Positions 1-64,000 of a stretch of DNA of 64,000 bases are shown piece after piece. Below the pieces are notes generated by a model. It ran no database searches and had not been told where the DNA came from. It saw only the letters and a program-made list of their open reading frames with translations. How positions within the stretch are numbered: position 1 is the first letter of the stretch; each line of letters starts with the position of its first letter. The DNA comes from Niallia sp. FSL W8-0635 (GTDB taxonomy: Bacteria; Bacillota; Bacilli; Bacillales; Cytobacillaceae): the NCBI RefSeq assembly GCF_038007965.1, contig NZ_JBBOYD010000002.1, forward strand, positions 124,001 through 188,000, read 5' to 3'. The translations under genes were made by a program, and so were the position numbers.

Positions 1-72
1 GCTTTTGAAGTTTCAAGTGATGTTAATTCTCCAAAAAACAATTCACCTAGCTTAATTCAGCAAATTTGTTGA
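1..72 (+). CDS. SRAP (YedK/HMCES-like) protein, 3' end only
   Basis: The first 24 codons of the window, ending in TGA, encode the C-terminal tail of an SRAP protein. They match the last codons of the complete SRAP gene at 28577-29251 almost base for base, with two Asn-to-Ser changes and TGA in place of TAA. SRAP proteins form a covalent adduct with abasic sites in single-stranded DNA through an N-terminal Cys2, which lies outside the window here. The match places the left edge of the window inside the longer copy of the segment that is repeated at 28.6-31.1 kb. Confidence 0.85.
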   Translation, partial: AFEVSSDVNSPKNNSPSLIQQIC

Positions 73-599
73 TGAATTAACCAATTAGTAAAAATATGTC
101 GCCATACATAAATAAAGAAAGTTGCGAAGCTTTAACTATTTCACTATATATTTTTGCTGAATTATACCTAGGTCTACGAAAAAAGGTGAAGTCATTTTGT
201 TTATTTTCCAAACGAATGCTAATTAATCTATTAAAGATGAATACGCTTTTTTCTTTGAAGTCAAATTAATAAATGAAACTTCCGCTCATCTCTTTAATAT
301 AAATTCTATCGTAAGATTTAAATTAGTTACCTAAACCTAATATTGTTTTATATGTCTCCATCTTGTGGAGAAAAGATTCTTCACCACCTTCAAGATATTG
401 CAATATATGTTTAGTTATCTTGGCATTGCCATGATATCCTTGAGCTTCAACCCACCCTTTTCCATTATTTGAAGCTAGGACAATAACTTGCTCTGCACCT
501 GCATTAGTTACTATGCTGGGGTTACCCCCTCTGTTAGGATAGATGTCGTACGATACTTTAGTGTTATACTTTAAGTAAATAACACGGAGGTCGATCGAT

Positions 600-1112
600 A
601 TGAAAGAAAAAAATGGAGTACGATACTCGAAGGAACAAAAAGAGGCAATTGTTAAACGAATGATGCCACCACATAACGAATCAGTGGCTACTATCTCGAA
701 GGAAGAAGGCATCACAGAACCAACGTTGTACAAGTGGCGTAAGGCTGCACGTGAAGCTGGTGTGGCAACGCCTGGCAATGGACAAACAAGTGACAAATGG
801 ACCAGTCAAGATAAGTTTTTAATCGTGATGGAGACCTTTGCGATGAACGAAACGGAATTGGCTGAATACTGTCGTAAAAAGGGTTTGTACCGTGAACAGA
901 TTGAATTATGGCGATCTGTTTGTCTCCAGGCAAACGGACAAGTATTTGATCAATCAAAGCAGTTATCTGGTGCGTTAAAGGAAGAACAGAAACGGGCAAA
1001 ACAGTTAGAAAAAGATCTTCAAAAGAAGGAGAAAGCATTAGCGGAAGCTGCGGCGTTATTATTACTTAGAAAAAAGGCCCAAGCGATTTGGGGGGACGAC
1101 GAGGAAGAATGA
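600..1112 (+). CDS. IS3-family transposase OrfA
   Basis: 170 aa. The N-terminal part is a helix-turn-helix of the kind that binds IS ends (EQKEAIVKRM ... ISKEEGITEPTLYKWRKAA). The C-terminal third is a heptad-rich coiled coil (LKEEQKRAKQLEKDLQKKEK) expected to mediate multimerisation with OrfB. A GGAGG ribosome binding site sits about 8 bases before the ATG. It overlaps OrfB, which lies in the -1 frame. Confidence 0.9.
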   Translation: MKEKNGVRYSKEQKEAIVKRMMPPHNESVATISKEEGITEPTLYKWRKAAREAGVATPGNGQTSDKWTSQDKFLIVMETFAMNETELAEYCRKKGLYREQIELWRSVCLQANGQVFDQSKQLSGALKEEQKRAKQLEKDLQKKEKALAEAAALLLLRKKAQAIWGDDEEE

Positions 1113-2155
1113 TTAGCCCATCAAATCGCGCATTAGCTGTAGAACTCATCCAAGAAGCCAATCAAAATGGTGCGCGGTTAGCGAAGGCTTGTGAGGAACT
1201 TTATATTAGTGTACGAACCTACGAGCGCTGGGTGGCAGATGGTAAGGTTAAGGTCGATCAGCGTCCCTTTGCGAAAAGACCTGTTCCAAAAAATAAGTTG
1301 TCCGAGGAAGAGAAAAAGGAAATACTCGAGGTTGTTACACAAGAAGAATATGCCGACTTACCGCCGACACAAATTGTCCCAAAGCTTGCGGATAAAGGAA
1401 CATATATTGCGTCAGAATCTACGTTTTACCGTGTTTTACGTGAAGGAAAGATGCAACACCACCGTGGACGTAGTCAAAAGCCAACACGAAGAATCCCCGA
1501 GAGTCATCTGGCCACATCGCCAAATCAGGTGTGGACATGGGATATTACGTGGCTTGGTGGACCTGTGAAAGGCTTGTATTATCGCCTCTATTTAATACTC
1601 GATCTATTTAGTAGAAAAGCAGTTGGGTGGGAAGTATGGGAAAAGGAAGAAGCGACACACGCTGAATCACTTGTAAAAAAAGCAGTCATTAATGAGAAAA
1701 TCCAAGGGGCACCACTGGTGTTGCATTCAGACAATGGGAGTCCGATGAAAGCTGAGACTTTTTTAAGTTTACTTGAGAAGTTGGGGATCCAAAGTTCCTT
1801 TTCAAGACCACGTGTAAGCAATGATAATCCTTATTCAGAAGCCATGTTTCGAACACTTAAATACCGCCCTGATTATCCGCATAAGGGCTTTACCTCACTT
1901 GAAGAAGCCAGACAATGGGCACACCAATTTGTCCATTGGTATAATCATATTCATCTGCATAGTGGGCTGAATTATGTAACACCGGCACAGTGTCATGCCG
2001 GAGAACACGTAACCATATTGACAAAGAGAAAAGACGTATATGAAGCCGCAAAAGCGAAGCATCCAGAACGCTGGGCGAGGAGTCTAAGAAATTGGACACC
2101 TATTGAAAAAGTAGCACTTAATCCAATGCGTGATGAGGGAAAAAGGAAACGTTGA
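1109..2155 (+). CDS. IS3-family transposase OrfB (DDE integrase)
   Basis: Catalytic rve-type integrase domain. The three acidic residues can be placed: Asp in WTWDITWL, Asp in LHSDNGSPM and Glu in NPYSEAMFRTLK. The C-terminal HWYNHIHLHSGLNYVTP is typical of IS3 OrfB. I chose the ATG at 1109, which overlaps the OrfA stop as ATGA with GAGGAAG just upstream, so translational coupling is possible. The frame is also open from a TTG at 1088, so a programmed -1 frameshift giving an OrfAB fusion, common in IS3 elements, remains an alternative. Confidence 0.9.
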   Translation: MISPSNRALAVELIQEANQNGARLAKACEELYISVRTYERWVADGKVKVDQRPFAKRPVPKNKLSEEEKKEILEVVTQEEYADLPPTQIVPKLADKGTYIASESTFYRVLREGKMQHHRGRSQKPTRRIPESHLATSPNQVWTWDITWLGGPVKGLYYRLYLILDLFSRKAVGWEVWEKEEATHAESLVKKAVINEKIQGAPLVLHSDNGSPMKAETFLSLLEKLGIQSSFSRPRVSNDNPYSEAMFRTLKYRPDYPHKGFTSLEEARQWAHQFVHWYNHIHLHSGLNYVTPAQCHAGEHVTILTKRKDVYEAAKAKHPERWARSLRNWTPIEKVALNPMRDEGKRKR

Positions 2156-2178
2156 GTCCGCCTTAATACACTTTATTC

Positions 2179-2230
2179 CCTGATGATTTGAATGGAAAGA
2201 ATGGATTTCCTTTCCATTCAAATCATCAGG
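2179..2230. repeat. 21-bp perfect inverted repeat inside the IS3 element
   Basis: Arms at 2179-2199 and 2210-2230 are perfectly complementary over 21 bp with a 10-base loop, just after the OrfB stop and before the right terminal repeat. There is no T-tract after it, so it is not a simple intrinsic terminator. It could block readthrough or serve as a structural end signal. Confidence 0.8.
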
Positions 2231-4953
2231 CCAGCAAGCGTAACGCGGTAGCCTTGACTGAACACAACACTAAAGTAACTAAATGCGACAACTATGTTGA
2301 CAAACACCGGTTATGAGTAACTATAATTACTTGCCTTTTGTTTTTTATTTTTTTTAAACTTTCAACTAAATTTTTATATATATATTGGCTATCCAAATTA
2401 TCTTCCGGCTGATCGATAAGAAGTGGTGTATTATCGTTGGTATGTAGGCCAAAATTAAAAATAAATGTGAGAATTGCAGCGACTTTTTGTCCAAGAGATA
2501 AAGTTTCAATTGGAAGTAATAAAACTCCTTGTGATTTAGTGGATTCTTTAGAATTAATATTAAAATAAATATCAAAATCATCTTTAGCAGCAAAATACTT
2601 TCTTAGACATGCATCAATATTATTTTGATTTATAAATAATCCTTTAATTATTTCTCTATAAATTGAGTTTAAATTTTGACCTGTAATTGCTTCGTAACCT
2701 TCATTTACATCGTATAAAGACTTGTTAGCATTACTTTTCATAACACTAGATAAGCTAACTATCGCTTCTAACTTACTGAATCTTTGCCAAAGTAGTAATT
2801 CAAGAAAATCTAAAAAATCAATTTTTTCTATGATTTGGTATAGATATCTTTCAACATCTCCCCAGGTTAATAACAAACCTTTTATATGACGTTCTCTATT
2901 TATATTAAATAGTAGCTCTTCTAAGAAATCATGTTGTGGTTTATTACCGTGACCATAGTATATTTGCAAAATTTTTTTATTATTTTCATTAAAGCTGCTT
3001 ATTTTTTCTGATACTATCTTTTTTCGTTCATTCATAGAAATCTTTAAAGAAGGTATTTGTTCTTTTAAATATTTTCTGTATTCCTATTAGTATTTCGAAG
3101 CTCCATAAGAAAAGAATCTATTTCATCAAACCTTATACCGTCGAAAATAACCTCTTTTACAAAGTCACCAATCTCACCTTTTTCTATTCTATGTACAATA
3201 TTATTTATAGAATAGCTTTGGCGAAAAACATTATTTAAGATATCATTCTTGAGATATCCAGTTACTGGTCCAATTTGCTCACCGCTAATCTTATATAAAT
3301 CTATCCAGTGATCTGCTAAAATTAATTTATGCATATCATTTCTTTCTTCCTTAAATGCCTTTTCTAAGAAAAATTCAGAAGTATAATACTCCTTGTGGGG
3401 GTCTAGCTGTGAAATAAATTTTAGCATATAGTCATCGTTATTATAGGTAAACTCAATTTCTATAACTCTATGTTCTGCGAGAAACTTAAGCTGTTGCTGA
3501 TTAGCAGATGTACGTGAAAAAATAGTATCTATTAAATTTAGTAATGTAGACTTTCCAGTACCTCTGCCACCAATAATACAATTCAAATCTTTTGAAAAAT
3601 CTACATAGAAACCGTTATCACCAATACTTATATTCCCTAAAAAACCCTTATCAGAGGGTTTTACATGGATATTTTTAATGAATTTATCAGTTACTTGTGG
3701 TTTCTCAGTGTAAATAGAAAACTTATAATCAGTTAATGCTTTTCTAAAACTGTTGAAAGATAATTCGTTTATCTTAATCCATGTATTTCTTATACCTATA
3801 TCTTCTAGATAGTGAGAATCACCTTCATATATTATACAGAAGTCTTCTTTTCTTTTGTTTGAGTATTGTAAAATTTTTTTTTCAAACAGGTTATCTATAT
3901 TATTTAAACTTGTAAATCCTAAAAGATGACTAGTAGCAAAGAGTTCCTTTTTATATAAACCAGTACCTAAGAAATCAGAAGAGTTAATGTGGGCTATATA
4001 ACCTATTCCACCAATCTTTTGAATTTTTTTAATAATAGTTAGGCTAGTATCTATTGTTCCATCTACAGTAGAGTAAATATGGTTATTTACTAACTTCTGT
4101 ACTTCAGAAATGCTACTTTCATCAAATATTCCTACTACATGGTTTTTATCAGAACAGGATATTTCTAACCCTAACAGTAAGAAAATTGATTTCCGGTATG
4201 TTGCACTTGATTTTATTCTTGTTTTAAAATACTCATTTAAGGCAAATTTGAGTTTATCATATCCTCCGATTGTGTTGTGATCTGTAATCACAACTAATTG
4301 AATGTTTTCACTATATAATTTATGTGCAATTAACATGTAGGTTAGATACTCTTTAAAGTTTTCATAGGGTATGTTCTTTTCTTCAAGTAACTTATAGTAT
4401 CCATTACCCTCAAAATTTCCTTTTGTTATTTGTTCTGAAAAAGTTTGTATTTGTTCCTTATTAAATAATAATTCCCTTTCGCATATCTCTAAGATATCTT
4501 CAACTTCTAATTCTTTATACGTTTTTCCTTTGGTGAGTTTATAATCATGGGAAGCAGGAGTATGTAAGTGTATTTCACATTTTTGCAATGTACCAAATTT
4601 AGTTTTATTTTTTTTAAATTCATTAACTAGTGTATTCAATGAATTGACCTCCTTGCTGGTATATTCAATTATAAAAAGTACTAATTATGGAGATCAACAT
4701 TATAGAAGCCATTCCGAGTACTTTCTATAGCAAATGTCAATGCTCCTATAAAATATTATAATTTTTAAAACACTCTCATTTGTAATTAATGGTAATTATA
4801 TCAATAATTTTCTTAGTAGAGAAATGTTTTTTATAATAAACCACCACTCAATTTCTTCTGACAAGTAGTAGTGTTAATCAATGTAATCCCCTGAAATTTG
4901 GAGCGGATGTTAGCGAATCTAAATATTTTTAAACTTCTTCTCATTTGTAATAG

Positions 4954-4985
4954 GTGAAACAAAGAATTCAGATTTTTGATATAAT
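4954..4985 (+). promoter_or_regulatory. Candidate extended -10 promoter
   Basis: TGATATAAT at 4977-4985 is a perfect extended -10 (TGnTATAAT), with a weak -35-like GTGAAAC about 20 bases upstream. It lies about 60 bases before the ATG at 5045. The rest of 4640-5044 shows no gene; two short similar stretches containing CTCATTTGTAAT occur at about 4771 and 4939. Confidence 0.45.
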
Positions 4986-5044
4986 TACCAATATCCTAAT
5001 TAGATAAGGAAAACTACTTAAATCAGAATTGGAGAAAGAACAAT

Positions 5045-5467
5045 ATGAAATTTTCAAAGATAGGTTGGTCTCTTGTTACAGCAGCTGCAACGATAATTAT
5101 TGGCTATGGTGCAAAGAAGGGGAAAATTCCTTTTATTTCATCTAAGATAGTTGACCTATCTAAAGTTGCTTCTGATACAGTACTTAATGAAGAGAAATCG
5201 TTTGGTGGCCTTAAAGAGAGCACGCTCAATGAGATAGCAACAAATACTTATAAAGGTGTGAAAGCATTTATTGACGACAGTGAATTAGTGTTCAAGTTTA
5301 GATCTAATTCGAATAAAATGATTTTAGAGTCGAAATTTAAAATAGATGCTGCTGGAAAGTTAGTTATGACTTTTGTATCTGGAAATTATGGAAACCATCC
5401 TACAGCACCATTGTTTTTTAAAGATAATTTAGTTGAAGCAATGAATAAAGCCAATAGAACTTTGTAA
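5045..5467 (+). CDS. Hypothetical protein with N-terminal hydrophobic segment
   Basis: 140 aa, not recognised. Residues 8-22 (WSLVTAAATIIIGYG) are a plausible membrane anchor or signal segment followed by lysines (AKKGK); the rest is soluble and mixed charge. GGAG lies about 10 bases before the ATG. Codons from about 65 onward are repeated, with changes, in a truncated form at 29256-29420, so this is the intact member of a duplicated pair. It is followed by a strong leader hairpin of the next unit. Confidence 0.7.
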   Translation: MKFSKIGWSLVTAAATIIIGYGAKKGKIPFISSKIVDLSKVASDTVLNEEKSFGGLKESTLNEIATNTYKGVKAFIDDSELVFKFRSNSNKMILESKFKIDAAGKLVMTFVSGNYGNHPTAPLFFKDNLVEAMNKANRTL

Positions 5468-5634
5468 AAGATTATAGATATGGAATTTATGACTGTGAAG
5501 TACCTTCAAGTATAAGATAGTATATTTCACTTTTTTGATAACTTCTGAAACTATTGAAAATAATAGGATAAAAAGTTAAACTTAAATCAGATTATTTTTC
5601 TATTTTGGATTTTTCTTTTACTTAGTAAATGTAG

Positions 5635-5694
5635 AGCCTTTGGGTTCAGTTTTAATAGCAGCTGTGCTATTAACTGTCCTGAAGGCTTTTTTTT
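5635..5694 (+). terminator. Long terminator-like leader hairpin (copy A)
   Basis: AGCCTTTGGG pairs with the distal CCTGAAGGCT, with an inner stem AATAGC/GCTATT, followed by eight T. It stands between the 5045 gene and the next operon, about 70 bases before a leader peptide, so it could be either a terminator or an attenuator. An identical copy lies at 29595-29654. Confidence 0.7.
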
Positions 5695-5761
5695 ATGAAA
5701 AAAGTAAATGACAAAAAAGAAAATTAATAGAAATGAAACAAAATACTAGGAGGGAAAGGTT

Positions 5762-5818
5762 TTGACGACGACTAAATTATTTGATTCTAATGTCTGTAGG
5801 AGGATTGCATATGTATAA
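5762..5818 (+). CDS. 18-codon leader peptide
   Basis: A TTG start 8 bases after AGGAGG opens a short frame, MTTTKLFDSNVCRRIAYV, that stops at TAA 5816-5818, inside the start of the next gene (ATG 5811). The ribosome binding site of the next gene (GGAGG, 5799-5803) lies within this short frame. The arrangement is kept in the duplicate at 29726-29782. It suggests translational coupling; the peptide itself may have no function. Confidence 0.5.
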   Translation: MTTTKLFDSNVCRRIAYV

Positions 5819-6341
5819 AATCACATGCTTTTGTTCTCTAGAACCTACAAAGTTAGAAAGCTTATTAAAGGGTATAGGATTTTCAAGTAAAAAAGATGGA
5901 TTGGAATGGTATTTTGAAGATATAGTTTTTCGTATTGAACCATTTAAAGGACATTCTAATCAAAGAGAAAAGGGATATAGAGTGTATTTTAATGGTAAAA
6001 ATACTATGAGCTTTTCTTATATGTTTGACCTTTCATTAGGAACTTTAAATACTACAATTACCTGTATTGAGTATATGTTAAGGGAGGAAGGGAAAAACTC
6101 TAATGATTGGCTATCACTTTTAGATAATAGTCCCTCTATAATTACTATTGACACAAGGGGTTTCTATCAAAAAAACAGTATAAATATAATTGTTACTAAT
6201 AATACTGTAGTGTTCCAATTGAGAAGTAAAAAGAATACAAGCTTAAAATTAATAAGCGGGTTAAAAAGGATCGAAGAATTGGTTGAATATATTATTCCAA
6301 CCACTTACGATCTTTTTTCATTTGAGGAGGAATTAGCATAA
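5811..6341 (+). CDS. Hypothetical protein, first gene of a two-gene unit
   Basis: 176 aa from the ATG at 5811, chosen because GGAGG lies 7 bases upstream; the frame is open further back to a TTG at 5781. No family recognised. It is a soluble alpha/beta-looking protein with an acidic end (FSFEEELA). It ends in TAATG, overlapping the start of the next gene, so the two are translationally coupled. A decayed copy with one extra A lies at 29775-30306. Confidence 0.75.
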   Translation: MYKITCFCSLEPTKLESLLKGIGFSSKKDGLEWYFEDIVFRIEPFKGHSNQREKGYRVYFNGKNTMSFSYMFDLSLGTLNTTITCIEYMLREEGKNSNDWLSLLDNSPSIITIDTRGFYQKNSINIIVTNNTVVFQLRSKKNTSLKLISGLKRIEELVEYIIPTTYDLFSFEEELA

Positions 6342-6757
6342 TGGTTGATTTTTATACTAGTAAACATTTCTATCAAATTCGTGAAAATATATTATTGATT
6401 GACGGAAAAATAGAAGAAAAGGGCAATATTTCTGTATATCATCTTATAAAAGATGAACCCGCTTTTATTAAAATATCTCAAAAAGGCAATATACCAAAAA
6501 TAATAAAAACAGAAGATGTATTATTCGTTGATAATTCATCAGAAATTTATCATGGCCAAAAAACAATTAAGAAACATTTTCTCGTGTCGGTTCTACTTAA
6601 ATTTAATGAGCAAGAAAGATATATAACTACAGATATTTTGGCTGCTAATGAGGACCATGCAAAGAGAATTATCAAGGTCAACTATAGTATGTTTCATATT
6701 TTAAATATAAATGTTAAGAATGTGAACATCGTTAGGTTATTCAATAACTTCCAATAA
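6341..6757 (+). CDS. Hypothetical protein, second gene of the unit
   Basis: 138 aa, not recognised. It starts at the ATG overlapping the previous stop, with AGGAGG 10 bases upstream. The sequence is lysine- and isoleucine-rich with no membrane segment. Strong strand pairing with the preceding gene and conservation of both in the duplication suggest the two proteins work together. The copy at 30306-30722 has a premature TAA. Confidence 0.75.
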   Translation: MVDFYTSKHFYQIRENILLIDGKIEEKGNISVYHLIKDEPAFIKISQKGNIPKIIKTEDVLFVDNSSEIYHGQKTIKKHFLVSVLLKFNEQERYITTDILAANEDHAKRIIKVNYSMFHILNINVKNVNIVRLFNNFQ

Positions 6758-6767
6758 GGAAAAGGGA

Positions 6768-6803
6768 GAAACCACTACTATTATCAATAGTAGTGGTTTC
6801 TTA
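6768..6803 (+). terminator. Intrinsic terminator
   Basis: GAAACCACTACTATT (6768-6782) pairs perfectly with AATAGTAGTGGTTTC (6786-6800), ending in TT. It closes the two-gene unit. The duplicate near 30732-30768 has drifted. Confidence 0.7.
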
Positions 6804-6862
6804 ATGAAAATATTTAATGATGCTTCATTTAATATTGATAAGAAAAACGGAGGAAAAGTTTT

Positions 6863-7030
6863 ATGAATAGATTTGAAGATTTAATTAAAATACTAAAAAA
6901 ACGTGGATGGGATTATACAATGAAAAAAAATGGAAACATTAGATTTATTTTAGGGAATCAAGAAATTATATGCTTTAAAGTGGACGCAGAAGGTATTAAA
7001 AAAATCATACTTGATATTATAAACTGGTAA
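6863..7030 (+). CDS. Small protein with HicA-like look (55 aa)
   Basis: ATG 6863 follows GGAGG by 9 bases. The product begins MNRFEDLIKILKKRGWDY, contains a short strand NIRFILGNQEIICF and ends KKIILDIINW. The helix followed by beta strands is loosely like small HicA-type or double-stranded-RNA-binding-like folds, but I cannot assign it. A copy without its start codon remains at 30774-30932, which argues that this was a real gene. Confidence 0.6.
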   Translation: MNRFEDLIKILKKRGWDYTMKKNGNIRFILGNQEIICFKVDAEGIKKIILDIINW

Positions 7031-7224
7031 ACTAAAAGGATTATATTAGAGGGCAGAAAATCCCTTTAGAACACTTATTATACATTTTAGATAAAGAATC
7101 TTCCTCTTTTAACAGAAGCGCAAATAACAGCTATTTTGTAAGTTTGAGAGTGTCTAGAACAAATACGATACAATATATATATATGGGTGTTTATGGCATC
7201 ATAAAAATGTAGGGTATGGCATTA

Positions 7225-7260
7225 AATTTGTGCAATAGGGCCGTAGGCCCTGCACAAATT
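7225..7260. repeat. Hairpin in the IS21 left end
   Basis: AATTTGTGC ... AGGGCC gta GGCCCT GCACAAATT forms an almost perfect two-part stem directly upstream of istA. Such hairpins can shield a transposase gene from outside transcription; that role is inferred. Confidence 0.65.
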
Positions 7261-7337
7261 AAAAAACCACTTGTCAACATTCCAAAATACACATACACTT
7301 CCTGTTGGGACAAACAAGCGCAGGAGGTATTAAGGAG

Positions 7338-8843
7338 ATGTTGGCAGTGGCCGAAATTAATTATATCAGACATGAGGTAAACATAAAAGACAGTAACTAT
7401 TCGGAGATTGCACAAAGAATAGGAAGAGATCGTAGAACTGTTAAGAAGTATGCAGAACAGGATGATTTTAGTCCTGTAGAAAATATCAAACAAGACAGAC
7501 CATCTCCAGTGATGGATCCTATTAAACATATAGTAGATGAATGGTTAATAGAAGATTTTAAACAAAAGAGAAAATTCCGTAGAACTGCAAAGAGAATTTG
7601 GGAGCAATTAAAAGAGGAGTTTGATTTTAAGGGTTCTGATCGAACAGTAAGAAACTACATATCCCATCGAAAAAAAGAACTATTAAATGAAACGAATCAA
7701 GCAGCGTTATCACTAGAGAGCAAACCTGGGTCAGCTCAAGTGGATTTTGGAGAAGCTCCGTTTAAATATCAAGGGGAACAGATAACTCTACCCTATCTGG
7801 TTCTTTCTTATCCATATAGTAATTCATTTTATTTTCAGGTATTCCCCGCTCAAAACAAAGAGTGTTTTTTAGAAGGATTAAAGCGTATTTTTCACCATAT
7901 GGGTGGTGTTCCAAGAACAATTAGATTCGATAATCTTTCAGCTGCCGTAAAGAAGGTATTGCCAAATGGCGAACGGCAGTTAACAGAGGAATTTCAGAAC
8001 TTCGTTCTACACTATGGGTTCGAAAGTGAATTTTGTAATCCTAATAGTGGGAATGAAAAGGGTCATGTGGAAGCAATGGTGAAATATGTGAGAAACAATT
8101 ATTTATTGCCTGGTCTCCACGTACTGAATTTAGACGAACTTAATAAGACGTTGTGGGAAAAAGCTGAGAAAGATCGTGAGAGAAAACATTATGAAAAGGA
8201 ATCTTTCATATCCCAGCTGTTTGAAGAGGATCGGAAAGCCTTTTTGGTTTTACCAAGTAAGGAATACCAATGCATCAGATACGAAACAGTGAAAGCCGAT
8301 AAGTACGGTTATATTAAAGTAGAAAAAAATCTATATTCTACTTCACCAAGATACGCTTTAAATAAGGTTCTAATTCGTATTTCATATAATTCAATTGATA
8401 TTCTTACAGATGATTATCAACTAGTCGTTAGCCATCCTCGACTCTATGGTCAATATAGAAAATCGATTAATTGGCAGCCATACTTAAATCTAATGGCCAA
8501 ACGTCCTATGGCACTTAAATATACTAGTTTCTATGAGCAGTTACCACAAGAATGGCAAACATATTTTAATTCATGTACTTCCTCTGAAAAATCAGAAGCC
8601 CTGAAGTTATTAGGTACAGTGATGAAAGATTATGATTTTAGTAAAATTACTGAAGCGCTGAAGATTGCATCAGAGCATGGTCATCCTTCGGTTGAATCAA
8701 TTAAACAAGTATTCTACCAACTAATTAATGGTCGAGGGATACGCGAAGAAGTACATCTCCAAAAGTCATTGCCTATTATGCCGGAGGCTACTAGAGGTCT
8801 ACAGCATTATAATCAGCTTCTAAAAGGAGCTGAAATAAATTGA
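7338..8843 (+). CDS. istA: IS21 transposase IstA
   Basis: 501 aa from the ATG at 7338, which has AGGAGG 10 bases upstream; the frame is open back to 7305. It has an N-terminal helix-turn-helix (YSEIAQRIGRDRRTVKKYAE), then an integrase core with SAQVDFGEAPF (first Asp), PRTIRFDNLSAAVKK (second Asp) and NEKGHVEAMVKYVRNN (Glu). The length is normal for IstA. It overlaps istB by four bases (TTGA), a typical coupled arrangement. Confidence 0.93.
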   Translation: MLAVAEINYIRHEVNIKDSNYSEIAQRIGRDRRTVKKYAEQDDFSPVENIKQDRPSPVMDPIKHIVDEWLIEDFKQKRKFRRTAKRIWEQLKEEFDFKGSDRTVRNYISHRKKELLNETNQAALSLESKPGSAQVDFGEAPFKYQGEQITLPYLVLSYPYSNSFYFQVFPAQNKECFLEGLKRIFHHMGGVPRTIRFDNLSAAVKKVLPNGERQLTEEFQNFVLHYGFESEFCNPNSGNEKGHVEAMVKYVRNNYLLPGLHVLNLDELNKTLWEKAEKDRERKHYEKESFISQLFEEDRKAFLVLPSKEYQCIRYETVKADKYGYIKVEKNLYSTSPRYALNKVLIRISYNSIDILTDDYQLVVSHPRLYGQYRKSINWQPYLNLMAKRPMALKYTSFYEQLPQEWQTYFNSCTSSEKSEALKLLGTVMKDYDFSKITEALKIASEHGHPSVESIKQVFYQLINGRGIREEVHLQKSLPIMPEATRGLQHYNQLLKGAEIN

Positions 8844-9559
8844 GTACGCAGATTCAAGAATTCGCTAAACGATTGAAATTAAGTTGGATTAGAGAACATT
8901 ATCAAGAGATAGAAGCCACATCAAATGAAGAGTATTTACTGAAGCTTTTTGAAAAAGAAATTGAGCAACGAGAAGAACGAAAAACAAATCTTTTACTTAC
9001 ACAAGCAAGCTTACCTAAAGTCAATGGGAAACCTTTTGATTGGAAGGACATTGTCCTAACAGCAGGACTAAGTAGTGAAGACCTATTAAATGGAGTATTC
9101 ATGGAGCAGCAAGAAAATCTAATTTTCTATGGGGGTGTAGGTGCAGGTAAAACCTATTTAGCTACGTTAATTGGATTGAATGCCATACAAAGGTATGGCA
9201 AAGCTGTTAAATTCTATACAGCGGCATCATTAGTTAATCGATTATTAGAAGCAAATGAAAAAGGTAATCTCAATAAGCTTTTTAAGCAAATAGAGAAATT
9301 GGATCTTTTGATTTTGGATGAGTTAGGTTACATTCCTCTTCACAAACAAGGGGCTGAATTATTGTTTCAGGTTATTTCGATGTGTTATGAAACCAAAAGC
9401 ATCATAATCACGACAAACCTTCAATTCGGTCAATGGAATCACGTTTTTGGGGATCCAATATTAACGGAGGCAGTAATTGATCGACTCATCCATCATTCGC
9501 ATTTGATTGTATTTAAAGGCGATAGTTATCGTTATAAGGAGTCAATTATTCAGAATTAA
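8840..9559 (+). CDS. istB: IS21 helper ATPase IstB
   Basis: 239 aa. AAA+ ATPase with Walker A GGVGAGKTYLA, Walker B LLILDELGYIPL and a sensor-like IITTNLQFGQW. IstB assists IstA in target selection and strand transfer. The start is a TTG overlapping the istA stop. Confidence 0.93.
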   Translation: MSTQIQEFAKRLKLSWIREHYQEIEATSNEEYLLKLFEKEIEQREERKTNLLLTQASLPKVNGKPFDWKDIVLTAGLSSEDLLNGVFMEQQENLIFYGGVGAGKTYLATLIGLNAIQRYGKAVKFYTAASLVNRLLEANEKGNLNKLFKQIEKLDLLILDELGYIPLHKQGAELLFQVISMCYETKSIIITTNLQFGQWNHVFGDPILTEAVIDRLIHHSHLIVFKGDSYRYKESIIQN

Positions 9560-9632
9560 ATTTCGTTGGCAAGTGGTTACATTTTTGATTGCCGTTTTAT
9601 GCATTTTTTGCTTGCCAAATACATATTTTAAT

Positions 9633-9793
9633 TTGTCATAAAGTTATATAATATCTTGTCACAAGATCAGTGTTAACTATTGCTTGTTAATACTGGTTTT
9701 TTTGTTTTTAATGAGAATTGTCATTAAATCTTATGTAAACTAGACCATTAAAAAAATAGAATATTTTGTTATTATTTTTAGTTTGTCATTAAA
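9633..9793 (+). repeat. Three TTGTCATTAAA repeats beside the TnsA remnant
   Basis: TTGTCATAAA at 9633, TTGTCATTAAA at 9718 and TTGTCATTAAA at 9783 are direct repeats spaced 85 and 65 bases. They lie between the IS21 end and the TnsA-like gene, where Tn7-like elements carry repeated TnsB binding sites. A hairpin with a T-tract (CAGTGTTAAC ... TGTTAATACTG) sits at about 9668-9705. The role as a transposon end is inferred. Confidence 0.45.
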
Positions 9794-9852
9794 AAATCCA
9801 TTTATTGGATTATGTACTATGAATTGGTCGAATAAAGATTGGAGTATTAAGT

Positions 9853-10471
9853 ATGCCAAATATGGTCAAAGAGAATGGTGAACAATGTGCAAAGCAAGTA
9901 TATCAATCATATGAGTGGATACTTATACAGTCCAAAAATGAAAAGAGCTGTTGGTATGAATCATTATGGGGTGAGTGTCTATTTTACTATATTTTAGAAC
10001 TTGAATTGAACACAGTTAGGTATTATGATCAGCCTGTTGAAATACCAATTAAGTTCTTTAATATAGAATTGAAAAAATGTAGAATGGAATCATATTCCAG
10101 ATTACTTAGTCTTTAAAGATAACCCAGTACCTATTCTTTATCAAATTCAGTGAAGTAAAGATTTTAAACAATTCTCGTACATCACGAGAGCACGCCTTAG
10201 TTATGTGAGAAAAAATAATTGGGAATATTCCATTGTAACACCTAAAGAGAATCTACCTGATATTATAAAATCCAATATTCTTTTTCTATGAAATTTTTTA
10301 AAGCCTAGGAAAAACACAGAGTCATGGTTAAGGGAACTAGAAGAAAAAATTACATATTTAGATGAAATAACAGTTATAGAATTAGCAAAAAGTTTCTCTG
10401 GAAAAATTGACTATCGAGCTATATTGCCACTAATTTGGCACTTAGTAAGTATAGGAAAATTTACAAGTTAA
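9853..10471 (+). pseudogene. Tn7-like TnsA endonuclease, decayed
   Basis: The first frame reads CWYESLWGECLFYYILEL and VRYYDQPVEIPIKFF, matching the TnsA N-terminal nuclease pattern (YES.. ..QPV.I). A frameshift near 10075-10090 then exposes WNHIPDYLVF, the expected YTPDFLV-type catalytic segment. The same frame continues through NWEYSIVTPKENLP and SWLRELEEKI to TAA at 10469-10471, broken by two TGA stops (at about 10151 and 10289). TnsA makes the 5' cuts during Tn7-type transposition. No TnsB or TnsC is seen. Confidence 0.75.
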
Positions 10472-10775
10472 CTTAATGAAAAAGTTTGATCAGTATAGCG
10501 TTGTAAAGATAGGGAATATACAACAAACTCTTCAAGAGTATATATATAAATAATTACACTCCTAACAACTTTACAGGACTTAAATAATTAATAGTAATAT
10601 TATACAAATATCTCATTTGAAGAGGAGGATTTGTAGTTAGGAAAATAGAAACATATGCTGTTCCCTAATAACACTATTCATATTGCTAGATGATAAGAGT
10701 AAAACTCTTCCCATATGTACATGCGCCATAAATTTTGAGATAATCTCTACAAATGTATTTTGAGGAGGATTTTTC

Positions 10776-11101
10776 ATGACCAGAAGCCATAATTTAGAAC
10801 TATGAAAAGAATTGGAACTGCGAATTTCTGACTACAAAGCGAGCGGTCAATCCCAAGCTAAATGGTGCGAGGACAATGGGGTTAGTCATCAATTTGGATA
10901 CTAGAAGAAAATTCTTAAAGATCAAAGTACCGAGAAAACAAACAATTCTTGGGTTCCAGTAATCATAGAGGAACTTAAAACAGCGCAATGTGATTCTCTA
11001 CTAATCAAAGATGGCTCTGTTTTCATAGAAGTGAATTCAGGCTTTTAATTAAATAAATTCTCACAGAGGTGATAAAGGAACTGAAAGAGCATGTTGAATG
11101 A
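10776..11101 (+). pseudogene. IS66-family accessory protein TnpA (Orf1), decayed
   Basis: Starting MTRSHNLEL with AGGAGG upstream, it then reads KELELRISDYKASGQSQAK and WCEDNGVSHQFGY, separated by in-frame TGA and TAG stops. It continues through SWVPVIIEE and VFIEVNSGF, then after a frameshift ILTEVIKELKEHVE. This is the pattern of the first IS66 gene. A few codons of the next gene (MLNEVNVEQ) start at 11091 and then end in unrelated sequence. Confidence 0.7.
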
Positions 11102-11319
11102 AGTGAATGTTGAGCAGCAAAAGGAAGTTTGGATATGAGAAAATCGATCGTTGGATTGGCTACCCTTGGTCAATAACTTCCTAGTTTCTTGTATCTCTAA
11201 AAACTAGATTTAATAATAGAGGTATATATGGTATATTTATTAGTCTTCTTTTGAATAGGAATGTTGCTTTGGAGTATTCCTCAGTTTATAGTCTAAAAAA
11301 ACCTCTCCTAAGAGAGGTC

Positions 11320-11350
11320 AAGCTGTCGAGAAAGTCTCGATAGCTTTTTT
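11320..11350 (+). terminator. Intrinsic terminator-like hairpin
   Basis: AAGCTGTCGAGA (11320-11331) pairs with TCTCGATAGCTT (11335-11346) and is followed by TTTT. Confidence 0.65.
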
Positions 11351-11427
11351 CACAATTTCACTATACACCAGTGGTTCGATAATGTCTTAAAAACCATATG
11401 TTGGGGTCGTGATCAATTAAGATATCC

Positions 11428-11474
11428 AAAACCCCCTTTTTCAAAATCATACTTTTAAAAATAGGGGGTTTTTC
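11428..11474. terminator. Bidirectional terminator-like hairpin
   Basis: AAAACCCCCTTTTT and AAAAATAGGGGGTTTTT form a stem with A- and T-tracts on the two sides, so it could stop transcription from either side. Confidence 0.55.
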
Positions 11475-11940
11475 TACAAGCCGACCTCTCCTAGAGAGGT
11501 TTTTACAATTATGTTTATCTGAAATATTTTTTGGTTGAAATGTAATTTGTTAAATAGAATTTATTCACTTCATTTAAATTTAATTTGGATTAAGTGAAAT
11601 TTGTGATTCAATATTAAATTTCATTTTTTTAATCTTATTATATCAGTGTTTAGTATATATTTTCCCCAAACTTTAATAACATTTAAGAGCACTAATTTAT
11701 AATATGGGAGTTTATAGCTTTGAACTTTTATTCTAATCTGGATATGAGCTTTTTAACTAGGCTTAGATTCCTCGCTGTCTGCAATCTAAGTATGATTTAT
11801 AAGATGTTTGATTTCATCAGGTTACTTCTCTCCAAGTATTGTAATTCTTGATTTTTAACTCAAAATTGAATACCTATAATTATCAGTGTTTTCTAAAGTA
11901 CCTATGGCAATTAATATGAAAGTACAACTAAAATAGTGAA

Positions 11941-12627
11941 TTATTTCTTTGTAGTGTTTAACAATAACTTATTTAGATTCCAATCGATATTACTGTAAGT
12001 AGGTATAAAAGAATATCGCTCACCCCCACTAATATTTTCGCAGGAAGCATGTAGGATTAAGTCGTGAAGAATAATTACATCTCCAGCTTTTACTTCGATA
12101 TTTATAATATTTTCAGGATGCATATTAACTATCACTGATTTTGAAAAGCCATCTGTCGAATCGCCTTTGTGAATCACTTTGTTTTTGTGTGTTCCAGGAA
12201 TAACTTGAAGACAACCATTCTCTTTATTTGCATCATCAAGTGCAATCCAAACTGATACTTTATGACTTCCTTTAAGATATTCCCAATCTTGATGCCAAGG
12301 TGTGCCAAACCGTATGTCAGAGTTTTTATAAACCAATTTATCATCAATAAAAATTAGATTTTTATCATATAATTTCTTTAATATTCTTATTAATTTTATA
12401 TTTTTTGTTATTTTTTCAAAGAGAGGACTTATCTTAGATAACCCAATAAAAACTCCTTCATTTCTTAATTTTTCTTCATCAACCTTGATTCTAGATTTCA
12501 TTTTTTTTTCTTTTATAAGTCGTTTTGCCTCTTCTCTTGCGGTTTGCATTTCTTCTAAATTAAAAATATTTTCTAACACAATATAACCTTTTTTATCAAA
12601 TTCTTCTTTTATTGATATTTTTTCCAT
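11941..12627 (-). CDS. PhyH-type Fe(II)/2-oxoglutarate oxygenase
   Basis: 228 aa of the phytanoyl-CoA dioxygenase superfamily. The iron site is visible: HQDWEY supplies His and Asp, and IILHDLILHAS the distal His; GCLQVIPGTHK is the usual conserved loop, and a downstream GERYSF carries the Arg expected to bind 2-oxoglutarate. These enzymes hydroxylate or otherwise oxidise small molecules and peptides. It is transcribed away from the peptide gene across a 91-base shared control region, which makes it the likely oxidative tailoring enzyme of the cluster. AGGAGG precedes the ATG. The substrate is unknown. Confidence 0.88.
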   Translation of the reverse strand: MEKISIKEEFDKKGYIVLENIFNLEEMQTAREEAKRLIKEKKMKSRIKVDEEKLRNEGVFIGLSKISPLFEKITKNIKLIRILKKLYDKNLIFIDDKLVYKNSDIRFGTPWHQDWEYLKGSHKVSVWIALDDANKENGCLQVIPGTHKNKVIHKGDSTDGFSKSVIVNMHPENIINIEVKAGDVIILHDLILHASCENISGGERYSFIPTYSNIDWNLNKLLLNTTKK

Positions 12628-12718
12628 ATTTTCCTCCTTAAGGTTGAATTGTTATATATAAAATGTTAACATATTATTGTAAATTTTCAAAAAATAAAAA
12701 TGAGAAGGGAAGTTTGTT
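12628..12718. promoter_or_regulatory. Divergent promoter region of the biosynthetic cluster
   Basis: The only space between the oxygenase and the peptide gene. On the + strand, TTGAAT (12644-12649) and TAACAT (12667-12672) are separated by 17 bases, a fair sigma-A match; overlapping AT-rich boxes could serve the opposite strand. GAAGGGAAG precedes the peptide ATG. No operator is evident. Confidence 0.4.
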
Positions 12719-12973
12719 ATGAATCAAATTATTCGTAATACGAATCCACTATTTGCACCATTATTACAGGAATTAGAGAATCAAGAGTTTATAAAACTCT
12801 TTGCAGAAGATCCATACACTGCACTTGAAAAAGTGGGGATAGAAATGGATTTAGCCGAATTCACTGCATATTTAAGCCAAGATAGAGATTTATACGATAG
12901 TATCATTAAAAAAATCTCTACTCAAGTGGATGTTACAAGTATGGATATACCTGCAAGTTCTTGTTGTAGTTAA
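12719..12973 (+). CDS. Putative modified-peptide precursor (84 aa, C-terminal CC)
   Basis: 84 aa. Residues about 18-70 are helical, acidic leader-like sequence (FAEDPYTALEKVGIEMDL, DLYDSIIKKI), and the short tail MDIPASSCCS has the only two cysteines, next to each other, with three serines. The xxDPxxALxxxGI pattern resembles the helical leaders of Nif11/LigA-type ribosomal peptides, but I cannot assign it to one. It is the first gene after the promoter, apart from the enzymes, and is followed by a hairpin that could raise its expression relative to them. The alternative is a small carrier or regulatory protein. Confidence 0.65.
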   Translation: MNQIIRNTNPLFAPLLQELENQEFIKLFAEDPYTALEKVGIEMDLAEFTAYLSQDRDLYDSIIKKISTQVDVTSMDIPASSCCS

Positions 12974-12981
12974 AATTAATT

Positions 12982-13020
12982 ATAGTGACTGACCAAACTA
13001 TTAGCTTGATCAGTCACTAT
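12982..13020 (+). terminator. Hairpin between precursor and biosynthetic genes
   Basis: ATAGTGACTGA (12982-12992) pairs perfectly with TCAGTCACTAT (13010-13020). Only two T follow, so it is probably a leaky terminator or RNA-stabilising stem, giving more precursor than enzyme mRNA. Confidence 0.6.
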
Positions 13021-13037
13021 TTAAGAGGAGAATAAGT

Positions 13038-15155
13038 TTGATAAATTTACTAGAAAATACTAGAAAATTAAATGTTGAAGAAATTGGTAATAAAGCAAAA
13101 AACTTATTTAAGCTATCAAGTTTGAATTTTAATATTCCAGAAGGATTTGTTCTTACAAATAACGATTGTAAGGAAATTATTAATTGTAAAAAGGAAGTAT
13201 TAGAGCAAGTTAATGTAGAAGCCTTAAAAATTTGGTCAGAGGATGGTTTAATTGTTAGATCTTCATCTTCAATAGAAGATAGCCATTATAAGACCATGGC
13301 CGGAAAGTTTTCTACTAAAACTATTAGCACTTTTACAGATTTAATTCCTGCAATTATATCAGTATATAATTCAAGGCTAAACCACCCAATGGGAGTCATA
13401 GTTCAAAGAAAAATTAAAGCTGACTTTTCTGGAGTTGCCTTTTCTTTGGATCCATTGAGAAAGTCTCAAGGTCCAATAATAGAGATAGTTAAAGGTGATG
13501 GTCATAAACTTGTCGGAGGATTGAGTAAACCCTTTCAATATAAAGAAGATAAATGGACAAGTGGGGATTTTTCCATTGATAACGTTGTGTCTGAGTTGAA
13601 AGAATACATGAATTTATTAAAAAATAACTTGCGTTATGAAATTGACGTAGAGTTTTGTATACAGAATAACACTATCTTTTGGTTACAAGTGAGACCTATT
13701 TTGGGAATAAAATCTAATTTTATAATACCCCCAAGTAAAGAGTGGTTCCTTTTAGATCAATGTACCGAACCAGTAACACCTTTAATACAAGATCTTGATC
13801 CAGGAGGACTTTTCAATTCTAATCAATGGTCTACGACTTTCATCAATCAATATCCATATATAAAATTAAAAACTTCAAGTAATAAAACCGATAGTAATGA
13901 ACACAGTTTCAATTGGGACAATATAGAAAAAGAGTATGTGATTAAGTTTGAAAATACTATAAATACAAAATGTGGAAACTTAGAAGAATTATATACTGAA
14001 TTACAAAAGGCAATTAAGAATTTTAAAGAGTTTTTTAATGTTTATATGGATAGAGATTGGATGATCAAACGGAGAAATATTAAAAAAATAATTCTGAATT
14101 TTTTTGATGATATAGGAGTACCAATAGAAAATCAAAATAAGGAATTAGGCATTTTAACATCAAATTTAAATTCTCATACATTTCACAAATCAAGACATTT
14201 GGTACAAATTGCTAAGAATATTCAATTATTAATAAAAAATAATAGTACTAACGAGGAGGAATATCCGCAATTTATTGATGACTTAATTATGAATAGTACT
14301 TCTTTTAAAGATTTTATTAATTTATATGGTGATGAAATACCTCATCCTATGGCTATACATATCGAAACATTAAGAGAAAACCCTCAATATTTAATAAAAA
14401 AAGCTAAAAGACTCCCTATAAAAAATAAAAAAATAGAATCTAAGTGGGAGGATAAATTAGATAAACTCCAACAGAAGTTACCTCTAGAAAAAAAAATGAA
14501 GTTTAGGAATGCTGTATTAGAATATCGAAATCTACTGTTAAGGACTGAAAATGATGATTATGTCCTCCAAAAAGGTGCTGCGTCAGTTAGGAAAGTTATT
14601 CTAGATATTGGCGTTATTCTACATAGGAACGGTTTACTTAATAATAAGCATGATGTATTTTTTTTGAGAAAAATAGAGTTAGAAAAATATATATCTGGAA
14701 ACAGTTCGGAAAATATAGATATATATGACAGAAAAATAGAGTTTGATAAAAATCGTGCTTTAATGCCTAGCACAGCTTTAGATGAAACGAATTTAGAACT
14801 TACAAAAAATCAAAATCTTATCTTAGGTGAATGTGTATCATGGGGCTCAGTTATTGGGAAAGTATTTATAATAGAAAATCCGCTCGATAGAAACAGTTAT
14901 TTAGATATACCGGAAGGTTCTATTATTGTAGCAAAGCAACTAACTCCTCATTTAACCTATAATCTAACTAATTCTTTAGGAATCATTGTAGAAACGGGTG
15001 GATTTCTATCTCATGGAGCAATATTTGCAAGAGAAGAAAATATTCCAGCGATTATAGTTAATACTTCAACTAGAAAACTATTAAAAAACAATGAAACTAT
15101 TGAACTTAATGCAGATAAAGGTTATGTGAAAATTTTAAGAATGAATGGAGATTAA
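13038..15155 (+). CDS. Dikinase-like phosphotransferase (PEP-synthase / rifampin phosphotransferase fold)
   Basis: 705 aa from a TTG with GGAG 8 bases upstream. N-terminal ATP-grasp domain of the PPDK_N type (EIGNKAKNLFKL, IVRSSSSIEDSHYKTMAGKF, VIVQRKIKADFSGVAFSLD). The C-terminal swivelling domain carries the catalytic His in GGFLSHGAIFAREENIPAI. The PEP-binding barrel of true PEP synthase is missing; instead about 350 unfamiliar residues lie between, as in rifampin phosphotransferase, where that part binds the small molecule. Expected chemistry: ATP-driven phosphorylation of the pathway product or precursor through a phosphohistidine. It could be a tailoring or a self-protection step. Confidence 0.8.
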   Translation: MINLLENTRKLNVEEIGNKAKNLFKLSSLNFNIPEGFVLTNNDCKEIINCKKEVLEQVNVEALKIWSEDGLIVRSSSSIEDSHYKTMAGKFSTKTISTFTDLIPAIISVYNSRLNHPMGVIVQRKIKADFSGVAFSLDPLRKSQGPIIEIVKGDGHKLVGGLSKPFQYKEDKWTSGDFSIDNVVSELKEYMNLLKNNLRYEIDVEFCIQNNTIFWLQVRPILGIKSNFIIPPSKEWFLLDQCTEPVTPLIQDLDPGGLFNSNQWSTTFINQYPYIKLKTSSNKTDSNEHSFNWDNIEKEYVIKFENTINTKCGNLEELYTELQKAIKNFKEFFNVYMDRDWMIKRRNIKKIILNFFDDIGVPIENQNKELGILTSNLNSHTFHKSRHLVQIAKNIQLLIKNNSTNEEEYPQFIDDLIMNSTSFKDFINLYGDEIPHPMAIHIETLRENPQYLIKKAKRLPIKNKKIESKWEDKLDKLQQKLPLEKKMKFRNAVLEYRNLLLRTENDDYVLQKGAASVRKVILDIGVILHRNGLLNNKHDVFFLRKIELEKYISGNSSENIDIYDRKIEFDKNRALMPSTALDETNLELTKNQNLILGECVSWGSVIGKVFIIENPLDRNSYLDIPEGSIIVAKQLTPHLTYNLTNSLGIIVETGGFLSHGAIFAREENIPAIIVNTSTRKLLKNNETIELNADKGYVKILRMNGD

Positions 15156-15161
15156 TATGTT

Positions 15162-15956
15162 ATGTTCTCTAAGGCAACAATTGAAGATTATAAAGAAATT
15201 TCGAAATTAGAGATTCCATTTTCATTTGGTAAAAATCTAAAAGAAGAACTAACAAAACCAGATCAGTATCGCTGGATTATCCTTAAGGAAAATTCCAGCA
15301 TACAGGCATTCCATAGAAGCATTCTTTTAGATGGTACTGGTTATCTAGGTGGCATTTTCTCTAAAAAATCAAATCATAAAATATTATATGAGTTGTTGAA
15401 ATATTCAATTGAGGACTTATCAAATTTATCTCCTAACGGACTTATAGCTTGGGACTCTTTTCCAGAAACGGCGAAGTTTACTTTATTAAAAAAATTTGAG
15501 TTTAAAAAAAATATAAAACCGATAATTAGAATTTTTTTTGAGTATAAGTCAGTTGTAGAACTAGTAAAAATTAAAGAAAGTTATTTAGATGAATGGATAG
15601 TACCTACTCAAGATGAATTAAGGAATTTTCTTTTTAATCTTAATTCAAATTTAAAAAATCAAAATTTTATTCAAACTAATTGGTTAATCGGAAGAAAAGC
15701 AGGTGTTAATTATTGCGCTGTATGTTGGTGGAATAATGGTATATTTACGGAGCTATTATTTTCGGTTTCATATGATGCGACTTTAGATATTACTGGATCA
15801 CTGAAGTATATAATTAAGCACACTAATTCGAAAAGACCATTTATACTGAAAATCAATTTAGAAGAAGAGAGGAAAATATCCTTTCTAAAACTACTTAGGT
15901 TTAATCCAAAGACATACAAAGAAGGTTTTTTGAATTTAAAACTTACAAGGGAGTGA
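15162..15956 (+). CDS. GNAT-like protein (possible acyltransferase)
   Basis: 264 aa. Short hydrophobic strands and the layout TIEDYKEISKLE ... GYLGGIFSKKSNHKILYELLKYSIEDL resemble an acetyltransferase (GNAT) fold, possibly a tandem of two half-domains, but no clear acyl-CoA P-loop (RxxGxG/A) is visible, so activity is uncertain. It follows the dikinase gene by 6 bases and precedes the radical SAM gene by 6. A GNAT beside an acyl ligase and a carrier protein would fit transfer of an acyl group to the peptide; that is inference. Confidence 0.45.
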   Translation: MFSKATIEDYKEISKLEIPFSFGKNLKEELTKPDQYRWIILKENSSIQAFHRSILLDGTGYLGGIFSKKSNHKILYELLKYSIEDLSNLSPNGLIAWDSFPETAKFTLLKKFEFKKNIKPIIRIFFEYKSVVELVKIKESYLDEWIVPTQDELRNFLFNLNSNLKNQNFIQTNWLIGRKAGVNYCAVCWWNNGIFTELLFSVSYDATLDITGSLKYIIKHTNSKRPFILKINLEEERKISFLKLLRFNPKTYKEGFLNLKLTRE

Positions 15957-15962
15957 GGATTT

Positions 15963-17306
15963 TTGAGAAATTATAAAATGACCTTAATAAACCTAAATTC
16001 TCTACCCACAATGGACTTTCATCCTGTTTTTCCTATTGGTGCAGTATATGTCAAAAGTTATGTAAAGCAACTTGGCGTTGATATTGAATTAATAGACTTT
16101 AAAGAGAATCCTGAAGAATATTTGAATTTAAGTTTTCTAAACAGTCATATTGATTGTTTAGCCTTTTCCATTAGAAATGTTGATTCAATGGAATTGAACA
16201 GTAAGTATTATTTAAAGTATTATAAAGACTTTATGGATAAAATTATACCCATAGCAAAAAAAAGAAACCCTAATATGCGTACATTAATCGGTGGCGGAGG
16301 CTATGCAGTTTATTCTGAAGGCCTAAAAAAATATTTACCTTTTCAATATGGAATTAAAGGAAATATAGAAGAAGAAATTTTTGATTTTTTATCTGATCAT
16401 ATTCAGTCACTAGGAGAAGATATTAGATTAATTCCTAATCATTCTCTTTTTTCATTAGATTTTACTAACTCTTTAGTACAAACTTACAAGGATATTGGTG
16501 TTAAGCAAATTGGACTACCTACTCGCTGTGGTGGTAGATGTCCAATGAAATGTGTTTATTGTTCTTATGGAAAAATAGATAACAAAACAAATATAACTAG
16601 ACCTTTAAAACTGCTTAAAGAAGATATTCTAAATTTGTACGATATGGGTATAAGAGAAATCTTTTTTACAGATTCACTTTTCAACATTAACTTAGACCAC
16701 TCTAAATCAATTTGTAATCTATTAATCGATCTAAATTTAGATGGATTTCGATGGTCTGCCTATGCTAAGCCCACTGTAAATGAAGAGTTTGTTGCGTTAG
16801 CTGCTCAATCAGGATGTAAAGAATTAATGGTTTCTTTTGATACATTCTCCCCAAGTATGTTAATAAAATTGAAAAAAGGATTCAACCTAAATATTGCTAA
16901 AACCTTTATTGATAATTGTCGAAAATACAATGTAACACTCCTAGGAATGTTATTATTCGGTGGTCCCGAAGAAAATGAAGAGTCTATTAAAGAAACATGC
17001 AAATTCACCAATGAGAATTTTAAAAAAGGAGAAATTTTCTTTTCCTTCGGAATGAGAGTACTACCTGGCAGTCAACTTGCTATTCTATCTGGAATACCTG
17101 AAAAAGAGATGATTACCCCTTTATTCTGGCCATTTGATGAAAGTTGTTTTGACTATGCAATAAAGCATTTTGATGCACAGTTTTTAAAATATACAACTTT
17201 AGGAAGAATCAGTAACTGGCGAAAGGCATATAGAGAAATGAGAGAATATAGTTATCCTGGTACAAATTCATTTGTATTGCAGGGGAAAAATCAAATTTTA
17301 GGTTGA
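15963..17306 (+). CDS. B12-binding-type radical SAM enzyme
   Basis: 447 aa. N-terminal Rossmann-like domain as in cobalamin-binding radical SAM proteins (MDFHPVFPIGAVYVKSYVK, MRTLIGGGGYAVYSEG), then the radical SAM core with Cx3Cx2C in RCPMKCVYCSYGK, which binds the 4Fe-4S cluster. No DxHxxG cobalamin ligand is seen, so B12 binding would be base-off or absent. Related enzymes methylate unactivated carbons or form new bonds on peptides. The start is TTG at 15963 because GAGTGAGG lies just upstream; ATG at 15978 is too far from it. The substrate is unknown. Confidence 0.82.
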   Translation: MRNYKMTLINLNSLPTMDFHPVFPIGAVYVKSYVKQLGVDIELIDFKENPEEYLNLSFLNSHIDCLAFSIRNVDSMELNSKYYLKYYKDFMDKIIPIAKKRNPNMRTLIGGGGYAVYSEGLKKYLPFQYGIKGNIEEEIFDFLSDHIQSLGEDIRLIPNHSLFSLDFTNSLVQTYKDIGVKQIGLPTRCGGRCPMKCVYCSYGKIDNKTNITRPLKLLKEDILNLYDMGIREIFFTDSLFNINLDHSKSICNLLIDLNLDGFRWSAYAKPTVNEEFVALAAQSGCKELMVSFDTFSPSMLIKLKKGFNLNIAKTFIDNCRKYNVTLLGMLLFGGPEENEESIKETCKFTNENFKKGEIFFSFGMRVLPGSQLAILSGIPEKEMITPLFWPFDESCFDYAIKHFDAQFLKYTTLGRISNWRKAYREMREYSYPGTNSFVLQGKNQILG

Positions 17307-17315
17307 GGTTATAAT

Positions 17316-18728
17316 ATGATAAGTAAATTGAATGATTATTTAAAGGATTACGCGAAAAAAACACCGTCAAAAATAGCTTTAGCTGATAGAAAAAACGTAG
17401 TCTCGTATAGTGACTTTTATCATTTAGTAAATAAATTGGCATATTTATTAACTAAATATGTTTTAGATGAAAATACGGAAATCGGTATAAGTATACCCAA
17501 AAATATTAATTTACCGATAGTTTATTTAGGAGTATTTAGATGTGGATTTTCTGCTATACCATTAGAAGTAAATATAAGTCAATCAAAATTACTAATAATA
17601 GGCAAAGTTACACGAATGAAATATATAATTAAATTTATAAACGAGAAGTTAGTTCTATATAGATTAGATAGTAAATTAGATGTTATTGAAGAGTTCGAAT
17701 TAAATTTTAAAGATATTGAACTTGATATTAAGGAGTATATAGAGTGTGAAGAAGAGCAATCACGTTATTTTAATTTAACATCTGGTTCTACAGGGACTCC
17801 AAAGATCTTTTCTACCAAGACTACACAAGTGGTCTATAACGCCATTAATGTTAATTTATCATTACCAATAGAGTTAAATGGAAGTTACATGTGTCTTTTC
17901 TCAGAAAGTATGCATCCACATGAATTATTTGTTAAACCATTGGTTGCTGGAGAGTGTTGCGTTCTCTGTACAACAAATGAATATCAACATATAAATGAAT
18001 TAATTGAAAGATTTAATATAAAAAGTTTATTAGCAACCCCTAATCTTTATAAGTATTTAATGTCAATTATAAAAAAAGAAAATTGGAATAACATAAAACA
18101 CCTACAAGTAGGAGGAGAAAAGGTAGAATATCAATTTAGAGAAACTTTCTTTAATACTACAGGAAAAAAACTAATTTCAGCTTGGGGTAGTACAGAGACT
18201 ACAGGGATTGTTTTCTATACTCCTATAGAATGGGCTTTGTCAAAAAAAGTGGTCTTAGGCGCATGTATTGGTGGATATAAATGTAAAATTAGTAGTGAAG
18301 GTGAGCTTTTAATAAAAGGTTATGCTTGTATAGAACAATACTACAATTCGGAGGAAATTATTGTTGATAACGAAGGATATTATAATACAGGGGATTTAGT
18401 ATATAAAGATGACAATGAAATTTTTTATTATGAAGGGAGAAAAGATAACCAAGTTAAAGTTGGGGGAAGATTTATTTCTTTATTCCAGTTAGAACAAGAA
18501 TTATTAACGGTTCAGGCTATAAAGGAAATAACGATTGAAGTAAGTTCAAGTAATGATAATATAGTTATTTTTTTAGTAGTAACCTCTGAGTTTAATGAAT
18601 TAGAATTTAGAAAACTTCTTGTGAAAAAAGTTAATAATATAGCATTCAAAATTTGTTACCTAAGTGAATTACCAAGGATGGAAAATGGCAAACTAAATAA
18701 AAGTAAAATAAAATTGTTAGTGGAGTGA
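17316..18728 (+). CDS. AMP-forming acyl/aminoacyl ligase (adenylation domain)
   Basis: 470 aa, a stand-alone ANL-family enzyme. Core motifs: NLTSGSTGTPKIF (P-loop), SAWGSTETTG, YYNTGDLVY, GRKDNQVKVGGRFIS and the catalytic-lysine tail RMENGKLNKSK. It should activate a carboxylic or amino acid as the adenylate and load it on the carrier protein encoded next. The carrier frame follows directly in the same reading frame after the TGA stop. Substrate specificity cannot be read with confidence. Confidence 0.88.
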   Translation: MISKLNDYLKDYAKKTPSKIALADRKNVVSYSDFYHLVNKLAYLLTKYVLDENTEIGISIPKNINLPIVYLGVFRCGFSAIPLEVNISQSKLLIIGKVTRMKYIIKFINEKLVLYRLDSKLDVIEEFELNFKDIELDIKEYIECEEEQSRYFNLTSGSTGTPKIFSTKTTQVVYNAINVNLSLPIELNGSYMCLFSESMHPHELFVKPLVAGECCVLCTTNEYQHINELIERFNIKSLLATPNLYKYLMSIIKKENWNNIKHLQVGGEKVEYQFRETFFNTTGKKLISAWGSTETTGIVFYTPIEWALSKKVVLGACIGGYKCKISSEGELLIKGYACIEQYYNSEEIIVDNEGYYNTGDLVYKDDNEIFYYEGRKDNQVKVGGRFISLFQLEQELLTVQAIKEITIEVSSSNDNIVIFLVVTSEFNELEFRKLLVKKVNNIAFKICYLSELPRMENGKLNKSKIKLLVE

Positions 18729-18734
18729 ATTAAA

Positions 18735-18980
18735 ATAGATAAAAATAAACTTATTTCAGTTATAGAATTTTATTCAAATCTCCCCATAAGTCAAGCTATA
18801 AATATTGATGATTTTGAATTATTAGGCTTAGATAGTTTAGCTAGATTAGGTTTATTATGTGAAATCGAAGAAATTCTCGGAGTAAATTTATCTAGTGAGG
18901 GATTCGAAAATATTAGAAGAATTTCAGATATACGAGAGATAATCGATATACTTGGTTATGAAAGAGTGAAAAAGCTATGA
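18735..18980 (+). CDS. Acyl/peptidyl carrier protein with ATA as apparent start
   Basis: 81 codons ending in TGA that overlaps the next ATG (ATGA). The 4'-phosphopantetheine site is clear: ELLGLDSLARLGLLCEIEE, with helix 2 following. There is no ATG, GTG or TTG in this frame before the active-site serine. ATA at 18735 sits 9 bases after GGAG (18722-18725) and gives a normal carrier-protein beginning (xDKNKLISVIEFY). The frame is the same as the ligase, directly after its TGA, so a readthrough fusion is the other reading. The partner is expected to be the upstream ligase. Confidence 0.75.
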   Translation: MDKNKLISVIEFYSNLPISQAINIDDFELLGLDSLARLGLLCEIEEILGVNLSSEGFENIRRISDIREIIDILGYERVKKL

Positions 18981-20884
18981 ATATTATTAGATACAATTTT
19001 AATTCATTTAAAAAAATCCTATTAACGCATTACAATTTGATACAACCTAAAAAACCAGTAATTAGAGAATGGAATAAAGAACTTTTGTTTATAACAAAAG
19101 TTCCTCCCACTATTGGGGGAGTATCCACTCAGGAGTATTGGCGGATTAGAGAGTTAGCAAATAGAGGATATAAGGTGAGAGTGGTTACAAATACTAATGA
19201 AGAAATCGGGAATCCTCGTGCAGTCAATTATAGTATATCTGATTTAGAATTGCTCGATTATAAAAACCCAATATCTGGTGGCTTTCTAAAGTTTTATTAT
19301 ACTGAATCCTATGACCATACGAGGCATAAACATTTTCCTGAAGACAAAATGTCTCAATCCAAATTAGTTGGGCTCTCTCTTTATGTAATTGATAAGTATA
19401 AAAGTTCAGTTATATTAAGTGGATACTTAGAACCTTATGGTGCAGCTGCTAGCGAAGTAAGTAATTTAACTGGAGTACCTATTTATCAATATAGTGCAGG
19501 GAGTGATTTGGAAAGATTAACAACTTCTCCAGAACTAGCAATCCGCTATGAATATATATTTCAAAACGCAGACTTAGTAGGTACATCCTGGGAAAATTTT
19601 TCTAAATTTTTAAGCTTAAGTATTCCCTTGCAAAAGTTAACTTTAACTCCGCCACCAATAATGCTTTATGAGAAGGAAAGGAAAAAAGAAAATAGATATA
19701 TATTAAAAAACAAATCGCTAACTATTGGGATTTTCGGAAAATTAAACAATTATAAATCATTAAGGGAATTATCAAATGTCATTATTGACTTAAATAAAAA
19801 TGGTAAGAATGTTTGTTTAAAGGCTAGCTTTACTTATAATGATGATATTGACGATGAAACAAAGAAATTACTGAATTTTATGGAGAGTAAAGGTTATTTA
19901 GCAAATGTTTCCCCGTTTAAACCTTGGGAAATTAACCAATTTCTTAATGACTGTGATCTAATTTCCTTGTTAGAAAGGAATTTCAAGGTATCAATTCATA
20001 CACCAATCACATTTTATGAAGCAATGAGTGCGGGTAAGTTGGCATTAATTTCAGAGGAATTTTTTCTTAAGTTACAAGATAGGGAGAAGTACAGCGAAAA
20101 TAATTATCTATTAATTAAGGACAATAACTTCTCCCAAAACTTATATAAGGCAATTGAAAAATTTATAGATAACCCTCCAAATTTTACGAATGATAATAAT
20201 TTTGATTTTAATTTAAATAATTCTATAGATGATTATATTAGAAATATTGAATATTTAGGACAGAATGTTTCTAAAATTAATAATAGAAATATATTATTTG
20301 AAAATATAGTAATCATTTGTTCGTATTTTCCTTATACGATCTCCTATATTTTAGATAAATACGAAACATTTGATTATTTATTAATAAGTGATTACCATTC
20401 TGAATATTCCAATGTTATAAAAAGTGGTTACAATAGAATTTGTAAAATAATAAAAAGGATAAAAGACCCAATTGCATCTGAGCTTTTAAAAATAGAATAT
20501 AGTAAAATTATAGCGTTGAAGAGTTTTAAGAGACAAATATCCTCTTATTCAAATAGAAGAATTAATTTTTCAATTGAAAATACCGTTATACGAATTTGCT
20601 CTAAACCAGTAATTTTAAGTACTAATATCGATCTAAAATACTTATTTAGTAGTATAAAGGATAAAGAAATAAAAATAAAAAAGCATAAAAAGACATTTTA
20701 TTATTTAATTACTGCACAAACTCCTTTAAACAGTAAATATATATTAATAGATGAAGACTTAAAAGATAACATTGAAAGACTATTACAAGATTATCCAGAT
20801 TTAACTAAAGATTACGGCAAATCGATAGATTTTCTAGAAAGTCATGGATTTTTAACTAGAGATATAGATATGGGGAGGAAATAA
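18977..20884 (+). CDS. GT-B glycosyltransferase with extra C-terminal region
   Basis: 635 aa. Residues about 30-400 look like a GT4-type retaining glycosyltransferase: FITKVPPTIGGVSTQEYWRIRELANRGYKVRVVTN at the N terminus (glycine-rich acceptor loop) and IHTPITFYEAMSAGKLALI as the donor-site E-containing motif. The last 200 residues are not typical; the end (IERLLQDYPDL ... SIDFLESHGFL) has the helix-turn look of a small winged-helix or PqqD-type peptide-binding unit, a weak suggestion. It is coupled to the carrier gene by ATGA. Probably glycosylates the pathway product. Confidence 0.72.
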   Translation: MNIIRYNFNSFKKILLTHYNLIQPKKPVIREWNKELLFITKVPPTIGGVSTQEYWRIRELANRGYKVRVVTNTNEEIGNPRAVNYSISDLELLDYKNPISGGFLKFYYTESYDHTRHKHFPEDKMSQSKLVGLSLYVIDKYKSSVILSGYLEPYGAAASEVSNLTGVPIYQYSAGSDLERLTTSPELAIRYEYIFQNADLVGTSWENFSKFLSLSIPLQKLTLTPPPIMLYEKERKKENRYILKNKSLTIGIFGKLNNYKSLRELSNVIIDLNKNGKNVCLKASFTYNDDIDDETKKLLNFMESKGYLANVSPFKPWEINQFLNDCDLISLLERNFKVSIHTPITFYEAMSAGKLALISEEFFLKLQDREKYSENNYLLIKDNNFSQNLYKAIEKFIDNPPNFTNDNNFDFNLNNSIDDYIRNIEYLGQNVSKINNRNILFENIVIICSYFPYTISYILDKYETFDYLLISDYHSEYSNVIKSGYNRICKIIKRIKDPIASELLKIEYSKIIALKSFKRQISSYSNRRINFSIENTVIRICSKPVILSTNIDLKYLFSSIKDKEIKIKKHKKTFYYLITAQTPLNSKYILIDEDLKDNIERLLQDYPDLTKDYGKSIDFLESHGFLTRDIDMGRK

Positions 20885-20885
20885 A

Positions 20886-21473
20886 ATGATGGATATTGGG
20901 TTTAATAGAGACAGAATATCAAAAAGGACTAATGAATACTTGAACGGTATTTTTGAAGATGAATTATTTACTAAATTATCTCAACGGATTTTGTATTTAA
21001 AAAAGGAAAAACAAAATATATGTTTAATTAATCAACAAATATTAGAATTAAAGAGATTTCTTTTACTAAAAGCATTAGTACCAAGTCTTGAAATGTATAG
21101 TCCATCAATAGATAATTTATGGCACGAATCGATTCTATTTACTAAAAATTATAACGAATTTTGTCATAAACTTAAAGGAGATTTTATTCATCATAATCCA
21201 AATTTACATTCGACTGTTAATATAATAGGTCGCTATTGGTTTGACTGGTTGTATCTATTTCTTTTTAAACCAAATCAAATAGGTTGGAAATCTTGGAACG
21301 GATTTATGTTACAAAAACTTAGTGAATCACAAATAAAAGCTTCAAGTTATAACTTAATTTTAGAAATTAAAAATACAAATTTAAAAGGGGATCAGAAATA
21401 CCATTTAACAGAAATATCAAAATTATTAATTGAAAAGTTAAAAGATTCGAATAGTGAAATGAGCATAAACTAA
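20886..21473 (+). CDS. GRDP-like (glycine-rich domain-containing protein-like) protein
   Basis: 195 aa. The core LKRFLLLKALVPSLEMYSPS ... DNLWHESILFTKNYNEFCHKLKG ... FIHHNP matches the WH..I..T..Y..FC....G..I.H.P signature of PF07173-type domains, known from plants and scattered bacteria and of uncertain biochemical role. The conserved His, Tyr and Cys could bind a metal. It starts right after the glycosyltransferase stop and abuts the next gene, so it belongs to the operon. Confidence 0.65.
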   Translation: MMDIGFNRDRISKRTNEYLNGIFEDELFTKLSQRILYLKKEKQNICLINQQILELKRFLLLKALVPSLEMYSPSIDNLWHESILFTKNYNEFCHKLKGDFIHHNPNLHSTVNIIGRYWFDWLYLFLFKPNQIGWKSWNGFMLQKLSESQIKASSYNLILEIKNTNLKGDQKYHLTEISKLLIEKLKDSNSEMSIN

Positions 21474-22466
21474 ATGAATTCTATAAATATTTTGAATCTA
21501 ACTCAATTATATTATGGACCAAAAAGAGTCTTTTTTGTAGATAATAATATTGAAGTACAAACCAATTTACCGAATTTATTTATGCATTTCTCGCATTATT
21601 TTAACTATGTTTATAACATAAGTTATAACAATACACTTAATGAAAATAGGTTTAAATGTCATATATTATATAAAAATGATTTTGAATTAATTAATTTAAT
21701 CAAATTGTTAGAGAAGGATGGTAAAAGAAAAGGTAGTAAAAAAATTAATAGTTTGGATTTTTCTATTATTGAAATAAATAAAAAAAAAATCTATATTGAT
21801 TCGAAAACTTTAATTATATTCCATGAAGATAATAGGACAAATGAACTTTTTATTATAGGACCCTACGATTTTATTTTTCCTTTTTCTAGGATGTATATCA
21901 AAGAACATATTCTATATAGTAAAGAACTCGCTAATCATTGGTATTTAATAAGTTCTTTGGCTTTTAAAAATAAACTAAATGAAAATATATTGTTATTAGG
22001 CAAAGTAAACAATAAAATTAAGAAAAATTTATTGGAGTATCACCTTTCTGGGGAAATATGTATTCTTTCGAGTAGATTTACTGCTATAAAAAAATATGAT
22101 AATACAGTAATGTTTAAAAGGTTACCAGAGCTATTTACTATAGAAAGAAATAAAATTGAAAACTATGAACATCGAAGAAATTTGAAAAAAAGTATTTTTA
22201 ATACAAAAAGACATTATAGGTTTAATTTGAATCCTAATAATAACTATATAAATAAAGAAAAGTTAAATTTTATATCTTTAAGTCCCTTATTAGACTATAA
22301 GAATCCCCAAAGTCTAAGTTTAAAAAATAAAATTAACATATTGAATAATTATATAGAGTTTAAAGGTCGAAAAAGCCACTTAATTAATCCTCAAATAGAT
22401 GAAAAAAATCTTAGAGATAGTATAAGCACCTTGGCAAAATTAAACTTCTATAAACTTATGGATTGA
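21474..22466 (+). CDS. Unrecognised protein, possibly a degenerate HprK-like fold
   Basis: 330 aa, very rich in Asn, Lys and Ile. The order of segments (TLIIFHEDNRTNELFIIGPY, a helix, ENILLLGKVNNKIKKNLLEYHL, then strands and FKRLPELFTI) recalls the HPr-kinase-like proteins often found in ribosomal peptide clusters, but a Walker A glycine loop is missing, so it cannot be called a kinase. It starts at the codon after the previous stop and overlaps the ABC gene frame. Function unknown. Confidence 0.55.
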   Translation: MNSINILNLTQLYYGPKRVFFVDNNIEVQTNLPNLFMHFSHYFNYVYNISYNNTLNENRFKCHILYKNDFELINLIKLLEKDGKRKGSKKINSLDFSIIEINKKKIYIDSKTLIIFHEDNRTNELFIIGPYDFIFPFSRMYIKEHILYSKELANHWYLISSLAFKNKLNENILLLGKVNNKIKKNLLEYHLSGEICILSSRFTAIKKYDNTVMFKRLPELFTIERNKIENYEHRRNLKKSIFNTKRHYRFNLNPNNNYINKEKLNFISLSPLLDYKNPQSLSLKNKINILNNYIEFKGRKSHLINPQIDEKNLRDSISTLAKLNFYKLMD

Positions 22467-22477
22467 AGGAATTGGAA

Positions 22478-24178
22478 ATGAATAAAAACTTTTTCAGAAA
22501 TATTAAAGTATTATTTTGGATACTTGAGTATTTAAGACCGTACAAGAATAAGGTAATCTTATTTATTTTGCTTGGGCTATTTTCTTTATCAATTGAACTT
22601 ATTATACCAAAGTCAATTCAATATTTAATAGATCATATTATACCTTCACAAAGAAAGGCTTCTTTTGTTTATTTTGGATGTGCATTTGTGGTTTTTTCAA
22701 TAGTTTCATTGGTTTCAAAATGTAAAACAGAAATATATAAACGTCAAATTCAAGAATTAGCTATAAAAGATCTTCGAAGTGACTTCTTAAGCTATTTAAG
22801 TTCTTTAAATTTTAAAGAACTTGATAATATGAAAAGTGGCGATCTTTATAAAAAATGTATTAATGATATTAATTATATTCAAAAAGTTTATCGTTATTAT
22901 TTTCCGACAATAGTTCAAACTTCAATTTTTTCTTTAATAGCTATTACTTTAATGCTTTATACTAATTGGATTTTAACATTATGTACACTTCCATTTCTTT
23001 TACTATATTTAATAATTGGTCCTTCTATTGAAATTAAAGCAGATATATCTTCAAAGAACTTTTCATCCTCAGAAGGTAGTTACATAAATGCATTAGAAGA
23101 AACTGTTTCATCTATTAGTAATATTAAAATGTATGGTGGATTCGGATGGATACAAAAATTTCTATTAAATGAATTAGAAGTAAATAATAAGTGGAATGAA
23201 AAGAGATATTTTTACGGATTCTTAAGAAGTAGTATAAGAAGAACTATATTCAGAATTGGATCAATTTTTATATTAGCTATTGGTATCTACTTAGTTAGAA
23301 ATGAATCTTTAACACCAGGTGAGTTTGTCTCATTCCTTCTTATATATTTTAGTTCAATGTGGAGAATTACTAGAATAATTACTATTTGGAATGAAGTAAT
23401 ATTGTTAATGAGACAGGTAGATGAGCTTTATGTAATGATGAAGAAAAGTGTACCAATTAAACGTGATAAATATGGGGATAAGGATGTAACATCTGGCAGT
23501 ATTTTAATTAGTGATTTGAATTTTTCATACAGTAATAAAGAAGTTCTTAAGGAAATTCATTTGAATATAGAATCCGGAGAAAAAATATTAATAGTAGGGA
23601 AAAGTGGAACAGGAAAATCCACTTTATTGAAGATTATTGCAGGATTATACCCAATTAATAAAGGCATAATTAAGGTTGGAAATTATAATATTGACGAAAT
23701 TTCCTGGAATAATTTAAGAGAAAACATTACATTTATGTCTCAAGATGTTCTTCTATTTAATGAGTCTTTTATTGAGAATATTGTTATAGGTACCAATAAG
23801 GAAAACAATTTAGATAGCGTAAAATTAGCTGCTAGAAAAGCCGAATTACATAATGAAATTATGCAAAAAGAGAAAAATTACCATTTTGTAATTGGTGATG
23901 GAGGAAAGTTTTTATCTGGAGGACAACGCCAGCGCCTATCTATAGCTAGGAATCTATTGAAAAATCCAAAAATAATTTTGTTAGATGAACCTACTTCGTC
24001 TTTAGATAAGGTGAATACAGATAAAATATTTAAAACAATATTTAAGGAATTTGAAGGAAAAACAATATTAGTTGTTTCTCACGATAAATTACCTAAAGTT
24101 CAATTCGATAGAGTGTTCGAAATAAAGGAAAAAAAAATTATAGAATTAAGATCATTAGTAGGTGAAGTACATGATTAG
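22478..24178 (+). CDS. ABC exporter, fused permease-ATPase (first)
   Basis: 566 aa from the ATG at 22478; the frame is open back to a TTG at 22463. About six membrane helices in the first 300 residues, then an ATPase domain with Walker A VGKSGTGKSTLLK, signature LSGGQRQRLSIA, Walker B IILLDEPTSSLD and a switch His in VVSHDK. It has no N-terminal C39 peptidase, so a leader would have to be removed by another protease. It overlaps the second exporter gene and probably forms a heterodimer with it. Confidence 0.9.
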   Translation: MNKNFFRNIKVLFWILEYLRPYKNKVILFILLGLFSLSIELIIPKSIQYLIDHIIPSQRKASFVYFGCAFVVFSIVSLVSKCKTEIYKRQIQELAIKDLRSDFLSYLSSLNFKELDNMKSGDLYKKCINDINYIQKVYRYYFPTIVQTSIFSLIAITLMLYTNWILTLCTLPFLLLYLIIGPSIEIKADISSKNFSSSEGSYINALEETVSSISNIKMYGGFGWIQKFLLNELEVNNKWNEKRYFYGFLRSSIRRTIFRIGSIFILAIGIYLVRNESLTPGEFVSFLLIYFSSMWRITRIITIWNEVILLMRQVDELYVMMKKSVPIKRDKYGDKDVTSGSILISDLNFSYSNKEVLKEIHLNIESGEKILIVGKSGTGKSTLLKIIAGLYPINKGIIKVGNYNIDEISWNNLRENITFMSQDVLLFNESFIENIVIGTNKENNLDSVKLAARKAELHNEIMQKEKNYHFVIGDGGKFLSGGQRQRLSIARNLLKNPKIILLDEPTSSLDKVNTDKIFKTIFKEFEGKTILVVSHDKLPKVQFDRVFEIKEKKIIELRSLVGEVHD

Positions 24179-25826
24179 TTATTTACGAGTTTTATTACTC
24201 AATAGTAAAAAAGGGAGATTCTATTTCTTTTTACTGCTTTTCTTTATCCTTATTGAAGTCTCTATCTTAATTCTATCAATGCAATTTCAAAAACTTATAA
24301 TTGATCATATTCTGAATGATAACCTCAATCATTCAATTGCTATCCTTTTACTATTAGGCATTTTTTATGTTTTTCATGCAATTCTAAGCGTGATAAACCC
24401 ATGGTTACAATCTAAAACAAGTAGTTTAATTAAGAGTAGTGTAATTGAAAAATATTTTAAGAATTTTTGCGACGATAATGAAATTAGCATGGATTTTACT
24501 AGTAAACATTCAGGAGAATATATTCATTTTTTGAATGACGAAGTCACATTAGTAGTTAATTGGGTTTCAGGTGATATTCCCGATTTCTTCAAGTCCATTG
24601 TTACGGCATTAATGATTAGCATTTTTGTCCTGAGTATAAATATTTATTTATTTATTTTTATATTCTTCTTTGCTGTATATAGTGCTTTTTTAAATAAAAG
24701 TTTTTCTGCTAAAAGAAAAAAAATATTCTCTACTGTATTTAAGGAAAAGAAAAAATTAAATGTTTTTTTGAAGGATTCTATTTATTCTCTTAAAGAAATA
24801 ATCATAATGAATAATAAAGAATGGGTAAACAAAAAATTCCAAAATTACTATAAAGATTATATGCGTATTTCATTTAAAGAAGGTAGTATAATAGCAAAAC
24901 AGATAGGTATTCAAGAAAGTATATCTCTAATAATGATATTTATTATAGTAATGTTTGGTGGATATTTGGCTTTTGAAAATAAAATTACAATAGGTGGTAT
25001 TGTTATTTTATATCAACTTATATTAGAGCTGAATGAATCATATCAAAACACTTTTAAATATTTTTTACAGCTCAAGTCCAAACTTGGAATTGTTGAAAAT
25101 GTAGCTAAAATTTATTCGAAATTAGAAGTGAAAAACTCTCAAGAATTTGAAGATTTAAAAAACAAAGAATCATTTTCTATAAAATCCATTGAATTTAATA
25201 ATATTGTTTATAGTTATGAAAATCAAACTCATAAAGTGATTGAAGGAATTACATTTAATATTAAAAGTGGAAAAAATCTGTATTATCTTATTGGCCGTAG
25301 CGGCTCTGGTAAAACAACATTAATTAATCTAATGTGCAAATTTATCCAGCCCAAACATGGGCAAATTTTCTTAAATGAAATTGATTTGCAAACCATATCA
25401 CAGAAGCTAATAATAAAAAAAATAAGTGTTGTCTTCCAACATCCCATAATTTATACGGCAACCATTAAAGATAATATATTAATGGGTGAAAATGCAGATG
25501 TTAAAGATGATAGTATTATTGAAGTTTTAAAAGCTGTAGACTTTTATGAAGATATAGTTAATATGTCAGAAGGAATTAATACAATAATTAAGAGCCGCGG
25601 CTCAAATCTTTCGGGTGGACAAAAACAAAAGATAGCAATAGCCAGAGCATTAATAAGAAATACAGATGTATTAATACTGGATGAAGCAACATCAGCTATC
25701 GATTTTACTTCTGAGAGACATATTATAAATCAAATTAGAAATTTAAGATTGAATAAAATAACAATACTAATAACACACAGAATTGAGGATATTTCACATC
25801 AGGATAAAAAAATTATTTTAAATTAA
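24171..25826 (+). CDS. ABC exporter, fused permease-ATPase (second)
   Basis: 551 aa from ATG 24171, inside the end of the previous gene. An N-terminal transmembrane region is followed by Walker A IGRSGSGKTTLIN, signature LSGGQKQKIAIA, Walker B VLILDEATSAID and LITHRIED. Both consensus nucleotide sites seem intact in the pair. It is the last gene of the cluster and is followed by a terminator at 25913. Confidence 0.9.
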   Translation: MISYLRVLLLNSKKGRFYFFLLLFFILIEVSILILSMQFQKLIIDHILNDNLNHSIAILLLLGIFYVFHAILSVINPWLQSKTSSLIKSSVIEKYFKNFCDDNEISMDFTSKHSGEYIHFLNDEVTLVVNWVSGDIPDFFKSIVTALMISIFVLSINIYLFIFIFFFAVYSAFLNKSFSAKRKKIFSTVFKEKKKLNVFLKDSIYSLKEIIIMNNKEWVNKKFQNYYKDYMRISFKEGSIIAKQIGIQESISLIMIFIIVMFGGYLAFENKITIGGIVILYQLILELNESYQNTFKYFLQLKSKLGIVENVAKIYSKLEVKNSQEFEDLKNKESFSIKSIEFNNIVYSYENQTHKVIEGITFNIKSGKNLYYLIGRSGSGKTTLINLMCKFIQPKHGQIFLNEIDLQTISQKLIIKKISVVFQHPIIYTATIKDNILMGENADVKDDSIIEVLKAVDFYEDIVNMSEGINTIIKSRGSNLSGGQKQKIAIARALIRNTDVLILDEATSAIDFTSERHIINQIRNLRLNKITILITHRIEDISHQDKKIILN

Positions 25827-25912
25827 TCTACTTAAATACAAAATAATATAAAATGAAAGGAAATAAAATTAGCTGGAAGAAGTAATTAAAAATAATTGTT
25901 TATTGCAAAATA

Positions 25913-25955
25913 AAAGTGCAGAGCTTTTGCAATGCAGGGTCCTGCACTTTATTTT
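25913..25955 (+). terminator. Terminator at the end of the biosynthetic operon
   Basis: AAAGTGCAG (25913-25921) pairs with CTGCACTTT (25942-25950), followed by ATTTTAT. Confidence 0.65.
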
Positions 25956-26037
25956 ATAAGTGCATAAAATAAGACTTTCCTGTCACCCCAAATCCCTCTA
26001 CTGTAATGGTGTCGAATCATTTACAGAGTGGAGGAAT

Positions 26038-26277
26038 ATGAAAGGATACTAGCTTCATTGTATCAAAAACTTGAGAAACAACAAGGGTTTATCTATATCT
26101 AAGATCCAAAAAATACTTGGTATTAACTGGAGAACAGCTAAGAAGTATGGGGATGATGAACAATTGCCTCAATCTAAAATTGATTACAGCCGGGTGATTT
26201 TACCACCCTTGCCATGTTTTTTACCAGTCTTCACCAATAAATGTACCACACAATGCCAATTCGTTTACCAAGCATAG
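26038..26277 (+). pseudogene. IS21-family IstA N-terminal remnant
   Basis: YERILASLYQKL in one frame and, after a shift, KGLSISKIQKILGINWRTAKKY make the helix-turn-helix start of an IstA-type transposase, followed by unrelated codons to TAG. No catalytic domain remains. A terminator (AACCCTACAG/CTGTAGGG, 26281-26318) follows. Confidence 0.65.
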
Positions 26278-26562
26278 AAAAACCCTACAGATTACTAGCT
26301 TAATAAACTGTAGGGCTTTTCTTTTACTGACTGTTGCTAATTAGAATTATTTTTAAAATACTCTCTAATCATTTTTTTGCCCCTCAAATATGTCCTGTTC
26401 ATTCCATTCCTGTGGAAAAGGTTCCTTTCCATAGATATCCAACTGCTTTTAGTTCCTGGGGAAATGGGTACCAGTTTTTGTATCCGACATAGTAGAAGTA
26501 TTCCTCTAACTTCCGTAGTTCTTTTTTAGTCATTACTGCCATATTAGAGTGCTCTACCTAGT

Positions 26563-27164
26563 CCATGGCGCTCACGCATGGATAATTCGATCTAAAATAG
26601 CTTCTGCTATCGTTTCATTCCCTAATCTCATATGCATCCTCTAGGATCAATTTGCGAACAGAAGATAGTTGAAGCTACTTTATGGCGAGATTCTGCGATT
26701 TCTAGTAAGATTGCTGCTTCATCCGTTGATAAATCTGTCAGTAACCATCCATCCAAAATAAGTAAATCGACCTTCGTGTATTTTTTGATTAATTTACGAT
26801 AACTTCCGTCCGCAACTAATTTTGCTAGTGACAGTTCATCTAGTAACTCTGGCAAACGGATGTATTTAATTTTATAGAATTGACGACAAGCAGATACTCC
26901 GAATGCACTAGGTAAATAAGATTTACCTGAACCAGTGATTATTGCAGATGAAATGAGCCACTTATGCGGAGCTTTGAGCCAGTCATTGCGGAATGGAGAG
27001 CCATTATAATTAGAATCACGAAAGCCTCTTGTATAATTATGTTGCATGCAATTAAGCATGACACTAATATACGGGAGGTTTTTATTAAGGTTAATTGTCG
27101 TAAGATTCTGTAACTTCATTTTAAAGGAATCAGTCAGAGGACCATTAGTTCTAGTACTGGACAT
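26563..27164 (-). pseudogene. IS21-family IstB remnant
   Basis: On the reverse strand, SSAIITGSGKSYLPSAFG (altered Walker A), CRQFYKIKYIRLPELLDELS, VDLLILDGWLLTDLS (altered Walker B) and STIFCSQIDP follow the IstB pattern, then NETIAEAILDRIIHA before stops. The P-loop is damaged and the N-terminal part is scrambled. A 47-codon frame just downstream (26542 to 26399, MTKKELRKLEEYFYYVGYKN) is probably part of the same debris. Confidence 0.65.
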
Positions 27165-27838
27165 TCAAGGAATACCGTTTCTGATGTCGTTCAACGTGCC
27201 AAGAAACTCGGTGTGGAAAGTTTGAACGATACAATGACTAATCCATGGTTAGAAGCTTTTCTTTTTCCAGAGAAACAAGCTATGGAGAAAGGATACTTTC
27301 CAGTTGATTGGGAAAAGGTTAATAAGGAGTTACAAAAAAAGAATGTCACCTTGACTTTATTGCATCATGAGTATGCGACAGAAGCACGTGATGGTGGAAA
27401 AATTCCATATGCCTATCTTACTTTTTGTGAAAACTATGGAAAATATGCGAAGAAATATAAGTTAACAATGCCTATTCGAAGATAGCCAGGTGAAGTCATG
27501 GAGGTAGATTGGGCTGGATATACGCTACAAATGATAGAGCGTTCAACAGGAGAAATGATTCCAGCATATGTTTTTATTGCGACCTTGCCTTATAGTCAAT
27601 TCGCTATGTTGAGGCATTTTTAGATATGAAGTCAGCTAATTTGCTTACTGTTACATCCATGCATTGGAGTATTTTGAGGGAGTTCCTGAAACACTGGTTC
27701 CCGATAATTTAAAAACAGGTGTTACGAAAGCACATCGAGAAGAGCCTATTCTGAATGAAGCCTATCGTGAATTTGCAGATTATTACCATACTATCATTGT
27801 TCCGAGCCGTATTCGCAGTCCAAATTTAGTTAATTAAG
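27130..27838 (+). pseudogene. IS21-family IstA internal fragment
   Basis: NTVSDVVQRAKKLGVESLN, then AFLFPEKQAMEKGYFPVDW, LLHHEYATEARDGGKIPYAY, a TAG stop at 27483, then PGEVMEVDWAGYTLQ (catalytic Asp) and, after a shift, VPDNLKTGVTKAHRE (second Asp) make a partial IstA. It ends near 27838 without the catalytic Glu. It points away from the IstB remnant, so at least two different elements or an inversion are involved. Confidence 0.7.
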
Positions 27839-27912
27839 AATCGAACAACTTTATTATCAGATTCGAAGATAAGAATAATTATATTGATACAAAATTAACC
27901 ACTTTAAATAAT

Positions 27913-27945
27913 CCTTCCTACAATATATCGTAGGAAGGTTCTTGT
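27913..27945 (+). terminator. Terminator-like hairpin
   Basis: CCTTCCTAC (27913-27921) pairs with GTAGGAAGG (27930-27938), followed by TTCTTGTTTTT. The stretch from here to 28072 has no gene. Confidence 0.6.
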
Positions 27946-28072
27946 TTTTATGTTCAAAAAAAAACGTATTTATTATCTCTATACAATTGGAGAAAAAGCA
28001 AATGAAAAATTCATTGTCAAAATTATCATTTCAACCTCACTTTTCTTAATAAAATTAAGAAAAAAATAAAGG

Positions 28073-28273
28073 ATGATAATTTTGCTAATAAAAAAATCTA
28101 AAAATAATAAACACTCTCTTGTTTACAAAACATCTACCTTTTATACTGAGAAGCATCTAGTTAAACTCACTTATATAAATAAAATCACCTTTAATGCTGC
28201 TAATGGAAAAAAAACAATTGAAGTTTTATGGTCAAATATAAAAGAACTGCCGTTATCAAAAAATATCTCATAG
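28073..28273 (+). CDS. Small hypothetical basic protein
   Basis: 66 aa, Lys-rich (KKSKNNKHSLVYK), with beta-strand-like stretches. AAAGGATGA just upstream would fit a TTG start at 28082 better than the ATG at 28073. No family recognised; it could be chance. Confidence 0.35.
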   Translation: MIILLIKKSKNNKHSLVYKTSTFYTEKHLVKLTYINKITFNAANGKKTIEVLWSNIKELPLSKNIS

Positions 28274-28415
28274 GTTATCAAATAGAAGACTGAAAGAAAA
28301 ATTTAAAGTTATTTCAAAAAAGTCGGGTAGAAATTTTTAATTGCGTTTAGTTATAAAAAGGGAACAAGAAAAAAATATAAAGAGAAAAATAGTAGGGATA
28401 GTAGTTATATTTATA

Positions 28416-28449
28416 AACGCGCAGCCTGAAGGTAGCGCGTTATTTTTTT
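28416..28449 (+). terminator. Intrinsic terminator
   Basis: AACGCGC (28416-28422) pairs with GCGCGTT (28435-28441), followed by ATTTTTTT. Confidence 0.65.
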
Positions 28450-28485
28450 AAAGGCTGATTTCGTATTATTAATAATATAATAATA

Positions 28486-28521
28486 AGTAGTAGTTATCGT
28501 ACTTGACGATAAGTTACTACT
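28486..28521 (+). promoter_or_regulatory. Leader hairpin before the SRAP gene
   Basis: AGTAGTAGTTATCGT and ACGATAAGTTACTACT form a stem about 55 bases before the SRAP ATG. No T-tract follows directly, so it may be an operator or an RNA structure rather than a terminator. Confidence 0.5.
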
Positions 28522-28576
28522 CGTTTGTTTTCCGTATTCTACTTTGCTACACTTAACCTAAAAAGCAGGTGATAGC

Positions 28577-29251
28577 ATGTGTGGTCGCTTTACTTTATTT
28601 ACCGACTTTGGAACAATTATTGACCGCTTTAATATCGACTCAGCAATTGAAGAATCCCATTATAACCCAAACTATAATGTAGCTCCCTCTCAATCCGTAC
28701 TTTCTGTGATCAATGATGGTGAAAAGAATCGTCTTGGATATTTACGTTGGGGATTAATTCCTCCCTGGTCTAAAGATATGAAAATCGGTTATAAAATGAT
28801 TAACGCTCGTTCAGAAACAATTGCCGAAAAGCCAAGTTTTCGTAATGCCTATAAAAAGAAACGCTGTTTGATCCTTGCTGATTCTTTCTATGAATGGAAA
28901 CGTACAAATGAACGTAAAATTCCTATGCGTATAAAACTTAAAAATAATCAACCATTTGGTATGGCTGGCTTCTGGGAATCTTGGAAATCCCCAGAAGGAG
29001 AAATGGTATACTCATGTTCTGTAATTACCACTCAACCAAATAAGCTAATGACTGAAATACATGATAGAATGCCAGTCATATTAAAACCTGAAGATGAACA
29101 ATTCTGGCTAAATCCAACAAATACCGATACTAACTCGTTAAGTAAATTACTTGTTCCCTTTGACTTTGAACAAATGGATGCTTTTGAAGTTTCAAATGAT
29201 GTTAATTCTCCAAAAAACAATTCACCTAACTTAATTCAGCAAATTTGTTAA
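28577..29251 (+). CDS. SRAP-domain abasic-site shield protein (YedK/HMCES family)
   Basis: 224 aa, the normal length. After Met removal, Cys2 (MCGRFTLF) is the residue that bonds to abasic sites in single-stranded DNA. Also present: NYNVAPSQ, INARSETI, DSFYEWKR and HDRMPVIL (active-site His), so all family motifs are intact. It protects replication intermediates, and plasmids and phages often carry such a gene beside single-strand processing functions. It sits directly before the degraded block copy B. AGCAGGTGATAGC supplies the ribosome binding site. Confidence 0.92.
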   Translation: MCGRFTLFTDFGTIIDRFNIDSAIEESHYNPNYNVAPSQSVLSVINDGEKNRLGYLRWGLIPPWSKDMKIGYKMINARSETIAEKPSFRNAYKKKRCLILADSFYEWKRTNERKIPMRIKLKNNQPFGMAGFWESWKSPEGEMVYSCSVITTQPNKLMTEIHDRMPVILKPEDEQFWLNPTNTDTNSLSKLLVPFDFEQMDAFEVSNDVNSPKNNSPNLIQQIC

Positions 29252-29278
29252 AAAACAACAAATACTTATAGTGTTGTG

Positions 29279-29420
29279 TGAAAGCATTTATTGACGACAG
29301 TGAATTTGTGTTCAAGTTTAAATCTAATTCGAATAAAACGATTCTAGAGTCGAATTTTAAAATAGATGCTGCTGGAAAGTTAGTTATGAATTATGTATCT
29401 GGAAATTATAGAAATCTATG
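29279..29420 (+). pseudogene. Fragment of the 5045-type hypothetical gene
   Basis: About 45 codons matching the middle of the 140-aa protein at 5045-5467 (VKAFIDDSEFVFKFKSNSNK), without start or end. The frame breaks by deletion near 29415. Confidence 0.75.
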
Positions 29421-29774
29421 ACTGTGATGTATCTTCAAGTATAAAAGTATATTTCATTTTTTTTTGTAAACAGACTGTCCTGCTCGAATAACTGACGATA
29501 TCTTTTGAAACTATTGAAAATAATAGGATAAAAAGTTAAAATTAAATCAGATTATTTTTCTATTTTGGATTTTTCTTTTACTTAGTAAATGTAGAGCCTT
29601 TGGGTTCAGTTTTAATAGCAGCTGTGCTATTAACTGTCCTGAAGGCTTTTTTTTATGAAAAAAGTAAACGACAAAAAAGAAAATTAATAGAAATGAAACA
29701 AAATACTCACTAGGAGGGAAAGGTTTTGACGACGACTAAATTATTTGATTCTAATGTCTGTAGGAGGATTACAT

Positions 29775-30306
29775 ATGTATAAAATCACATGCTTTTGTCC
29801 TCTAGAACCTACAAAGTTAGAAAGCTTATTAAAGGGTATAGGATTTTCAAGTAAAAAAAGATGGATTGGAATGGTATTTTGAAGATATAGTTTTTCGTAT
29901 TGAACCATTTAAAGGACATTCTAATCAAAGAGAAAAGGGATATAGAGTGTATTTTAATGGTAATAATACTATGAGCTTTGCTTATATGTTTGACCTTTCA
30001 TTAGGAACTTTAAATACTACAATTACCTGTATTGAGTATATGTTAAGTGAGGAAGGGAAAAACTCTAATGATTGGCTATCACTTTTAGATAATAATCCAT
30101 CTATAATTACTATTGACACAAGGGGTTTCTATCAAAAAAACAGTATAAATATAATTGTTACTAATAATACTGTAGTGTTCCAATTGAGAAGTAAAAAGAA
30201 TACAAGCTTAAAATTAATAAGCGGGTTAAAAAGGATCGAAGAATTGGTTGAATATATTATTCCAACCACTTACGATCTTTTTTCATTTGAGGAGGAATTA
30301 GCATAA
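29775..30306 (+). pseudogene. Copy of the 5811 gene with a frameshift
   Basis: Seven A at 29853-29859 replace six in copy A, so the protein from ATG 29775 breaks at about residue 29. The rest of the frame is open from 29866 to 30306 with a few substitutions. The ribosome binding site and leader peptide are retained. Confidence 0.85.
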
Positions 30307-30722
30307 TGGTTGATTTTTATACTAGTAAACATTTCTATCAAATTCGTGAAAATATATTATTGATTGACGGAAAAATAGAAGAAAAGGGCAATATTTCTGT
30401 ATATCATCTTATAAAAGATGAACCCGCTTTTATTAAAATATCTCAAAAAGGCAATATACCAAAAATAATAAAAACAGAAGATGTATTATTCGTTGATAAT
30501 TCATCAGAAATTTATCATGGCCAAAAAACAATTAAGAAACATTTTCTCGTGTCGGTTCTACTTAAATTTAATGAGTAAGAAAGATATATAACTACAGATA
30601 TTTTGGCTGCTAACGAGGACCATGCAAAGAGAATTATCAAGGTAAACTATAGTATGTTTCATATTTTAAATATAAATGTTAAGAATGTGAACATTGTTAG
30701 GTTATTCAATAATATCCAATAA
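30306..30722 (+). pseudogene. Copy of the 6341 gene with a premature stop
   Basis: Identical to copy A until a CAA-to-TAA change at 30576-30578 stops it at 90 aa; the remaining 48 codons are still readable to 30722. A truncated product remains possible. Confidence 0.85.
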
Positions 30723-30773
30723 GGAAAAGGGAGAAACCACTATTACTATTATCACTAGTAGTGGTTTCTTAAT

Positions 30774-30932
30774 GAAAAAGATTTAATTGACATACTTAAT
30801 AAACGTGGATGGGATTATATAATCGAAAAAAAAGGAAACATTAGATTTATTTTAGAGAATCAAGAAATTATATGTTCTAAAGTGGACACAGAAGGCATTA
30901 AAAAAATCATACTTGATATTATAAACTGGTAA
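30774..30932 (+). pseudogene. Copy of the 6863 small gene lacking its start
   Basis: Codons EKDLIDILNKRGWDYI to IILDIINW are kept, but the ribosome binding site and ATG have been deleted together with the sequence before them. Confidence 0.75.
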
Positions 30933-31099
30933 ACTAGCAGGATTGCATTAGAGGGGAGAAAATCCTTTTAGAACAATTATTATAGATTTTAGATAAGAAA
31001 CCTTTCTCTTATAACAGAAGCGCAAATAACAGCTATTTTGTAAGTTAGAGAGTATCTAGAACACATCCTTGACACTAAATCTATATTGGAGGAAATAAG

Positions 31100-31321
31100 A
31101 TGTTATTAAAACATGTAGAATTAGAAGATATTGAAAATAATGATGGTTGGACTAATAAAGTTGACATTTATGGTTATGAAAATAAGGTATGGGTAATGGC
31201 TCATGGTTTTTTTAAAGAATACCCTACTAGGGATTTTGAGAATACAAAAAATAAAATTGATAGTATTATTGCTAAATTAAAAGAGGTGTCTTTTAAAATA
31301 ATTTATATCAAACAATATTAG
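31100..31321 (+). CDS. Small hypothetical protein (73 aa)
   Basis: ATG 31100 follows GGAGG by 7 bases. The product is rich in aromatic and charged residues (DGWTNKVDIYGYENKVWVMAHGF) with a C-terminal helix; no family recognised. It lies just outside the duplicated segment and is the last gene before the replication origin. Confidence 0.6.
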   Translation: MLLKHVELEDIENNDGWTNKVDIYGYENKVWVMAHGFFKEYPTRDFENTKNKIDSIIAKLKEVSFKIIYIKQY

Positions 31322-31479
31322 TACTAAACAAAGGGTATGGATAATATAATTTATCTATACTCTTTATTATATATAAATTATCTAGCTTTCTAGTTTTAAT
31401 ATTTTAACTTATTTTTAATAGTTTTAGATGTTTTAATATTTTATCGTAGCTTTAAACCCTTGGTACTAATAGGTTAATA

Positions 31480-31760
31480 GTAGACAATTATAGCAAAATT
31501 GGGATAAAATATAACATTTTTAGGATGAAATATAGCAATTTTGGGACGAAATATAGCAAATTTAGGGTGAAAATGTAACATTTTTGGGATAAAATATAAC
31601 ATTTTTAGGATATGTAGTTACCTTAGTTTTATAGTTTTAATATTTTAGGTATCTGATGAACCCTTGATATATCTGTGTTTAATGATAGTAAATATATCAT
31701 ATTTGGGATAAAAAATAACGTTTTTGGGATAAAGTATAACAATTTTGGGATCAAATGAAC
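31480..31760 (+). repeat. Degenerate iterons with 22-bp period
   Basis: Units of the form TATAACATTTTTGGGATAAAA follow one another about every 22 bp in two groups (about 31488-31615 and 31695-31755). They share the ATAACA..TTTGGGAT core with the main array at 31966-32786, at half its period. Likely older or weaker initiator-binding sites. The gap 31760-31920 has no feature. Confidence 0.7.
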
Positions 31761-31922
31761 AAATGATATTTAAGCACGTTACATTTAGTTGATAATTTAA
31801 AGACATCTTTTATAAATTGCATTTCTTAAATTACTCGAGTCCACAGGATCTTTAAAATCATAATGATATGCATATATTTTTTATTAAAAAATATATTTAA
31901 TACGCTCTTAAAAATTACTACT

Positions 31923-31988
31923 AAAAAACATCCCAAATATGTTATCTTTTTTCAGATTTTGAATTATAACATATTTGGGATGTTTTTT
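31923..31988. repeat. 23-bp perfect inverted repeat made of two iteron cores
   Basis: AAAAAACATCCCAAATATGTTAT (arm at 31923-31945, 23 bases) is the exact reverse complement of 31966-31988, with a 20-base loop and T6 at the end. The right arm is the first ATAACATATTTGGGAT iteron, the left arm an inverted one. It can act as a terminator guarding the origin and as a two-iteron binding site. Confidence 0.85.
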
Positions 31989-32786
31989 CTTTTAATAATT
32001 GAACTATAAAATTTTTGGGATGCAGTGTCTTTTGAAAAAGGAACTATAACATATTTGGGATAGTGTTATCTTTGGATAAGTGAACTATAACATATTTGGG
32101 AATGTTATCAATGGAATGAGTGAACTATAACATATCTGGGGTAGGGTCATCTATGGAAAAAGCGAAACTATAACATATTTGGGATAATGTTATCAATGGA
32201 ATGAGTGAACTATAACATATCTGGGGTAGGGTCATCTATGGAAAAAGCGAAACTATAACATATTTGGGATAATGTTATCTATGGAAAAAGCGGAACTATA
32301 ACATATTTGGGATAGTGTTATCTATGGAAAAAGCGGAACTATAACATATTTGGGATAGTGTTATCTATGAAAAAAGCGGAACTATAACATATTTGGGATG
32401 TGTTATCTACGGAATAAGTGAACTATAACATATTTGGGATAGTGTTATCTATGAAAAAAGCGGAACTATAACATATTTGGGATAGTGTTATCTATGAAAA
32501 AAGCGGAACTATAACATATTTGGGATAATGTTATCTATGAAAAAAGTGGAACTATAACATATTTGGGATAATGTTATCTATGAAAAAAGTGGAACTATAA
32601 CATATTTGGGATAATGTTATCTATGAAAAAAGTGGAACTATAACATATTTGGGATAATGTTATCTATGAAAAAAGTGGAACTATAACATATTTGGGATAA
32701 TGTTATCTATGAAAAAAGTGGAACTATAACATATTTGGGATAGTGTTATCTATGAAAAAAGCAGAACTATGACATATTTGGGGTAG
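31966..32786 (+). repeat. Main iteron array of the replication origin
   Basis: About 20 direct repeats of GAACTATAACATATTTGGGAT followed by TAGTGTTATCTATGAAAAAAG. From 32420 to 32764 the repeats start exactly 43 bp apart (32420, 32463, 32506, 32549, 32592, 32635, 32678, 32721, 32764); earlier units vary by a few bases. The last six or so are almost identical and the left ones diverged, a sign of recent expansion. 43 bp is close to four helical turns, putting sites on one face. The array sits directly before the initiator gene, so it is the probable origin. Confidence 0.9.
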
Positions 32787-32921
32787 GCAAGTTTAAGATA
32801 TTACCAATTAGAATATTCTGAAATATAACAGTTAATAATCTTTTGTTATATTTCACTTTCTTTTCTCTGAAAATAATGTCATAATTTGTTTAAGATTACA
32901 AACTTGTTAGTAGGTGATAGT

Positions 32922-34136
32922 TTGATAGAAACAAAGCAAGTTGAATTTAAAGTAAATGATCTAATCATCCAGTCTAATGATTTAATAGAGGCTTATTATG
33001 ATAATGAATTAACCACTTTAGAGCATAAGTTTATTCGATATGTTGCTAGTAAAATTAAGAAAAATGATTCCCAATTTCCAGACTACACAATTACTGTTAA
33101 AGAATTTGCAGAAGTCATGAATGTTAAAGGAAATAATTATCATAGTCAGGTAAAAGAGTTAGCTGATGATCTAACAAGAAAAAGAATAAAGATTCGCTCG
33201 TCTAATGATAAAATGGGATGGTTTCCATGGTTTAGCGCTATTATATATGATAATGGTACTGTTCATGTTTCTTTTAATCCAATAATTAAAGATTATTTAA
33301 TTAGCTTAGACAGTAGATTTACAGGATATTCATTTGATGATATAAAAAAATTAAAAAGTGGATATACAGTGAGAGTTTATGAACTGTTAAAACAGTATGA
33401 GAAAATTGGAAAAAGAACAATAGAGCTAGATGAACTTAAAAGGATGATTGGAGTAGGGGATAAGTATCCTGTATACGGGAATTTCAAACAACGAATATTA
33501 AATGTTGCAAAAAAAGAATTAGAAGCAACTGGAGAATTATACTTTTCTTTTAAAGAAGTCAAACAAGGTAGAAAAACAGTAGCAATAGATTTTAATATTC
33601 ATAAAAAAAGTCCTAAACAACAGACTCCTCTTTCAAAAGAAGCACAAGAATTTATTGAATCAGTAAAGAAATCTCTATATATTCATGGTATCGCTATTTC
33701 TGATAAGAAAATTCTATCCTGGAAAAAGTATGGAATAGAATTAATTTTAGAAGTTTTGGAAGAAATAAAGCATAGAGACATTGAAAATTATGAGAATTAC
33801 ATATCAAAAGTGTTAAAAAGTAAGTATGAAAATAAAGATGTTGATCCTGATATAGGAAAAGAGGAAAATACTAGCAAAGAAGTAATAGATGATATAAATG
33901 AAATAGATGAATCTCTATTAAATCTTGCTCGTCAAAACATCGTTGCAAAATATGCGCCTGGTAAGGAATTAATTCCAGATTATTTTCTAGAAAAAGAAGT
34001 AATTCCATTTTTCATGAAGTTCATGAACGTTAGTGAAAAAGTTGCAAGTGAATTATGGGAAAAATATAAAACAATTATTATGTATCAAATTAAAACCAAA
34101 AAAGATGAACAATTACAGAAACGATATAATAGATAA
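32922..34136 (+). CDS. Rep_3-family plasmid replication initiator
   Basis: 404 aa from the TTG at 32922, chosen for GGTGAT just upstream; the frame is open to a TTG at 32886. Residues 20-230 are a tandem winged-helix initiator of the RepB/Rep_3 type: NDLIEAYYDNELTTLEHKF, KVFAE-like YTITVKEFAEVMNVKG, and KLKSGYTVRVYELLKQYEKIG ... LDELKRMIGVGDKYPVYGNF. The C-terminal half is a helical, acidic extension. Such proteins bind iterons as monomers and repress as dimers. The position right after the iteron array supports the call. Confidence 0.9.
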   Translation: MIETKQVEFKVNDLIIQSNDLIEAYYDNELTTLEHKFIRYVASKIKKNDSQFPDYTITVKEFAEVMNVKGNNYHSQVKELADDLTRKRIKIRSSNDKMGWFPWFSAIIYDNGTVHVSFNPIIKDYLISLDSRFTGYSFDDIKKLKSGYTVRVYELLKQYEKIGKRTIELDELKRMIGVGDKYPVYGNFKQRILNVAKKELEATGELYFSFKEVKQGRKTVAIDFNIHKKSPKQQTPLSKEAQEFIESVKKSLYIHGIAISDKKILSWKKYGIELILEVLEEIKHRDIENYENYISKVLKSKYENKDVDPDIGKEENTSKEVIDDINEIDESLLNLARQNIVAKYAPGKELIPDYFLEKEVIPFFMKFMNVSEKVASELWEKYKTIIMYQIKTKKDEQLQKRYNR

Positions 34137-34159
34137 CATAACAAAAAATAACTCAATGG

Positions 34160-34217
34160 GACTACCCCAAATATGAAGGTAAATCAAAGTTACCTAATAT
34201 TTGGAGTAGTCTTTTTT
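34160..34217 (+). terminator. Terminator hairpin after the initiator, with an iteron-like core
   Basis: GACTACCCCAAATATGAAGGTAA pairs imperfectly with TTACCTAATATTTGGAGTAGTC (arms given 5' to 3'; each under 24 bases), then T6GCG. The left arm is the reverse complement of CATATTTGGGGTAG, identical to the last iteron variant at 32773-32786. It ends about 18 bases before the DUF418 start. Confidence 0.75.
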
Positions 34218-34234
34218 GCGAAGGAGACTGAATA

Positions 34235-35371
34235 ATGAGAAAGGAAAGAATACATTCAATTGATATTATAAGAGGATTTGCAATCTTAGGCATAGCTTTT
34301 GCAAATATATTACCACTAAGTGGTCCTCATTTATATGAATCCTCTCCAAGTAGTATTTGGATGGATCCTATTGATAAACTAGTAGAATCGATTTTATTTA
34401 TCTTCGCTGAAGGTAATTTTTATTCCCTCTTCTCTATCCTTTTTGGTTTTAGCGCAATTATTTTTATGGAGAACGCAGAAGACAAAGGATATAATCCTTA
34501 CTATTTATTCTCAAAGAGATTATGGATACTGTTTGCAATTGGATTTTTACATGCCTTTTTCATTTTTTATGGAGATATACTCATGATATACGCAGTAATC
34601 GGTTTGTTCTTACTTCCTGTATATAAAGTTCCTGGTCGTGTTATGATGCTGCTGATTGGTATATTTATGATTCCAATGTTGTTTGAATTAATTAAGATAC
34701 TGTTATTTGATTATCAAATTGCAGCTGTTGATTATAACTTATTACAAAATGTGATTATTAATTATCAAACAGGGGGAAGAATTGCATTATTACAAAATAC
34801 TGTTGATTGGTTAACGATTTACTCTATAGAAAATCTTCCATCTTTGTTCTGCAGTATTTATCCAATGTTTTTGTTAGGGATGATATTAGGAAAAAATAAA
34901 GCATTGATTACTAATATTAAGGGAATCCACAAATTAATGTGGGTGATAAGTGGTAGTATTGGTATTGCAATAAAAACATTAGCAATAATATATTCTGACT
35001 CCTACTTTTTAATAAGACTTTCAGAAATTTTTGGTAATATAAGCATGTCCATATTTTATGGTTTATCTATTCTGTTATTACTAAAAAAAACAGGAAAGCA
35101 TTTCAAATTAATTGCTAATATAGGAAAAACATCTATGAGTAATTATTTATTCCAAACAACATGTTGTTTTTTCCTGTTTAAAGTATTTAAGTTATATGCA
35201 CAAGTTTCACCTGGTCATTTAGTTTTTCTTTCTATAGCTTTAATATTCATACAAATATTATTAAGTAATTGGTGGTTAAAAAAACATAAGCAAGGACCCA
35301 TTGAATCGATATGGCGTAAGTTAACTTACTATAAAAGGACTCCTTCCTATAATAGGGTTGATAAGAAATAG
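34235..35371 (+). CDS. DUF418-family membrane protein
   Basis: 378 aa. It begins RIHSIDIIRGFAILGIAFAN, the typical first helix of DUF418/acyltransferase-3-like membrane proteins, and has roughly nine hydrophobic segments, ending ILLSNWWLKKHKQGPIESIWRKLTYYKR, the usual DUF418 tail. The role is unknown; family members are proposed transporters or membrane acyltransferases. GGAG precedes the ATG; the gene lies between two terminator-like hairpins. Confidence 0.85.
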   Translation: MRKERIHSIDIIRGFAILGIAFANILPLSGPHLYESSPSSIWMDPIDKLVESILFIFAEGNFYSLFSILFGFSAIIFMENAEDKGYNPYYLFSKRLWILFAIGFLHAFFIFYGDILMIYAVIGLFLLPVYKVPGRVMMLLIGIFMIPMLFELIKILLFDYQIAAVDYNLLQNVIINYQTGGRIALLQNTVDWLTIYSIENLPSLFCSIYPMFLLGMILGKNKALITNIKGIHKLMWVISGSIGIAIKTLAIIYSDSYFLIRLSEIFGNISMSIFYGLSILLLLKKTGKHFKLIANIGKTSMSNYLFQTTCCFFLFKVFKLYAQVSPGHLVFLSIALIFIQILLSNWWLKKHKQGPIESIWRKLTYYKRTPSYNRVDKK

Positions 35372-35458
35372 ATATAATAGTAGAATGAAAATGTAACTAT
35401 TTTATATTTTTAACATTTTAGCAGCCTTTTATCGGCTAGCAGTTTAGATATTAAACGC

Positions 35459-35534
35459 AGCGTCCTTTGGGATGATTTATTGAGTATTACACTTTATGTG
35501 TAATTCATTAAACCATCTCTCAGGGCGCTTTTTT
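35459..35534 (+). terminator. Long terminator-like leader hairpin
   Basis: AGCGTCCTTTGGGATG pairs with the distal CATCTCTCAGGGCGCT around an inner stem ATTACAC/GTGTAAT, then T6GCG. It is 40 bases before the next start codon. Confidence 0.7.
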
Positions 35535-35573
35535 GCGTTTTATATAAATAATATATTGAGAGGATGAAGAAAA

Positions 35574-35933
35574 ATGATGAAAGAAACAATTAGTAAGGGG
35601 CCAGTTTTACAAGGAAATGTATTTGAGGAAAGTAAAAGAAAAGCGGAAAAAATTATTGCTAGTAAACCAATCTTACATTCTCGTCATAGTATCGAGATCA
35701 TTTTGCCAGATGGGGAACGAAGAATATTTAAAGCTAAGTCAGTGTCAAAAGAACATGCATTTAATGAATTCTTAGTATTTATTGAGTGTTTAGAGCAAGG
35801 AATTAACTCAAAAGTAATGTGGAGGTATAAAGGCGATAAGGTTTATCATTTTAGTACAACTATCAACGAAAAACCTTCTACAATTACACGCTTAAAGAAA
35901 GCGATAATGGGATATTTTTTTGATATTGAATAA
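35574..35933 (+). CDS. Hypothetical protein, first gene of the radC-ssb unit
   Basis: 119 aa, not recognised. Basic N terminus (SKRKAEKIIASKPILHSRH) and a beta-rich middle (IEIILPDGERRIFKAKSVSK). It lies 45 bases before the RadC-like gene, in the same direction, after the leader hairpin at 35459, so it probably opens that operon. Confidence 0.65.
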   Translation: MMKETISKGPVLQGNVFEESKRKAEKIIASKPILHSRHSIEIILPDGERRIFKAKSVSKEHAFNEFLVFIECLEQGINSKVMWRYKGDKVYHFSTTINEKPSTITRLKKAIMGYFFDIE

Positions 35934-35978
35934 GAGCTATGAGGACATTTACATTTAATTAAGAGAGGTAGATTTATT

Positions 35979-36638
35979 ATGAGTAGATATAACGACGCAA
36001 AGGAATATATTAAGTATTTTGGGGAGAATGACACTAGTCTTCCACATTTACTGGCTATTATTGTCGGTGAAACCGTATGTGACTCAACGATCGATACTTT
36101 AGGTGAGTTAGGTTTTAGTGGGATTTCTCAATTATCTGAAGAGGAGCTATTGAAGTTCGAAGGAATAACTACGGAAACTTTATTTAGAATAAAAGCACTA
36201 AATGGAATCTTAAATATGGTACCAAAATTTGATTGGCAATCGGAATTTAAAATATCTTCTAAATTTGATGTAATTGAATATGTGAGAGATATTCGTTATA
36301 AGCAGGATTCACAATTAGATCTTTTATTTTTAAATAAGAATAATGTGGTTATAGGCAGACAAAATATTGTTAAAGGGACTAGAACACTCAATAAAGACTT
36401 AGTTCATTTGGCATTTCGACAAGCAATTAAAAGAAACGCTTCAAAAATAGTAGTCTGTAGTAATGAACCTGCAGGTTATGCAGTTTTAAAAGATGAAGAC
36501 TATTCTTTATTCGACTATTTTTTATCTATATCCAATCTAATGAATGTTGAGGTACTTGATCATATTATTTTGGGTAAAAAAATGTGCGTTTCTATTGCGG
36601 AAGAGATTACGAATAAGTCCAAAGGAGAATTAGCATGA
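35979..36638 (+). CDS. RadC-like JAB/MPN protein with degenerate metal site
   Basis: 219 aa with the RadC layout: N-terminal helix-hairpin-helix (LPHLLAIIVGETVCDSTIDTLGELGF, LLKFEGITTETLFRIKAL) and a C-terminal JAB/MPN domain (LDLLFLNKNNVVIGRQNIVKG ... VEVLDHIILG). The usual HNHPSG metal motif is replaced by SNEPAG, and the first Glu-containing strand also differs, so metalloprotease-type activity is probably lost. Its stop overlaps the ssb ATG. RadC-like proteins are common on plasmids next to ssb. Confidence 0.8.
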   Translation: MSRYNDAKEYIKYFGENDTSLPHLLAIIVGETVCDSTIDTLGELGFSGISQLSEEELLKFEGITTETLFRIKALNGILNMVPKFDWQSEFKISSKFDVIEYVRDIRYKQDSQLDLLFLNKNNVVIGRQNIVKGTRTLNKDLVHLAFRQAIKRNASKIVVCSNEPAGYAVLKDEDYSLFDYFLSISNLMNVEVLDHIILGKKMCVSIAEEITNKSKGELA

Positions 36639-37039
36639 AAAACCAATGTAACCTAATAGGCCGATTGAGTAGAGATCCTTATTTAGCAGGTACAGAGGAA
36701 AATCCAGTCTGTTTTATGACACTTGCTGTAAATCGAAACTATAGAAATCAGCATGGAGAAAGAGAGGCAGACTTTATTCCAATTAAAGCATTTAAAGAGA
36801 AAAAGTTAGCTACCACTTGTCATAATAATTTACAAAAAGGTAGTTTAATTGCTGTTACAGCACGTTTGCAAGCAAAATTTAAGGATAATAAAACAGAAAT
36901 TGAAATCATTGCAGAAGATATAGTCTTTTTAGATTCAGGTAAAAGGAGACTGAAGACTGAGGATGATGGAGAGAATAATCACAAATATTCATATGAGGAG
37001 AATTATCATCAAGAGGATATAATGCCTTGGGAAAGATAA
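36635..37039 (+). CDS. ssb: Single-stranded DNA-binding protein
   Basis: 134 aa. OB fold of the SSB family: NQCNLIGRLSRDPYLAGTEENPVCFMTLAVNR, FIPIKAFKEKKLATTCHNNLQKGSLIAVTARLQ. The C-terminal tail is acidic (EDDGENNHK) but ends MPWER rather than the usual DDIPF tip, so interaction with host partners may be changed. It is coupled to the radC-like gene by ATGA. Confidence 0.9.
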   Translation: MKNQCNLIGRLSRDPYLAGTEENPVCFMTLAVNRNYRNQHGEREADFIPIKAFKEKKLATTCHNNLQKGSLIAVTARLQAKFKDNKTEIEIIAEDIVFLDSGKRRLKTEDDGENNHKYSYEENYHQEDIMPWER

Positions 37040-37047
37040 TATTGAGT

Positions 37048-37079
37048 AAACGTTCATTCTAATAGAATGGGCGTTTTTT
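37048..37079 (+). terminator. Terminator-like leader hairpin
   Basis: AAACGTTCATTCT pairs with AGAATGGGCGTTTTTT; 27 bases before the methyltransferase start. Confidence 0.6.
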
Positions 37080-37105
37080 CATGATTAAAAATAGGAGGAA
37101 ATAAC

Positions 37106-40100
37106 ATGTCTCATATAGGTAACAAACGTGCGACACGTTGAGCTATAAATGACATTAAAAAAAGTCGTGAAAAGCTCGGATATGGGATTGCAAATTCATA
37201 TCTAACTGTCATTCCAAACTATGAAATGAGGGAACTAACCACCCCGAAGCATAGTCACTAAGACTCCTACATGCGTCAACTCCCTCCGAAGGATTTGAGG
37301 TGTGAAGCTAGGTAAAGTCGATTGAAGTTGGTCCCAATGCTGTTATATGTAATGGTTCAACGATAAATCGGGTGTCTATAAAATATATATGGTGAGAATG
37401 TCCTTGTAACTGACGAACTTTCGAATGTACACAACTATAACCTAGATGATTAGGAATAATCATCGCCGTATAAAGCGGTACTTGTGAGGATGAGTAAGAA
37501 TGTTTGTTATGAAAATCCTTAGCAACAAAGAAGGGTTGCTCCAGCAAGTAGTTGTAAAGAAAGCACCTAAGTATATATGAACAGATAGGAATGATTGGAA
37601 CGTGGAAAGCGAGTAACGTGGAGGTTCGGAGACTTTTGAAGCGTTCATACGGAAAAGAGCAAATCTATAACGTGTGTTAATACTCGTGATGGTGGTGGCA
37701 TGGTACCGAAGAAACAGGGATAACAAACTGTGGAGGGAAGGCCACTAGTCTAACGGAATTAAACAGAAAATTACTAGGGTAAGCAATCGGTTAGGACAAG
37801 TAGGCAAAATCCTTTTAAAGGAGAGTAGCGAACTTACCAATGAATGATAGTGTAAGATATTCCGAATATTATTTAATGCAACCAATTTTTGATAATCTAT
37901 ACGCCAAATCAAAAGAAAATTTTTCATTTTCTAATCTCTATGAACTAATTATTAGTAGAGACAATCTACTTTTAGCATATAGAAATATCAAATCCAATAC
38001 GGGCAGTAAAACTGTTGGAACAGACGGATTAAGTATCAAAGATTATAAAATAATGGATGAAGCTACCTTTATCAATAATATCCGAGAAAGGTTAGCCAAC
38101 TTCCACCCTAATAGTGTACGTCGAGTTTTCATTCCTAAAGCTAATGGAAAGGAAAGACCGCTTGGCATACCTACAATGGAAGATAGACTTATCCAACAAT
38201 CCATAAAACAGATACTTGAACCAATATGTGAAGCGAAATTCTTTGAACATTCCTACGGTTTTAGACCAAACCGCTCAACACATCACGCTCTTGCAAGGAT
38301 GCTAAACCTTATAAACGTAGGGAAAAATCATTATGTTGTTGATATTGACATTGAAGGATTCTTCGATAACGTCAATCACAACAAATTGATTAAACAACTA
38401 TTTTCTTTAGGTATTAAGGACAAAAAGCTCCTGGCAATTATTAAAAAGATGTTAAAAGCCAATATTGAAGGTGAAGGGATACCAAACAAAGGTGTTCCAC
38501 AAGGTGGAATACTTTCCCCTTTACTCTCAAATGTCGTTCTAAACGAACTCGACCATTGGGTAAGTGACCAATTTGAAACCTTCGACATTAGCAAACTAGG
38601 AAGTAAAGATACTCGTAAATACCGCTTTTTGCAGACCAAAACAAACATGAAGCAAGGCTTTATTGTTAGGTACGCAGACGACTTTAAAATCATCACAACT
38701 TCATATAATGAAGCGAAAAGATGGTATTTTGCAGTACAAAATTTCCTTGAAAAGAGACTAGGTTTAAATATCTCGAAAGAAAAATCGAAGATAACTAATC
38801 TCCGCAAAAGAAAATCCGAATTTCTTGGATTCAAAATTAAAGGGGTTAGGAAAGGAAAAAGAATCGTAGCACATAGTTTCATCAGCGATAAAAAGAAACA
38901 AGATATTATACAATCCTTACGCGAAAGAGCTAGAACACTATATCGTTCTAACACCCGAAAAGAAGCATATGAATACAACTCTTATATTAGAGGAATTCAT
39001 AACTACTTTTCTGCTGCATCGCACGTTAGCGTTGATATGAAAGAAATTGCCTACAAAACTTACCGAACTATATGGAATAATCTTTCAAAAATTAGTGAAT
39101 CAGGCAAATGTGAAGTGAAAGGATATGAAAGATACAATTACACTACCTTTTCCATCAAAGAAGTACCTTTAATTCCTGTTTCAGCGGTGAAATCTATCGT
39201 GGTGAAACAATTTCAACAAGATATTAATGACTACAGTCCGAAAGGTAGAGAGCTAAATAGTAAAGTCAATCTCATGTATAACATTCAAAAAGCTGTGCAA
39301 CAACTAGCGAAAACTTACATTGAGAAAAGAAGCATTCAATACAATGATAATCGTGTCTCAAAGTTCAGTGCCAGTAAAGGCAAATGTTTTGTTACAGATG
39401 TGGACCTAACTAGAGACATTCACAACTATCATTGCCACCATATTACACCTATATATTTAGGTGGAACTGACGAATACGAAAATTTGGCTGTACTTCATAA
39501 ATTTGCTCATATCTTGGTTCATGCTACGAAAGAGGAAACTATAGAAAAATATATGAGGTTGTTGAATATAAACGAATATCAACTAAAGAAATTAAACAAG
39601 CTTCGTAAAGCTTGCAAACTACAACCTATTAAAGACTAGTAAACTGTATAACCAGTTAGATGGGGCGCCGTATGAGGTGAAAGTCTCACGTACGGTGCTA
39701 ACCGGGGGAAAAGTCGGAGATTACATCAAAGACTTACCTATCGGAACTAAAAGCAGGTTTTTTTGCAACACCTGAAACACAAGGTGAATATATCATTAAA
39801 TTACTAAATGTCGAAGGTAGTGGTGTTTGGTTTGATCCCACTTGCGGAGAGGGAGAGATTCTAAATCAACTTGCAGCTGCCTTTAATAATGAAGAGACTA
39901 TTATTAATACTTATGGAGTCGAACTTGATAGAAGACGTGCTGAACGCGCTTCAAAGCTTTTGAATCATTGTATAAATGCCCCTATAGAATCTATGGTAAT
40001 ACAAAATGAAGCTGTGTCATTCTTATTTCTTAATCCACCATATGATTTTGCATTAAAGGGGATGGATGATTCTTCAGCCAAAAGAAAAGAATGGGTTGAA

Positions 40101-40802
40101 TTAGAAAGGAATTATAGATATCTAAAAGAGAATGGAATATTGATATATATTATTCCTTCATATCGTTTTGCAGATCAAAAAATTTCTAGGTTTTTAGCAA
40201 CTAACTTTAATGAAGTTGGCATTATGCGATTTTCAAAAGAGGATTATGAAGACTATAAACAGTGTATTTTTATTGGAAGAAAAAAGGCAGGAAAATATAA
40301 AGGAATTAATGAAAAATTATATGATTTTTTATTAAGAATGGATTCCGAGGAATTTATATTAAAGAATGTAAATACGATTGATCAGATTGTAACTAGAGAA
40401 TTTAAATGGAATGTACCAAGCGGTTATAAAAACTTATCTACATTTTATACAAAATTGGCAAATAAAGACGATTTTGTTGAAAGTATTAGAGAGAGTAAAG
40501 GATTCGAAGCTTTTATGAATAGAACCAAGCCACGCCAATTAAGTATAGGTGGAGAACCTATTCTGCCGCTTAATCAAGGGCAATTGTCTTTATTATTAGC
40601 AAGCGGAGCGATTAATGGTGAGCTAGGTGAAGGCGAAAATTATCATTTAGTACAAGGTCTTGAATCCGTTTCTAAAATTGTGGATGAAGAGGTAAAACAT
40701 CACGACAATGGCAGCAAGACTGTAATAACTAAAACCAGAACAAAGAGGGATGTATCTGTAAAGATAATAACTCCAAATGGGATGATAAAAAAATTAGTGT
40801 GA
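37106..40802 (+). CDS. DNA methyltransferase (DUF6094-like), split by a group II intron
   Basis: Exon 1 is 37106-37127 (ATG plus seven codons, MSHIGNK, and one base); exon 2 is 39742-40802. Joining them gives 360 aa in frame, MSHIGNKPELKAGFFATPETQGEY. Motif I (VWFDPTCGEGEILNQL) binds AdoMet and FLFLNPPYDF is the catalytic NPPY of an adenine or cytosine N-methyltransferase. AGGAGG precedes the ATG. Without splicing only a peptide of 11 codons is made. It overlaps the C5 methyltransferase gene by GTGA, so the two probably act together, perhaps to protect the plasmid from restriction. Confidence 0.85.
37128..39741 (+). mobile_element. Group II intron in the methyltransferase gene
   Basis: 2614 bases, starting GTGCGACACG and ending ACCTAT. 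Domain V is visible at about 39663-39700 (GCCGTATGAGG ... CACGTACGGTGC) with domain VI after it. The exon junction keeps the frame, so this intron ends right after domain VI in the usual place. It resembles the intron at 56610 in its first bases (GTGCGnCACGTT..GCTATAA), so both belong to the same class. Confidence 0.85.
37840..39639 (+). CDS. ltrA: Intron-encoded reverse transcriptase/maturase with HNH nuclease
   Basis: 599 aa. RT domain with FIPKANGKERPLGIPT, GVPQGGILSPLLSN and the active site VRYADDFKIIT; a maturase X domain follows, then an HNH endonuclease end (YHCHHITPIYLGGTDEYENLAVLH). All three parts look intact, so splicing and mobility are both plausible. It lies within domain IV of the intron. 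Confidence 0.92.
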   Translation: MNDSVRYSEYYLMQPIFDNLYAKSKENFSFSNLYELIISRDNLLLAYRNIKSNTGSKTVGTDGLSIKDYKIMDEATFINNIRERLANFHPNSVRRVFIPKANGKERPLGIPTMEDRLIQQSIKQILEPICEAKFFEHSYGFRPNRSTHHALARMLNLINVGKNHYVVDIDIEGFFDNVNHNKLIKQLFSLGIKDKKLLAIIKKMLKANIEGEGIPNKGVPQGGILSPLLSNVVLNELDHWVSDQFETFDISKLGSKDTRKYRFLQTKTNMKQGFIVRYADDFKIITTSYNEAKRWYFAVQNFLEKRLGLNISKEKSKITNLRKRKSEFLGFKIKGVRKGKRIVAHSFISDKKKQDIIQSLRERARTLYRSNTRKEAYEYNSYIRGIHNYFSAASHVSVDMKEIAYKTYRTIWNNLSKISESGKCEVKGYERYNYTTFSIKEVPLIPVSAVKSIVVKQFQQDINDYSPKGRELNSKVNLMYNIQKAVQQLAKTYIEKRSIQYNDNRVSKFSASKGKCFVTDVDLTRDIHNYHCHHITPIYLGGTDEYENLAVLHKFAHILVHATKEETIEKYMRLLNINEYQLKKLNKLRKACKLQPIKD

Positions 40803-41818
40803 CGGTGATTGATATGATAAAAATTTTAGAATTATTCGGAGGTATTGGGGCCCCAAGAAAAGCTTTATTAAATCTGGGGGTTGATCATAAAGCTATAGAT
40901 TATGTAGAGATAAAAGAAAATAGAGTACGTGCTTATAATGCTCTATATGACCATGCTCATAAACCACAATCCGTTGTTGGATGGAATCTGAAGCCGGATA
41001 TCCTTATCCACGGATCTCCCTGCCAAGATTTTTCAAGGTCAGGATATAGAAAAGGTGGAAATATAAAGACTAAGACTCGCAGTTCATTAATGTTTGAAAC
41101 GCTTAAAATTATAGAAAATATGGGGAAGTGGAAACCAAAAGTTGTAATTTGGGAAAATGTAAAAGGCGTTTTAGATAGAGACCTAATTGGCCCGTTTAAC
41201 TCTTATATTCAACAAATGCGTAAACTAGGATACACAAATTCTTTCGATGTTTTAAATGCTGTTGACTTTGGTATTCCACAGCAAAGAGAAAGAGTGTTTT
41301 GTATATCCATTTTTGGAAAAGAGGCATTTGACTTCAATAAATTAGAAAGAACCCCAATGCGTCATATTAGTGAATTTTTAGAGAATAAAGTAACTGGCTC
41401 TCAGTATTTGGTTAATGTTCCAAGTATGTTGAGTAGAATAGAAGAATTTAACCCAGTAAAGGAAACGGATAAGTACAAACGTAGATTATCCGTAATAGAA
41501 GATTATTGTTGGACTATAACAGAAAGACAAGATCGATGTCCTAACGCTGGAATTATTAGATTAAAAGATAAAGTGGGATATAGATATCTAACTGAAAGAG
41601 AAGTATGGAGATTAATGGGTTTTGATGATAAAGATTTTGAATTAATCTTGGAACAATTCCCTTCTAGAAAGGGTTGTAGAAATGCTACTCTTTACGAACT
41701 AGCAGGAAATAGTATAGTAGTCCCAATTTTAGAAGCAATTTTTAAAGTTATTCTAAAAGAGGATTTTGCAGAAGATTTACTAACAAATACAAAAGGGCAA
41801 TTAGAGTTGATTATTTAA
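40799..41818 (+). CDS. C5-cytosine DNA methyltransferase
   Basis: 339 aa. Motif I ILELFGGIGAPRKALLNLG, motif IV HGSPCQDFSRSG with the catalytic Cys, motif VI WENVKGVL, motif VIII QQRERVF and motif X ELAGNSIVVPILEAI. It starts at GTG overlapping the previous stop; ATG at 40814 is an alternative. No restriction enzyme is next to it, so it is an orphan, perhaps with an anti-restriction role. Confidence 0.92.
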   Translation: MTVIDMIKILELFGGIGAPRKALLNLGVDHKAIDYVEIKENRVRAYNALYDHAHKPQSVVGWNLKPDILIHGSPCQDFSRSGYRKGGNIKTKTRSSLMFETLKIIENMGKWKPKVVIWENVKGVLDRDLIGPFNSYIQQMRKLGYTNSFDVLNAVDFGIPQQRERVFCISIFGKEAFDFNKLERTPMRHISEFLENKVTGSQYLVNVPSMLSRIEEFNPVKETDKYKRRLSVIEDYCWTITERQDRCPNAGIIRLKDKVGYRYLTEREVWRLMGFDDKDFELILEQFPSRKGCRNATLYELAGNSIVVPILEAIFKVILKEDFAEDLLTNTKGQLELII

Positions 41819-41834
41819 AAATATAAAATGGAAA

Positions 41835-41866
41835 AAACGGATTAGATCTAATATTCTAATCCGTTT
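41835..41866 (+). terminator. Hairpin before the LPD1 gene
   Basis: AACGGATTAGA pairs with TCTAATCCGTT; only weak T-tract. It lies 7 bases before AGGAGG of the next gene. Confidence 0.55.
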
Positions 41867-41883
41867 ATTAGGAGGATATAAAC

Positions 41884-43602
41884 ATGAACTCACAATTAAG
41901 TATTTTTGACCTTAATATTAAGAAAGTTAAAGAAATAAGAACAGAAAAGCAAATTGATAAGAATGTTGCATATGACGTTGGAGACTTTATTACTGGTTCT
42001 AGAAAAGAATTAGATAAAATAAAAAGAAGATTTCAGGAAAATCATTCTGAGGAAGAATTAGAAAACATAGAAAAGCTTAATCCGCTTCTTTCAGAGGAAT
42101 TAATAACCAAAAGAGAATTAACAAAATCTTTTTCTCTGAAGCTTGAGAAGGAAAATGGTGTAGAACCAGGAGTTGCTAAATTGAAGCAATTAATTATTAA
42201 TAGAATAGATAAGGTTCCCGCTGTTCAAACAAAAGAGGGAAGAAGAGACTTTATGTTAGCAATCCAAAGTTTCTTAGAACTTATTAATAAAGTGAAAAAG
42301 TGGGACGATGTTTCAGACTTTATTGTTGGTTTTTCCAAAACGCTTATATTAGAAAGAAATAAAGAATCAGATACAAATTTCTTTATTTTAGGGAAAAGCT
42401 TCTTAAAATTTTTTCTGAGGGCAGGATATAAATCATCTATTAATACAGCATCAAAAATAAATACATGGGACGATATCTTTGGGAAAAAGGAAAATGGCGT
42501 AAAAGGTACAAAAAAGAAAAATAGTAAATGGGAAAGAGTATTACCAGAAAGACCTGATAGAAGAGGTGGGAAACCAAGCGCGGTAAAAAAGCCAGAAGAT
42601 TTGGTGGAGTTGTTTGGATTTCGAGGAGTGCAATTTGGCCATTATATGGATGATGAAAAAGGCATGGAGCATTTAGTTCGAGCTTCAGAAGCAATTTTGG
42701 ATTTAGCAGATGTACTTGAAATTGATGTTACTTCTTTATCTTTAGATGGAACACTTGGACTAGCGTTTGGAGCAAGAGGAAGAGGCGGAAATGCATTAGG
42801 TACTTATGAGGCTCTATCAAGAGTTATTAATATGACAAAAAATAAAGGTTGTTTAGGAATTCTCGCCCATGAGCTATTTCATAGCATTGATCACTACATT
42901 TACATTAAAAGTCATAAAAATACAAGTAGTAGAGGATATGGAACAGAATGTAATACACTAGGTGAACAAATACCTTCTCAAATAAAAAGTGCCTTAGAAT
43001 ATTTATCTGAGAGTTTAAGAGAAGGAAATGGAACAGCATATTTCATAAACACAAACAAAGATGATGTTACTTATAGAGGAGTTGCTTTAAAAAGAGATTA
43101 TGAACGTTTTAACGGAGATATAGCATTAGCTATAAAAAAAGAATGTACTATTCAGCAAGATAGCATAAATAGAAGACTTGATTTTTCTCAGTATTATGGA
43201 GCATCAGAAATTTCACTAAAGAAAGAAAAAGAAAAACTCAAAAGAAGGGCAAAAAGAGAAGTTAAAAAATATGCATTGGCTATGGCTTGGTATCATGAAA
43301 AAATTACTGGAGAAAGAGTTGAAAGAATGCCTTATCCAACTGATAAATCACAATATTACCTAAATGCAATCGAGTTAGACGATGGAAATGAATCTAAATA
43401 TTGGAGTAATATTATTGAAATGGCTGCAAGGGCGTTTGAAGCTTACATTGCAGATAAACTATCAGCAACTAATAGACGTAATGACTATCTAGTGTATGGG
43501 ACATCAGATGAGATTGCTTTTCCTCAAGGAAAAGAGCGAGAAAAAATAAATAAAGCTTTTGATATATTATTTGATACATTAAAGATCAATGACATATTAT
43601 AA
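41884..43602 (+). CDS. LPD1-domain protein with zincin-like motif
   Basis: 572 aa. Residues about 235-350 match the large polyvalent protein-associated domain LPD1: VELFGFRGVQFGHYMDD, SLDGTLGLAFGARGRGGNA and VINMTKNKGCLGILAHELFHSIDHYI. HELFH is an HExxH-type zinc site with a later acidic residue. Residues 480-560 (NIIEMAARAFEAYIADKL) also fit LPD1 proteins. Such domains occur in large phage and conjugative-element proteins, often with nuclease or anti-defence parts. The function here is unknown. Confidence 0.75.
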   Translation: MNSQLSIFDLNIKKVKEIRTEKQIDKNVAYDVGDFITGSRKELDKIKRRFQENHSEEELENIEKLNPLLSEELITKRELTKSFSLKLEKENGVEPGVAKLKQLIINRIDKVPAVQTKEGRRDFMLAIQSFLELINKVKKWDDVSDFIVGFSKTLILERNKESDTNFFILGKSFLKFFLRAGYKSSINTASKINTWDDIFGKKENGVKGTKKKNSKWERVLPERPDRRGGKPSAVKKPEDLVELFGFRGVQFGHYMDDEKGMEHLVRASEAILDLADVLEIDVTSLSLDGTLGLAFGARGRGGNALGTYEALSRVINMTKNKGCLGILAHELFHSIDHYIYIKSHKNTSSRGYGTECNTLGEQIPSQIKSALEYLSESLREGNGTAYFINTNKDDVTYRGVALKRDYERFNGDIALAIKKECTIQQDSINRRLDFSQYYGASEISLKKEKEKLKRRAKREVKKYALAMAWYHEKITGERVERMPYPTDKSQYYLNAIELDDGNESKYWSNIIEMAARAFEAYIADKLSATNRRNDYLVYGTSDEIAFPQGKEREKINKAFDILFDTLKINDIL

Positions 43603-43616
43603 ATCAAAAAATATAA

Positions 43617-43660
43617 GAAATCCAAGATATCTAGCTCAAGATACCTTGGGTTTCTTTTTT
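43617..43660 (+). terminator. Intrinsic terminator
   Basis: GAAATCCAAGATATCT pairs with AGATACCTTGGGTTTC, followed by T6. It closes the methyltransferase-LPD1 unit. The stretch 43661-43960 holds no gene. Confidence 0.75.
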
Positions 43661-43967
43661 ATATAAAAATTACTATTAACTTCTTTATAACTCTAACTTT
43701 AGACCCTAACATTTTGTTTATTCTTTATATATACTTTATACTATAGTTTTATTATGATGATGGTAAAATGATAACTAATAGCCAATTTAATTGAAGAGTG
43801 AATAAATAAATGGAGTGTCCAAAGGACTTTAAAAATAAAGTTGTTTTCTTCCTCAAAATGGTTATAATATAGGTAATATGTCATTAGCGTTACAAAAGAA
43901 TAGGAAATTTATAAAGAAATTCACTGTATACCGGAACTTTATTACTTAATATCTAAAGTGTAATAAC

Positions 43968-44002
43968 AGCTAAGTAAACGTTGGTTTAGTTAGCTTTTTT
44001 TT
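43968..44002 (+). terminator. Terminator-like leader hairpin
   Basis: AGCTAAGTAAAC pairs with GTTTAGTTAGCT, followed by eight T; about 105 bases before the next gene. Confidence 0.65.
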
Positions 44003-44107
44003 GGTGAATTATATACTTTATTGAGAGATATCTATAGAAATTTATAAAATGTTTGTATATATAAGTTAAAATAAATAGAAGATGATATAAGAATGAGGGA
44101 TATTAAG

Positions 44108-44377
44108 ATGGAAAATTACTTATTAAAACGGATAGGTTTTACATCTGAAGATAATTATGTGATTTTATATTCTTTGTTAAAGGAAAATTTTACAAATTGT
44201 AATGAAAATATAAGATCTAGTGTTTTACTTTCTATAATTCAAGAAAAACCTAAAAATAGATGTAAAAAAGTCCAAGAAGTAAAATTGCTAATTTCTAAGG
44301 AACAAGCCGATTACTTATTAAAAATTAATGAAGAAAAAGAGTTAATAAGAGAAATAAATTCCATCATATTGAAATAA
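44108..44377 (+). CDS. Hypothetical protein (89 aa)
   Basis: Start at ATG 44108, with GAGGGAT 7 bases upstream; an ATG at 44093 lacks a site. Helical, with LSIIQEKPKNRCKKVQEVKLLISKEQADYLL; no family recognised. Followed by a strong terminator at 44451. Confidence 0.6.
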   Translation: MENYLLKRIGFTSEDNYVILYSLLKENFTNCNENIRSSVLLSIIQEKPKNRCKKVQEVKLLISKEQADYLLKINEEKELIREINSIILK

Positions 44378-44450
44378 TTAATACCTTTGGAAATTAATCC
44401 TATTGAATAATTCCAAAAAGTATGTTTTAATAAATTCAATATTAAATACA

Positions 44451-44520
44451 AAGGGAAAAACCCTATGAAAAGGCCAAATTTCGATTTGGTATTTTGTCAT
44501 AGGGTTTTTCCCTTTTTGTT
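44451..44520 (+). terminator. Large intrinsic terminator
   Basis: AAGGGAAAAACCCTATGA pairs with TCATAGGGTTTTTCCCTT around an inner stem CCAAAT/ATTTGG, then TTTGTTT. Confidence 0.75.
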
Positions 44521-44571
44521 TAATCCATAAACAAAAGCTTGTATGATAAAATAAAAAAAACCACCTAGATA

Positions 44572-44612
44572 CAATTAAACTATCAGGCGCTAAACTGATA
44601 GTAGTTTAATTG
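44572..44612 (+). promoter_or_regulatory. Inverted repeat upstream of the Rep-like gene
   Basis: CAATTAAACTATCAG (44572-44586) pairs with CTGATAGTAGTTTAATTG (44595-44612), one bulge. No T-tract, so it could be an operator or a structured leader; 120 bases before the GTG start. Confidence 0.55.
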
Positions 44613-44732
44613 AGTGAAAGCGGGAGTTTTCTAAACTTATATTCTTGAAAATATTTTAACATAAATATATGTTTTAGCAAGTAAAACTCCTTCTTTAATT
44701 TGTTTACTTGGGTTTACTTAGGAGGAACAATA

Positions 44733-45824
44733 GTGGAAGAAGAGTATTATAATTTAAAAGGTAAAAAGGATAAACTAAAGTATTTTCGATTAAAAGATAC
44801 AGGTATGTTTACGCAAAGAAGTAAATTGATAAATATAGAGGATACTCAAGAATATAAAACCTATTTTTACCCAGAGCAAGATAAATTGATCTTTGAGGAA
44901 AATCAAGTTAGAAATTTTAGTTTAGACGAGCACGGAGAGTCTATTCCAGCAATTGATGGTGAACTTACTATTTTTAATAACTATTTTTTTGACTTTTGGG
45001 GATTTTATCTGGGAGACGCCACACGATTATATGCATATTTAAAAAGACATGCTTATGGGGAAAAAGACTATGTGTATCCCAATTTTGAATTGATTTCAGA
45101 GAAAATGGATAAATCAAGAAAAACATTACATACCTATTTAGATATACTAGAGCATTACGGCTTTGTCTATAAGTTTAATGTAATAAATGAGTCTCGGAAT
45201 AATATGGAAGAGAGTCCTATTTTTAAAGTCAGGAAACAAACTCCTTTATTATCTAAAAAGCTAATAGAGGGAGATAATAATATAATTATCCCTGAAAACG
45301 CACCTGCTCATGTAAAGAAAATGCTAAAAAAAGAGCGTGAAGGATTACCTCCTAGATTACGCAAAGAGCACGAAGTTTTTACCAAGAAGCATTTAAAAAA
45401 CAAAGCGGATATCCTTCCAGAACAATTAGATTATGAGGAGATTTACAATAAATACTTACAATATAAAGATATACTTAAAAATATTCATAAAAAAGTTCAA
45501 AGTGAAGAAGTTGACCCAACTATTACCTATTCTGAAACAGAGGTACATTTAAAAAAGAATATGACACAAGATGAAAAACTGCTTTTAGCTGTTGTTCTAG
45601 AATCTGCACAAGCAAATATTTCTAAACCCTCTTTCGATACTTGGTTTAAAGATATCCTAATAAAAGTTCAAAATAATATTTTAACTATTTATGCACCGAA
45701 CGAATTTGCTATGGATTGGCTAGAAGAAAGATATAAAGATAATATAGTAGAATGGGTGAATAAAACAGGTAGTTGGATCACTGACATAAATTTCTCCCAT
45801 TATGAATGTTATAAGCAAGTTTAA
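44733..45824 (+). CDS. Replication-type protein with helix-turn-helix and DnaA-N domain
   Basis: 363 aa from GTG 44733, which follows AGGAGG by 7 bases. Residues about 75-170 form a winged-helix region (GDATRLYAYLKRHAYG, KMDKSRKTLHTYLDILEHYGFV) like replication initiators. The last 75 residues match the DnaA N-terminal domain (QANISKPSFDTWFKDI, LTIYAPNEFAMDWLEERY). In DnaA this domain contacts DnaB and other partners. It may load the replication machinery or be a second initiator. Confidence 0.75.
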   Translation: MEEEYYNLKGKKDKLKYFRLKDTGMFTQRSKLINIEDTQEYKTYFYPEQDKLIFEENQVRNFSLDEHGESIPAIDGELTIFNNYFFDFWGFYLGDATRLYAYLKRHAYGEKDYVYPNFELISEKMDKSRKTLHTYLDILEHYGFVYKFNVINESRNNMEESPIFKVRKQTPLLSKKLIEGDNNIIIPENAPAHVKKMLKKEREGLPPRLRKEHEVFTKKHLKNKADILPEQLDYEEIYNKYLQYKDILKNIHKKVQSEEVDPTITYSETEVHLKKNMTQDEKLLLAVVLESAQANISKPSFDTWFKDILIKVQNNILTIYAPNEFAMDWLEERYKDNIVEWVNKTGSWITDINFSHYECYKQV

Positions 45825-45834
45825 TTAATATTAA

Positions 45835-45985
45835 TCCGACCGTCACCCAATAGGCTGCAAAGACAAAGGGGAGAAAAGAATAGGGAGGTTGTCCACCTCC
45901 TGCGTCTTTGTAGGCATCCCACATGCAAAGAAATACAGACAGGGATAAAACATCAACCATCCATAATTGGTTTGCTCGATTGCTT
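45835..45985 (-). pseudogene. Fragment of a small membrane protein
   Basis: The reverse strand reads SLSVFLCMWDAYKDAGGGQP and SFLPFVFAAYWVTVGLILI, a plausible two-helix membrane protein end; upstream codons (FNGRLEEAIEQTNYG) continue in another frame. Not identified. It runs into the end of the Rep-like gene, so it is broken by the junction. Confidence 0.4.
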
Positions 45986-46125
45986 CTTCAAGCCTTCCAT
46001 TAAAACTCAATAAGATAACTTCATTAAAGTTTACCTATACAGATAGTAAATACGTTTGGAACTGGTGATTGAAGGAAAAGAAAACTTTAATTTTATTTCA
46101 ATAAAAAATTCCTTTAAAAAAGAAC

Positions 46126-46268
46126 TTAAGAACTTACTTCGTTATGTATTAAATTCATATCTTTTTGTAGAAATGCACGAATTTCATCTAGTGTAAGCCC
46201 CATCTGACGTGCAAGCAAAATTAGCTCAATCCCATTCTGTGTCTAAAGTATCATTATCCAACCTATCA
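46126..46268 (-). pseudogene. SinI-like anti-repressor, frameshifted
   Basis: The reverse strand gives DNDTLDTEWD in one frame and ELILLARQMGLTLDEIRAFL in another, which together match the SinI domain (LDxEWVxLIxxAxxMGLTxEEIRxFL). One base is missing near 46226. SinI binds and inactivates SinR, the biofilm repressor of Bacillus. It supports a Bacillus host. Confidence 0.7.
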
Positions 46269-46584
46269 ACCACCCCGAAAATTGACCTATGCAATTTCCT
46301 TTTATTGTATATCCACATATCCTTTTTACGAATACGATACTGGATTCTATTTAAAGTTTATGTCGTTTTTTAGGAAAATCTATTTATTTTTTTGTGGAAA
46401 TCTCAAGCGCGAAAGCAGGACATTAAGTCGTTTTTTTACTAGGGGTACAGTCAAGAAAACGAGGATATATTTACTAGCCATATGGGTGGGTAGTAAAGGT
46501 AATCTGAAATGTTGTATGTATCCTATAATGAATTTAAATTATTCTTTTGTTTAATATTAAATGGGATGGCAGGAGGTGAAAAAG

Positions 46585-47133
46585 ATGCCAAATATTTTTG
46601 AAGCAGTAACTAATACGTTAAAAACGTTAGTTGTTGATGAATCAAATTCACCACTTCATACAGGAGAAGTAACAAGTTGTTGGACTTACTATACTTCTAT
46701 AAAAGAGTTTATTCGTTTTGAAGAAGTTGGGTTGAATACAACAGTTGATGATGAAGTGCGTGAAATGTTGACAGATGCAATTAAACTGTGTGAGAAACAA
46801 GTGACTCAATTAGAGGAATTTATGAAAAAGGAAGGAATCCCACTACCTGAACTGCCAGCATCTAAGCCAGCATCAGACCCAAATGATATTCCGTTAGGTG
46901 CAAAATCAACTGATGATGAAATTACAAATGGTGTTGGAATTAAGGTTGCTACTGCAATTATGCAGTGTGCTACTGGTCAAGCACAATCGATTCGGAATGA
47001 TCTTGGACTAATGTGGGTAAAATTTCATTTGGAAATGGTTACCTTTGGAACAACTCTAAAAACATTAATGCAAAAAAGAGGTTGGATTAGAGTTCCTCCA
47101 TATTACTATCCCCCAGGAATGCCGAAACAATAA
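46585..47133 (+). CDS. DUF3231-family (spore coat-like) protein
   Basis: 182 aa from ATG 46585, preceded by AGGAGGTG; the frame is open further back. NIFEAVTNTLKTLVVDE, PLHTGEVTSCWTYYTSIKEF and IMQCATGQAQSIRNDLGLMW fit half of a DUF3231 repeat pair, a four-helix ferritin-like family found in spore-formers. The tail is proline- and tyrosine-rich (RVPPYYYPPGMPKQ). A terminator follows. Confidence 0.75.
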   Translation: MPNIFEAVTNTLKTLVVDESNSPLHTGEVTSCWTYYTSIKEFIRFEEVGLNTTVDDEVREMLTDAIKLCEKQVTQLEEFMKKEGIPLPELPASKPASDPNDIPLGAKSTDDEITNGVGIKVATAIMQCATGQAQSIRNDLGLMWVKFHLEMVTFGTTLKTLMQKRGWIRVPPYYYPPGMPKQ

Positions 47134-47136
47134 ACA

Positions 47137-47163
47137 AAAAGAGCCAATTTTGGCTCTTTTTTA
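47137..47163 (+). terminator. Intrinsic terminator
   Basis: AAAGAGCCA pairs with TGGCTCTTT around ATTT, followed by further T. The stretch 47164-47373 has no gene. Confidence 0.75.
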
Positions 47164-47373
47164 ATCTAGTTCAACTCGAATTGATTTTTTAGTTACTTCT
47201 TTTTGACCAATGATAAAATAAAGGCTGAACTGTACCCTATTGATAAGAAAATAGACGGATCGGTTTCTTACATAAAACAATTACGCTAAGAGAGACTAAG
47301 TATATTATTTACTTTCTTTGTTAACCATAGTTAAGAGTGTTAACAGTATTAGAAATAGGAGGGCCATGCATTT

Positions 47374-48507
47374 ATGAAGGCTGTAACTTATCAAGGACCA
47401 AATCATGTACAGGTTAATCAAGTAGAGGATGCAAAATTAGAAAAAAAAGACGATATTATAGTTAAGATTACTTCTACTGCTATTTGCGGATCTGATTTGC
47501 ATTTATATCAAGGTAACATGCCATTACCCCCTGGATATATTATTGGCCACGAACCAATGGGTATTGTGGAAGAAGTTGGACCTGAAGTTACAAAAGTAAA
47601 AAAGGGAGACCGTGTTGTCGTTCCCTTTAATGTTTCATGTGGACATTGCTTTTATTGCCAACATGAAATGGAAAGCCAATGCGATAACTCAAACCCTCAT
47701 TATGATTCTGGCGGATACTTTGGTTATACTGAGAAGTTCGGTAACCATCCAGGTGGTCAAGCTGAATATTTAAAAGTCCCTTTTGGAAACTTCACTCCCT
47801 TTGTTATCCCGGAGTCATGCGAATTGGAGGATGAGTCACTGCTCTTTTTATCGGATGTTCTGCCAACAGCTTATTGGAGTGTAAAAAATGCAGGTGTAAA
47901 ATCAGGCGATACAGTTATTGTTCTTGGATGCGGACCTGTTGGGTTGATGGTACAAAAATTTGCCTGGATGGAAGGTGCAAAGCGTGTAATAGCAGTTGAT
48001 TACTTGGATTACCGAATCAATCATGCAAAAAAGATGAACAATGTTGAGGTATTTGAGTTCACAAAATACCCTGATATGGGGGAACATTTAAAAGAAATCA
48101 CACATGGTGGGGCAGATGTCGTCATCGATTGTGTAGGTATGGATGGAAAGAAATCACCCCTAGAGTTTCTGGAACAAAAATTCAAACTGCAGGGCGGAAC
48201 CCTTGGACCTATTCAAATTTCTACTAAAGCTGTCCGAAAGTATGGGACAGTGCAAATGACTGGTGTTTACGGAGGTAACTATAATCTATTTCCATTAGGT
48301 GCATTTTGGATTAGAAATATTAATCTTAGAATGGGACAGGCTCCAGTCATTCATTTTATGCCAGAATTGTTTAAAAAAATAACAAATAACGAATTTGACC
48401 CAAGAGATATTATCACACACAAAATGTCCCTTGAAGAAGCAAGTCATGGTTATCGAATTTTTAATAATCGTGAGGATGAATGTATAAAAGTCGTTTTAAA
48501 ACCGTAA
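47374..48507 (+). CDS. Zinc-dependent alcohol/formaldehyde dehydrogenase-like
   Basis: 377 aa, MDR superfamily. Catalytic zinc ligands in AICGSDLHLYQG and GHEPMGIVEEVG; structural zinc cysteines in SCGHCFYCQHEMESQC. NAD-binding loop VIVLGCGPVGLMVQKFAW. The overall pattern fits glutathione-independent formaldehyde dehydrogenase-like enzymes common in Bacillus; the substrate is not certain. AGGAGG upstream and a terminator at 48523 make it a single-gene unit. Confidence 0.9.
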   Translation: MKAVTYQGPNHVQVNQVEDAKLEKKDDIIVKITSTAICGSDLHLYQGNMPLPPGYIIGHEPMGIVEEVGPEVTKVKKGDRVVVPFNVSCGHCFYCQHEMESQCDNSNPHYDSGGYFGYTEKFGNHPGGQAEYLKVPFGNFTPFVIPESCELEDESLLFLSDVLPTAYWSVKNAGVKSGDTVIVLGCGPVGLMVQKFAWMEGAKRVIAVDYLDYRINHAKKMNNVEVFEFTKYPDMGEHLKEITHGGADVVIDCVGMDGKKSPLEFLEQKFKLQGGTLGPIQISTKAVRKYGTVQMTGVYGGNYNLFPLGAFWIRNINLRMGQAPVIHFMPELFKKITNNEFDPRDIITHKMSLEEASHGYRIFNNREDECIKVVLKP

Positions 48508-48522
48508 TACTCTTCTCTTTCC

Positions 48523-48558
48523 AAAAAGACTTCATAAATTGTATAGAAGTCTTTTTGT
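48523..48558. terminator. Bidirectional terminator
   Basis: AAAAAGACTTC (48523-48533) pairs with GAAGTCTTTTT (48546-48556). It separates the dehydrogenase from the reverse-strand genes. Confidence 0.75.
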
Positions 48559-48568
48559 CTGTTATTAT

Positions 48569-48751
48569 TTAGATTATTGGATAATTCAGCTCGTAACTTG
48601 GGTAGCAATAATATGGTGGTCTCATTCCTATTTTTGGCATGGGCCAGGAATCCTCCATATAGACCATCTTTACTTTTTCATTTGAATGGTTTACTAGCAA
48701 TAGCTTTACTTCTGGATTAAATTCATATCTCAAAATGGTAACCCCTTCCAT
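48569..48751 (-). CDS. Small protein coupled to the SDR gene
   Basis: 60 aa whose ATG overlaps the SDR stop (TAATG). Contains MVYMEDSWPMPKIGMRPPYY and further Tyr and Pro, similar in flavour to small spore proteins. No family recognised; it could be chance, but the overlap and the terminator just after it favour a real gene. Confidence 0.45.
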   Translation of the reverse strand: MEGVTILRYEFNPEVKLLLVNHSNEKVKMVYMEDSWPMPKIGMRPPYYCYPSYELNYPII

Positions 48752-49731
48752 TAGGAATGTGTGGATTCTCCCCCATCAACATGAAGAACTTGACCAGTAA
48801 CAAAACGAGAATCATCAGAAGCAAGATAGACAAAGGTTGGTGCGAGTTCAAATGGATGGGCAACTCGTTCCATTGGATTAAATGCTCCATATACAGCGAC
48901 TTGGTCTGACGAGAAACTTGCTGAAATAAGTGGGGTCCAAATTCGGCCGGGGGCGACGGCATTGACTCGGATCCCTTGTTTCACGACATTTTTAGCCAAG
49001 GCACGTGTCCAACCAACTATTGCGCCTTTTGTGGCCGTATAATCAATCATTTGCTGCTCACCTACATACGTCACCACTGAAGAAGTGCCAATGATTGAGC
49101 TGCCTGGTTTTAAATGAGGAAGCGCTGCTCTTGTTGTGTAAAAATGAGAGTATATATTAACTTTGAAAGTGTCATCGAATTGCTCATCTGTAATGTCAAG
49201 CAGACTTAGTTGTTGGAATTGGATACCAACGTGGTTACAAAGAATATCAAGACGTCCAAACGTATTTACTGTTTGTTCTACAATGGAGATACACTGTTGT
49301 TTGTCTCGCAAGTCCCCAGGCATTAGAAAACAACGTTGTCCGAGTTGTTCAATCCTCGTTTTTGTTCTATTTGCATCCTCGTGTTCATCTAAATATGAAA
49401 TAGCAACATCTGCTCCTTCTTTAGCAAACGCAATTGCTACTGCTGCACCAATACCACTGTCACCCCCTGTAATAAGTGCTACTTTTCCTGTTAACTTTCC
49501 ACTCCCTTTATAGTTCGGGTTTTCGATAATTGGAAGGGGTACCATGAATTTTTCCACTCCGGGATGGCGCAGCTGGCGCTGTTCAGGTAAACTTATCGGA
49601 ATTTCTTCGTAACGTGTAATTTTCCCATAGTTAGGGTACATGGGATAAGGTTGAGTTTTCATGTTCGCTTTAAACATTTGTTGCATTTGCTTTATTTGGT
49701 CTAATTGACGACTTTGATCCTTTTGATCCAT
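48751..49731 (-). CDS. Short-chain dehydrogenase/reductase (general-stress type)
   Basis: 326 aa. Cofactor loop [20 protein letters not shown], the NNxG-like DILCNHVG, active site YTATKGA and the ending QVLHVDGGE. The long N-terminal extension ([21 protein letters not shown]) is typical of the YhdF/GS39-like subfamily of Bacillus. AGGAGG precedes the ATG. The substrate is unknown; family members are linked to stress and spores. The stretch 49732-50011 has no gene. Confidence 0.9.
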
Positions 49732-50011
49732 GGAAACCTCCTATAGAAATAATTTTCTTCTATAGAATGTTTATGTTGTTCACTACAAATATAGTAAAAA
49801 AAGTGTGAAAAAAGTTGTTACTTTCAACACAGAAGCGTATTCTTCCTCAAAAGAGACACCTTTTTTCTTTATTGAACTGACCTTTAGGACTAGGAGCTTT
49901 ACTCAACATTCTACCCCTCTAACGGATCAACTTATTGTTACTTAACAGTTTTTTAATCCCGGCTACCTCAAGAATAGTACCTAAAAAAATAGGTCAACTA
50001 GAAAAAACCGG

Positions 50012-50396
50012 CTAACCACATAATACGATTTGGCCCTTGCTGAATAACAACAAATACGTTTTGTTGTTCCACAAATTCTTTTTTTTATTGTTTTTGAACT
50101 CTCTAACTGATTCTAGCAAACTTTCTGACTCTCTTTCTCCAAGCTCTTCAAGAAAATCGGTGAATTCTCCTTCTCCGTTTTTATCACTAAAATCATCCAT
50201 TAAGTCATTAAACTCCCATTCTATGATTTCTAACTCTTGCGATGTACAGGTTTCTAAAAAATCCATCGTGGCATACATATCATCACGAAGATTGGTGTAA
50301 ATTTCCCATGAGTCCTAGTCCCACCATCTTTAATCCCATCGGTTCATCATCCATTGAATCTTTTCAACATCTACATTCGATTTACTCCTCTTCATT
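50012..50396 (-). pseudogene. Acidic hypothetical protein, frame-damaged
   Basis: An ATG near 50396 with GAGGAG upstream opens MKRSKSNVDVEKIQWMMNRW and stops; after a shift the frame continues DSWEIYTNLRDDMYATMDFLE, EIIEWEFNDLMDDFSDKNGE and FLEELGERESESLLESVREF. The readable 88-aa part from 50278 may still be made. Not recognised. Confidence 0.45.
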
Positions 50397-50445
50397 ATAT
50401 TAAGGATATACTTATTTCTCTTGCTACAGGCACATCGAATGGAAG

Positions 50446-51123
50446 TTACGGAGGTTTACGATTGAGATCAATACGATATTTCCCAAATCGGTTAACATGT
50501 GCCGTCACATAAGGGCTCAAATAAGGAATCAATTCTTCATCATATCCATTTCCATCTTGCATGTAGTCTTGGAGGATACGAGATAAAGTGAAGACGTTGT
50601 AAAAAATGAGACAGTTAGCAACAAGGTGATTATATTTAATCATTTTTCGTTGCTTTTCCCGGTCATTTTCAGCGATGATACCTTCACCACCGAAGAACAG
50701 CCACTTTGTAAACCCATTAAATGCTTCACTTTTGTTGGTAGCTGACTGAATGGTAGCTCTAAGTACCTCGTCAGCAGCCATATATTTTAACAAGAACATG
50801 GTCCTGATCACTCGCCCTAGTTCCCGGAAGGCTTGAAATAATTTATTCTTTTTTGTGTATGTCCCTAATTTATTTAGAATGGTAGAAGGGGTGATCTTCC
50901 CGGCTTGAATGGACATGGCCACCCTTAACATGTCTGGATAGTGTGTTTCAATCTCATCTGTAAAAAGGTCATCAATATGATCGTAAACCTCGTCTTTACT
51001 TGGACGGAACAATTTTAACTTCTTCCAATTACGAATTCTAGGCATCAGTTGAATACCTAATAAAGCAGACAGTCCAAAAACGGTTGTACTCTGACCTTGC
51101 AAGAAATAAAAAGGGTTGCCCAA
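50446..51123 (-). pseudogene. Tn3-family transposase, C-terminal fragment
   Basis: About 225 aa of the end of TnpA: QGQSTTVFGLSALLGIQLMPRIRNW, ATNKSEAFNGFTKWLFFGGEG (with the catalytic Glu) and LVANCLIFYNVFTLSRILQDY. The first three quarters, with both catalytic Asp, are absent. The cut coincides with the hairpin at 51108. It cannot transpose. Confidence 0.85.
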
Positions 51124-51162
51124 GAGGACGCTAAAACCGACCTTTTGGGCAACCCTTTTTTT
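51108..51162. repeat. Hairpin at the Tn3 break point
   Basis: AAAAAGGGTTGCCCAA pairs perfectly with TTGGGCAACCCTTTTT around a 21-base loop containing AGGacg...ccgaCCT. It can act as a two-way terminator; the left arm overlaps the truncated transposase start. Confidence 0.7.
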
Positions 51163-51436
51163 CTATATCTGTATTATGATTTTTCTGTTATTTTATTTCT
51201 TACTTTTCCCTGTCTTATCACAGGCTGATATTGTAATAGATGACTTAATTGAATGAAAAACAATATTACCTAAAATGGAAAATGCGTATTTAACTAACAA
51301 GTAAATAGCTTCGATTGACAGCTTATTTTTCAAATAAGATTTAAGACATGACTTCAACAAACGGGTCGATTGTTGAAGATCATAGGCAGAAAATGATCAA
51401 ACTTTCTTATAAAAAATGTATACTAATTCACAGGGG

Positions 51437-51480
51437 AACAATCCATTTTAATCAATCTTTTTTTAAAATGGATTGTTTTT
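51437..51480. terminator. Terminator-like hairpin left of the IS200 element
   Basis: AACAATCCATTTTA pairs with TAAAATGGATTGTT, followed by TTT. The stretch 51163-51436 has no gene. Confidence 0.6.
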
Positions 51481-51615
51481 ATTTTACTCTTTTTAAACCA
51501 CAGGCTCTGCCTGTGTGAAAATAAAACTTGTAGAGTCGTATTAGAAAAAAACTCCAATCGTTATAATAGAAGATGGCCGTCAAACCAACTTCAAATAACG
51601 AGAGGAGTTCTGCTC

Positions 51616-53948
51616 ATGTCGAGCGACAATAGTTTATCACATAGTGTGTCCTGAATGCTAGAGGATGCTGAAAGAATTATAGTAACCCAAAAGCAATGCT
51701 TTCTAAGAGATGGAAGTAGGTCTTCCGCAATCGACATACAGGTGTAGATTGCAAAACACCCATAGGTGCTGTAGTCAAAAGCTATGGTATTGAGCGTATG
51801 AGGAAAAGGCAGTAAAGAAACTGTCAGTTGGGTGCCACAAAGCTGAACGAGAGTGAAGAACTGATGAAGCATCGTTAAGACTTACAAGTATAGTCAAAAC
51901 CAGAGTATTGTGTGGACGCTGGGATAAATCTATCGGAAACCTGTTTACTGGATAGATGGCTGTCGGTGTTGAGGTTACAGGAGTGTGGCATAGGCTCTTG
52001 GGAGGAACAGGAGAATCTTGTATTGCTATGTTAAACGGAAAAATACAAGCTTACAAATATGCGAGTATGAAAGTAGGGATGAGCAGTACAGGTGCGGAAG
52101 AATTCGTAGTAGTGGGGAAGCTGATGTAATGTCAGTGGAGCGAAGGGGTTCTGTCATTAAACTTCTTGAATATTACAACCAAAAAATGGGAGGATTTTAT
52201 GAAAGAGGGGAAATCATTTCGGATTTCACAGAATGAAATACTGAATGCCTATAAGGCAGTCAAGGCAAACAAAGGCGCAGGTGGGGTAGATGGCATAGAA
52301 ATAGATGAGTTTGATAAAGATTGGAAAAACAACCTTTATAAGCTCTGGAATAGAATGTCATCGGGAAGCTATTTTCCTAAGCCGGTGCGTGGAGTGGAAA
52401 TACCAAAGAAGAATGGGAAAATGAGACTGTTAGGAATACCAACGATCGAAGATCGTGTGGCACAGATGGTTCTGAGAAATCGGATAGAGCCATTAGTGGA
52501 ACCAATATTCTATGAAGATTCCTATGGTTATCGTCCAAGAAAATCTGCATTGGACGCAGTGGGACAAGCGAGAAAACGATGTTTTCGTATGAAATGGGTT
52601 GTAGAGTTTGACATCGTAGGACTCTTTGACAATATAGAACATGAACGATTGATGAGATTGATAGCGTATCATGTGAAAGATAATTGGATTATTTTATATA
52701 TTAAAAGATGCCTAAATACATCCATTCAAATGCCAAACGGAGAGATTTTTGAAAGAAAATCGGGAACCCCTCAAGGCGGAGTAATCAGTCCAGTTCTTGC
52801 GAACCTATTTATGCATTATATGTTTGATGATTGGATGGTAAGAAATTTTCCAAATTGTCCATGGGAGAGATATGCAGATGATGGACTGATACATTGTGTT
52901 AGCAGAAAACAAGCGGAGTATGTACTTGACAGATTGATAGAACAGATGGGTTATGCTGGTTTGGAAATACATCCTGAGAAAAGCAAAATCGTTTTCTGTC
53001 AAAGAGATAATAGGCAGTTGGAATCAGATAATCATTCATTTATCTTTTTGGGATATTGCTTTAGGCAGAGAATGGTTAAGAGCCAAAAGGGGATATACTT
53101 TATGGGGTTTACACCTGCGGTCAGTAAAGAAGCTGGGAAAAACTTTAGAGAGAAAATCCGAAATGTAATAAAGGAAATGAATACAACTGATATAGTGCTG
53201 CTGTCACAAAAACTAAATCCCATCATTCGTGGATGGATGAATTACTTTATGAAATACACTCCAAGTGAAGCATTTAGACAAGGTATAAATTATGTGAATC
53301 TAACATTGACAAGATGGTTAGTAAGAACAAGGAAAAAGGTTAGACGAAGCTATATAAAATCACAACATCTTTTGTATCGTATAGCAATGTCAAATCCGGA
53401 AAGATTCTACCATTGGAAAGTGGGCTATATGCCAGTGAGATGACAAGAGCCGTATGATGGGAGACTATCACGTACGGTTCTGTGAGAGATTTGGGGTGAA
53501 ACTCCCCTTATCTACTCGACCAAGATGGAATTGTAAGTATCATATCGTATTTATTCCCAAATACAGAAGGAAAGTAGTATATGGGAAATTAAGAAAAGAT
53601 ATAGGTGCTATATTGAGAAAACTATGTGAAATGAAAGATGTAGAAATAATGGAAGCACATGCCATGCCAGATCATATACACATGCTGGTAAAAATACCAC
53701 CGAAAATGTCTGTTTCGTATTTCATGGGATATTTAAAAGGTAAAAGTTCATTGATGATCCATGATAGACATGCAAATTTAAAATATAATCATGGAAATCG
53801 AACGTTTTGGGCGAAAGGATATTACGTAAGTACGGTTGGATTAAACGAAAAAACAATTGCAAAGTATATACGAGAGCAAGAAGCAGAGGACCGTTTGCGA
53901 GATAATATGAGCAAACGAGAATACGTCGATCCATTTAAAGATAAGTAG
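51616..53948 (+). CDS. tnpA: IS200 transposase TnpA, split by a group II intron
   Basis: Exon 1 is 51616-51643 (nine codons plus one base, MSSDNSLSH) behind AGAGGAG; exon 2 is 53521-53948. Joined in frame they give 151 aa, MSSDNSLSHTRWNCKYHIVF, the normal N terminus of this family. HUH site MPDHIHMLV and the catalytic Tyr in TIAKYIREQ make it a single-strand Y1 transposase. Unspliced RNA could not give a full protein. The frame after the intron is also open back to 53454, but that part is intron RNA. Confidence 0.9.
51644..53520 (+). mobile_element. Group II intron inside IS200 tnpA
   Basis: 1877 bases, starting GTGTGTCCTG and ending CTCGAC. Domain V is at about 53447-53481 (GAGCCGTATGATGG ... 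CACGTACGGTTC), and domain VI (GGGGTGAAACTCCCC) follows. The boundaries come from restoring the tnpA frame and agree with GTGYG...AY rules. Confidence 0.88.
52199..53443 (+). CDS. ltrA: Intron-encoded reverse transcriptase/maturase without nuclease domain
   Basis: 414 aa from ATG 52199, in an open frame from 52166. RT motifs VEIPKKNGKMRLLGIPT, SGTPQGGVISPVLANL and RYADDGLIHC; maturase region GWMNYFMKYTPSEAF. It ends after the X domain with no HNH domain, as in several bacterial intron classes that target DNA without their own second-strand nuclease. Confidence 0.92.
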   Translation: MKEGKSFRISQNEILNAYKAVKANKGAGGVDGIEIDEFDKDWKNNLYKLWNRMSSGSYFPKPVRGVEIPKKNGKMRLLGIPTIEDRVAQMVLRNRIEPLVEPIFYEDSYGYRPRKSALDAVGQARKRCFRMKWVVEFDIVGLFDNIEHERLMRLIAYHVKDNWIILYIKRCLNTSIQMPNGEIFERKSGTPQGGVISPVLANLFMHYMFDDWMVRNFPNCPWERYADDGLIHCVSRKQAEYVLDRLIEQMGYAGLEIHPEKSKIVFCQRDNRQLESDNHSFIFLGYCFRQRMVKSQKGIYFMGFTPAVSKEAGKNFREKIRNVIKEMNTTDIVLLSQKLNPIIRGWMNYFMKYTPSEAFRQGINYVNLTLTRWLVRTRKKVRRSYIKSQHLLYRIAMSNPERFYHWKVGYMPVR

Positions 53949-54136
53949 GGAGAGTAAACGGTTGGCGGTCAATTTAGAGGTCCCTTTAGGGGCTTCGTTG
54001 GTAAAGTGCCCTTATAGGGCGAAATTAAAACCGCCGGTTCTACCGGCGGATACTTACTTTGTCCATAAATATGGTTTTGTAAGGTGTTTTTGATCAAACT
54101 TTATTCTAAAGCTACACTATCTAAAATGTATGTGGA

Positions 54137-54473
54137 ATGGGGATTCGTATGCTTGTAGAGGCAATATGCAAGGAAAAAGGGATTACTCAAACTCAAGTAA
54201 TGAAAAGTGGAGAACCAAAGATGAAGAATTTAAACCTTTTTGAAAAAATAAATACTCTTAAGGAAAAAAATATTATTGATGAGGCTCAAAAACAGGTTCT
54301 GCCCCAGATTAGAGACATGGGGAATCATACTAAAAACACATGAAGTAAGAATATTAAAACAAGCTCTTCATGTTGTTGAGTTTGTACTCTATAACATATA
54401 TGTGCTACCGAATATTACCATTATCACCAAGCCGAAGCGATGTAAATATTTCTTAATTCAAAACTATAAATAA
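54137..54473 (+). pseudogene. DUF4145-like C-terminal fragment, frameshifted
   Basis: The first frame gives LFEKINTLKEKNIIDEAQKQ and VLPQIRDMGNHTKNT; the next frame continues THEVRILKQALHVVEFVLYNIYVLPN. Joined, they resemble the helical DUF4145 domain found at the ends of restriction and signalling proteins. The 5' part of the gene is missing beyond the IS200 element. Confidence 0.5.
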
Positions 54474-54481
54474 TGTTAAAG

Positions 54482-54745
54482 TTATCCACTAAAATTTCCG
54501 CATTATCAAAATTGTAATGGGGGTTGTAGTTTTTTCAAAGCGTTTTATAAATTTCACAACACCCCATGTAAAATTTACAAAGCGGAAATATAATATGGGT
54601 TGTAAAAATTACAAGGCGTAATTATCTAACAATTTTCGCTTTGTAAAATTTTCAACCCCTATTGTGAAATTTTCAAGGTATTTATAGGTTGAGAAATTTA
54701 CAAGGGGTGGTTGTAATTTTTGCAAGCAAATAAATACTAAGTTAA
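54482..54745. repeat. Cluster of TTGTAAAATTTACAA-type palindromes with a DnaA-box-like site
   Basis: TTATCCACT (54482-54490) is one base from the DnaA box TTATCCACA. After it come imperfect copies of TTGTAAAATTTACAA with flanking GGGG or GCG: near 54568 (TGTAAAATTTACAAAGCG), 54600 (TTGTAAAAATTACAAGGCG), 54640 (TTTGTAAAATTTTCAA), 54690 (GAGAAATTTACAAGGGG) and 54711 (TTGTAATTTTTGCAAG). No gene lies here. Candidates: a second origin, a partition site or an operator array. Confidence 0.6.
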
Positions 54746-54912
54746 TAAAAACAAATCTTTTAAAAAGATATATTATATAAGGGAAAACCAATTTTGTTAT
54801 CTACTTGTCTTAAAAGAAAAGTAGGGATATAATACCACTATACAAATGTTTCGTACTTTTATTTTTTATTTGCAATCCCTTAAGGGATTAGCAGTCTTAA
54901 TATAACGTTAAC

Positions 54913-54982
54913 AGCCTTTGTGGTTGATGAAAATAAATAGCTTATAAGCTATTTATCTACATTAAATCACAAAGGCTTTTTT
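54913..54982 (+). terminator. Long terminator-like leader hairpin
   Basis: AGCCTTTGTG pairs with CACAAAGGCT around an inner stem AAATAGCTT/AAGCTATTT, then T6GCG. It is 60 bases before the next start. Confidence 0.7.
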
Positions 54983-55042
54983 GCGTTATTTTAATGAAGC
55001 ACTTGTATAGATGAATTCATAACAGAAAGGATTGAGAGAGGT

Positions 55043-55366
55043 ATGACGACGAAAAAGCAATCTAAAAAGAGAAAATTAAAAGAGGGTACCAAGAATTCTA
55101 GGACCACCAAGGAACTAGTAAAACAAATCGAAAAGAAAGTAGAACAGGATGGATATTGCATTTTAAAGCAGATTCATCATGGGAATGAAACTTACCATAA
55201 AATTTGGTGGTGGATGGAAATAGAATTAATGATTGGAGAATATGACGTAGCAGCTAACAAGGTTAAAGAAATAAAAGATATCAATATCGAAAATCGACAG
55301 AATCTACTAGATATAGTAGCAGGATTAGAAGGAAGCGTATCCCTTGTGCCGCTTGTTAAAGATTAA
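55043..55366 (+). CDS. Hypothetical basic protein (107 aa)
   Basis: Very basic N terminus (TTKKQSKKRKLKEGTKNS), then a helical part with KIWWWMEIELMIGEYDVAANK. No family recognised. First gene after the leader hairpin and in line with the helicase gene; AGAGAGGT precedes the ATG. Confidence 0.6.
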   Translation: MTTKKQSKKRKLKEGTKNSRTTKELVKQIEKKVEQDGYCILKQIHHGNETYHKIWWWMEIELMIGEYDVAANKVKEIKDINIENRQNLLDIVAGLEGSVSLVPLVKD

Positions 55367-55427
55367 ACCAATCAGGAAGCACAATGTAATGGGAAATGAG
55401 ATTATAACCACACACAAAGGTGAAAAT

Positions 55428-55634
55428 ATGAACATAGAAACTGTTCAGTTCTCGTATTTCAAATACAAAGATAGATATATAGAATATTGCGGTTATCAAT
55501 ATAACCAATATTGGTTTTTGATTCATAATTCAAAAAGATCCGAAGTAGTGTCTATATCTAATGAGCTTTGTCCATCTTTTGATACAGCAATGTCTTATAT
55601 ATCTAATATGTATATTGATAAAAAAATGAAATAA
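55428..55634 (+). CDS. Small hypothetical protein (68 aa)
   Basis: Start at ATG 55428 with AAAGGTG 5 bases upstream. Aromatic-rich (FSYFKYKDRYIEYCGYQYNQ), probably beta-sheet. No family recognised. The frame can be read further upstream into the previous gene without a start signal. Confidence 0.55.
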   Translation: MNIETVQFSYFKYKDRYIEYCGYQYNQYWFLIHNSKRSEVVSISNELCPSFDTAMSYISNMYIDKKMK

Positions 55635-55649
55635 TAAAAGGGAGGTGCC

Positions 55650-55697
55650 CTACCTAATTAGATAGAGGCATCGATGCTTTCTATTCTTATTAGGTAG
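55650..55697 (+). promoter_or_regulatory. Structured leader with 7-codon frame before the helicase gene
   Basis: CTACCTAAT (55650-55658) pairs with ATTAGGTAG (55689-55697), with an inner stem around CATCGATG. A mini-frame MLSILIR (55674-55697) has GAGG 6 bases upstream and stops 5 bases before the helicase ATG at 55703. GGAGGTG at 55641-55647 is cut off from that ATG by the hairpin. Reinitiation or structure-controlled translation is likely. Confidence 0.5.
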
Positions 55698-55702
55698 AAA
55701 GC

Positions 55703-58700
55703 ATGAAGGAAACTAAAACGATAAGTATAACAGAAGAGTTAATAGAAACACCAAAAATGATTGAAGTATATCTTGATGATGCATGGCAGACTGCTTTTTG
55801 CTATGGATTAGCCTATGAAAAACCAAAGCAAAATTGGCAAAGAGCAAAACTGCTTTTAACTATTATTGCTGGTAATGATTCTACTGTACAAGCTATGAAG
55901 GCTGCTATTGATATAGGATCAAGTGGTTTGTCTTTCGGAAACGGAGAGAAAGGCTTAACAGATTATACTTATACAAAAGAATTGGAACTCTATACAGAAA
56001 AAGGGAAATACGAAAAATTTCCAATGACTATTATTAATAATAGAAAAGCAATTGTTGTTGTTCATGATGAATTAATGGGAAATGATGATTATATTTTATC
56101 TTTTACTGGGGATCCAGCAGAAGACTTACGTACAGTTTTAGGCGGAGGCAAATTTGGACTACATATCTTACCCGAATGGAAAGATATTATTTTTCATGAA
56201 TTTTTAAATATAGGAATTTTACAATCTGTAGATATTTACTTTGATTCTAAATTATTTCCAAAAGGATTTTCCTTATTTAAGTTACAAGCTACAGAAGAAG
56301 AGGTTGATAATTTAATCTCTAAAATGATTAAAGAGAAAAAGTTAAGATTCCGCAAAGAGGGTACTGGAACTGAAGTAGAAATGGTATCAGATTTGACAGA
56401 GTATATGCAACAAAATGTTGAGGGAATGATTAATAAAGTTAGCAGAGAGGTATCACCAATTCATAATCCTTTAGTGGATCATATTAGTCCTAAAATTAGT
56501 ACTTATAAACGTGAATTGTTTCCAGTTCAAGCTCATGTAAGTACTGCTGTAGCGAAAAAACTTGCTAAGAGTAAGGCTGTAATCATCCAAGGCGAAATGT
56601 CGACAGGTAGTGCGGCACGTTCCGCTATAAGTGTAGCTTAAACACGAAAAGCGGGGGCCGAATCTTTATAAGATTGGTTACAACTCTTTAAACGATTTAC
56701 AGGGTGAAATTTCCCTGTCATGGCTAATATTCCAAGTCAAGTCATGTCTATGAGACTCCTACATGCGTCTATCATTCCAATGTGATAGAGGTCTGAAGCT
56801 AGGTGAAGTCGTCCTTGAAGCGAACTCGTTGAACGTGGATATAGGGCGGTAGGCTTTAAAAACATTCTATGATGAGCGAAATCGAACCCTCGTATGTACG
56901 CTCCGTTACTCATTCCCCAACCTAATAACGAGATATATGGTTGGGATTTGCGTGAAGGTATTTCTCTTTTGCCAGTAGAGAAATTGCTTATATAGGTCTT
57001 TCCAGTGCCTATATAAGATTCATGAGAGTTAGGAATAGTCTACTCATGAACAAGTAGCGCCGGAGTATAGAGGGCATCTAAGGAATGTAAAAGAAGGGCT
57101 GGTTTAAAGGGAACGTGCGAGAGCCAATAAGTGGAGGTATTGGAACTTATGAAACTTATTGGAAGTCAGCGACACCATAGTACCAATAATGAATAGCCGT
57201 TTGTATCTTGCTATAAGTTGCTTCTGCAACGAAATGTAAGAGAGGGTAGAAACTATTCTAGGGAAGGGTGTTAGTCGAGAAGTATTGCACTAATTGAGGA
57301 AAATGTTCAAACGAACCATGTGAGAGTAAAAGAGTTAATTCATTTCGGATAGTCCATTTTCTCTAATCAAGGGGGCGATCCACATAGAAATGAAGGATAA
57401 TAAACAATTTCCACAAAACGAAAAAGAGCTAAAACTAGCACTTGATAGTATGTACCGATTAGCCAAAGAAAGCAATAAACCTTTCTATAACCTTATTGAA
57501 CTTATGAAGAACGAGCAGACTATACTGACCGCCATTCATAATATCAAGGGTAATAAAGGAAGCAAAACTGCTGGTATTGATGGTAAGACTATTGATTACT
57601 ATCTTCAAATGGACAGAGATAAGTTGATGTCCCTAATTCGTAGGAATATCAATAATTATCAACCTAGTCCAGTAAGAAGAAAGTACATTCCCAAATCAGA
57701 TGGTAAGCAACGTCCCTTGGGTATTCCTAACATGATAGACCGCATCATACAAGAAATAGCCAAAATTGTCATTGAACCCATAGCAGAAGCTAAGTTTTAC
57801 CATTACAGCTTTGGTTTCAGACCAATGCGTTCAGCTGAACAAGCCATTGCTGAAACACTAGAACGTATTAGGAGAAGCAAAACCTATTGGGTAATAGAGG
57901 GCGATATTAAAGGATATTTCGATAATATCAATCATAATAAGTTGATTGAAATAATGTGGACATTAGGAATCCGAGACAAAAGAGTGCTTATGATGATTAA
58001 GAAGATGATAAAAGCAGGAATTATGGAAGAAGGTAACTTCAGAGACAGCGTTAGTGGTTCACCACAAGGCGGTATCATCTCACCTCTTCTGGCTAACATT
58101 TATCTTAATTACTTTGATTGGGAGATTGCTAGAATGTTCCAAGAGCATCCAGCTAGGTATAAGGTCAAAGACGTTTCTCGAAATGGGTTACAACGTGTTC
58201 GTCAAAGACACGAAGATACATTTCTAATCAGATACGCAGACGACTGGGTTATACTCTGTAAAAGTGAGGAAAATGCCAAAAGGATTCTCAAAAAAGTGGA
58301 GAAATATTTTAACCACCAATTGAAACTGGAGCTATCCAAGGAAAAGACCTTAATTACTGATGTGAGAACTAATAGGGTCAATTTCTTAGGATTCTGGATT
58401 TTTGCAGAAGAACATCGGCTTAGAAAAGGCAGCATACAAGGAAAAGCTATTCCTAATATGGATAAAGCCAAATTGAAAATAAAGGAAATTAATAAAGATA
58501 TTAAAACCCTTTATGACCATCGCGGTACTAAATCCAAACAGGTTGCCATAATCGAGAGTATCAACTCAAAGATTGTCGGTATAGCAAATTATTATAAAAT
58601 CGCCAACGTATCTACTATATTTCAAGGGTTTGATAAACGTATTCATTATGCCCAATGGAGAACATGGTTGTTTATGAACAATCGTCGAGGACGATATCAT

Positions 58701-61700
58701 CAACTAACTACTCCAGCGGACACCCTTATAAATAGAAGAGATAGACATAAAGAGCAAAAAAGCAAGGTGTTCTTCGTTGAAGAGCATGGAGCCAAAGTAA
58801 GAATAACCAAATTTGCATTTACTCCTAAACGTAATGCAATGAAAGTGAATCTCTTAATGTCTCCCTACACAGAAGAAGGTAGAAATATTTATAAACGGAC
58901 AACTGGCAAACGTGAGGCACTAGAAAGACCGAATTTCTTCCAAGAGGATATTCCTTTCTATCAACTCAATAACCGTTATCCGATATATAATTTCGAATTC
59001 TATCTAAATAGAGAGTACGCATTTAACAGAGATAGGGGGAAATGTAACTGCTGTAAGGTTTCACTATATGAATGGAATCTTAATACACATCACAAAAACC
59101 CTAAACTACCGCTCAATAAAGTCAATAAGGTGATAAATCTAGTTTCCTTATGCAAAACATGCCACAAGCTGGTTCACAATGAAAATCCTGTTACCCATAC
59201 CAAAGGTGGAAAGAAAATAGAGCAACTTAGAAAGTTGCTTAAAGAGGCTAAATAAGTACGGCTTTCGAGGATTAATTAACTCTTATTCGTATTTGAACAA
59301 ATTAGTGTGATGTCAGTTATAGTCGCAATGCTATAACAGGCTTTATGGAGAACTGAGACAACAGTTTAAAATATGGCTTCCCGATGGAACGCCGTATGCG
59401 GTGAAAATCGCACGTACGGTGTGAGGCGGGGGAAAAGATGGAGATTACTTCAAATTCTTACCTATCGCACCCGAAATGGGTAGTGGCTACCTCAATCCTT
59501 ACGGATTGGGATGCCACACATAAAGTACCATTATGACTGCTGTGGCTGATGTACTATCGGATATGAAAAATAAAGAAGGATATCATAGTGTTTTAATGTG
59601 CCCACCTTCTTTAACTAAAAAGTGGCCAGAAGAGATTAAAGAAATAATTCCTCATGCTGAAGTGAGAGTAATTGAAAGAACGAGTCAATTAATTACTTAT
59701 CATCGTGATTGGTTAATGAGTGGAAGAAAGAAACCAAAAAAACCAGTTTTTTTCGTTATATCTTTTACGACCATGAGAGGAGATTCATCTATCGTTCCGG
59801 CTGTTCAATTTAGTCAGAAAAAAACTAGTAAACAGCAAAGTGAAGATAGATTACCTTATCGATATGGTTATTATTGTCCTTCTTGTGGAAAGGCTCACCA
59901 GGTAATTGAAGATATAAAAATGATTCCTGATACGGATGAACCTTCTAAAGAAATAGAAGTGCGTTCTACAAGAACCATGGATAAAGACGAATTCGGAACT
60001 GGAAGAAGGCTCCAAAATACACAAAAGCCCGCAAATGCCTTTTGTTCAGAATGTGGAGAAAGCTTATGGACCAAGAAGGTAGCAACTCGTTATTCATCAA
60101 TAAAAGAATGGTATGTATATGAAAAGAAATTGATTCATGCCATTAAAGAGGGAAATAAGAACTTATTAGAGCATATTCAAAGTAACCAAAAAGAGGTACC
60201 AAAAAAGCAGGGTCAACCACGAAGAGTTGCTAGTATTGAATACATTCGAAGAAAAATGAAAAATTTTTTTGATATTGCAATTGTGGATGAGATTCATGAA
60301 CTGAAAGCATCGACAAGTGCTCAAGGAAATGCACTTGGAAGTATTGCAGCTGCAGCTAAGAAAGTGGTTGGAGGAACGGGAACATTATTTGGTGGAAAAG
60401 TGCGCCCATAAGGGCATTTAGTAATTCGACTTTAGGCAAGTCGTAGGAGTGTAGAGGCATCGATTGTCTCCTATCATCTACTAATTTACTCGTGAGGGAA
60501 ACCAATAACGGGGAACACAGCATATTAGGTGAAAAGCCATAAGTCACCAAGTTGTCATGGTGCAACTGAATGGCAAGATGAAACCGAAACAGACGAGGAT
60601 GAATGCTAAACTGCGTGAACGATAGCCAAAGGAGTCCTAGCGAAGACATAGACGGAAGACTTCTATTAACGTCTATTGACCAAATATTATCTAATAGCCT
60701 TGCCGTTAGATAATTACTGCTTTATAAATAGCTTTTCCGTTTATAAAGTTATGCCTCAGTGGTCTTCCAACCATAGTAAATGGTAAATGGCGAAAGTCGC
60801 ATCCGACACTGGTTCAAGCCTATGTTACTAAATGTACTAAATGGGGATTGCCTAAGTTGGAATGCCTGTAAAGGCTATGGCACTTTAGGTGTCTGAATAT
60901 CCAATATGGCAACAGAGAGTCCGTAGTAGTCAGAGCTAGGGAAAGCCTAGTACATGGCGAAGGGACCAAGTTATCTAGTCCAGAACAAAATCAGGAAGGT
61001 GTGGAGACACTTTGAGAATCCCAAAAGTAGTTATGGACAACCTAGTTGAAATGTCCAAGAGAGATGAGAATTACGTTTTCGAGCGTATATATCGAAATCT
61101 ATATAATGAAGAGTTCTTCCTAGAAGCTTATGCAAAGTTAGCCAAAAAGGAAGGTAATATGACAGAGGGAACGGACGGAAAAACCATTGATGGTATGAGC
61201 ATCGACCGAATCCGTAAAATTATTGAACAGTTAAAAGACGAAAGTTATCAACCAAGACCTTCAAGAAGAGAATACATCCCAAAGAAGCCAACAGGTCAAA
61301 GACCTCTAGGAATTCCTTCAATGGATGATAAGTTAGTTCAAGAAGTAGCACGTAGAATCTTAGAAGGGTTATACGAGCCTATCTTCCGTGATTCTTCACA
61401 TGGTTTTAGACCTAAACTTAGTTGCCAAACTGCTGTAGACAAAATACAAAAAACATTCACTGGAGTTAAGTGGTTTGTTGAAGGAGACATCAAAGGATTC
61501 TTTGACAACATTGACCATCACACTTTAATCAATCTTCTTAGGAAAAGGATAAAAGATGAAAAGTTCATCCGACTTATCTGGAAATTCCTCAAAGCAGGAT
61601 ACCTAGAGGATTGGGTTTACCACAAGACTTTCAGCGGCACACCTCAAGGTGGCGTTATCAGTCCATTATTAGCAAATATCTATCTACATGAATTGGATAA

Positions 61701-63761
61701 GTATATGGAACAATATGCTGAAGAATTCAATAAAGGTAAGAAGCGAAAACGGACACATGAATACAGAGCGTTAGAATGGCAACTAACGAAAATGAAGAAA
61801 TCAGATGAAGAATGGGCTTTAATGTCCACTTCCGAGAAAAAGGAACACACCAGAGTTTACAAGGCACTCATTAAGAAACGTAATGAGATGAATGTGACTG
61901 ACCCGTTTGATCCTGACTTCCGAAGAATCAATTATGTTCGTTATGCTGATGATTTTCTTGTCGGTGTAATTGGTAGCAAGGGAGATGCATTAAAAATCAA
62001 ACAGGATATTAAAGCATTCTTAGCTAATAAGCTAAAACTTGAACTATCTGTAGAGAAGACCCTTATCACTCATGCTCATAAGGAGAAAGCTAGATTTCTA
62101 GGTTTTGATATTGTAACAAGTTACAGTACACAACCAACAAGAAATAAAGATGGCAAACTCCAAAGGCAAAATAACGGTAAGGTTAAACTTTATGTCCCGA
62201 AGGAAAAATGGGTAAATAAACTTCTTGATAGGAACATTCTAAGAATAAACGATAACGATTGGAAAATGATTCATAGACCTGAACTTATCAATAATGACGA
62301 CCTTGAAATTATTAGCATCTATGATGCTGAATTACGAGGATTCTACGAATATTACAAAATAGCAAATAACGTGAGTGTGCTTAATAAAATGGCATACATC
62401 ATGGAATACAGTATGTATAAAACGTTTGCTAGTAAATATAAAATTTCGGTTAGAAAAGTCATAGATAAATTCAGTGTTAATGGAGTATTTACTGTTCAAT
62501 ATGAAACGAAAAAAGGAATGAAGTCTAAAACTTTAATCAGCTAGTTTACAAGAGCAGAAAAAGTAAATAAAGATTTCAAAGTGGATAATCTACCTAATGG
62601 TTGGATGTACAGTGGTATCACAAGCCTAATTGACAGAATGAAAGCTCGCGTATGTGAATACTGCGGAGCGATAGATGTCGATTTAGAGATGCATCATGTC
62701 CGGAAATTAAAAGACCTCAAAAAGAAGAAAAATCTTCAAAAGTGGGAAATGATTATGATTGCTCGTAACCGAAGACAATTAGCTTTATGTGCTAGAGGAC
62801 AAGGAAACGACTGTCATATGAAATTACACAAAGGACAATTGTAATTAAACTAGGTGGATAATAGTGAGCCGTATGCTTGGAGACTTGCAAGTACGGTTCT
62901 GGGGGAGAGTTGGTGGAAACCTACCATAGTAATATGGCAAGGCACCGCCTTCTTATCTCGTTGCGGAAGATATTTATTATACCTTATGGAGGCTGTTTCC
63001 TTCTTTGATGGTGGAAAATGGTTATAAATATTCTGAAGTTAGAAAATGGAACGAAGAATATGGGGTAATTGAAACTACCACTTATAATCAAGATTCCAAT
63101 GCTGAATATACAAACAAGCAATCAAGAGGTGGGACAAAAAGAAACGAGAAAATACTACCAGGTATTTCACCGTTTGTTTTTTCAAAATTTCTTGTGCAAA
63201 ATACAGTACTTGTTAGATTAGTTGATGTTTGGCCAGATCCAGTTGAATTCGTGAATGTGCCAACTATACTAGTGAAACCAGATGAAGATCTTCAACAAAA
63301 TTATCTGAGAATGGTCAACACTTTTGAAAGATCCATTGAGGAGTTAGAAGATGGGTTTAAATTATATATGCCGTTAACTCAGACTGGAATTTCATACCCA
63401 GATAATCCATTTACTTATCCGGCATTTTATATGAAAGGTGAACTTATTTGGAAGCCAGAACCATTTGAACAAGAAAGAATTCTTAGTAAAGAGAAGAAGT
63501 TACAGGAAATAATTAAGGGCGAGATATCTGAAGGAAGAAAATCTATTGTTTATGTTCGAGATACCGGGTCAAGCGTTGAAGGTAGGGATGTTAGACCACG
63601 ATTAAAGCATATTTTAGAAATGATTGGTGCTAAGGTCTGTATCCTGGATACTTCTTCAACAAGTACAAATAGACGAAGTGAATGGTTAGAAAAAAAGATA
63701 AAAAAAGAAAATTATGATGTTTGTATTGTATCTCAAGAATTAGTGAAAGTAGGATTAGACC
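55703..63761 (+). CDS. Large DEAH-type helicase with zinc ribbon, split by three group II introns
   Basis: Exons 55703-56609, 59522-60399 and 62957-63761; the fourth lies beyond the window. The joins keep the frame and rebuild motifs: exon 1 ends IIQGEMSTG and exon 2 begins KSTIMTAVADV (Walker A). Exon 2 has the cysteines YYCPSCGKA and AFCSECGES (zinc ribbon), DEIHELKAS (motif II) and GGTGTLFGGK (motif III). Exon 3 continues LVAEDIYYTLWRLFP and ends in QELVKVGLD (motif V/VI region). About 863 residues are visible. The N-terminal 280 residues are unfamiliar. It probably serves plasmid replication or transfer together with Ssb and the methyltransferases. Confidence 0.85.
56610..59521 (+). mobile_element. 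Group II intron 1 of the helicase gene, with 56-nt 3' extension
   Basis: 2912 bases. It begins GTGCGGCACG. Domain V is at about 59394-59428 (GCCGTATGCGG ... CACGTACGGTGT) and the usual 3' end ACCTAT would be at 59465, but joining there puts the helicase out of frame. The frame is restored only at 59521 (CACACAT), 56 nt further. The extra piece folds as GTGGCTACCTCAATCC / GGATTGGGATGCCAC. B. cereus intron B.c.I4 is known to splice 56 nt downstream in the same way. Confidence 0.88.
57390..59255 (+). CDS. ltrA: Intron-encoded reverse transcriptase/maturase with HNH nuclease
   Basis: 621 aa. YIPKSDGKQRPLGIPN, GSPQGGIISPLLANIYL, active site IRYADDWVILC; a maturase domain follows, then HNH residues CNCCKVSLYEWNLNTHHKNP and LCKTCHKLVH. 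All domains look intact. Confidence 0.92.
   Translation: MKDNKQFPQNEKELKLALDSMYRLAKESNKPFYNLIELMKNEQTILTAIHNIKGNKGSKTAGIDGKTIDYYLQMDRDKLMSLIRRNINNYQPSPVRRKYIPKSDGKQRPLGIPNMIDRIIQEIAKIVIEPIAEAKFYHYSFGFRPMRSAEQAIAETLERIRRSKTYWVIEGDIKGYFDNINHNKLIEIMWTLGIRDKRVLMMIKKMIKAGIMEEGNFRDSVSGSPQGGIISPLLANIYLNYFDWEIARMFQEHPARYKVKDVSRNGLQRVRQRHEDTFLIRYADDWVILCKSEENAKRILKKVEKYFNHQLKLELSKEKTLITDVRTNRVNFLGFWIFAEEHRLRKGSIQGKAIPNMDKAKLKIKEINKDIKTLYDHRGTKSKQVAIIESINSKIVGIANYYKIANVSTIFQGFDKRIHYAQWRTWLFMNNRRGRYHQLTTPADTLINRRDRHKEQKSKVFFVEEHGAKVRITKFAFTPKRNAMKVNLLMSPYTEEGRNIYKRTTGKREALERPNFFQEDIPFYQLNNRYPIYNFEFYLNREYAFNRDRGKCNCCKVSLYEWNLNTHHKNPKLPLNKVNKVINLVSLCKTCHKLVHNENPVTHTKGGKKIEQLRKLLKEAK
60400..62956 (+). mobile_element. 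Group II intron 2 of the helicase gene (Ll.LtrB-like)
   Basis: 2557 bases, starting GTGCGCCC like the lactococcal Ll.LtrB intron. Domain V is at 62863-62900 (GAGCCGTATGCTTGG ... CAAGTACGGTTC) and the domain VI end (CATAGTAATATGGCAAGG, then CACCGCCTTCTTAT) also follows Ll.LtrB, which I used to place the 3' end at 62956. The frame is open from 62924 on, so the exon alone does not fix the exact base. Confidence 0.82.
61012..62844 (+). pseudogene. ltrA: Intron-encoded RT/maturase-HNH protein cut by an amber codon
   Basis: Starts at TTG 61012 behind GGAG. RT motifs YIPKKPTGQRPLGIPS, GTPQGGVISPLLANIYL and VRYADDFLVGV; maturase part to residue 510, then TAG at 62542-62544. The same frame continues without any shift through FTRAEKVNKDFKVDNLPNG to the HNH domain (CEYCGAIDVDLEMHHVRKLK, LALCARGQGNDCHMKLH), ending at 62844. 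A GTG at 62581 could restart it. Splicing may survive while DNA cleavage is lost or reduced. Confidence 0.88.
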
Positions 63762-64000
63762 GTGCGACAAGAAGTTGCTAAATAATAGTGTTTCCATAAG
63801 AAACCGTCTTAGTCATTGAGGACGTTCCCGCCCGAAACTGCTTTTCGAGTAATCGAATTGTTGGGTTGCATGAGGGTTAAATGCTTAATGGAGGAATTTA
63901 CACAGAATTCCAAAAGAGCTAGGGAAAGTTAGGAAGGTATAAGCGTAAGCTGAACCTTTGTAGTCTTCGTTACCGACAACAAGCGTACTGTGATTGAACA
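63762..64000 (+). mobile_element. Group II intron 3 of the helicase gene, 5' end only
   Basis: The helicase frame ends at QELVKVGLD plus one base and then reads a few odd codons to TAA. GTGCGACAAGAAG at 63762 fits the GTGYG intron start, and the following sequence is gene-free and rich in short stems, as expected for intron domain I. Its first bases differ from those of the other introns here, so it is probably another class. It continues past the window. Confidence 0.78.

Follow-up and report, generated by a model that had tools for sequence, protein, structure and literature searches.

Rifampin phosphotransferase (Rph) phosphorylates rifampin and is known as an antibiotic-inactivating enzyme. 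Ribosomal peptides that are lipidated or phosphorylated have also been described. The GNAT-lipidated RiPPs include selidamides, goadvionins, lipoavitides and microvionin (PMC13060382). Phosphorylated lasso peptides carry the phosphate on Ser, which in earlier reports was the C-terminal one (PMC10368454). Here, we compare these systems with a gene cluster at positions 11941-25826 of a 64,000-nucleotide stretch of DNA from Niallia sp. FSL W8-0635 (hereafter the window). Word searches of open-licence full texts found no paper on its enzyme combination, in agreement with the first-pass annotation, which knew of no described class with this set. We put the probability at about 0.5 that the cluster encodes a RiPP-like pathway of a composition for which no literature report was found.

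Gene order and distribution of the cluster

Re-reading of the region revealed a divergent 2OG-oxygenase gene followed by eleven genes on one strand, running from the gene of an 84-aa peptide to two ABC half-transporters. From the peptide gene onward, the intergenic distances are 64, 6, 6, 9, 0, -4, 1, 0, -4 and -17 bases, with every one of the nine junctions downstream of the Rph-like gene start at 9 bases or less. These recomputed gaps agree with the open reading frames, order, strand and tight packing given in the first-pass annotation. Its set of twelve genes holds for the eleven same-strand genes, but the oxygenase gene, being divergent, is not co-transcribed with them. A promoter had been proposed ahead of the peptide gene; however, promoter-like sites in 11500-26200 are not above chance (87 found, 99.5 expected). 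Terminator-like sites in the same region show no clear excess over chance (5 found, 3.4 expected). The arrangement as a compact biosynthetic operon, with the small peptide gene first and the exporters last, is well supported. Seven proteins belong to families by profile, namely the oxygenase, the Rph-like enzyme, the radical SAM enzyme, the ligase, the carrier and both ABC proteins. Among the other assignments made earlier, the glycosyltransferase is weak, the GNAT was not recovered and the dikinase was corrected (see below).

The cluster was found in two strains, the source genome and Bacillus sp. B1-b2. The second sequence differs from the window by 1 mismatch in 15,652 bases, the match ending 674 bases before the cluster end. 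A survey for co-occurring neighbors in other genomes, which had been named as a check, thus turned up one near-identical copy and no independent second cluster. One scan of genome contigs gave three loci, a class-sample scan 1 of 398 genomes (the source genome itself) and a sample of the family of genome G067 3 of 394, while the family sample of G057 (0 of 23) is uninformative by the search tool's own rating. No plasmid matched the radical SAM enzyme (E 1e-20), the Rph-like enzyme (1e-30), the 264-aa protein (1e-3) or the 330-aa protein (10). The contig carrying the cluster is plasmid-like. The G+C content of the cluster is 27.1%, compared to 31.8% for the window.

The candidate precursor and the modifying enzymes

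The candidate precursor peptide (12719..12973, plus strand) has 84 aa and the C-terminal sequence PASSCCS. As in RiPP loci, this small precursor-type gene adjoins genes for modifying enzymes, as judged from the ORF map and the gaps. Its putative leader is weakly similar to the NHLP type (TIGR04509, 16.6 bits), which is below the curated cut-off of 34, and no leader family in NCBIfam scored above its cut-off. A search of 5.8 billion proteins gave 4 candidates; the matches among them were the peptide itself and two partial ones. Among the matches listed, the identical peptide lies on 39 contigs and the Rph-like protein on 2, reflecting either fragmentary contigs or an independent occurrence of the peptide. 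Within the genus 2 of 13 genomes carry the peptide, and these two are near-identical; searches of protein databases and genome samples brought up no divergent relative of either the peptide or the cluster. A hairpin (12982..13020; fold z -3.0) separates the peptide gene from the enzyme genes, and 1 of 200 shuffles was equally stable. Its 18-pair stem scored as terminator-like on the minus strand, and we infer that it is of an attenuator or RNA-processing type. The Pfam matches listed for the twelve proteins include no peptidase domain, and a PqqD profile found three sub-threshold places in the source genome, none of them within the window. Divergent RREs are easily missed by profiles, and many RiPPs rely on host proteases for leader removal, so that the missing peptidase does not exclude a RiPP.

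The B12-type radical SAM enzyme (15963..17306, plus strand; CxxxCxxC at 193-200) matched PF04055 with 64.1 bits (cut-off 29.5), its B12 domain being weak (26.0 bits, cut-off 32.1). Its best NCBIfam family is TIGR04072, a lipid-pathway family, at 155.7 bits and hence below the cut-off of 360. The enzyme was matched in 2 of 388 genomes of a phylum sample and in 2 of 41 in a smaller scan, the source genome included each time. The second phylum-sample protein, at 518 bits, belongs to TIGR04072 proper, and its locus, read by eye, contains a carrier and ketosynthase-like ORFs. Because the nearest family of the cluster enzyme belongs to a lipid pathway, the substrate of this enzyme may be an acyl group on the carrier instead of the peptide. 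It is followed by an AMP-forming acyl/aminoacyl ligase, i.e. an adenylation protein (17316..18728, plus strand; PF00501, 111.3 bits, cut-off 29.9, E 6.3e-32), and a phosphopantetheine carrier protein (18729..18980, plus strand; PF00550, 25.5 bits, cut-off 20.8). The carrier is encoded in the ligase frame after the ligase TGA, and no ATG, GTG or TTG precedes its DSL motif, implying an ATT/ATA start or read-through of the TGA. A GGAG precedes the possible ATT/ATA start.

The grouping of the ligase, carrier and radical SAM genes, and the carrier/ketosynthase-like surroundings of the only phylum-sample relative, would equally suit a small acylated, glycosylated and phosphorylated product of the ligase-carrier branch that contains no peptide atoms or only a released tail residue, with the peptide serving as scaffold or helper. 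We consider this possible but doubtful. While the missing peptidase and leader family are in line with it, RiPP precursors are commonly encoded by a small gene that opens the operon and has a hairpin of its own, and the tail of this dedicated peptide carries two adjacent Cys and three Ser, which argues for the peptide as substrate.

The first enzyme gene of the operon (13038..15155, plus strand) had been annotated as a dikinase. Its ATP-binding and phospho-His domains were confirmed (70.2 bits, cut-off 27, and 56 bits, cut-off 23.1), and no pyruvate-barrel domain was matched. The closest solved chains are 5hv2, 5fbs and 5hv1, over profile positions 314-715. We take these to be the Listeria rifampin phosphotransferase and accordingly corrected the name to Rph-like phosphotransferase; the PDB title of the chains reads phosphoenolpyruvate synthase. 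K19, R74, E205, Q217, R219 and H659 are the same in all 13 aligned Rph-like sequences, which, if the catalytic roles that we assume from Rph apply, would fit an enzyme kept active. Scoring of the best 7,993 candidates gave at least 12 other full-length relatives of 32-41% identity (P0005-P0016; among the matches listed, the best 120 of 153), after which those listed drop to 35% identity across 74% of the length or less.

Five other loci harbor Rph-like relatives with no match to the remaining non-ABC cluster proteins (E limit 1e-3); this comparison covers relatives of 32-34% identity, with the closer P0005-P0008 (38-41%), which include proteins of Bacillus sp. E(2018) and Psychrobacillus sp. 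FSL H8-0510, outside it. In one of them (L005, 6.9 kb) the gene lies directly behind an ORF with a histidine kinase/gyrase B/HSP90-type ATPase domain and HTH matches below their cut-offs, an arrangement reminiscent of drug-response genes. GNAT-like ORFs were seen by eye nearby in L051-L053, two of which also have ABC-transporter-like ORFs in the vicinity. Such loci would be expected if the Rph-like enzyme and the transporters provided self-protection, the finished antibiotic being phosphorylated inside the cell as with rifampin. We regard this as unlikely, since the Rph-like gene of the window lies inside the operon, as the first enzyme gene after that of the peptide, and the five loci cover the more distant relatives. 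A role of the enzyme as phosphotransferase of the RiPP-like pathway is predicted from family resemblance.

We regard it as very improbable that the cluster is a non-functional island, either in decay or assembled only recently. Such a state might be suggested by the carrier, which lacks a normal start codon and follows an in-frame TGA, by the 330-aa protein without a relative found, and by the IS21-type genes (one IstB by Pfam, an istAB pair by eye) and direct repeat flanking the island, but the twelve frames as listed contain no in-frame stop, GC declines from codon position 1 to 3 in all 7 genes checked, a second strain has nearly the same sequence and the GGAG makes an ATT/ATA start possible.

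The divergent gene (11941..12627, minus strand) encodes a PhyH-type Fe(II)/2-oxoglutarate oxygenase (PF05721, 106.8 bits, cut-off 22, E 2.4e-30) with HxD at 112-114 and the distal His at 193. The 264-aa protein (15162..15956, plus strand) had been called a GNAT. This call was not borne out by Pfam or NCBIfam, which gave no match, by PHROGs or PDB, with chance-level matches only, or by hhalign (probability 0.3%). The protein also has no similarity to the GNAT-like ORF behind the Rph-like gene of L051, which had been considered as a sister. For the 330-aa orphan protein (21474..22466, plus strand) the sole protein-database match is one identical 226-aa fragment. An HprK-like peptide kinase was considered and rejected, as the Hpr_kinase_C profile finds nothing in the cluster; in the source genome its two matches lie on contig C1, where one exceeds the cut-off and the other is at chance level. 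Single-sequence structure models of the 264-aa and 330-aa proteins reached a pLDDT of 36 and were set aside. Both ABC half-transporters (22463..24178 and 24162..25826, plus strand) contain membrane and ATPase domains by profile. No peptidase domain was found among the best 25 families listed for the first or by profile in the second.

Glycosyltransferase and GRDP-like proteins

The GT4-like glycosyltransferase (18977..20884, plus strand) scored below the Pfam cut-offs and is 24% identical to two glycosyltransferases by alignment. Its relatives occur in Agrobacterium and Rhizobium, and in an order sample it was matched in 1 of 299 genomes, the source genome itself. The C-terminal extension of about 200 aa has no family above cut-off; an assignment of this part as PqqD/RRE was rejected, the window containing no PqqD match. 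The neighboring gene (20886..21473, plus strand) encodes a 195-aa protein that the first-pass annotation named GRDP-like. It has no Pfam match and lacks the Cys-rich tail of many relatives, but shares 28% identity across 79 aa with an Agrobacterium ORF, and with it the pattern D..WH....T..Y..FC. All 3 plasmid records found to carry a related glycosyltransferase, representing two independent cases (two strains of one species, and Agrobacterium), have a GRDP-like ORF with a Cys-rich tail directly upstream of it, which ties this type of glycosyltransferase to Cys-tailed ORFs. On an E. coli plasmid, a similar GRDP-like ORF is found beside an ABC transporter and a JmjC oxygenase, the tail being read in one record.

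In the 398 genomes of the class, GRDP-like matches mostly sit in open frames of 295-473 aa (47 of 52). At least three Cys occur within the last 45 residues of 22 out of 27 ORFs, these being the ones readable by a pattern script from 30 loci and including that of the window. We inspected 12 plasmid loci with GRDP-like ORFs: three have an adjoining glycosyltransferase, two an annotated oxygenase or cupin in the same gene run, one a radical SAM gene on the upstream side, at a distance of about 1 kb, and one a separate Cys-tailed ORF, while five have no adjoining annotated glycosyltransferase, oxygenase or radical SAM gene. The domain alone was rejected as a mark of RiPPs, as it is widespread (47 of 398 genomes of the class) and these 5 of 12 plasmid loci lack tailoring neighbors. 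A speculative reading, unlikely to hold in full, takes GRDP-like proteins as the hallmark of an unrecognised kind of ribosomal peptide pathway, with the domain presenting a Cys tail so that a glycosyltransferase or oxygenase can act on it before export. The tail would be fused in Rhizobium, Agrobacterium and the E. coli plasmid and supplied in trans in the window and perhaps in Streptomyces sp. NBC_01136, and the window would add acylation, phosphotransfer and radical chemistry. If true, the link between GRDP-like domains and Cys tails across phyla would be a search handle for overlooked exported peptides, including one encoded by small E. coli plasmids.

Proposed pathway and comparison with known systems

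In the RiPP-like pathway that we favor, all substrates are predictions. Since the hairpin lies directly behind its gene, the peptide would be produced in excess over the enzymes. Its acidic N-terminal part would be the recognition segment and the PASSCCS tail the part that is modified. The Rph-like enzyme would pass the phosphoryl group of ATP via its own histidine to a hydroxyl, most likely of a tail Ser. The ligase, judged by its family, would activate a carboxylic acid and load the carrier, and the radical SAM enzyme would alter the carrier-bound acyl group or the peptide itself. The acyl group would then move to the peptide through the 264-aa protein or another one. The glycosyltransferase would add a sugar with the GRDP-like protein as substrate presenter, a host protease would remove the leader, and the two ABC half-transporters, encoded by genes with a 17-base overlap, would form one heterodimeric exporter. 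The peptide-tailoring route of the first-pass annotation thus keeps its operon from peptide to exporter, but its acyl transfer relied on the unsupported GNAT, its radical SAM enzyme is nearest to a lipid family and phosphotransfer comes from family resemblance. Should the peptide prove to be the substrate, acyl, sugar and phosphoryl groups would all sit on a single short ribosomal tail, attached by an enzyme set for which no report was found and which includes an Rph-type phosphotransferase.

With GNAT-lipidated RiPPs, the cluster shares a gene-encoded peptide and a supply of acyl groups, and an acyltransferase if one is confirmed. The twelve proteins, in contrast, show no lanthipeptide-synthetase match, and the cluster combines a ligase with a free-standing carrier, has an unconfirmed GNAT and adds an Rph-like enzyme, a glycosyltransferase and a radical SAM enzyme. 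With the lasso peptide kinase systems, the proposed pathway would share phosphate on Ser, whereas no lasso cyclase or protease was matched and the phosphotransferase would be Rph-like. Like Rph and the prodigiosin ligase PigC, the cluster enzyme combines ATP-binding and phospho-His domains with no pyruvate-barrel match, but it lies far below the cut-offs of both families (82 bits of 999 for Rph, NF041857; 97.8 of 1300 for PigC). TIGR04072 is the NCBIfam family closest to the radical SAM enzyme, yet the cluster differs from TIGR04072 loci in that sub-threshold score and in having no ketosynthase match. Word searches of open-licence texts found no paper naming a GRDP-like Cys-tail system. The ORFs of this kind in Rhizobium and Agrobacterium resemble the window in the Cys tail and in the adjacent related glycosyltransferase and GRDP-like protein, and in Agrobacterium and E. 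coli they are accompanied by an ABC transporter, as in the window. In Rhizobium, Agrobacterium and E. coli, however, a single protein combines the GRDP-like domain with the Cys tail, whereas in the window the GRDP-like protein and the CCS-tailed peptide are encoded by two separate genes.

Layout and enzymes of the cluster

Reading of the open reading frames between 11941 and 25826 confirmed the gene order and strands of the first-pass annotation. The oxygenase gene is divergent, and the remaining eleven genes, from the gene for an 84-aa peptide (12719-12973) to two ABC transporters, all lie on the plus strand. A 64-base gap follows the peptide gene, and the genes at each of the nine later junctions either overlap or are at most 9 bases apart. 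The gap contains a hairpin (-19 kcal/mol over an 81-base stretch, against a mean of -11.4 for shuffled sequences; z -3.0, 1 of 200 shuffles as stable). A hairpin that separates the precursor gene from the enzyme genes is a common arrangement in RiPP clusters. Counts of promoter-like and terminator-like patterns in the cluster region were not clearly over chance. We regard a RiPP-like pathway, in which the 84-aa peptide is decorated and exported, as the most likely reading, with a probability of about one half. Word searches of open-licence full texts found no report of this enzyme combination, which is weak evidence of novelty.

The peptide carries its only two cysteines at residues 82-83 and weakly resembles the leader family related to NHLP (16.6 bits, under the cut-off of 34). 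The oxygenase is of the PhyH type (E 2.4e-30), with the HxD motif and the distal histidine present. Each ABC transporter combines membrane and ATPase domains, and among the matches listed neither has a peptidase domain. For the 264-aa protein (15162..15956), previously taken for a GNAT, no family match above chance was obtained, and this assignment found no support. The GT4-like glycosyltransferase (GT; 18977..20884) is divergent in sequence, its C-terminal part of about 200 aa being without a family, and the 330-aa protein (21474..22466) has one identical fragment as its sole database match.

Profile searches identified the ligase as AMP-forming and placed the carrier protein over the PP-binding cut-off. 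At 18726-18980 the two share one frame and are separated only by a TGA; G010, the second genome with the cluster, shares this TGA and the opening codons of the carrier gene (its locus L002 is identical across window 14463-18803). Since the bases read contain no ATG, GTG or TTG ahead of the carrier's DSL motif, the carrier would start at ATT or ATA, or else be a product of TGA read-through. The radical SAM protein (CxxxCxxC at 193-200) is nearest to TIGR04072, a lipid-pathway B12 radical SAM family, and remains under its cut-off (155.7 bits; cut-off 360). It was matched in 2 of 388 genomes of the phylum sample, its own included. Because the sole other match belongs to TIGR04072 itself (518 bits), at a locus with carrier, ketosynthase-like and ammonia-lyase-like genes as judged by eye from the ORFs, the enzyme may act on an acyl group attached to the carrier. 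The alternative to be weighed here, which we consider rather unlikely, is a small-molecule pathway with the 84-aa peptide as a helper.

The Rph-like enzyme and its relatives

The Rph-like protein (13038..15155) had been called a dikinase. The ATP-binding and phospho-His domains were indeed matched, but the best solved chains (5hv2, 5fbs and 5hv1; E 4e-57 to 1e-56 with a profile of 13 rows), labeled phosphoenolpyruvate synthase in the PDB, are what we take to be the Listeria rifampin phosphotransferase. Six residues, presumably ATP-site and catalytic ones, are invariant in all 13 rows. Relatives with 32-34% identity were found in Longirhabdus (L004), in a Paenibacillus MAG (L005) and at three further loci (L051, L052, L053). 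At these five loci, with L005 covered over 6.9 kb, tblastn (E 1e-3; the two ABC transporters left out) matched no window protein besides the Rph-like one. By eye, GNAT-like ORFs adjoin the Rph-like gene in L051-L053 and ABC-transporter-like ORFs lie near it in L051 and L053. In L005 (197-3496) it directly follows an ORF with a histidine kinase/gyrase B/HSP90-type ATPase domain (34.6 bits; cut-off 26.4) and HTH matches just under their cut-offs; the pair might consist of a drug sensor and the enzyme that inactivates the drug. The setting in L005 and L051-L053 suggests drug-response genes, and we therefore considered that the window enzyme may serve self-protection. This is unlikely in our estimation; it is compatible with the RiPP-like pathway and both can hold jointly, so our probabilities for the readings do not add up to one.

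Distribution and genomic setting

In the protein database the 84-aa peptide found itself and two partial matches. It occurs in 2 of the 13 genomes of the genus, the second being G010 (very likely the same assembly as Bacillus sp. B1-b2, L003), where the cluster lies on a 20,722-base contig. Since this cluster hardly differs from its counterpart in the window (all 4,341 bases agree in L002, and 15,651 of 15,652 in L003, covering window 9501-25152), the two represent one lineage, which offers no material for the proposed test of peptide-enzyme co-variation. That the cluster is a decayed island seems improbable to us. For the identical peptide 39 contigs are listed, against 2 for the adjoining Rph-like protein. 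Short contigs would explain this difference, as would an independent spread of the peptide gene.

The window corresponds to bases 124001-188000 of a 445,863-base contig in a 5.14-Mb genome of three contigs. Because a Niallia circulans plasmid matches parts of the flanks at 96-97% (7% of window 1-25000, 51% of 25700-35000) and a Rep3 initiator gene lies behind an array of 43-base repeats, we infer that the contig most likely represents a plasmid from a member of the Niallia-type Bacillaceae. The tandem array (32103-32827, spacing about 43 bases), just before the initiator gene, probably represents the iterons of the plasmid origin. A direct repeat (5256-7175 and 29276-31077; units 89-99% identical, about 24 kb apart) encloses IS21-type genes and the cluster island. 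At 2292-4639, two adjoining minus-strand ORFs match early (39-311) and late (715-835 of 894) parts of the Ppl anti-phage protein model, and this gene looks broken.

GRDP-like proteins and cysteine-rich tails

At E 1e-5 the window GT has a single plasmid relative, from Agrobacterium (24% over residues 29-366), whose gene has two tandem GRDP-like ORFs (200 and 198 aa) upstream of it and an ABC transporter downstream. These ORFs have tails such as CKGCSACSSCGGGGSCTVH, and the window GRDP-like protein (20886..21473; 195 aa) matches them with 28% over 79 aa. A plasmid search with the Rhizobium GT returned three records, all with a GRDP-like ORF with Cys-rich tail directly upstream. The arrangement, a GRDP-like Cys-tail ORF directly before a GT4-like GT, was located at 10710-15055 (L012), 7947-9925 (L014) and 3878-5851 (L061), in Agrobacterium and Rhizobium gallicum. 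Since two of the three records belong to a single species, and one of these two strains, R602sp, has a GRDP-like ORF disrupted by a stop and a frame change together with a GT annotated as two pieces, two independent intact cases remain. The Rhizobium gallicum pairs lie inside the nif region.

On the mobilizable 7.9-kb E. coli plasmid pHUSEC41-3 (L013, 391-3592), a GRDP-like ORF whose tail reads CGCSGKGCGAGCSCNSR is followed by an ABC transporter and a JmjC-type (JmjC_2) oxygenase, a set that looks like a putative exported peptide system. The body of this ORF recurs at 99% identity or more on 25 E. coli plasmid records, the alignments ending at residue 207 of 227 among the matches listed, also in pHUSEC41-3, where alone the tail was read.

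The window GRDP-like protein might act as a substrate presenter for the GT. We treat this role as a lead, because the domain is widespread in the class (found in 47 of 398 genomes, mostly within longer proteins), because at five of the 12 plasmid loci opened neither a GT, an oxygenase or a radical SAM gene nor a separate Cys-tailed ORF adjoins the GRDP-like gene, and because the window copy has no Cys tail. At least three cysteines within the last 45 residues were found in 22 of the 27 GRDP-like ORFs read in class genomes. Streptomyces sp. NBC_01136 encodes a GRDP-like protein that lacks a Cys tail and, close by, a second ORF whose tail is Cys-rich; as in the window, the GRDP-like protein and the Cys-tailed ORF are split into separate genes.
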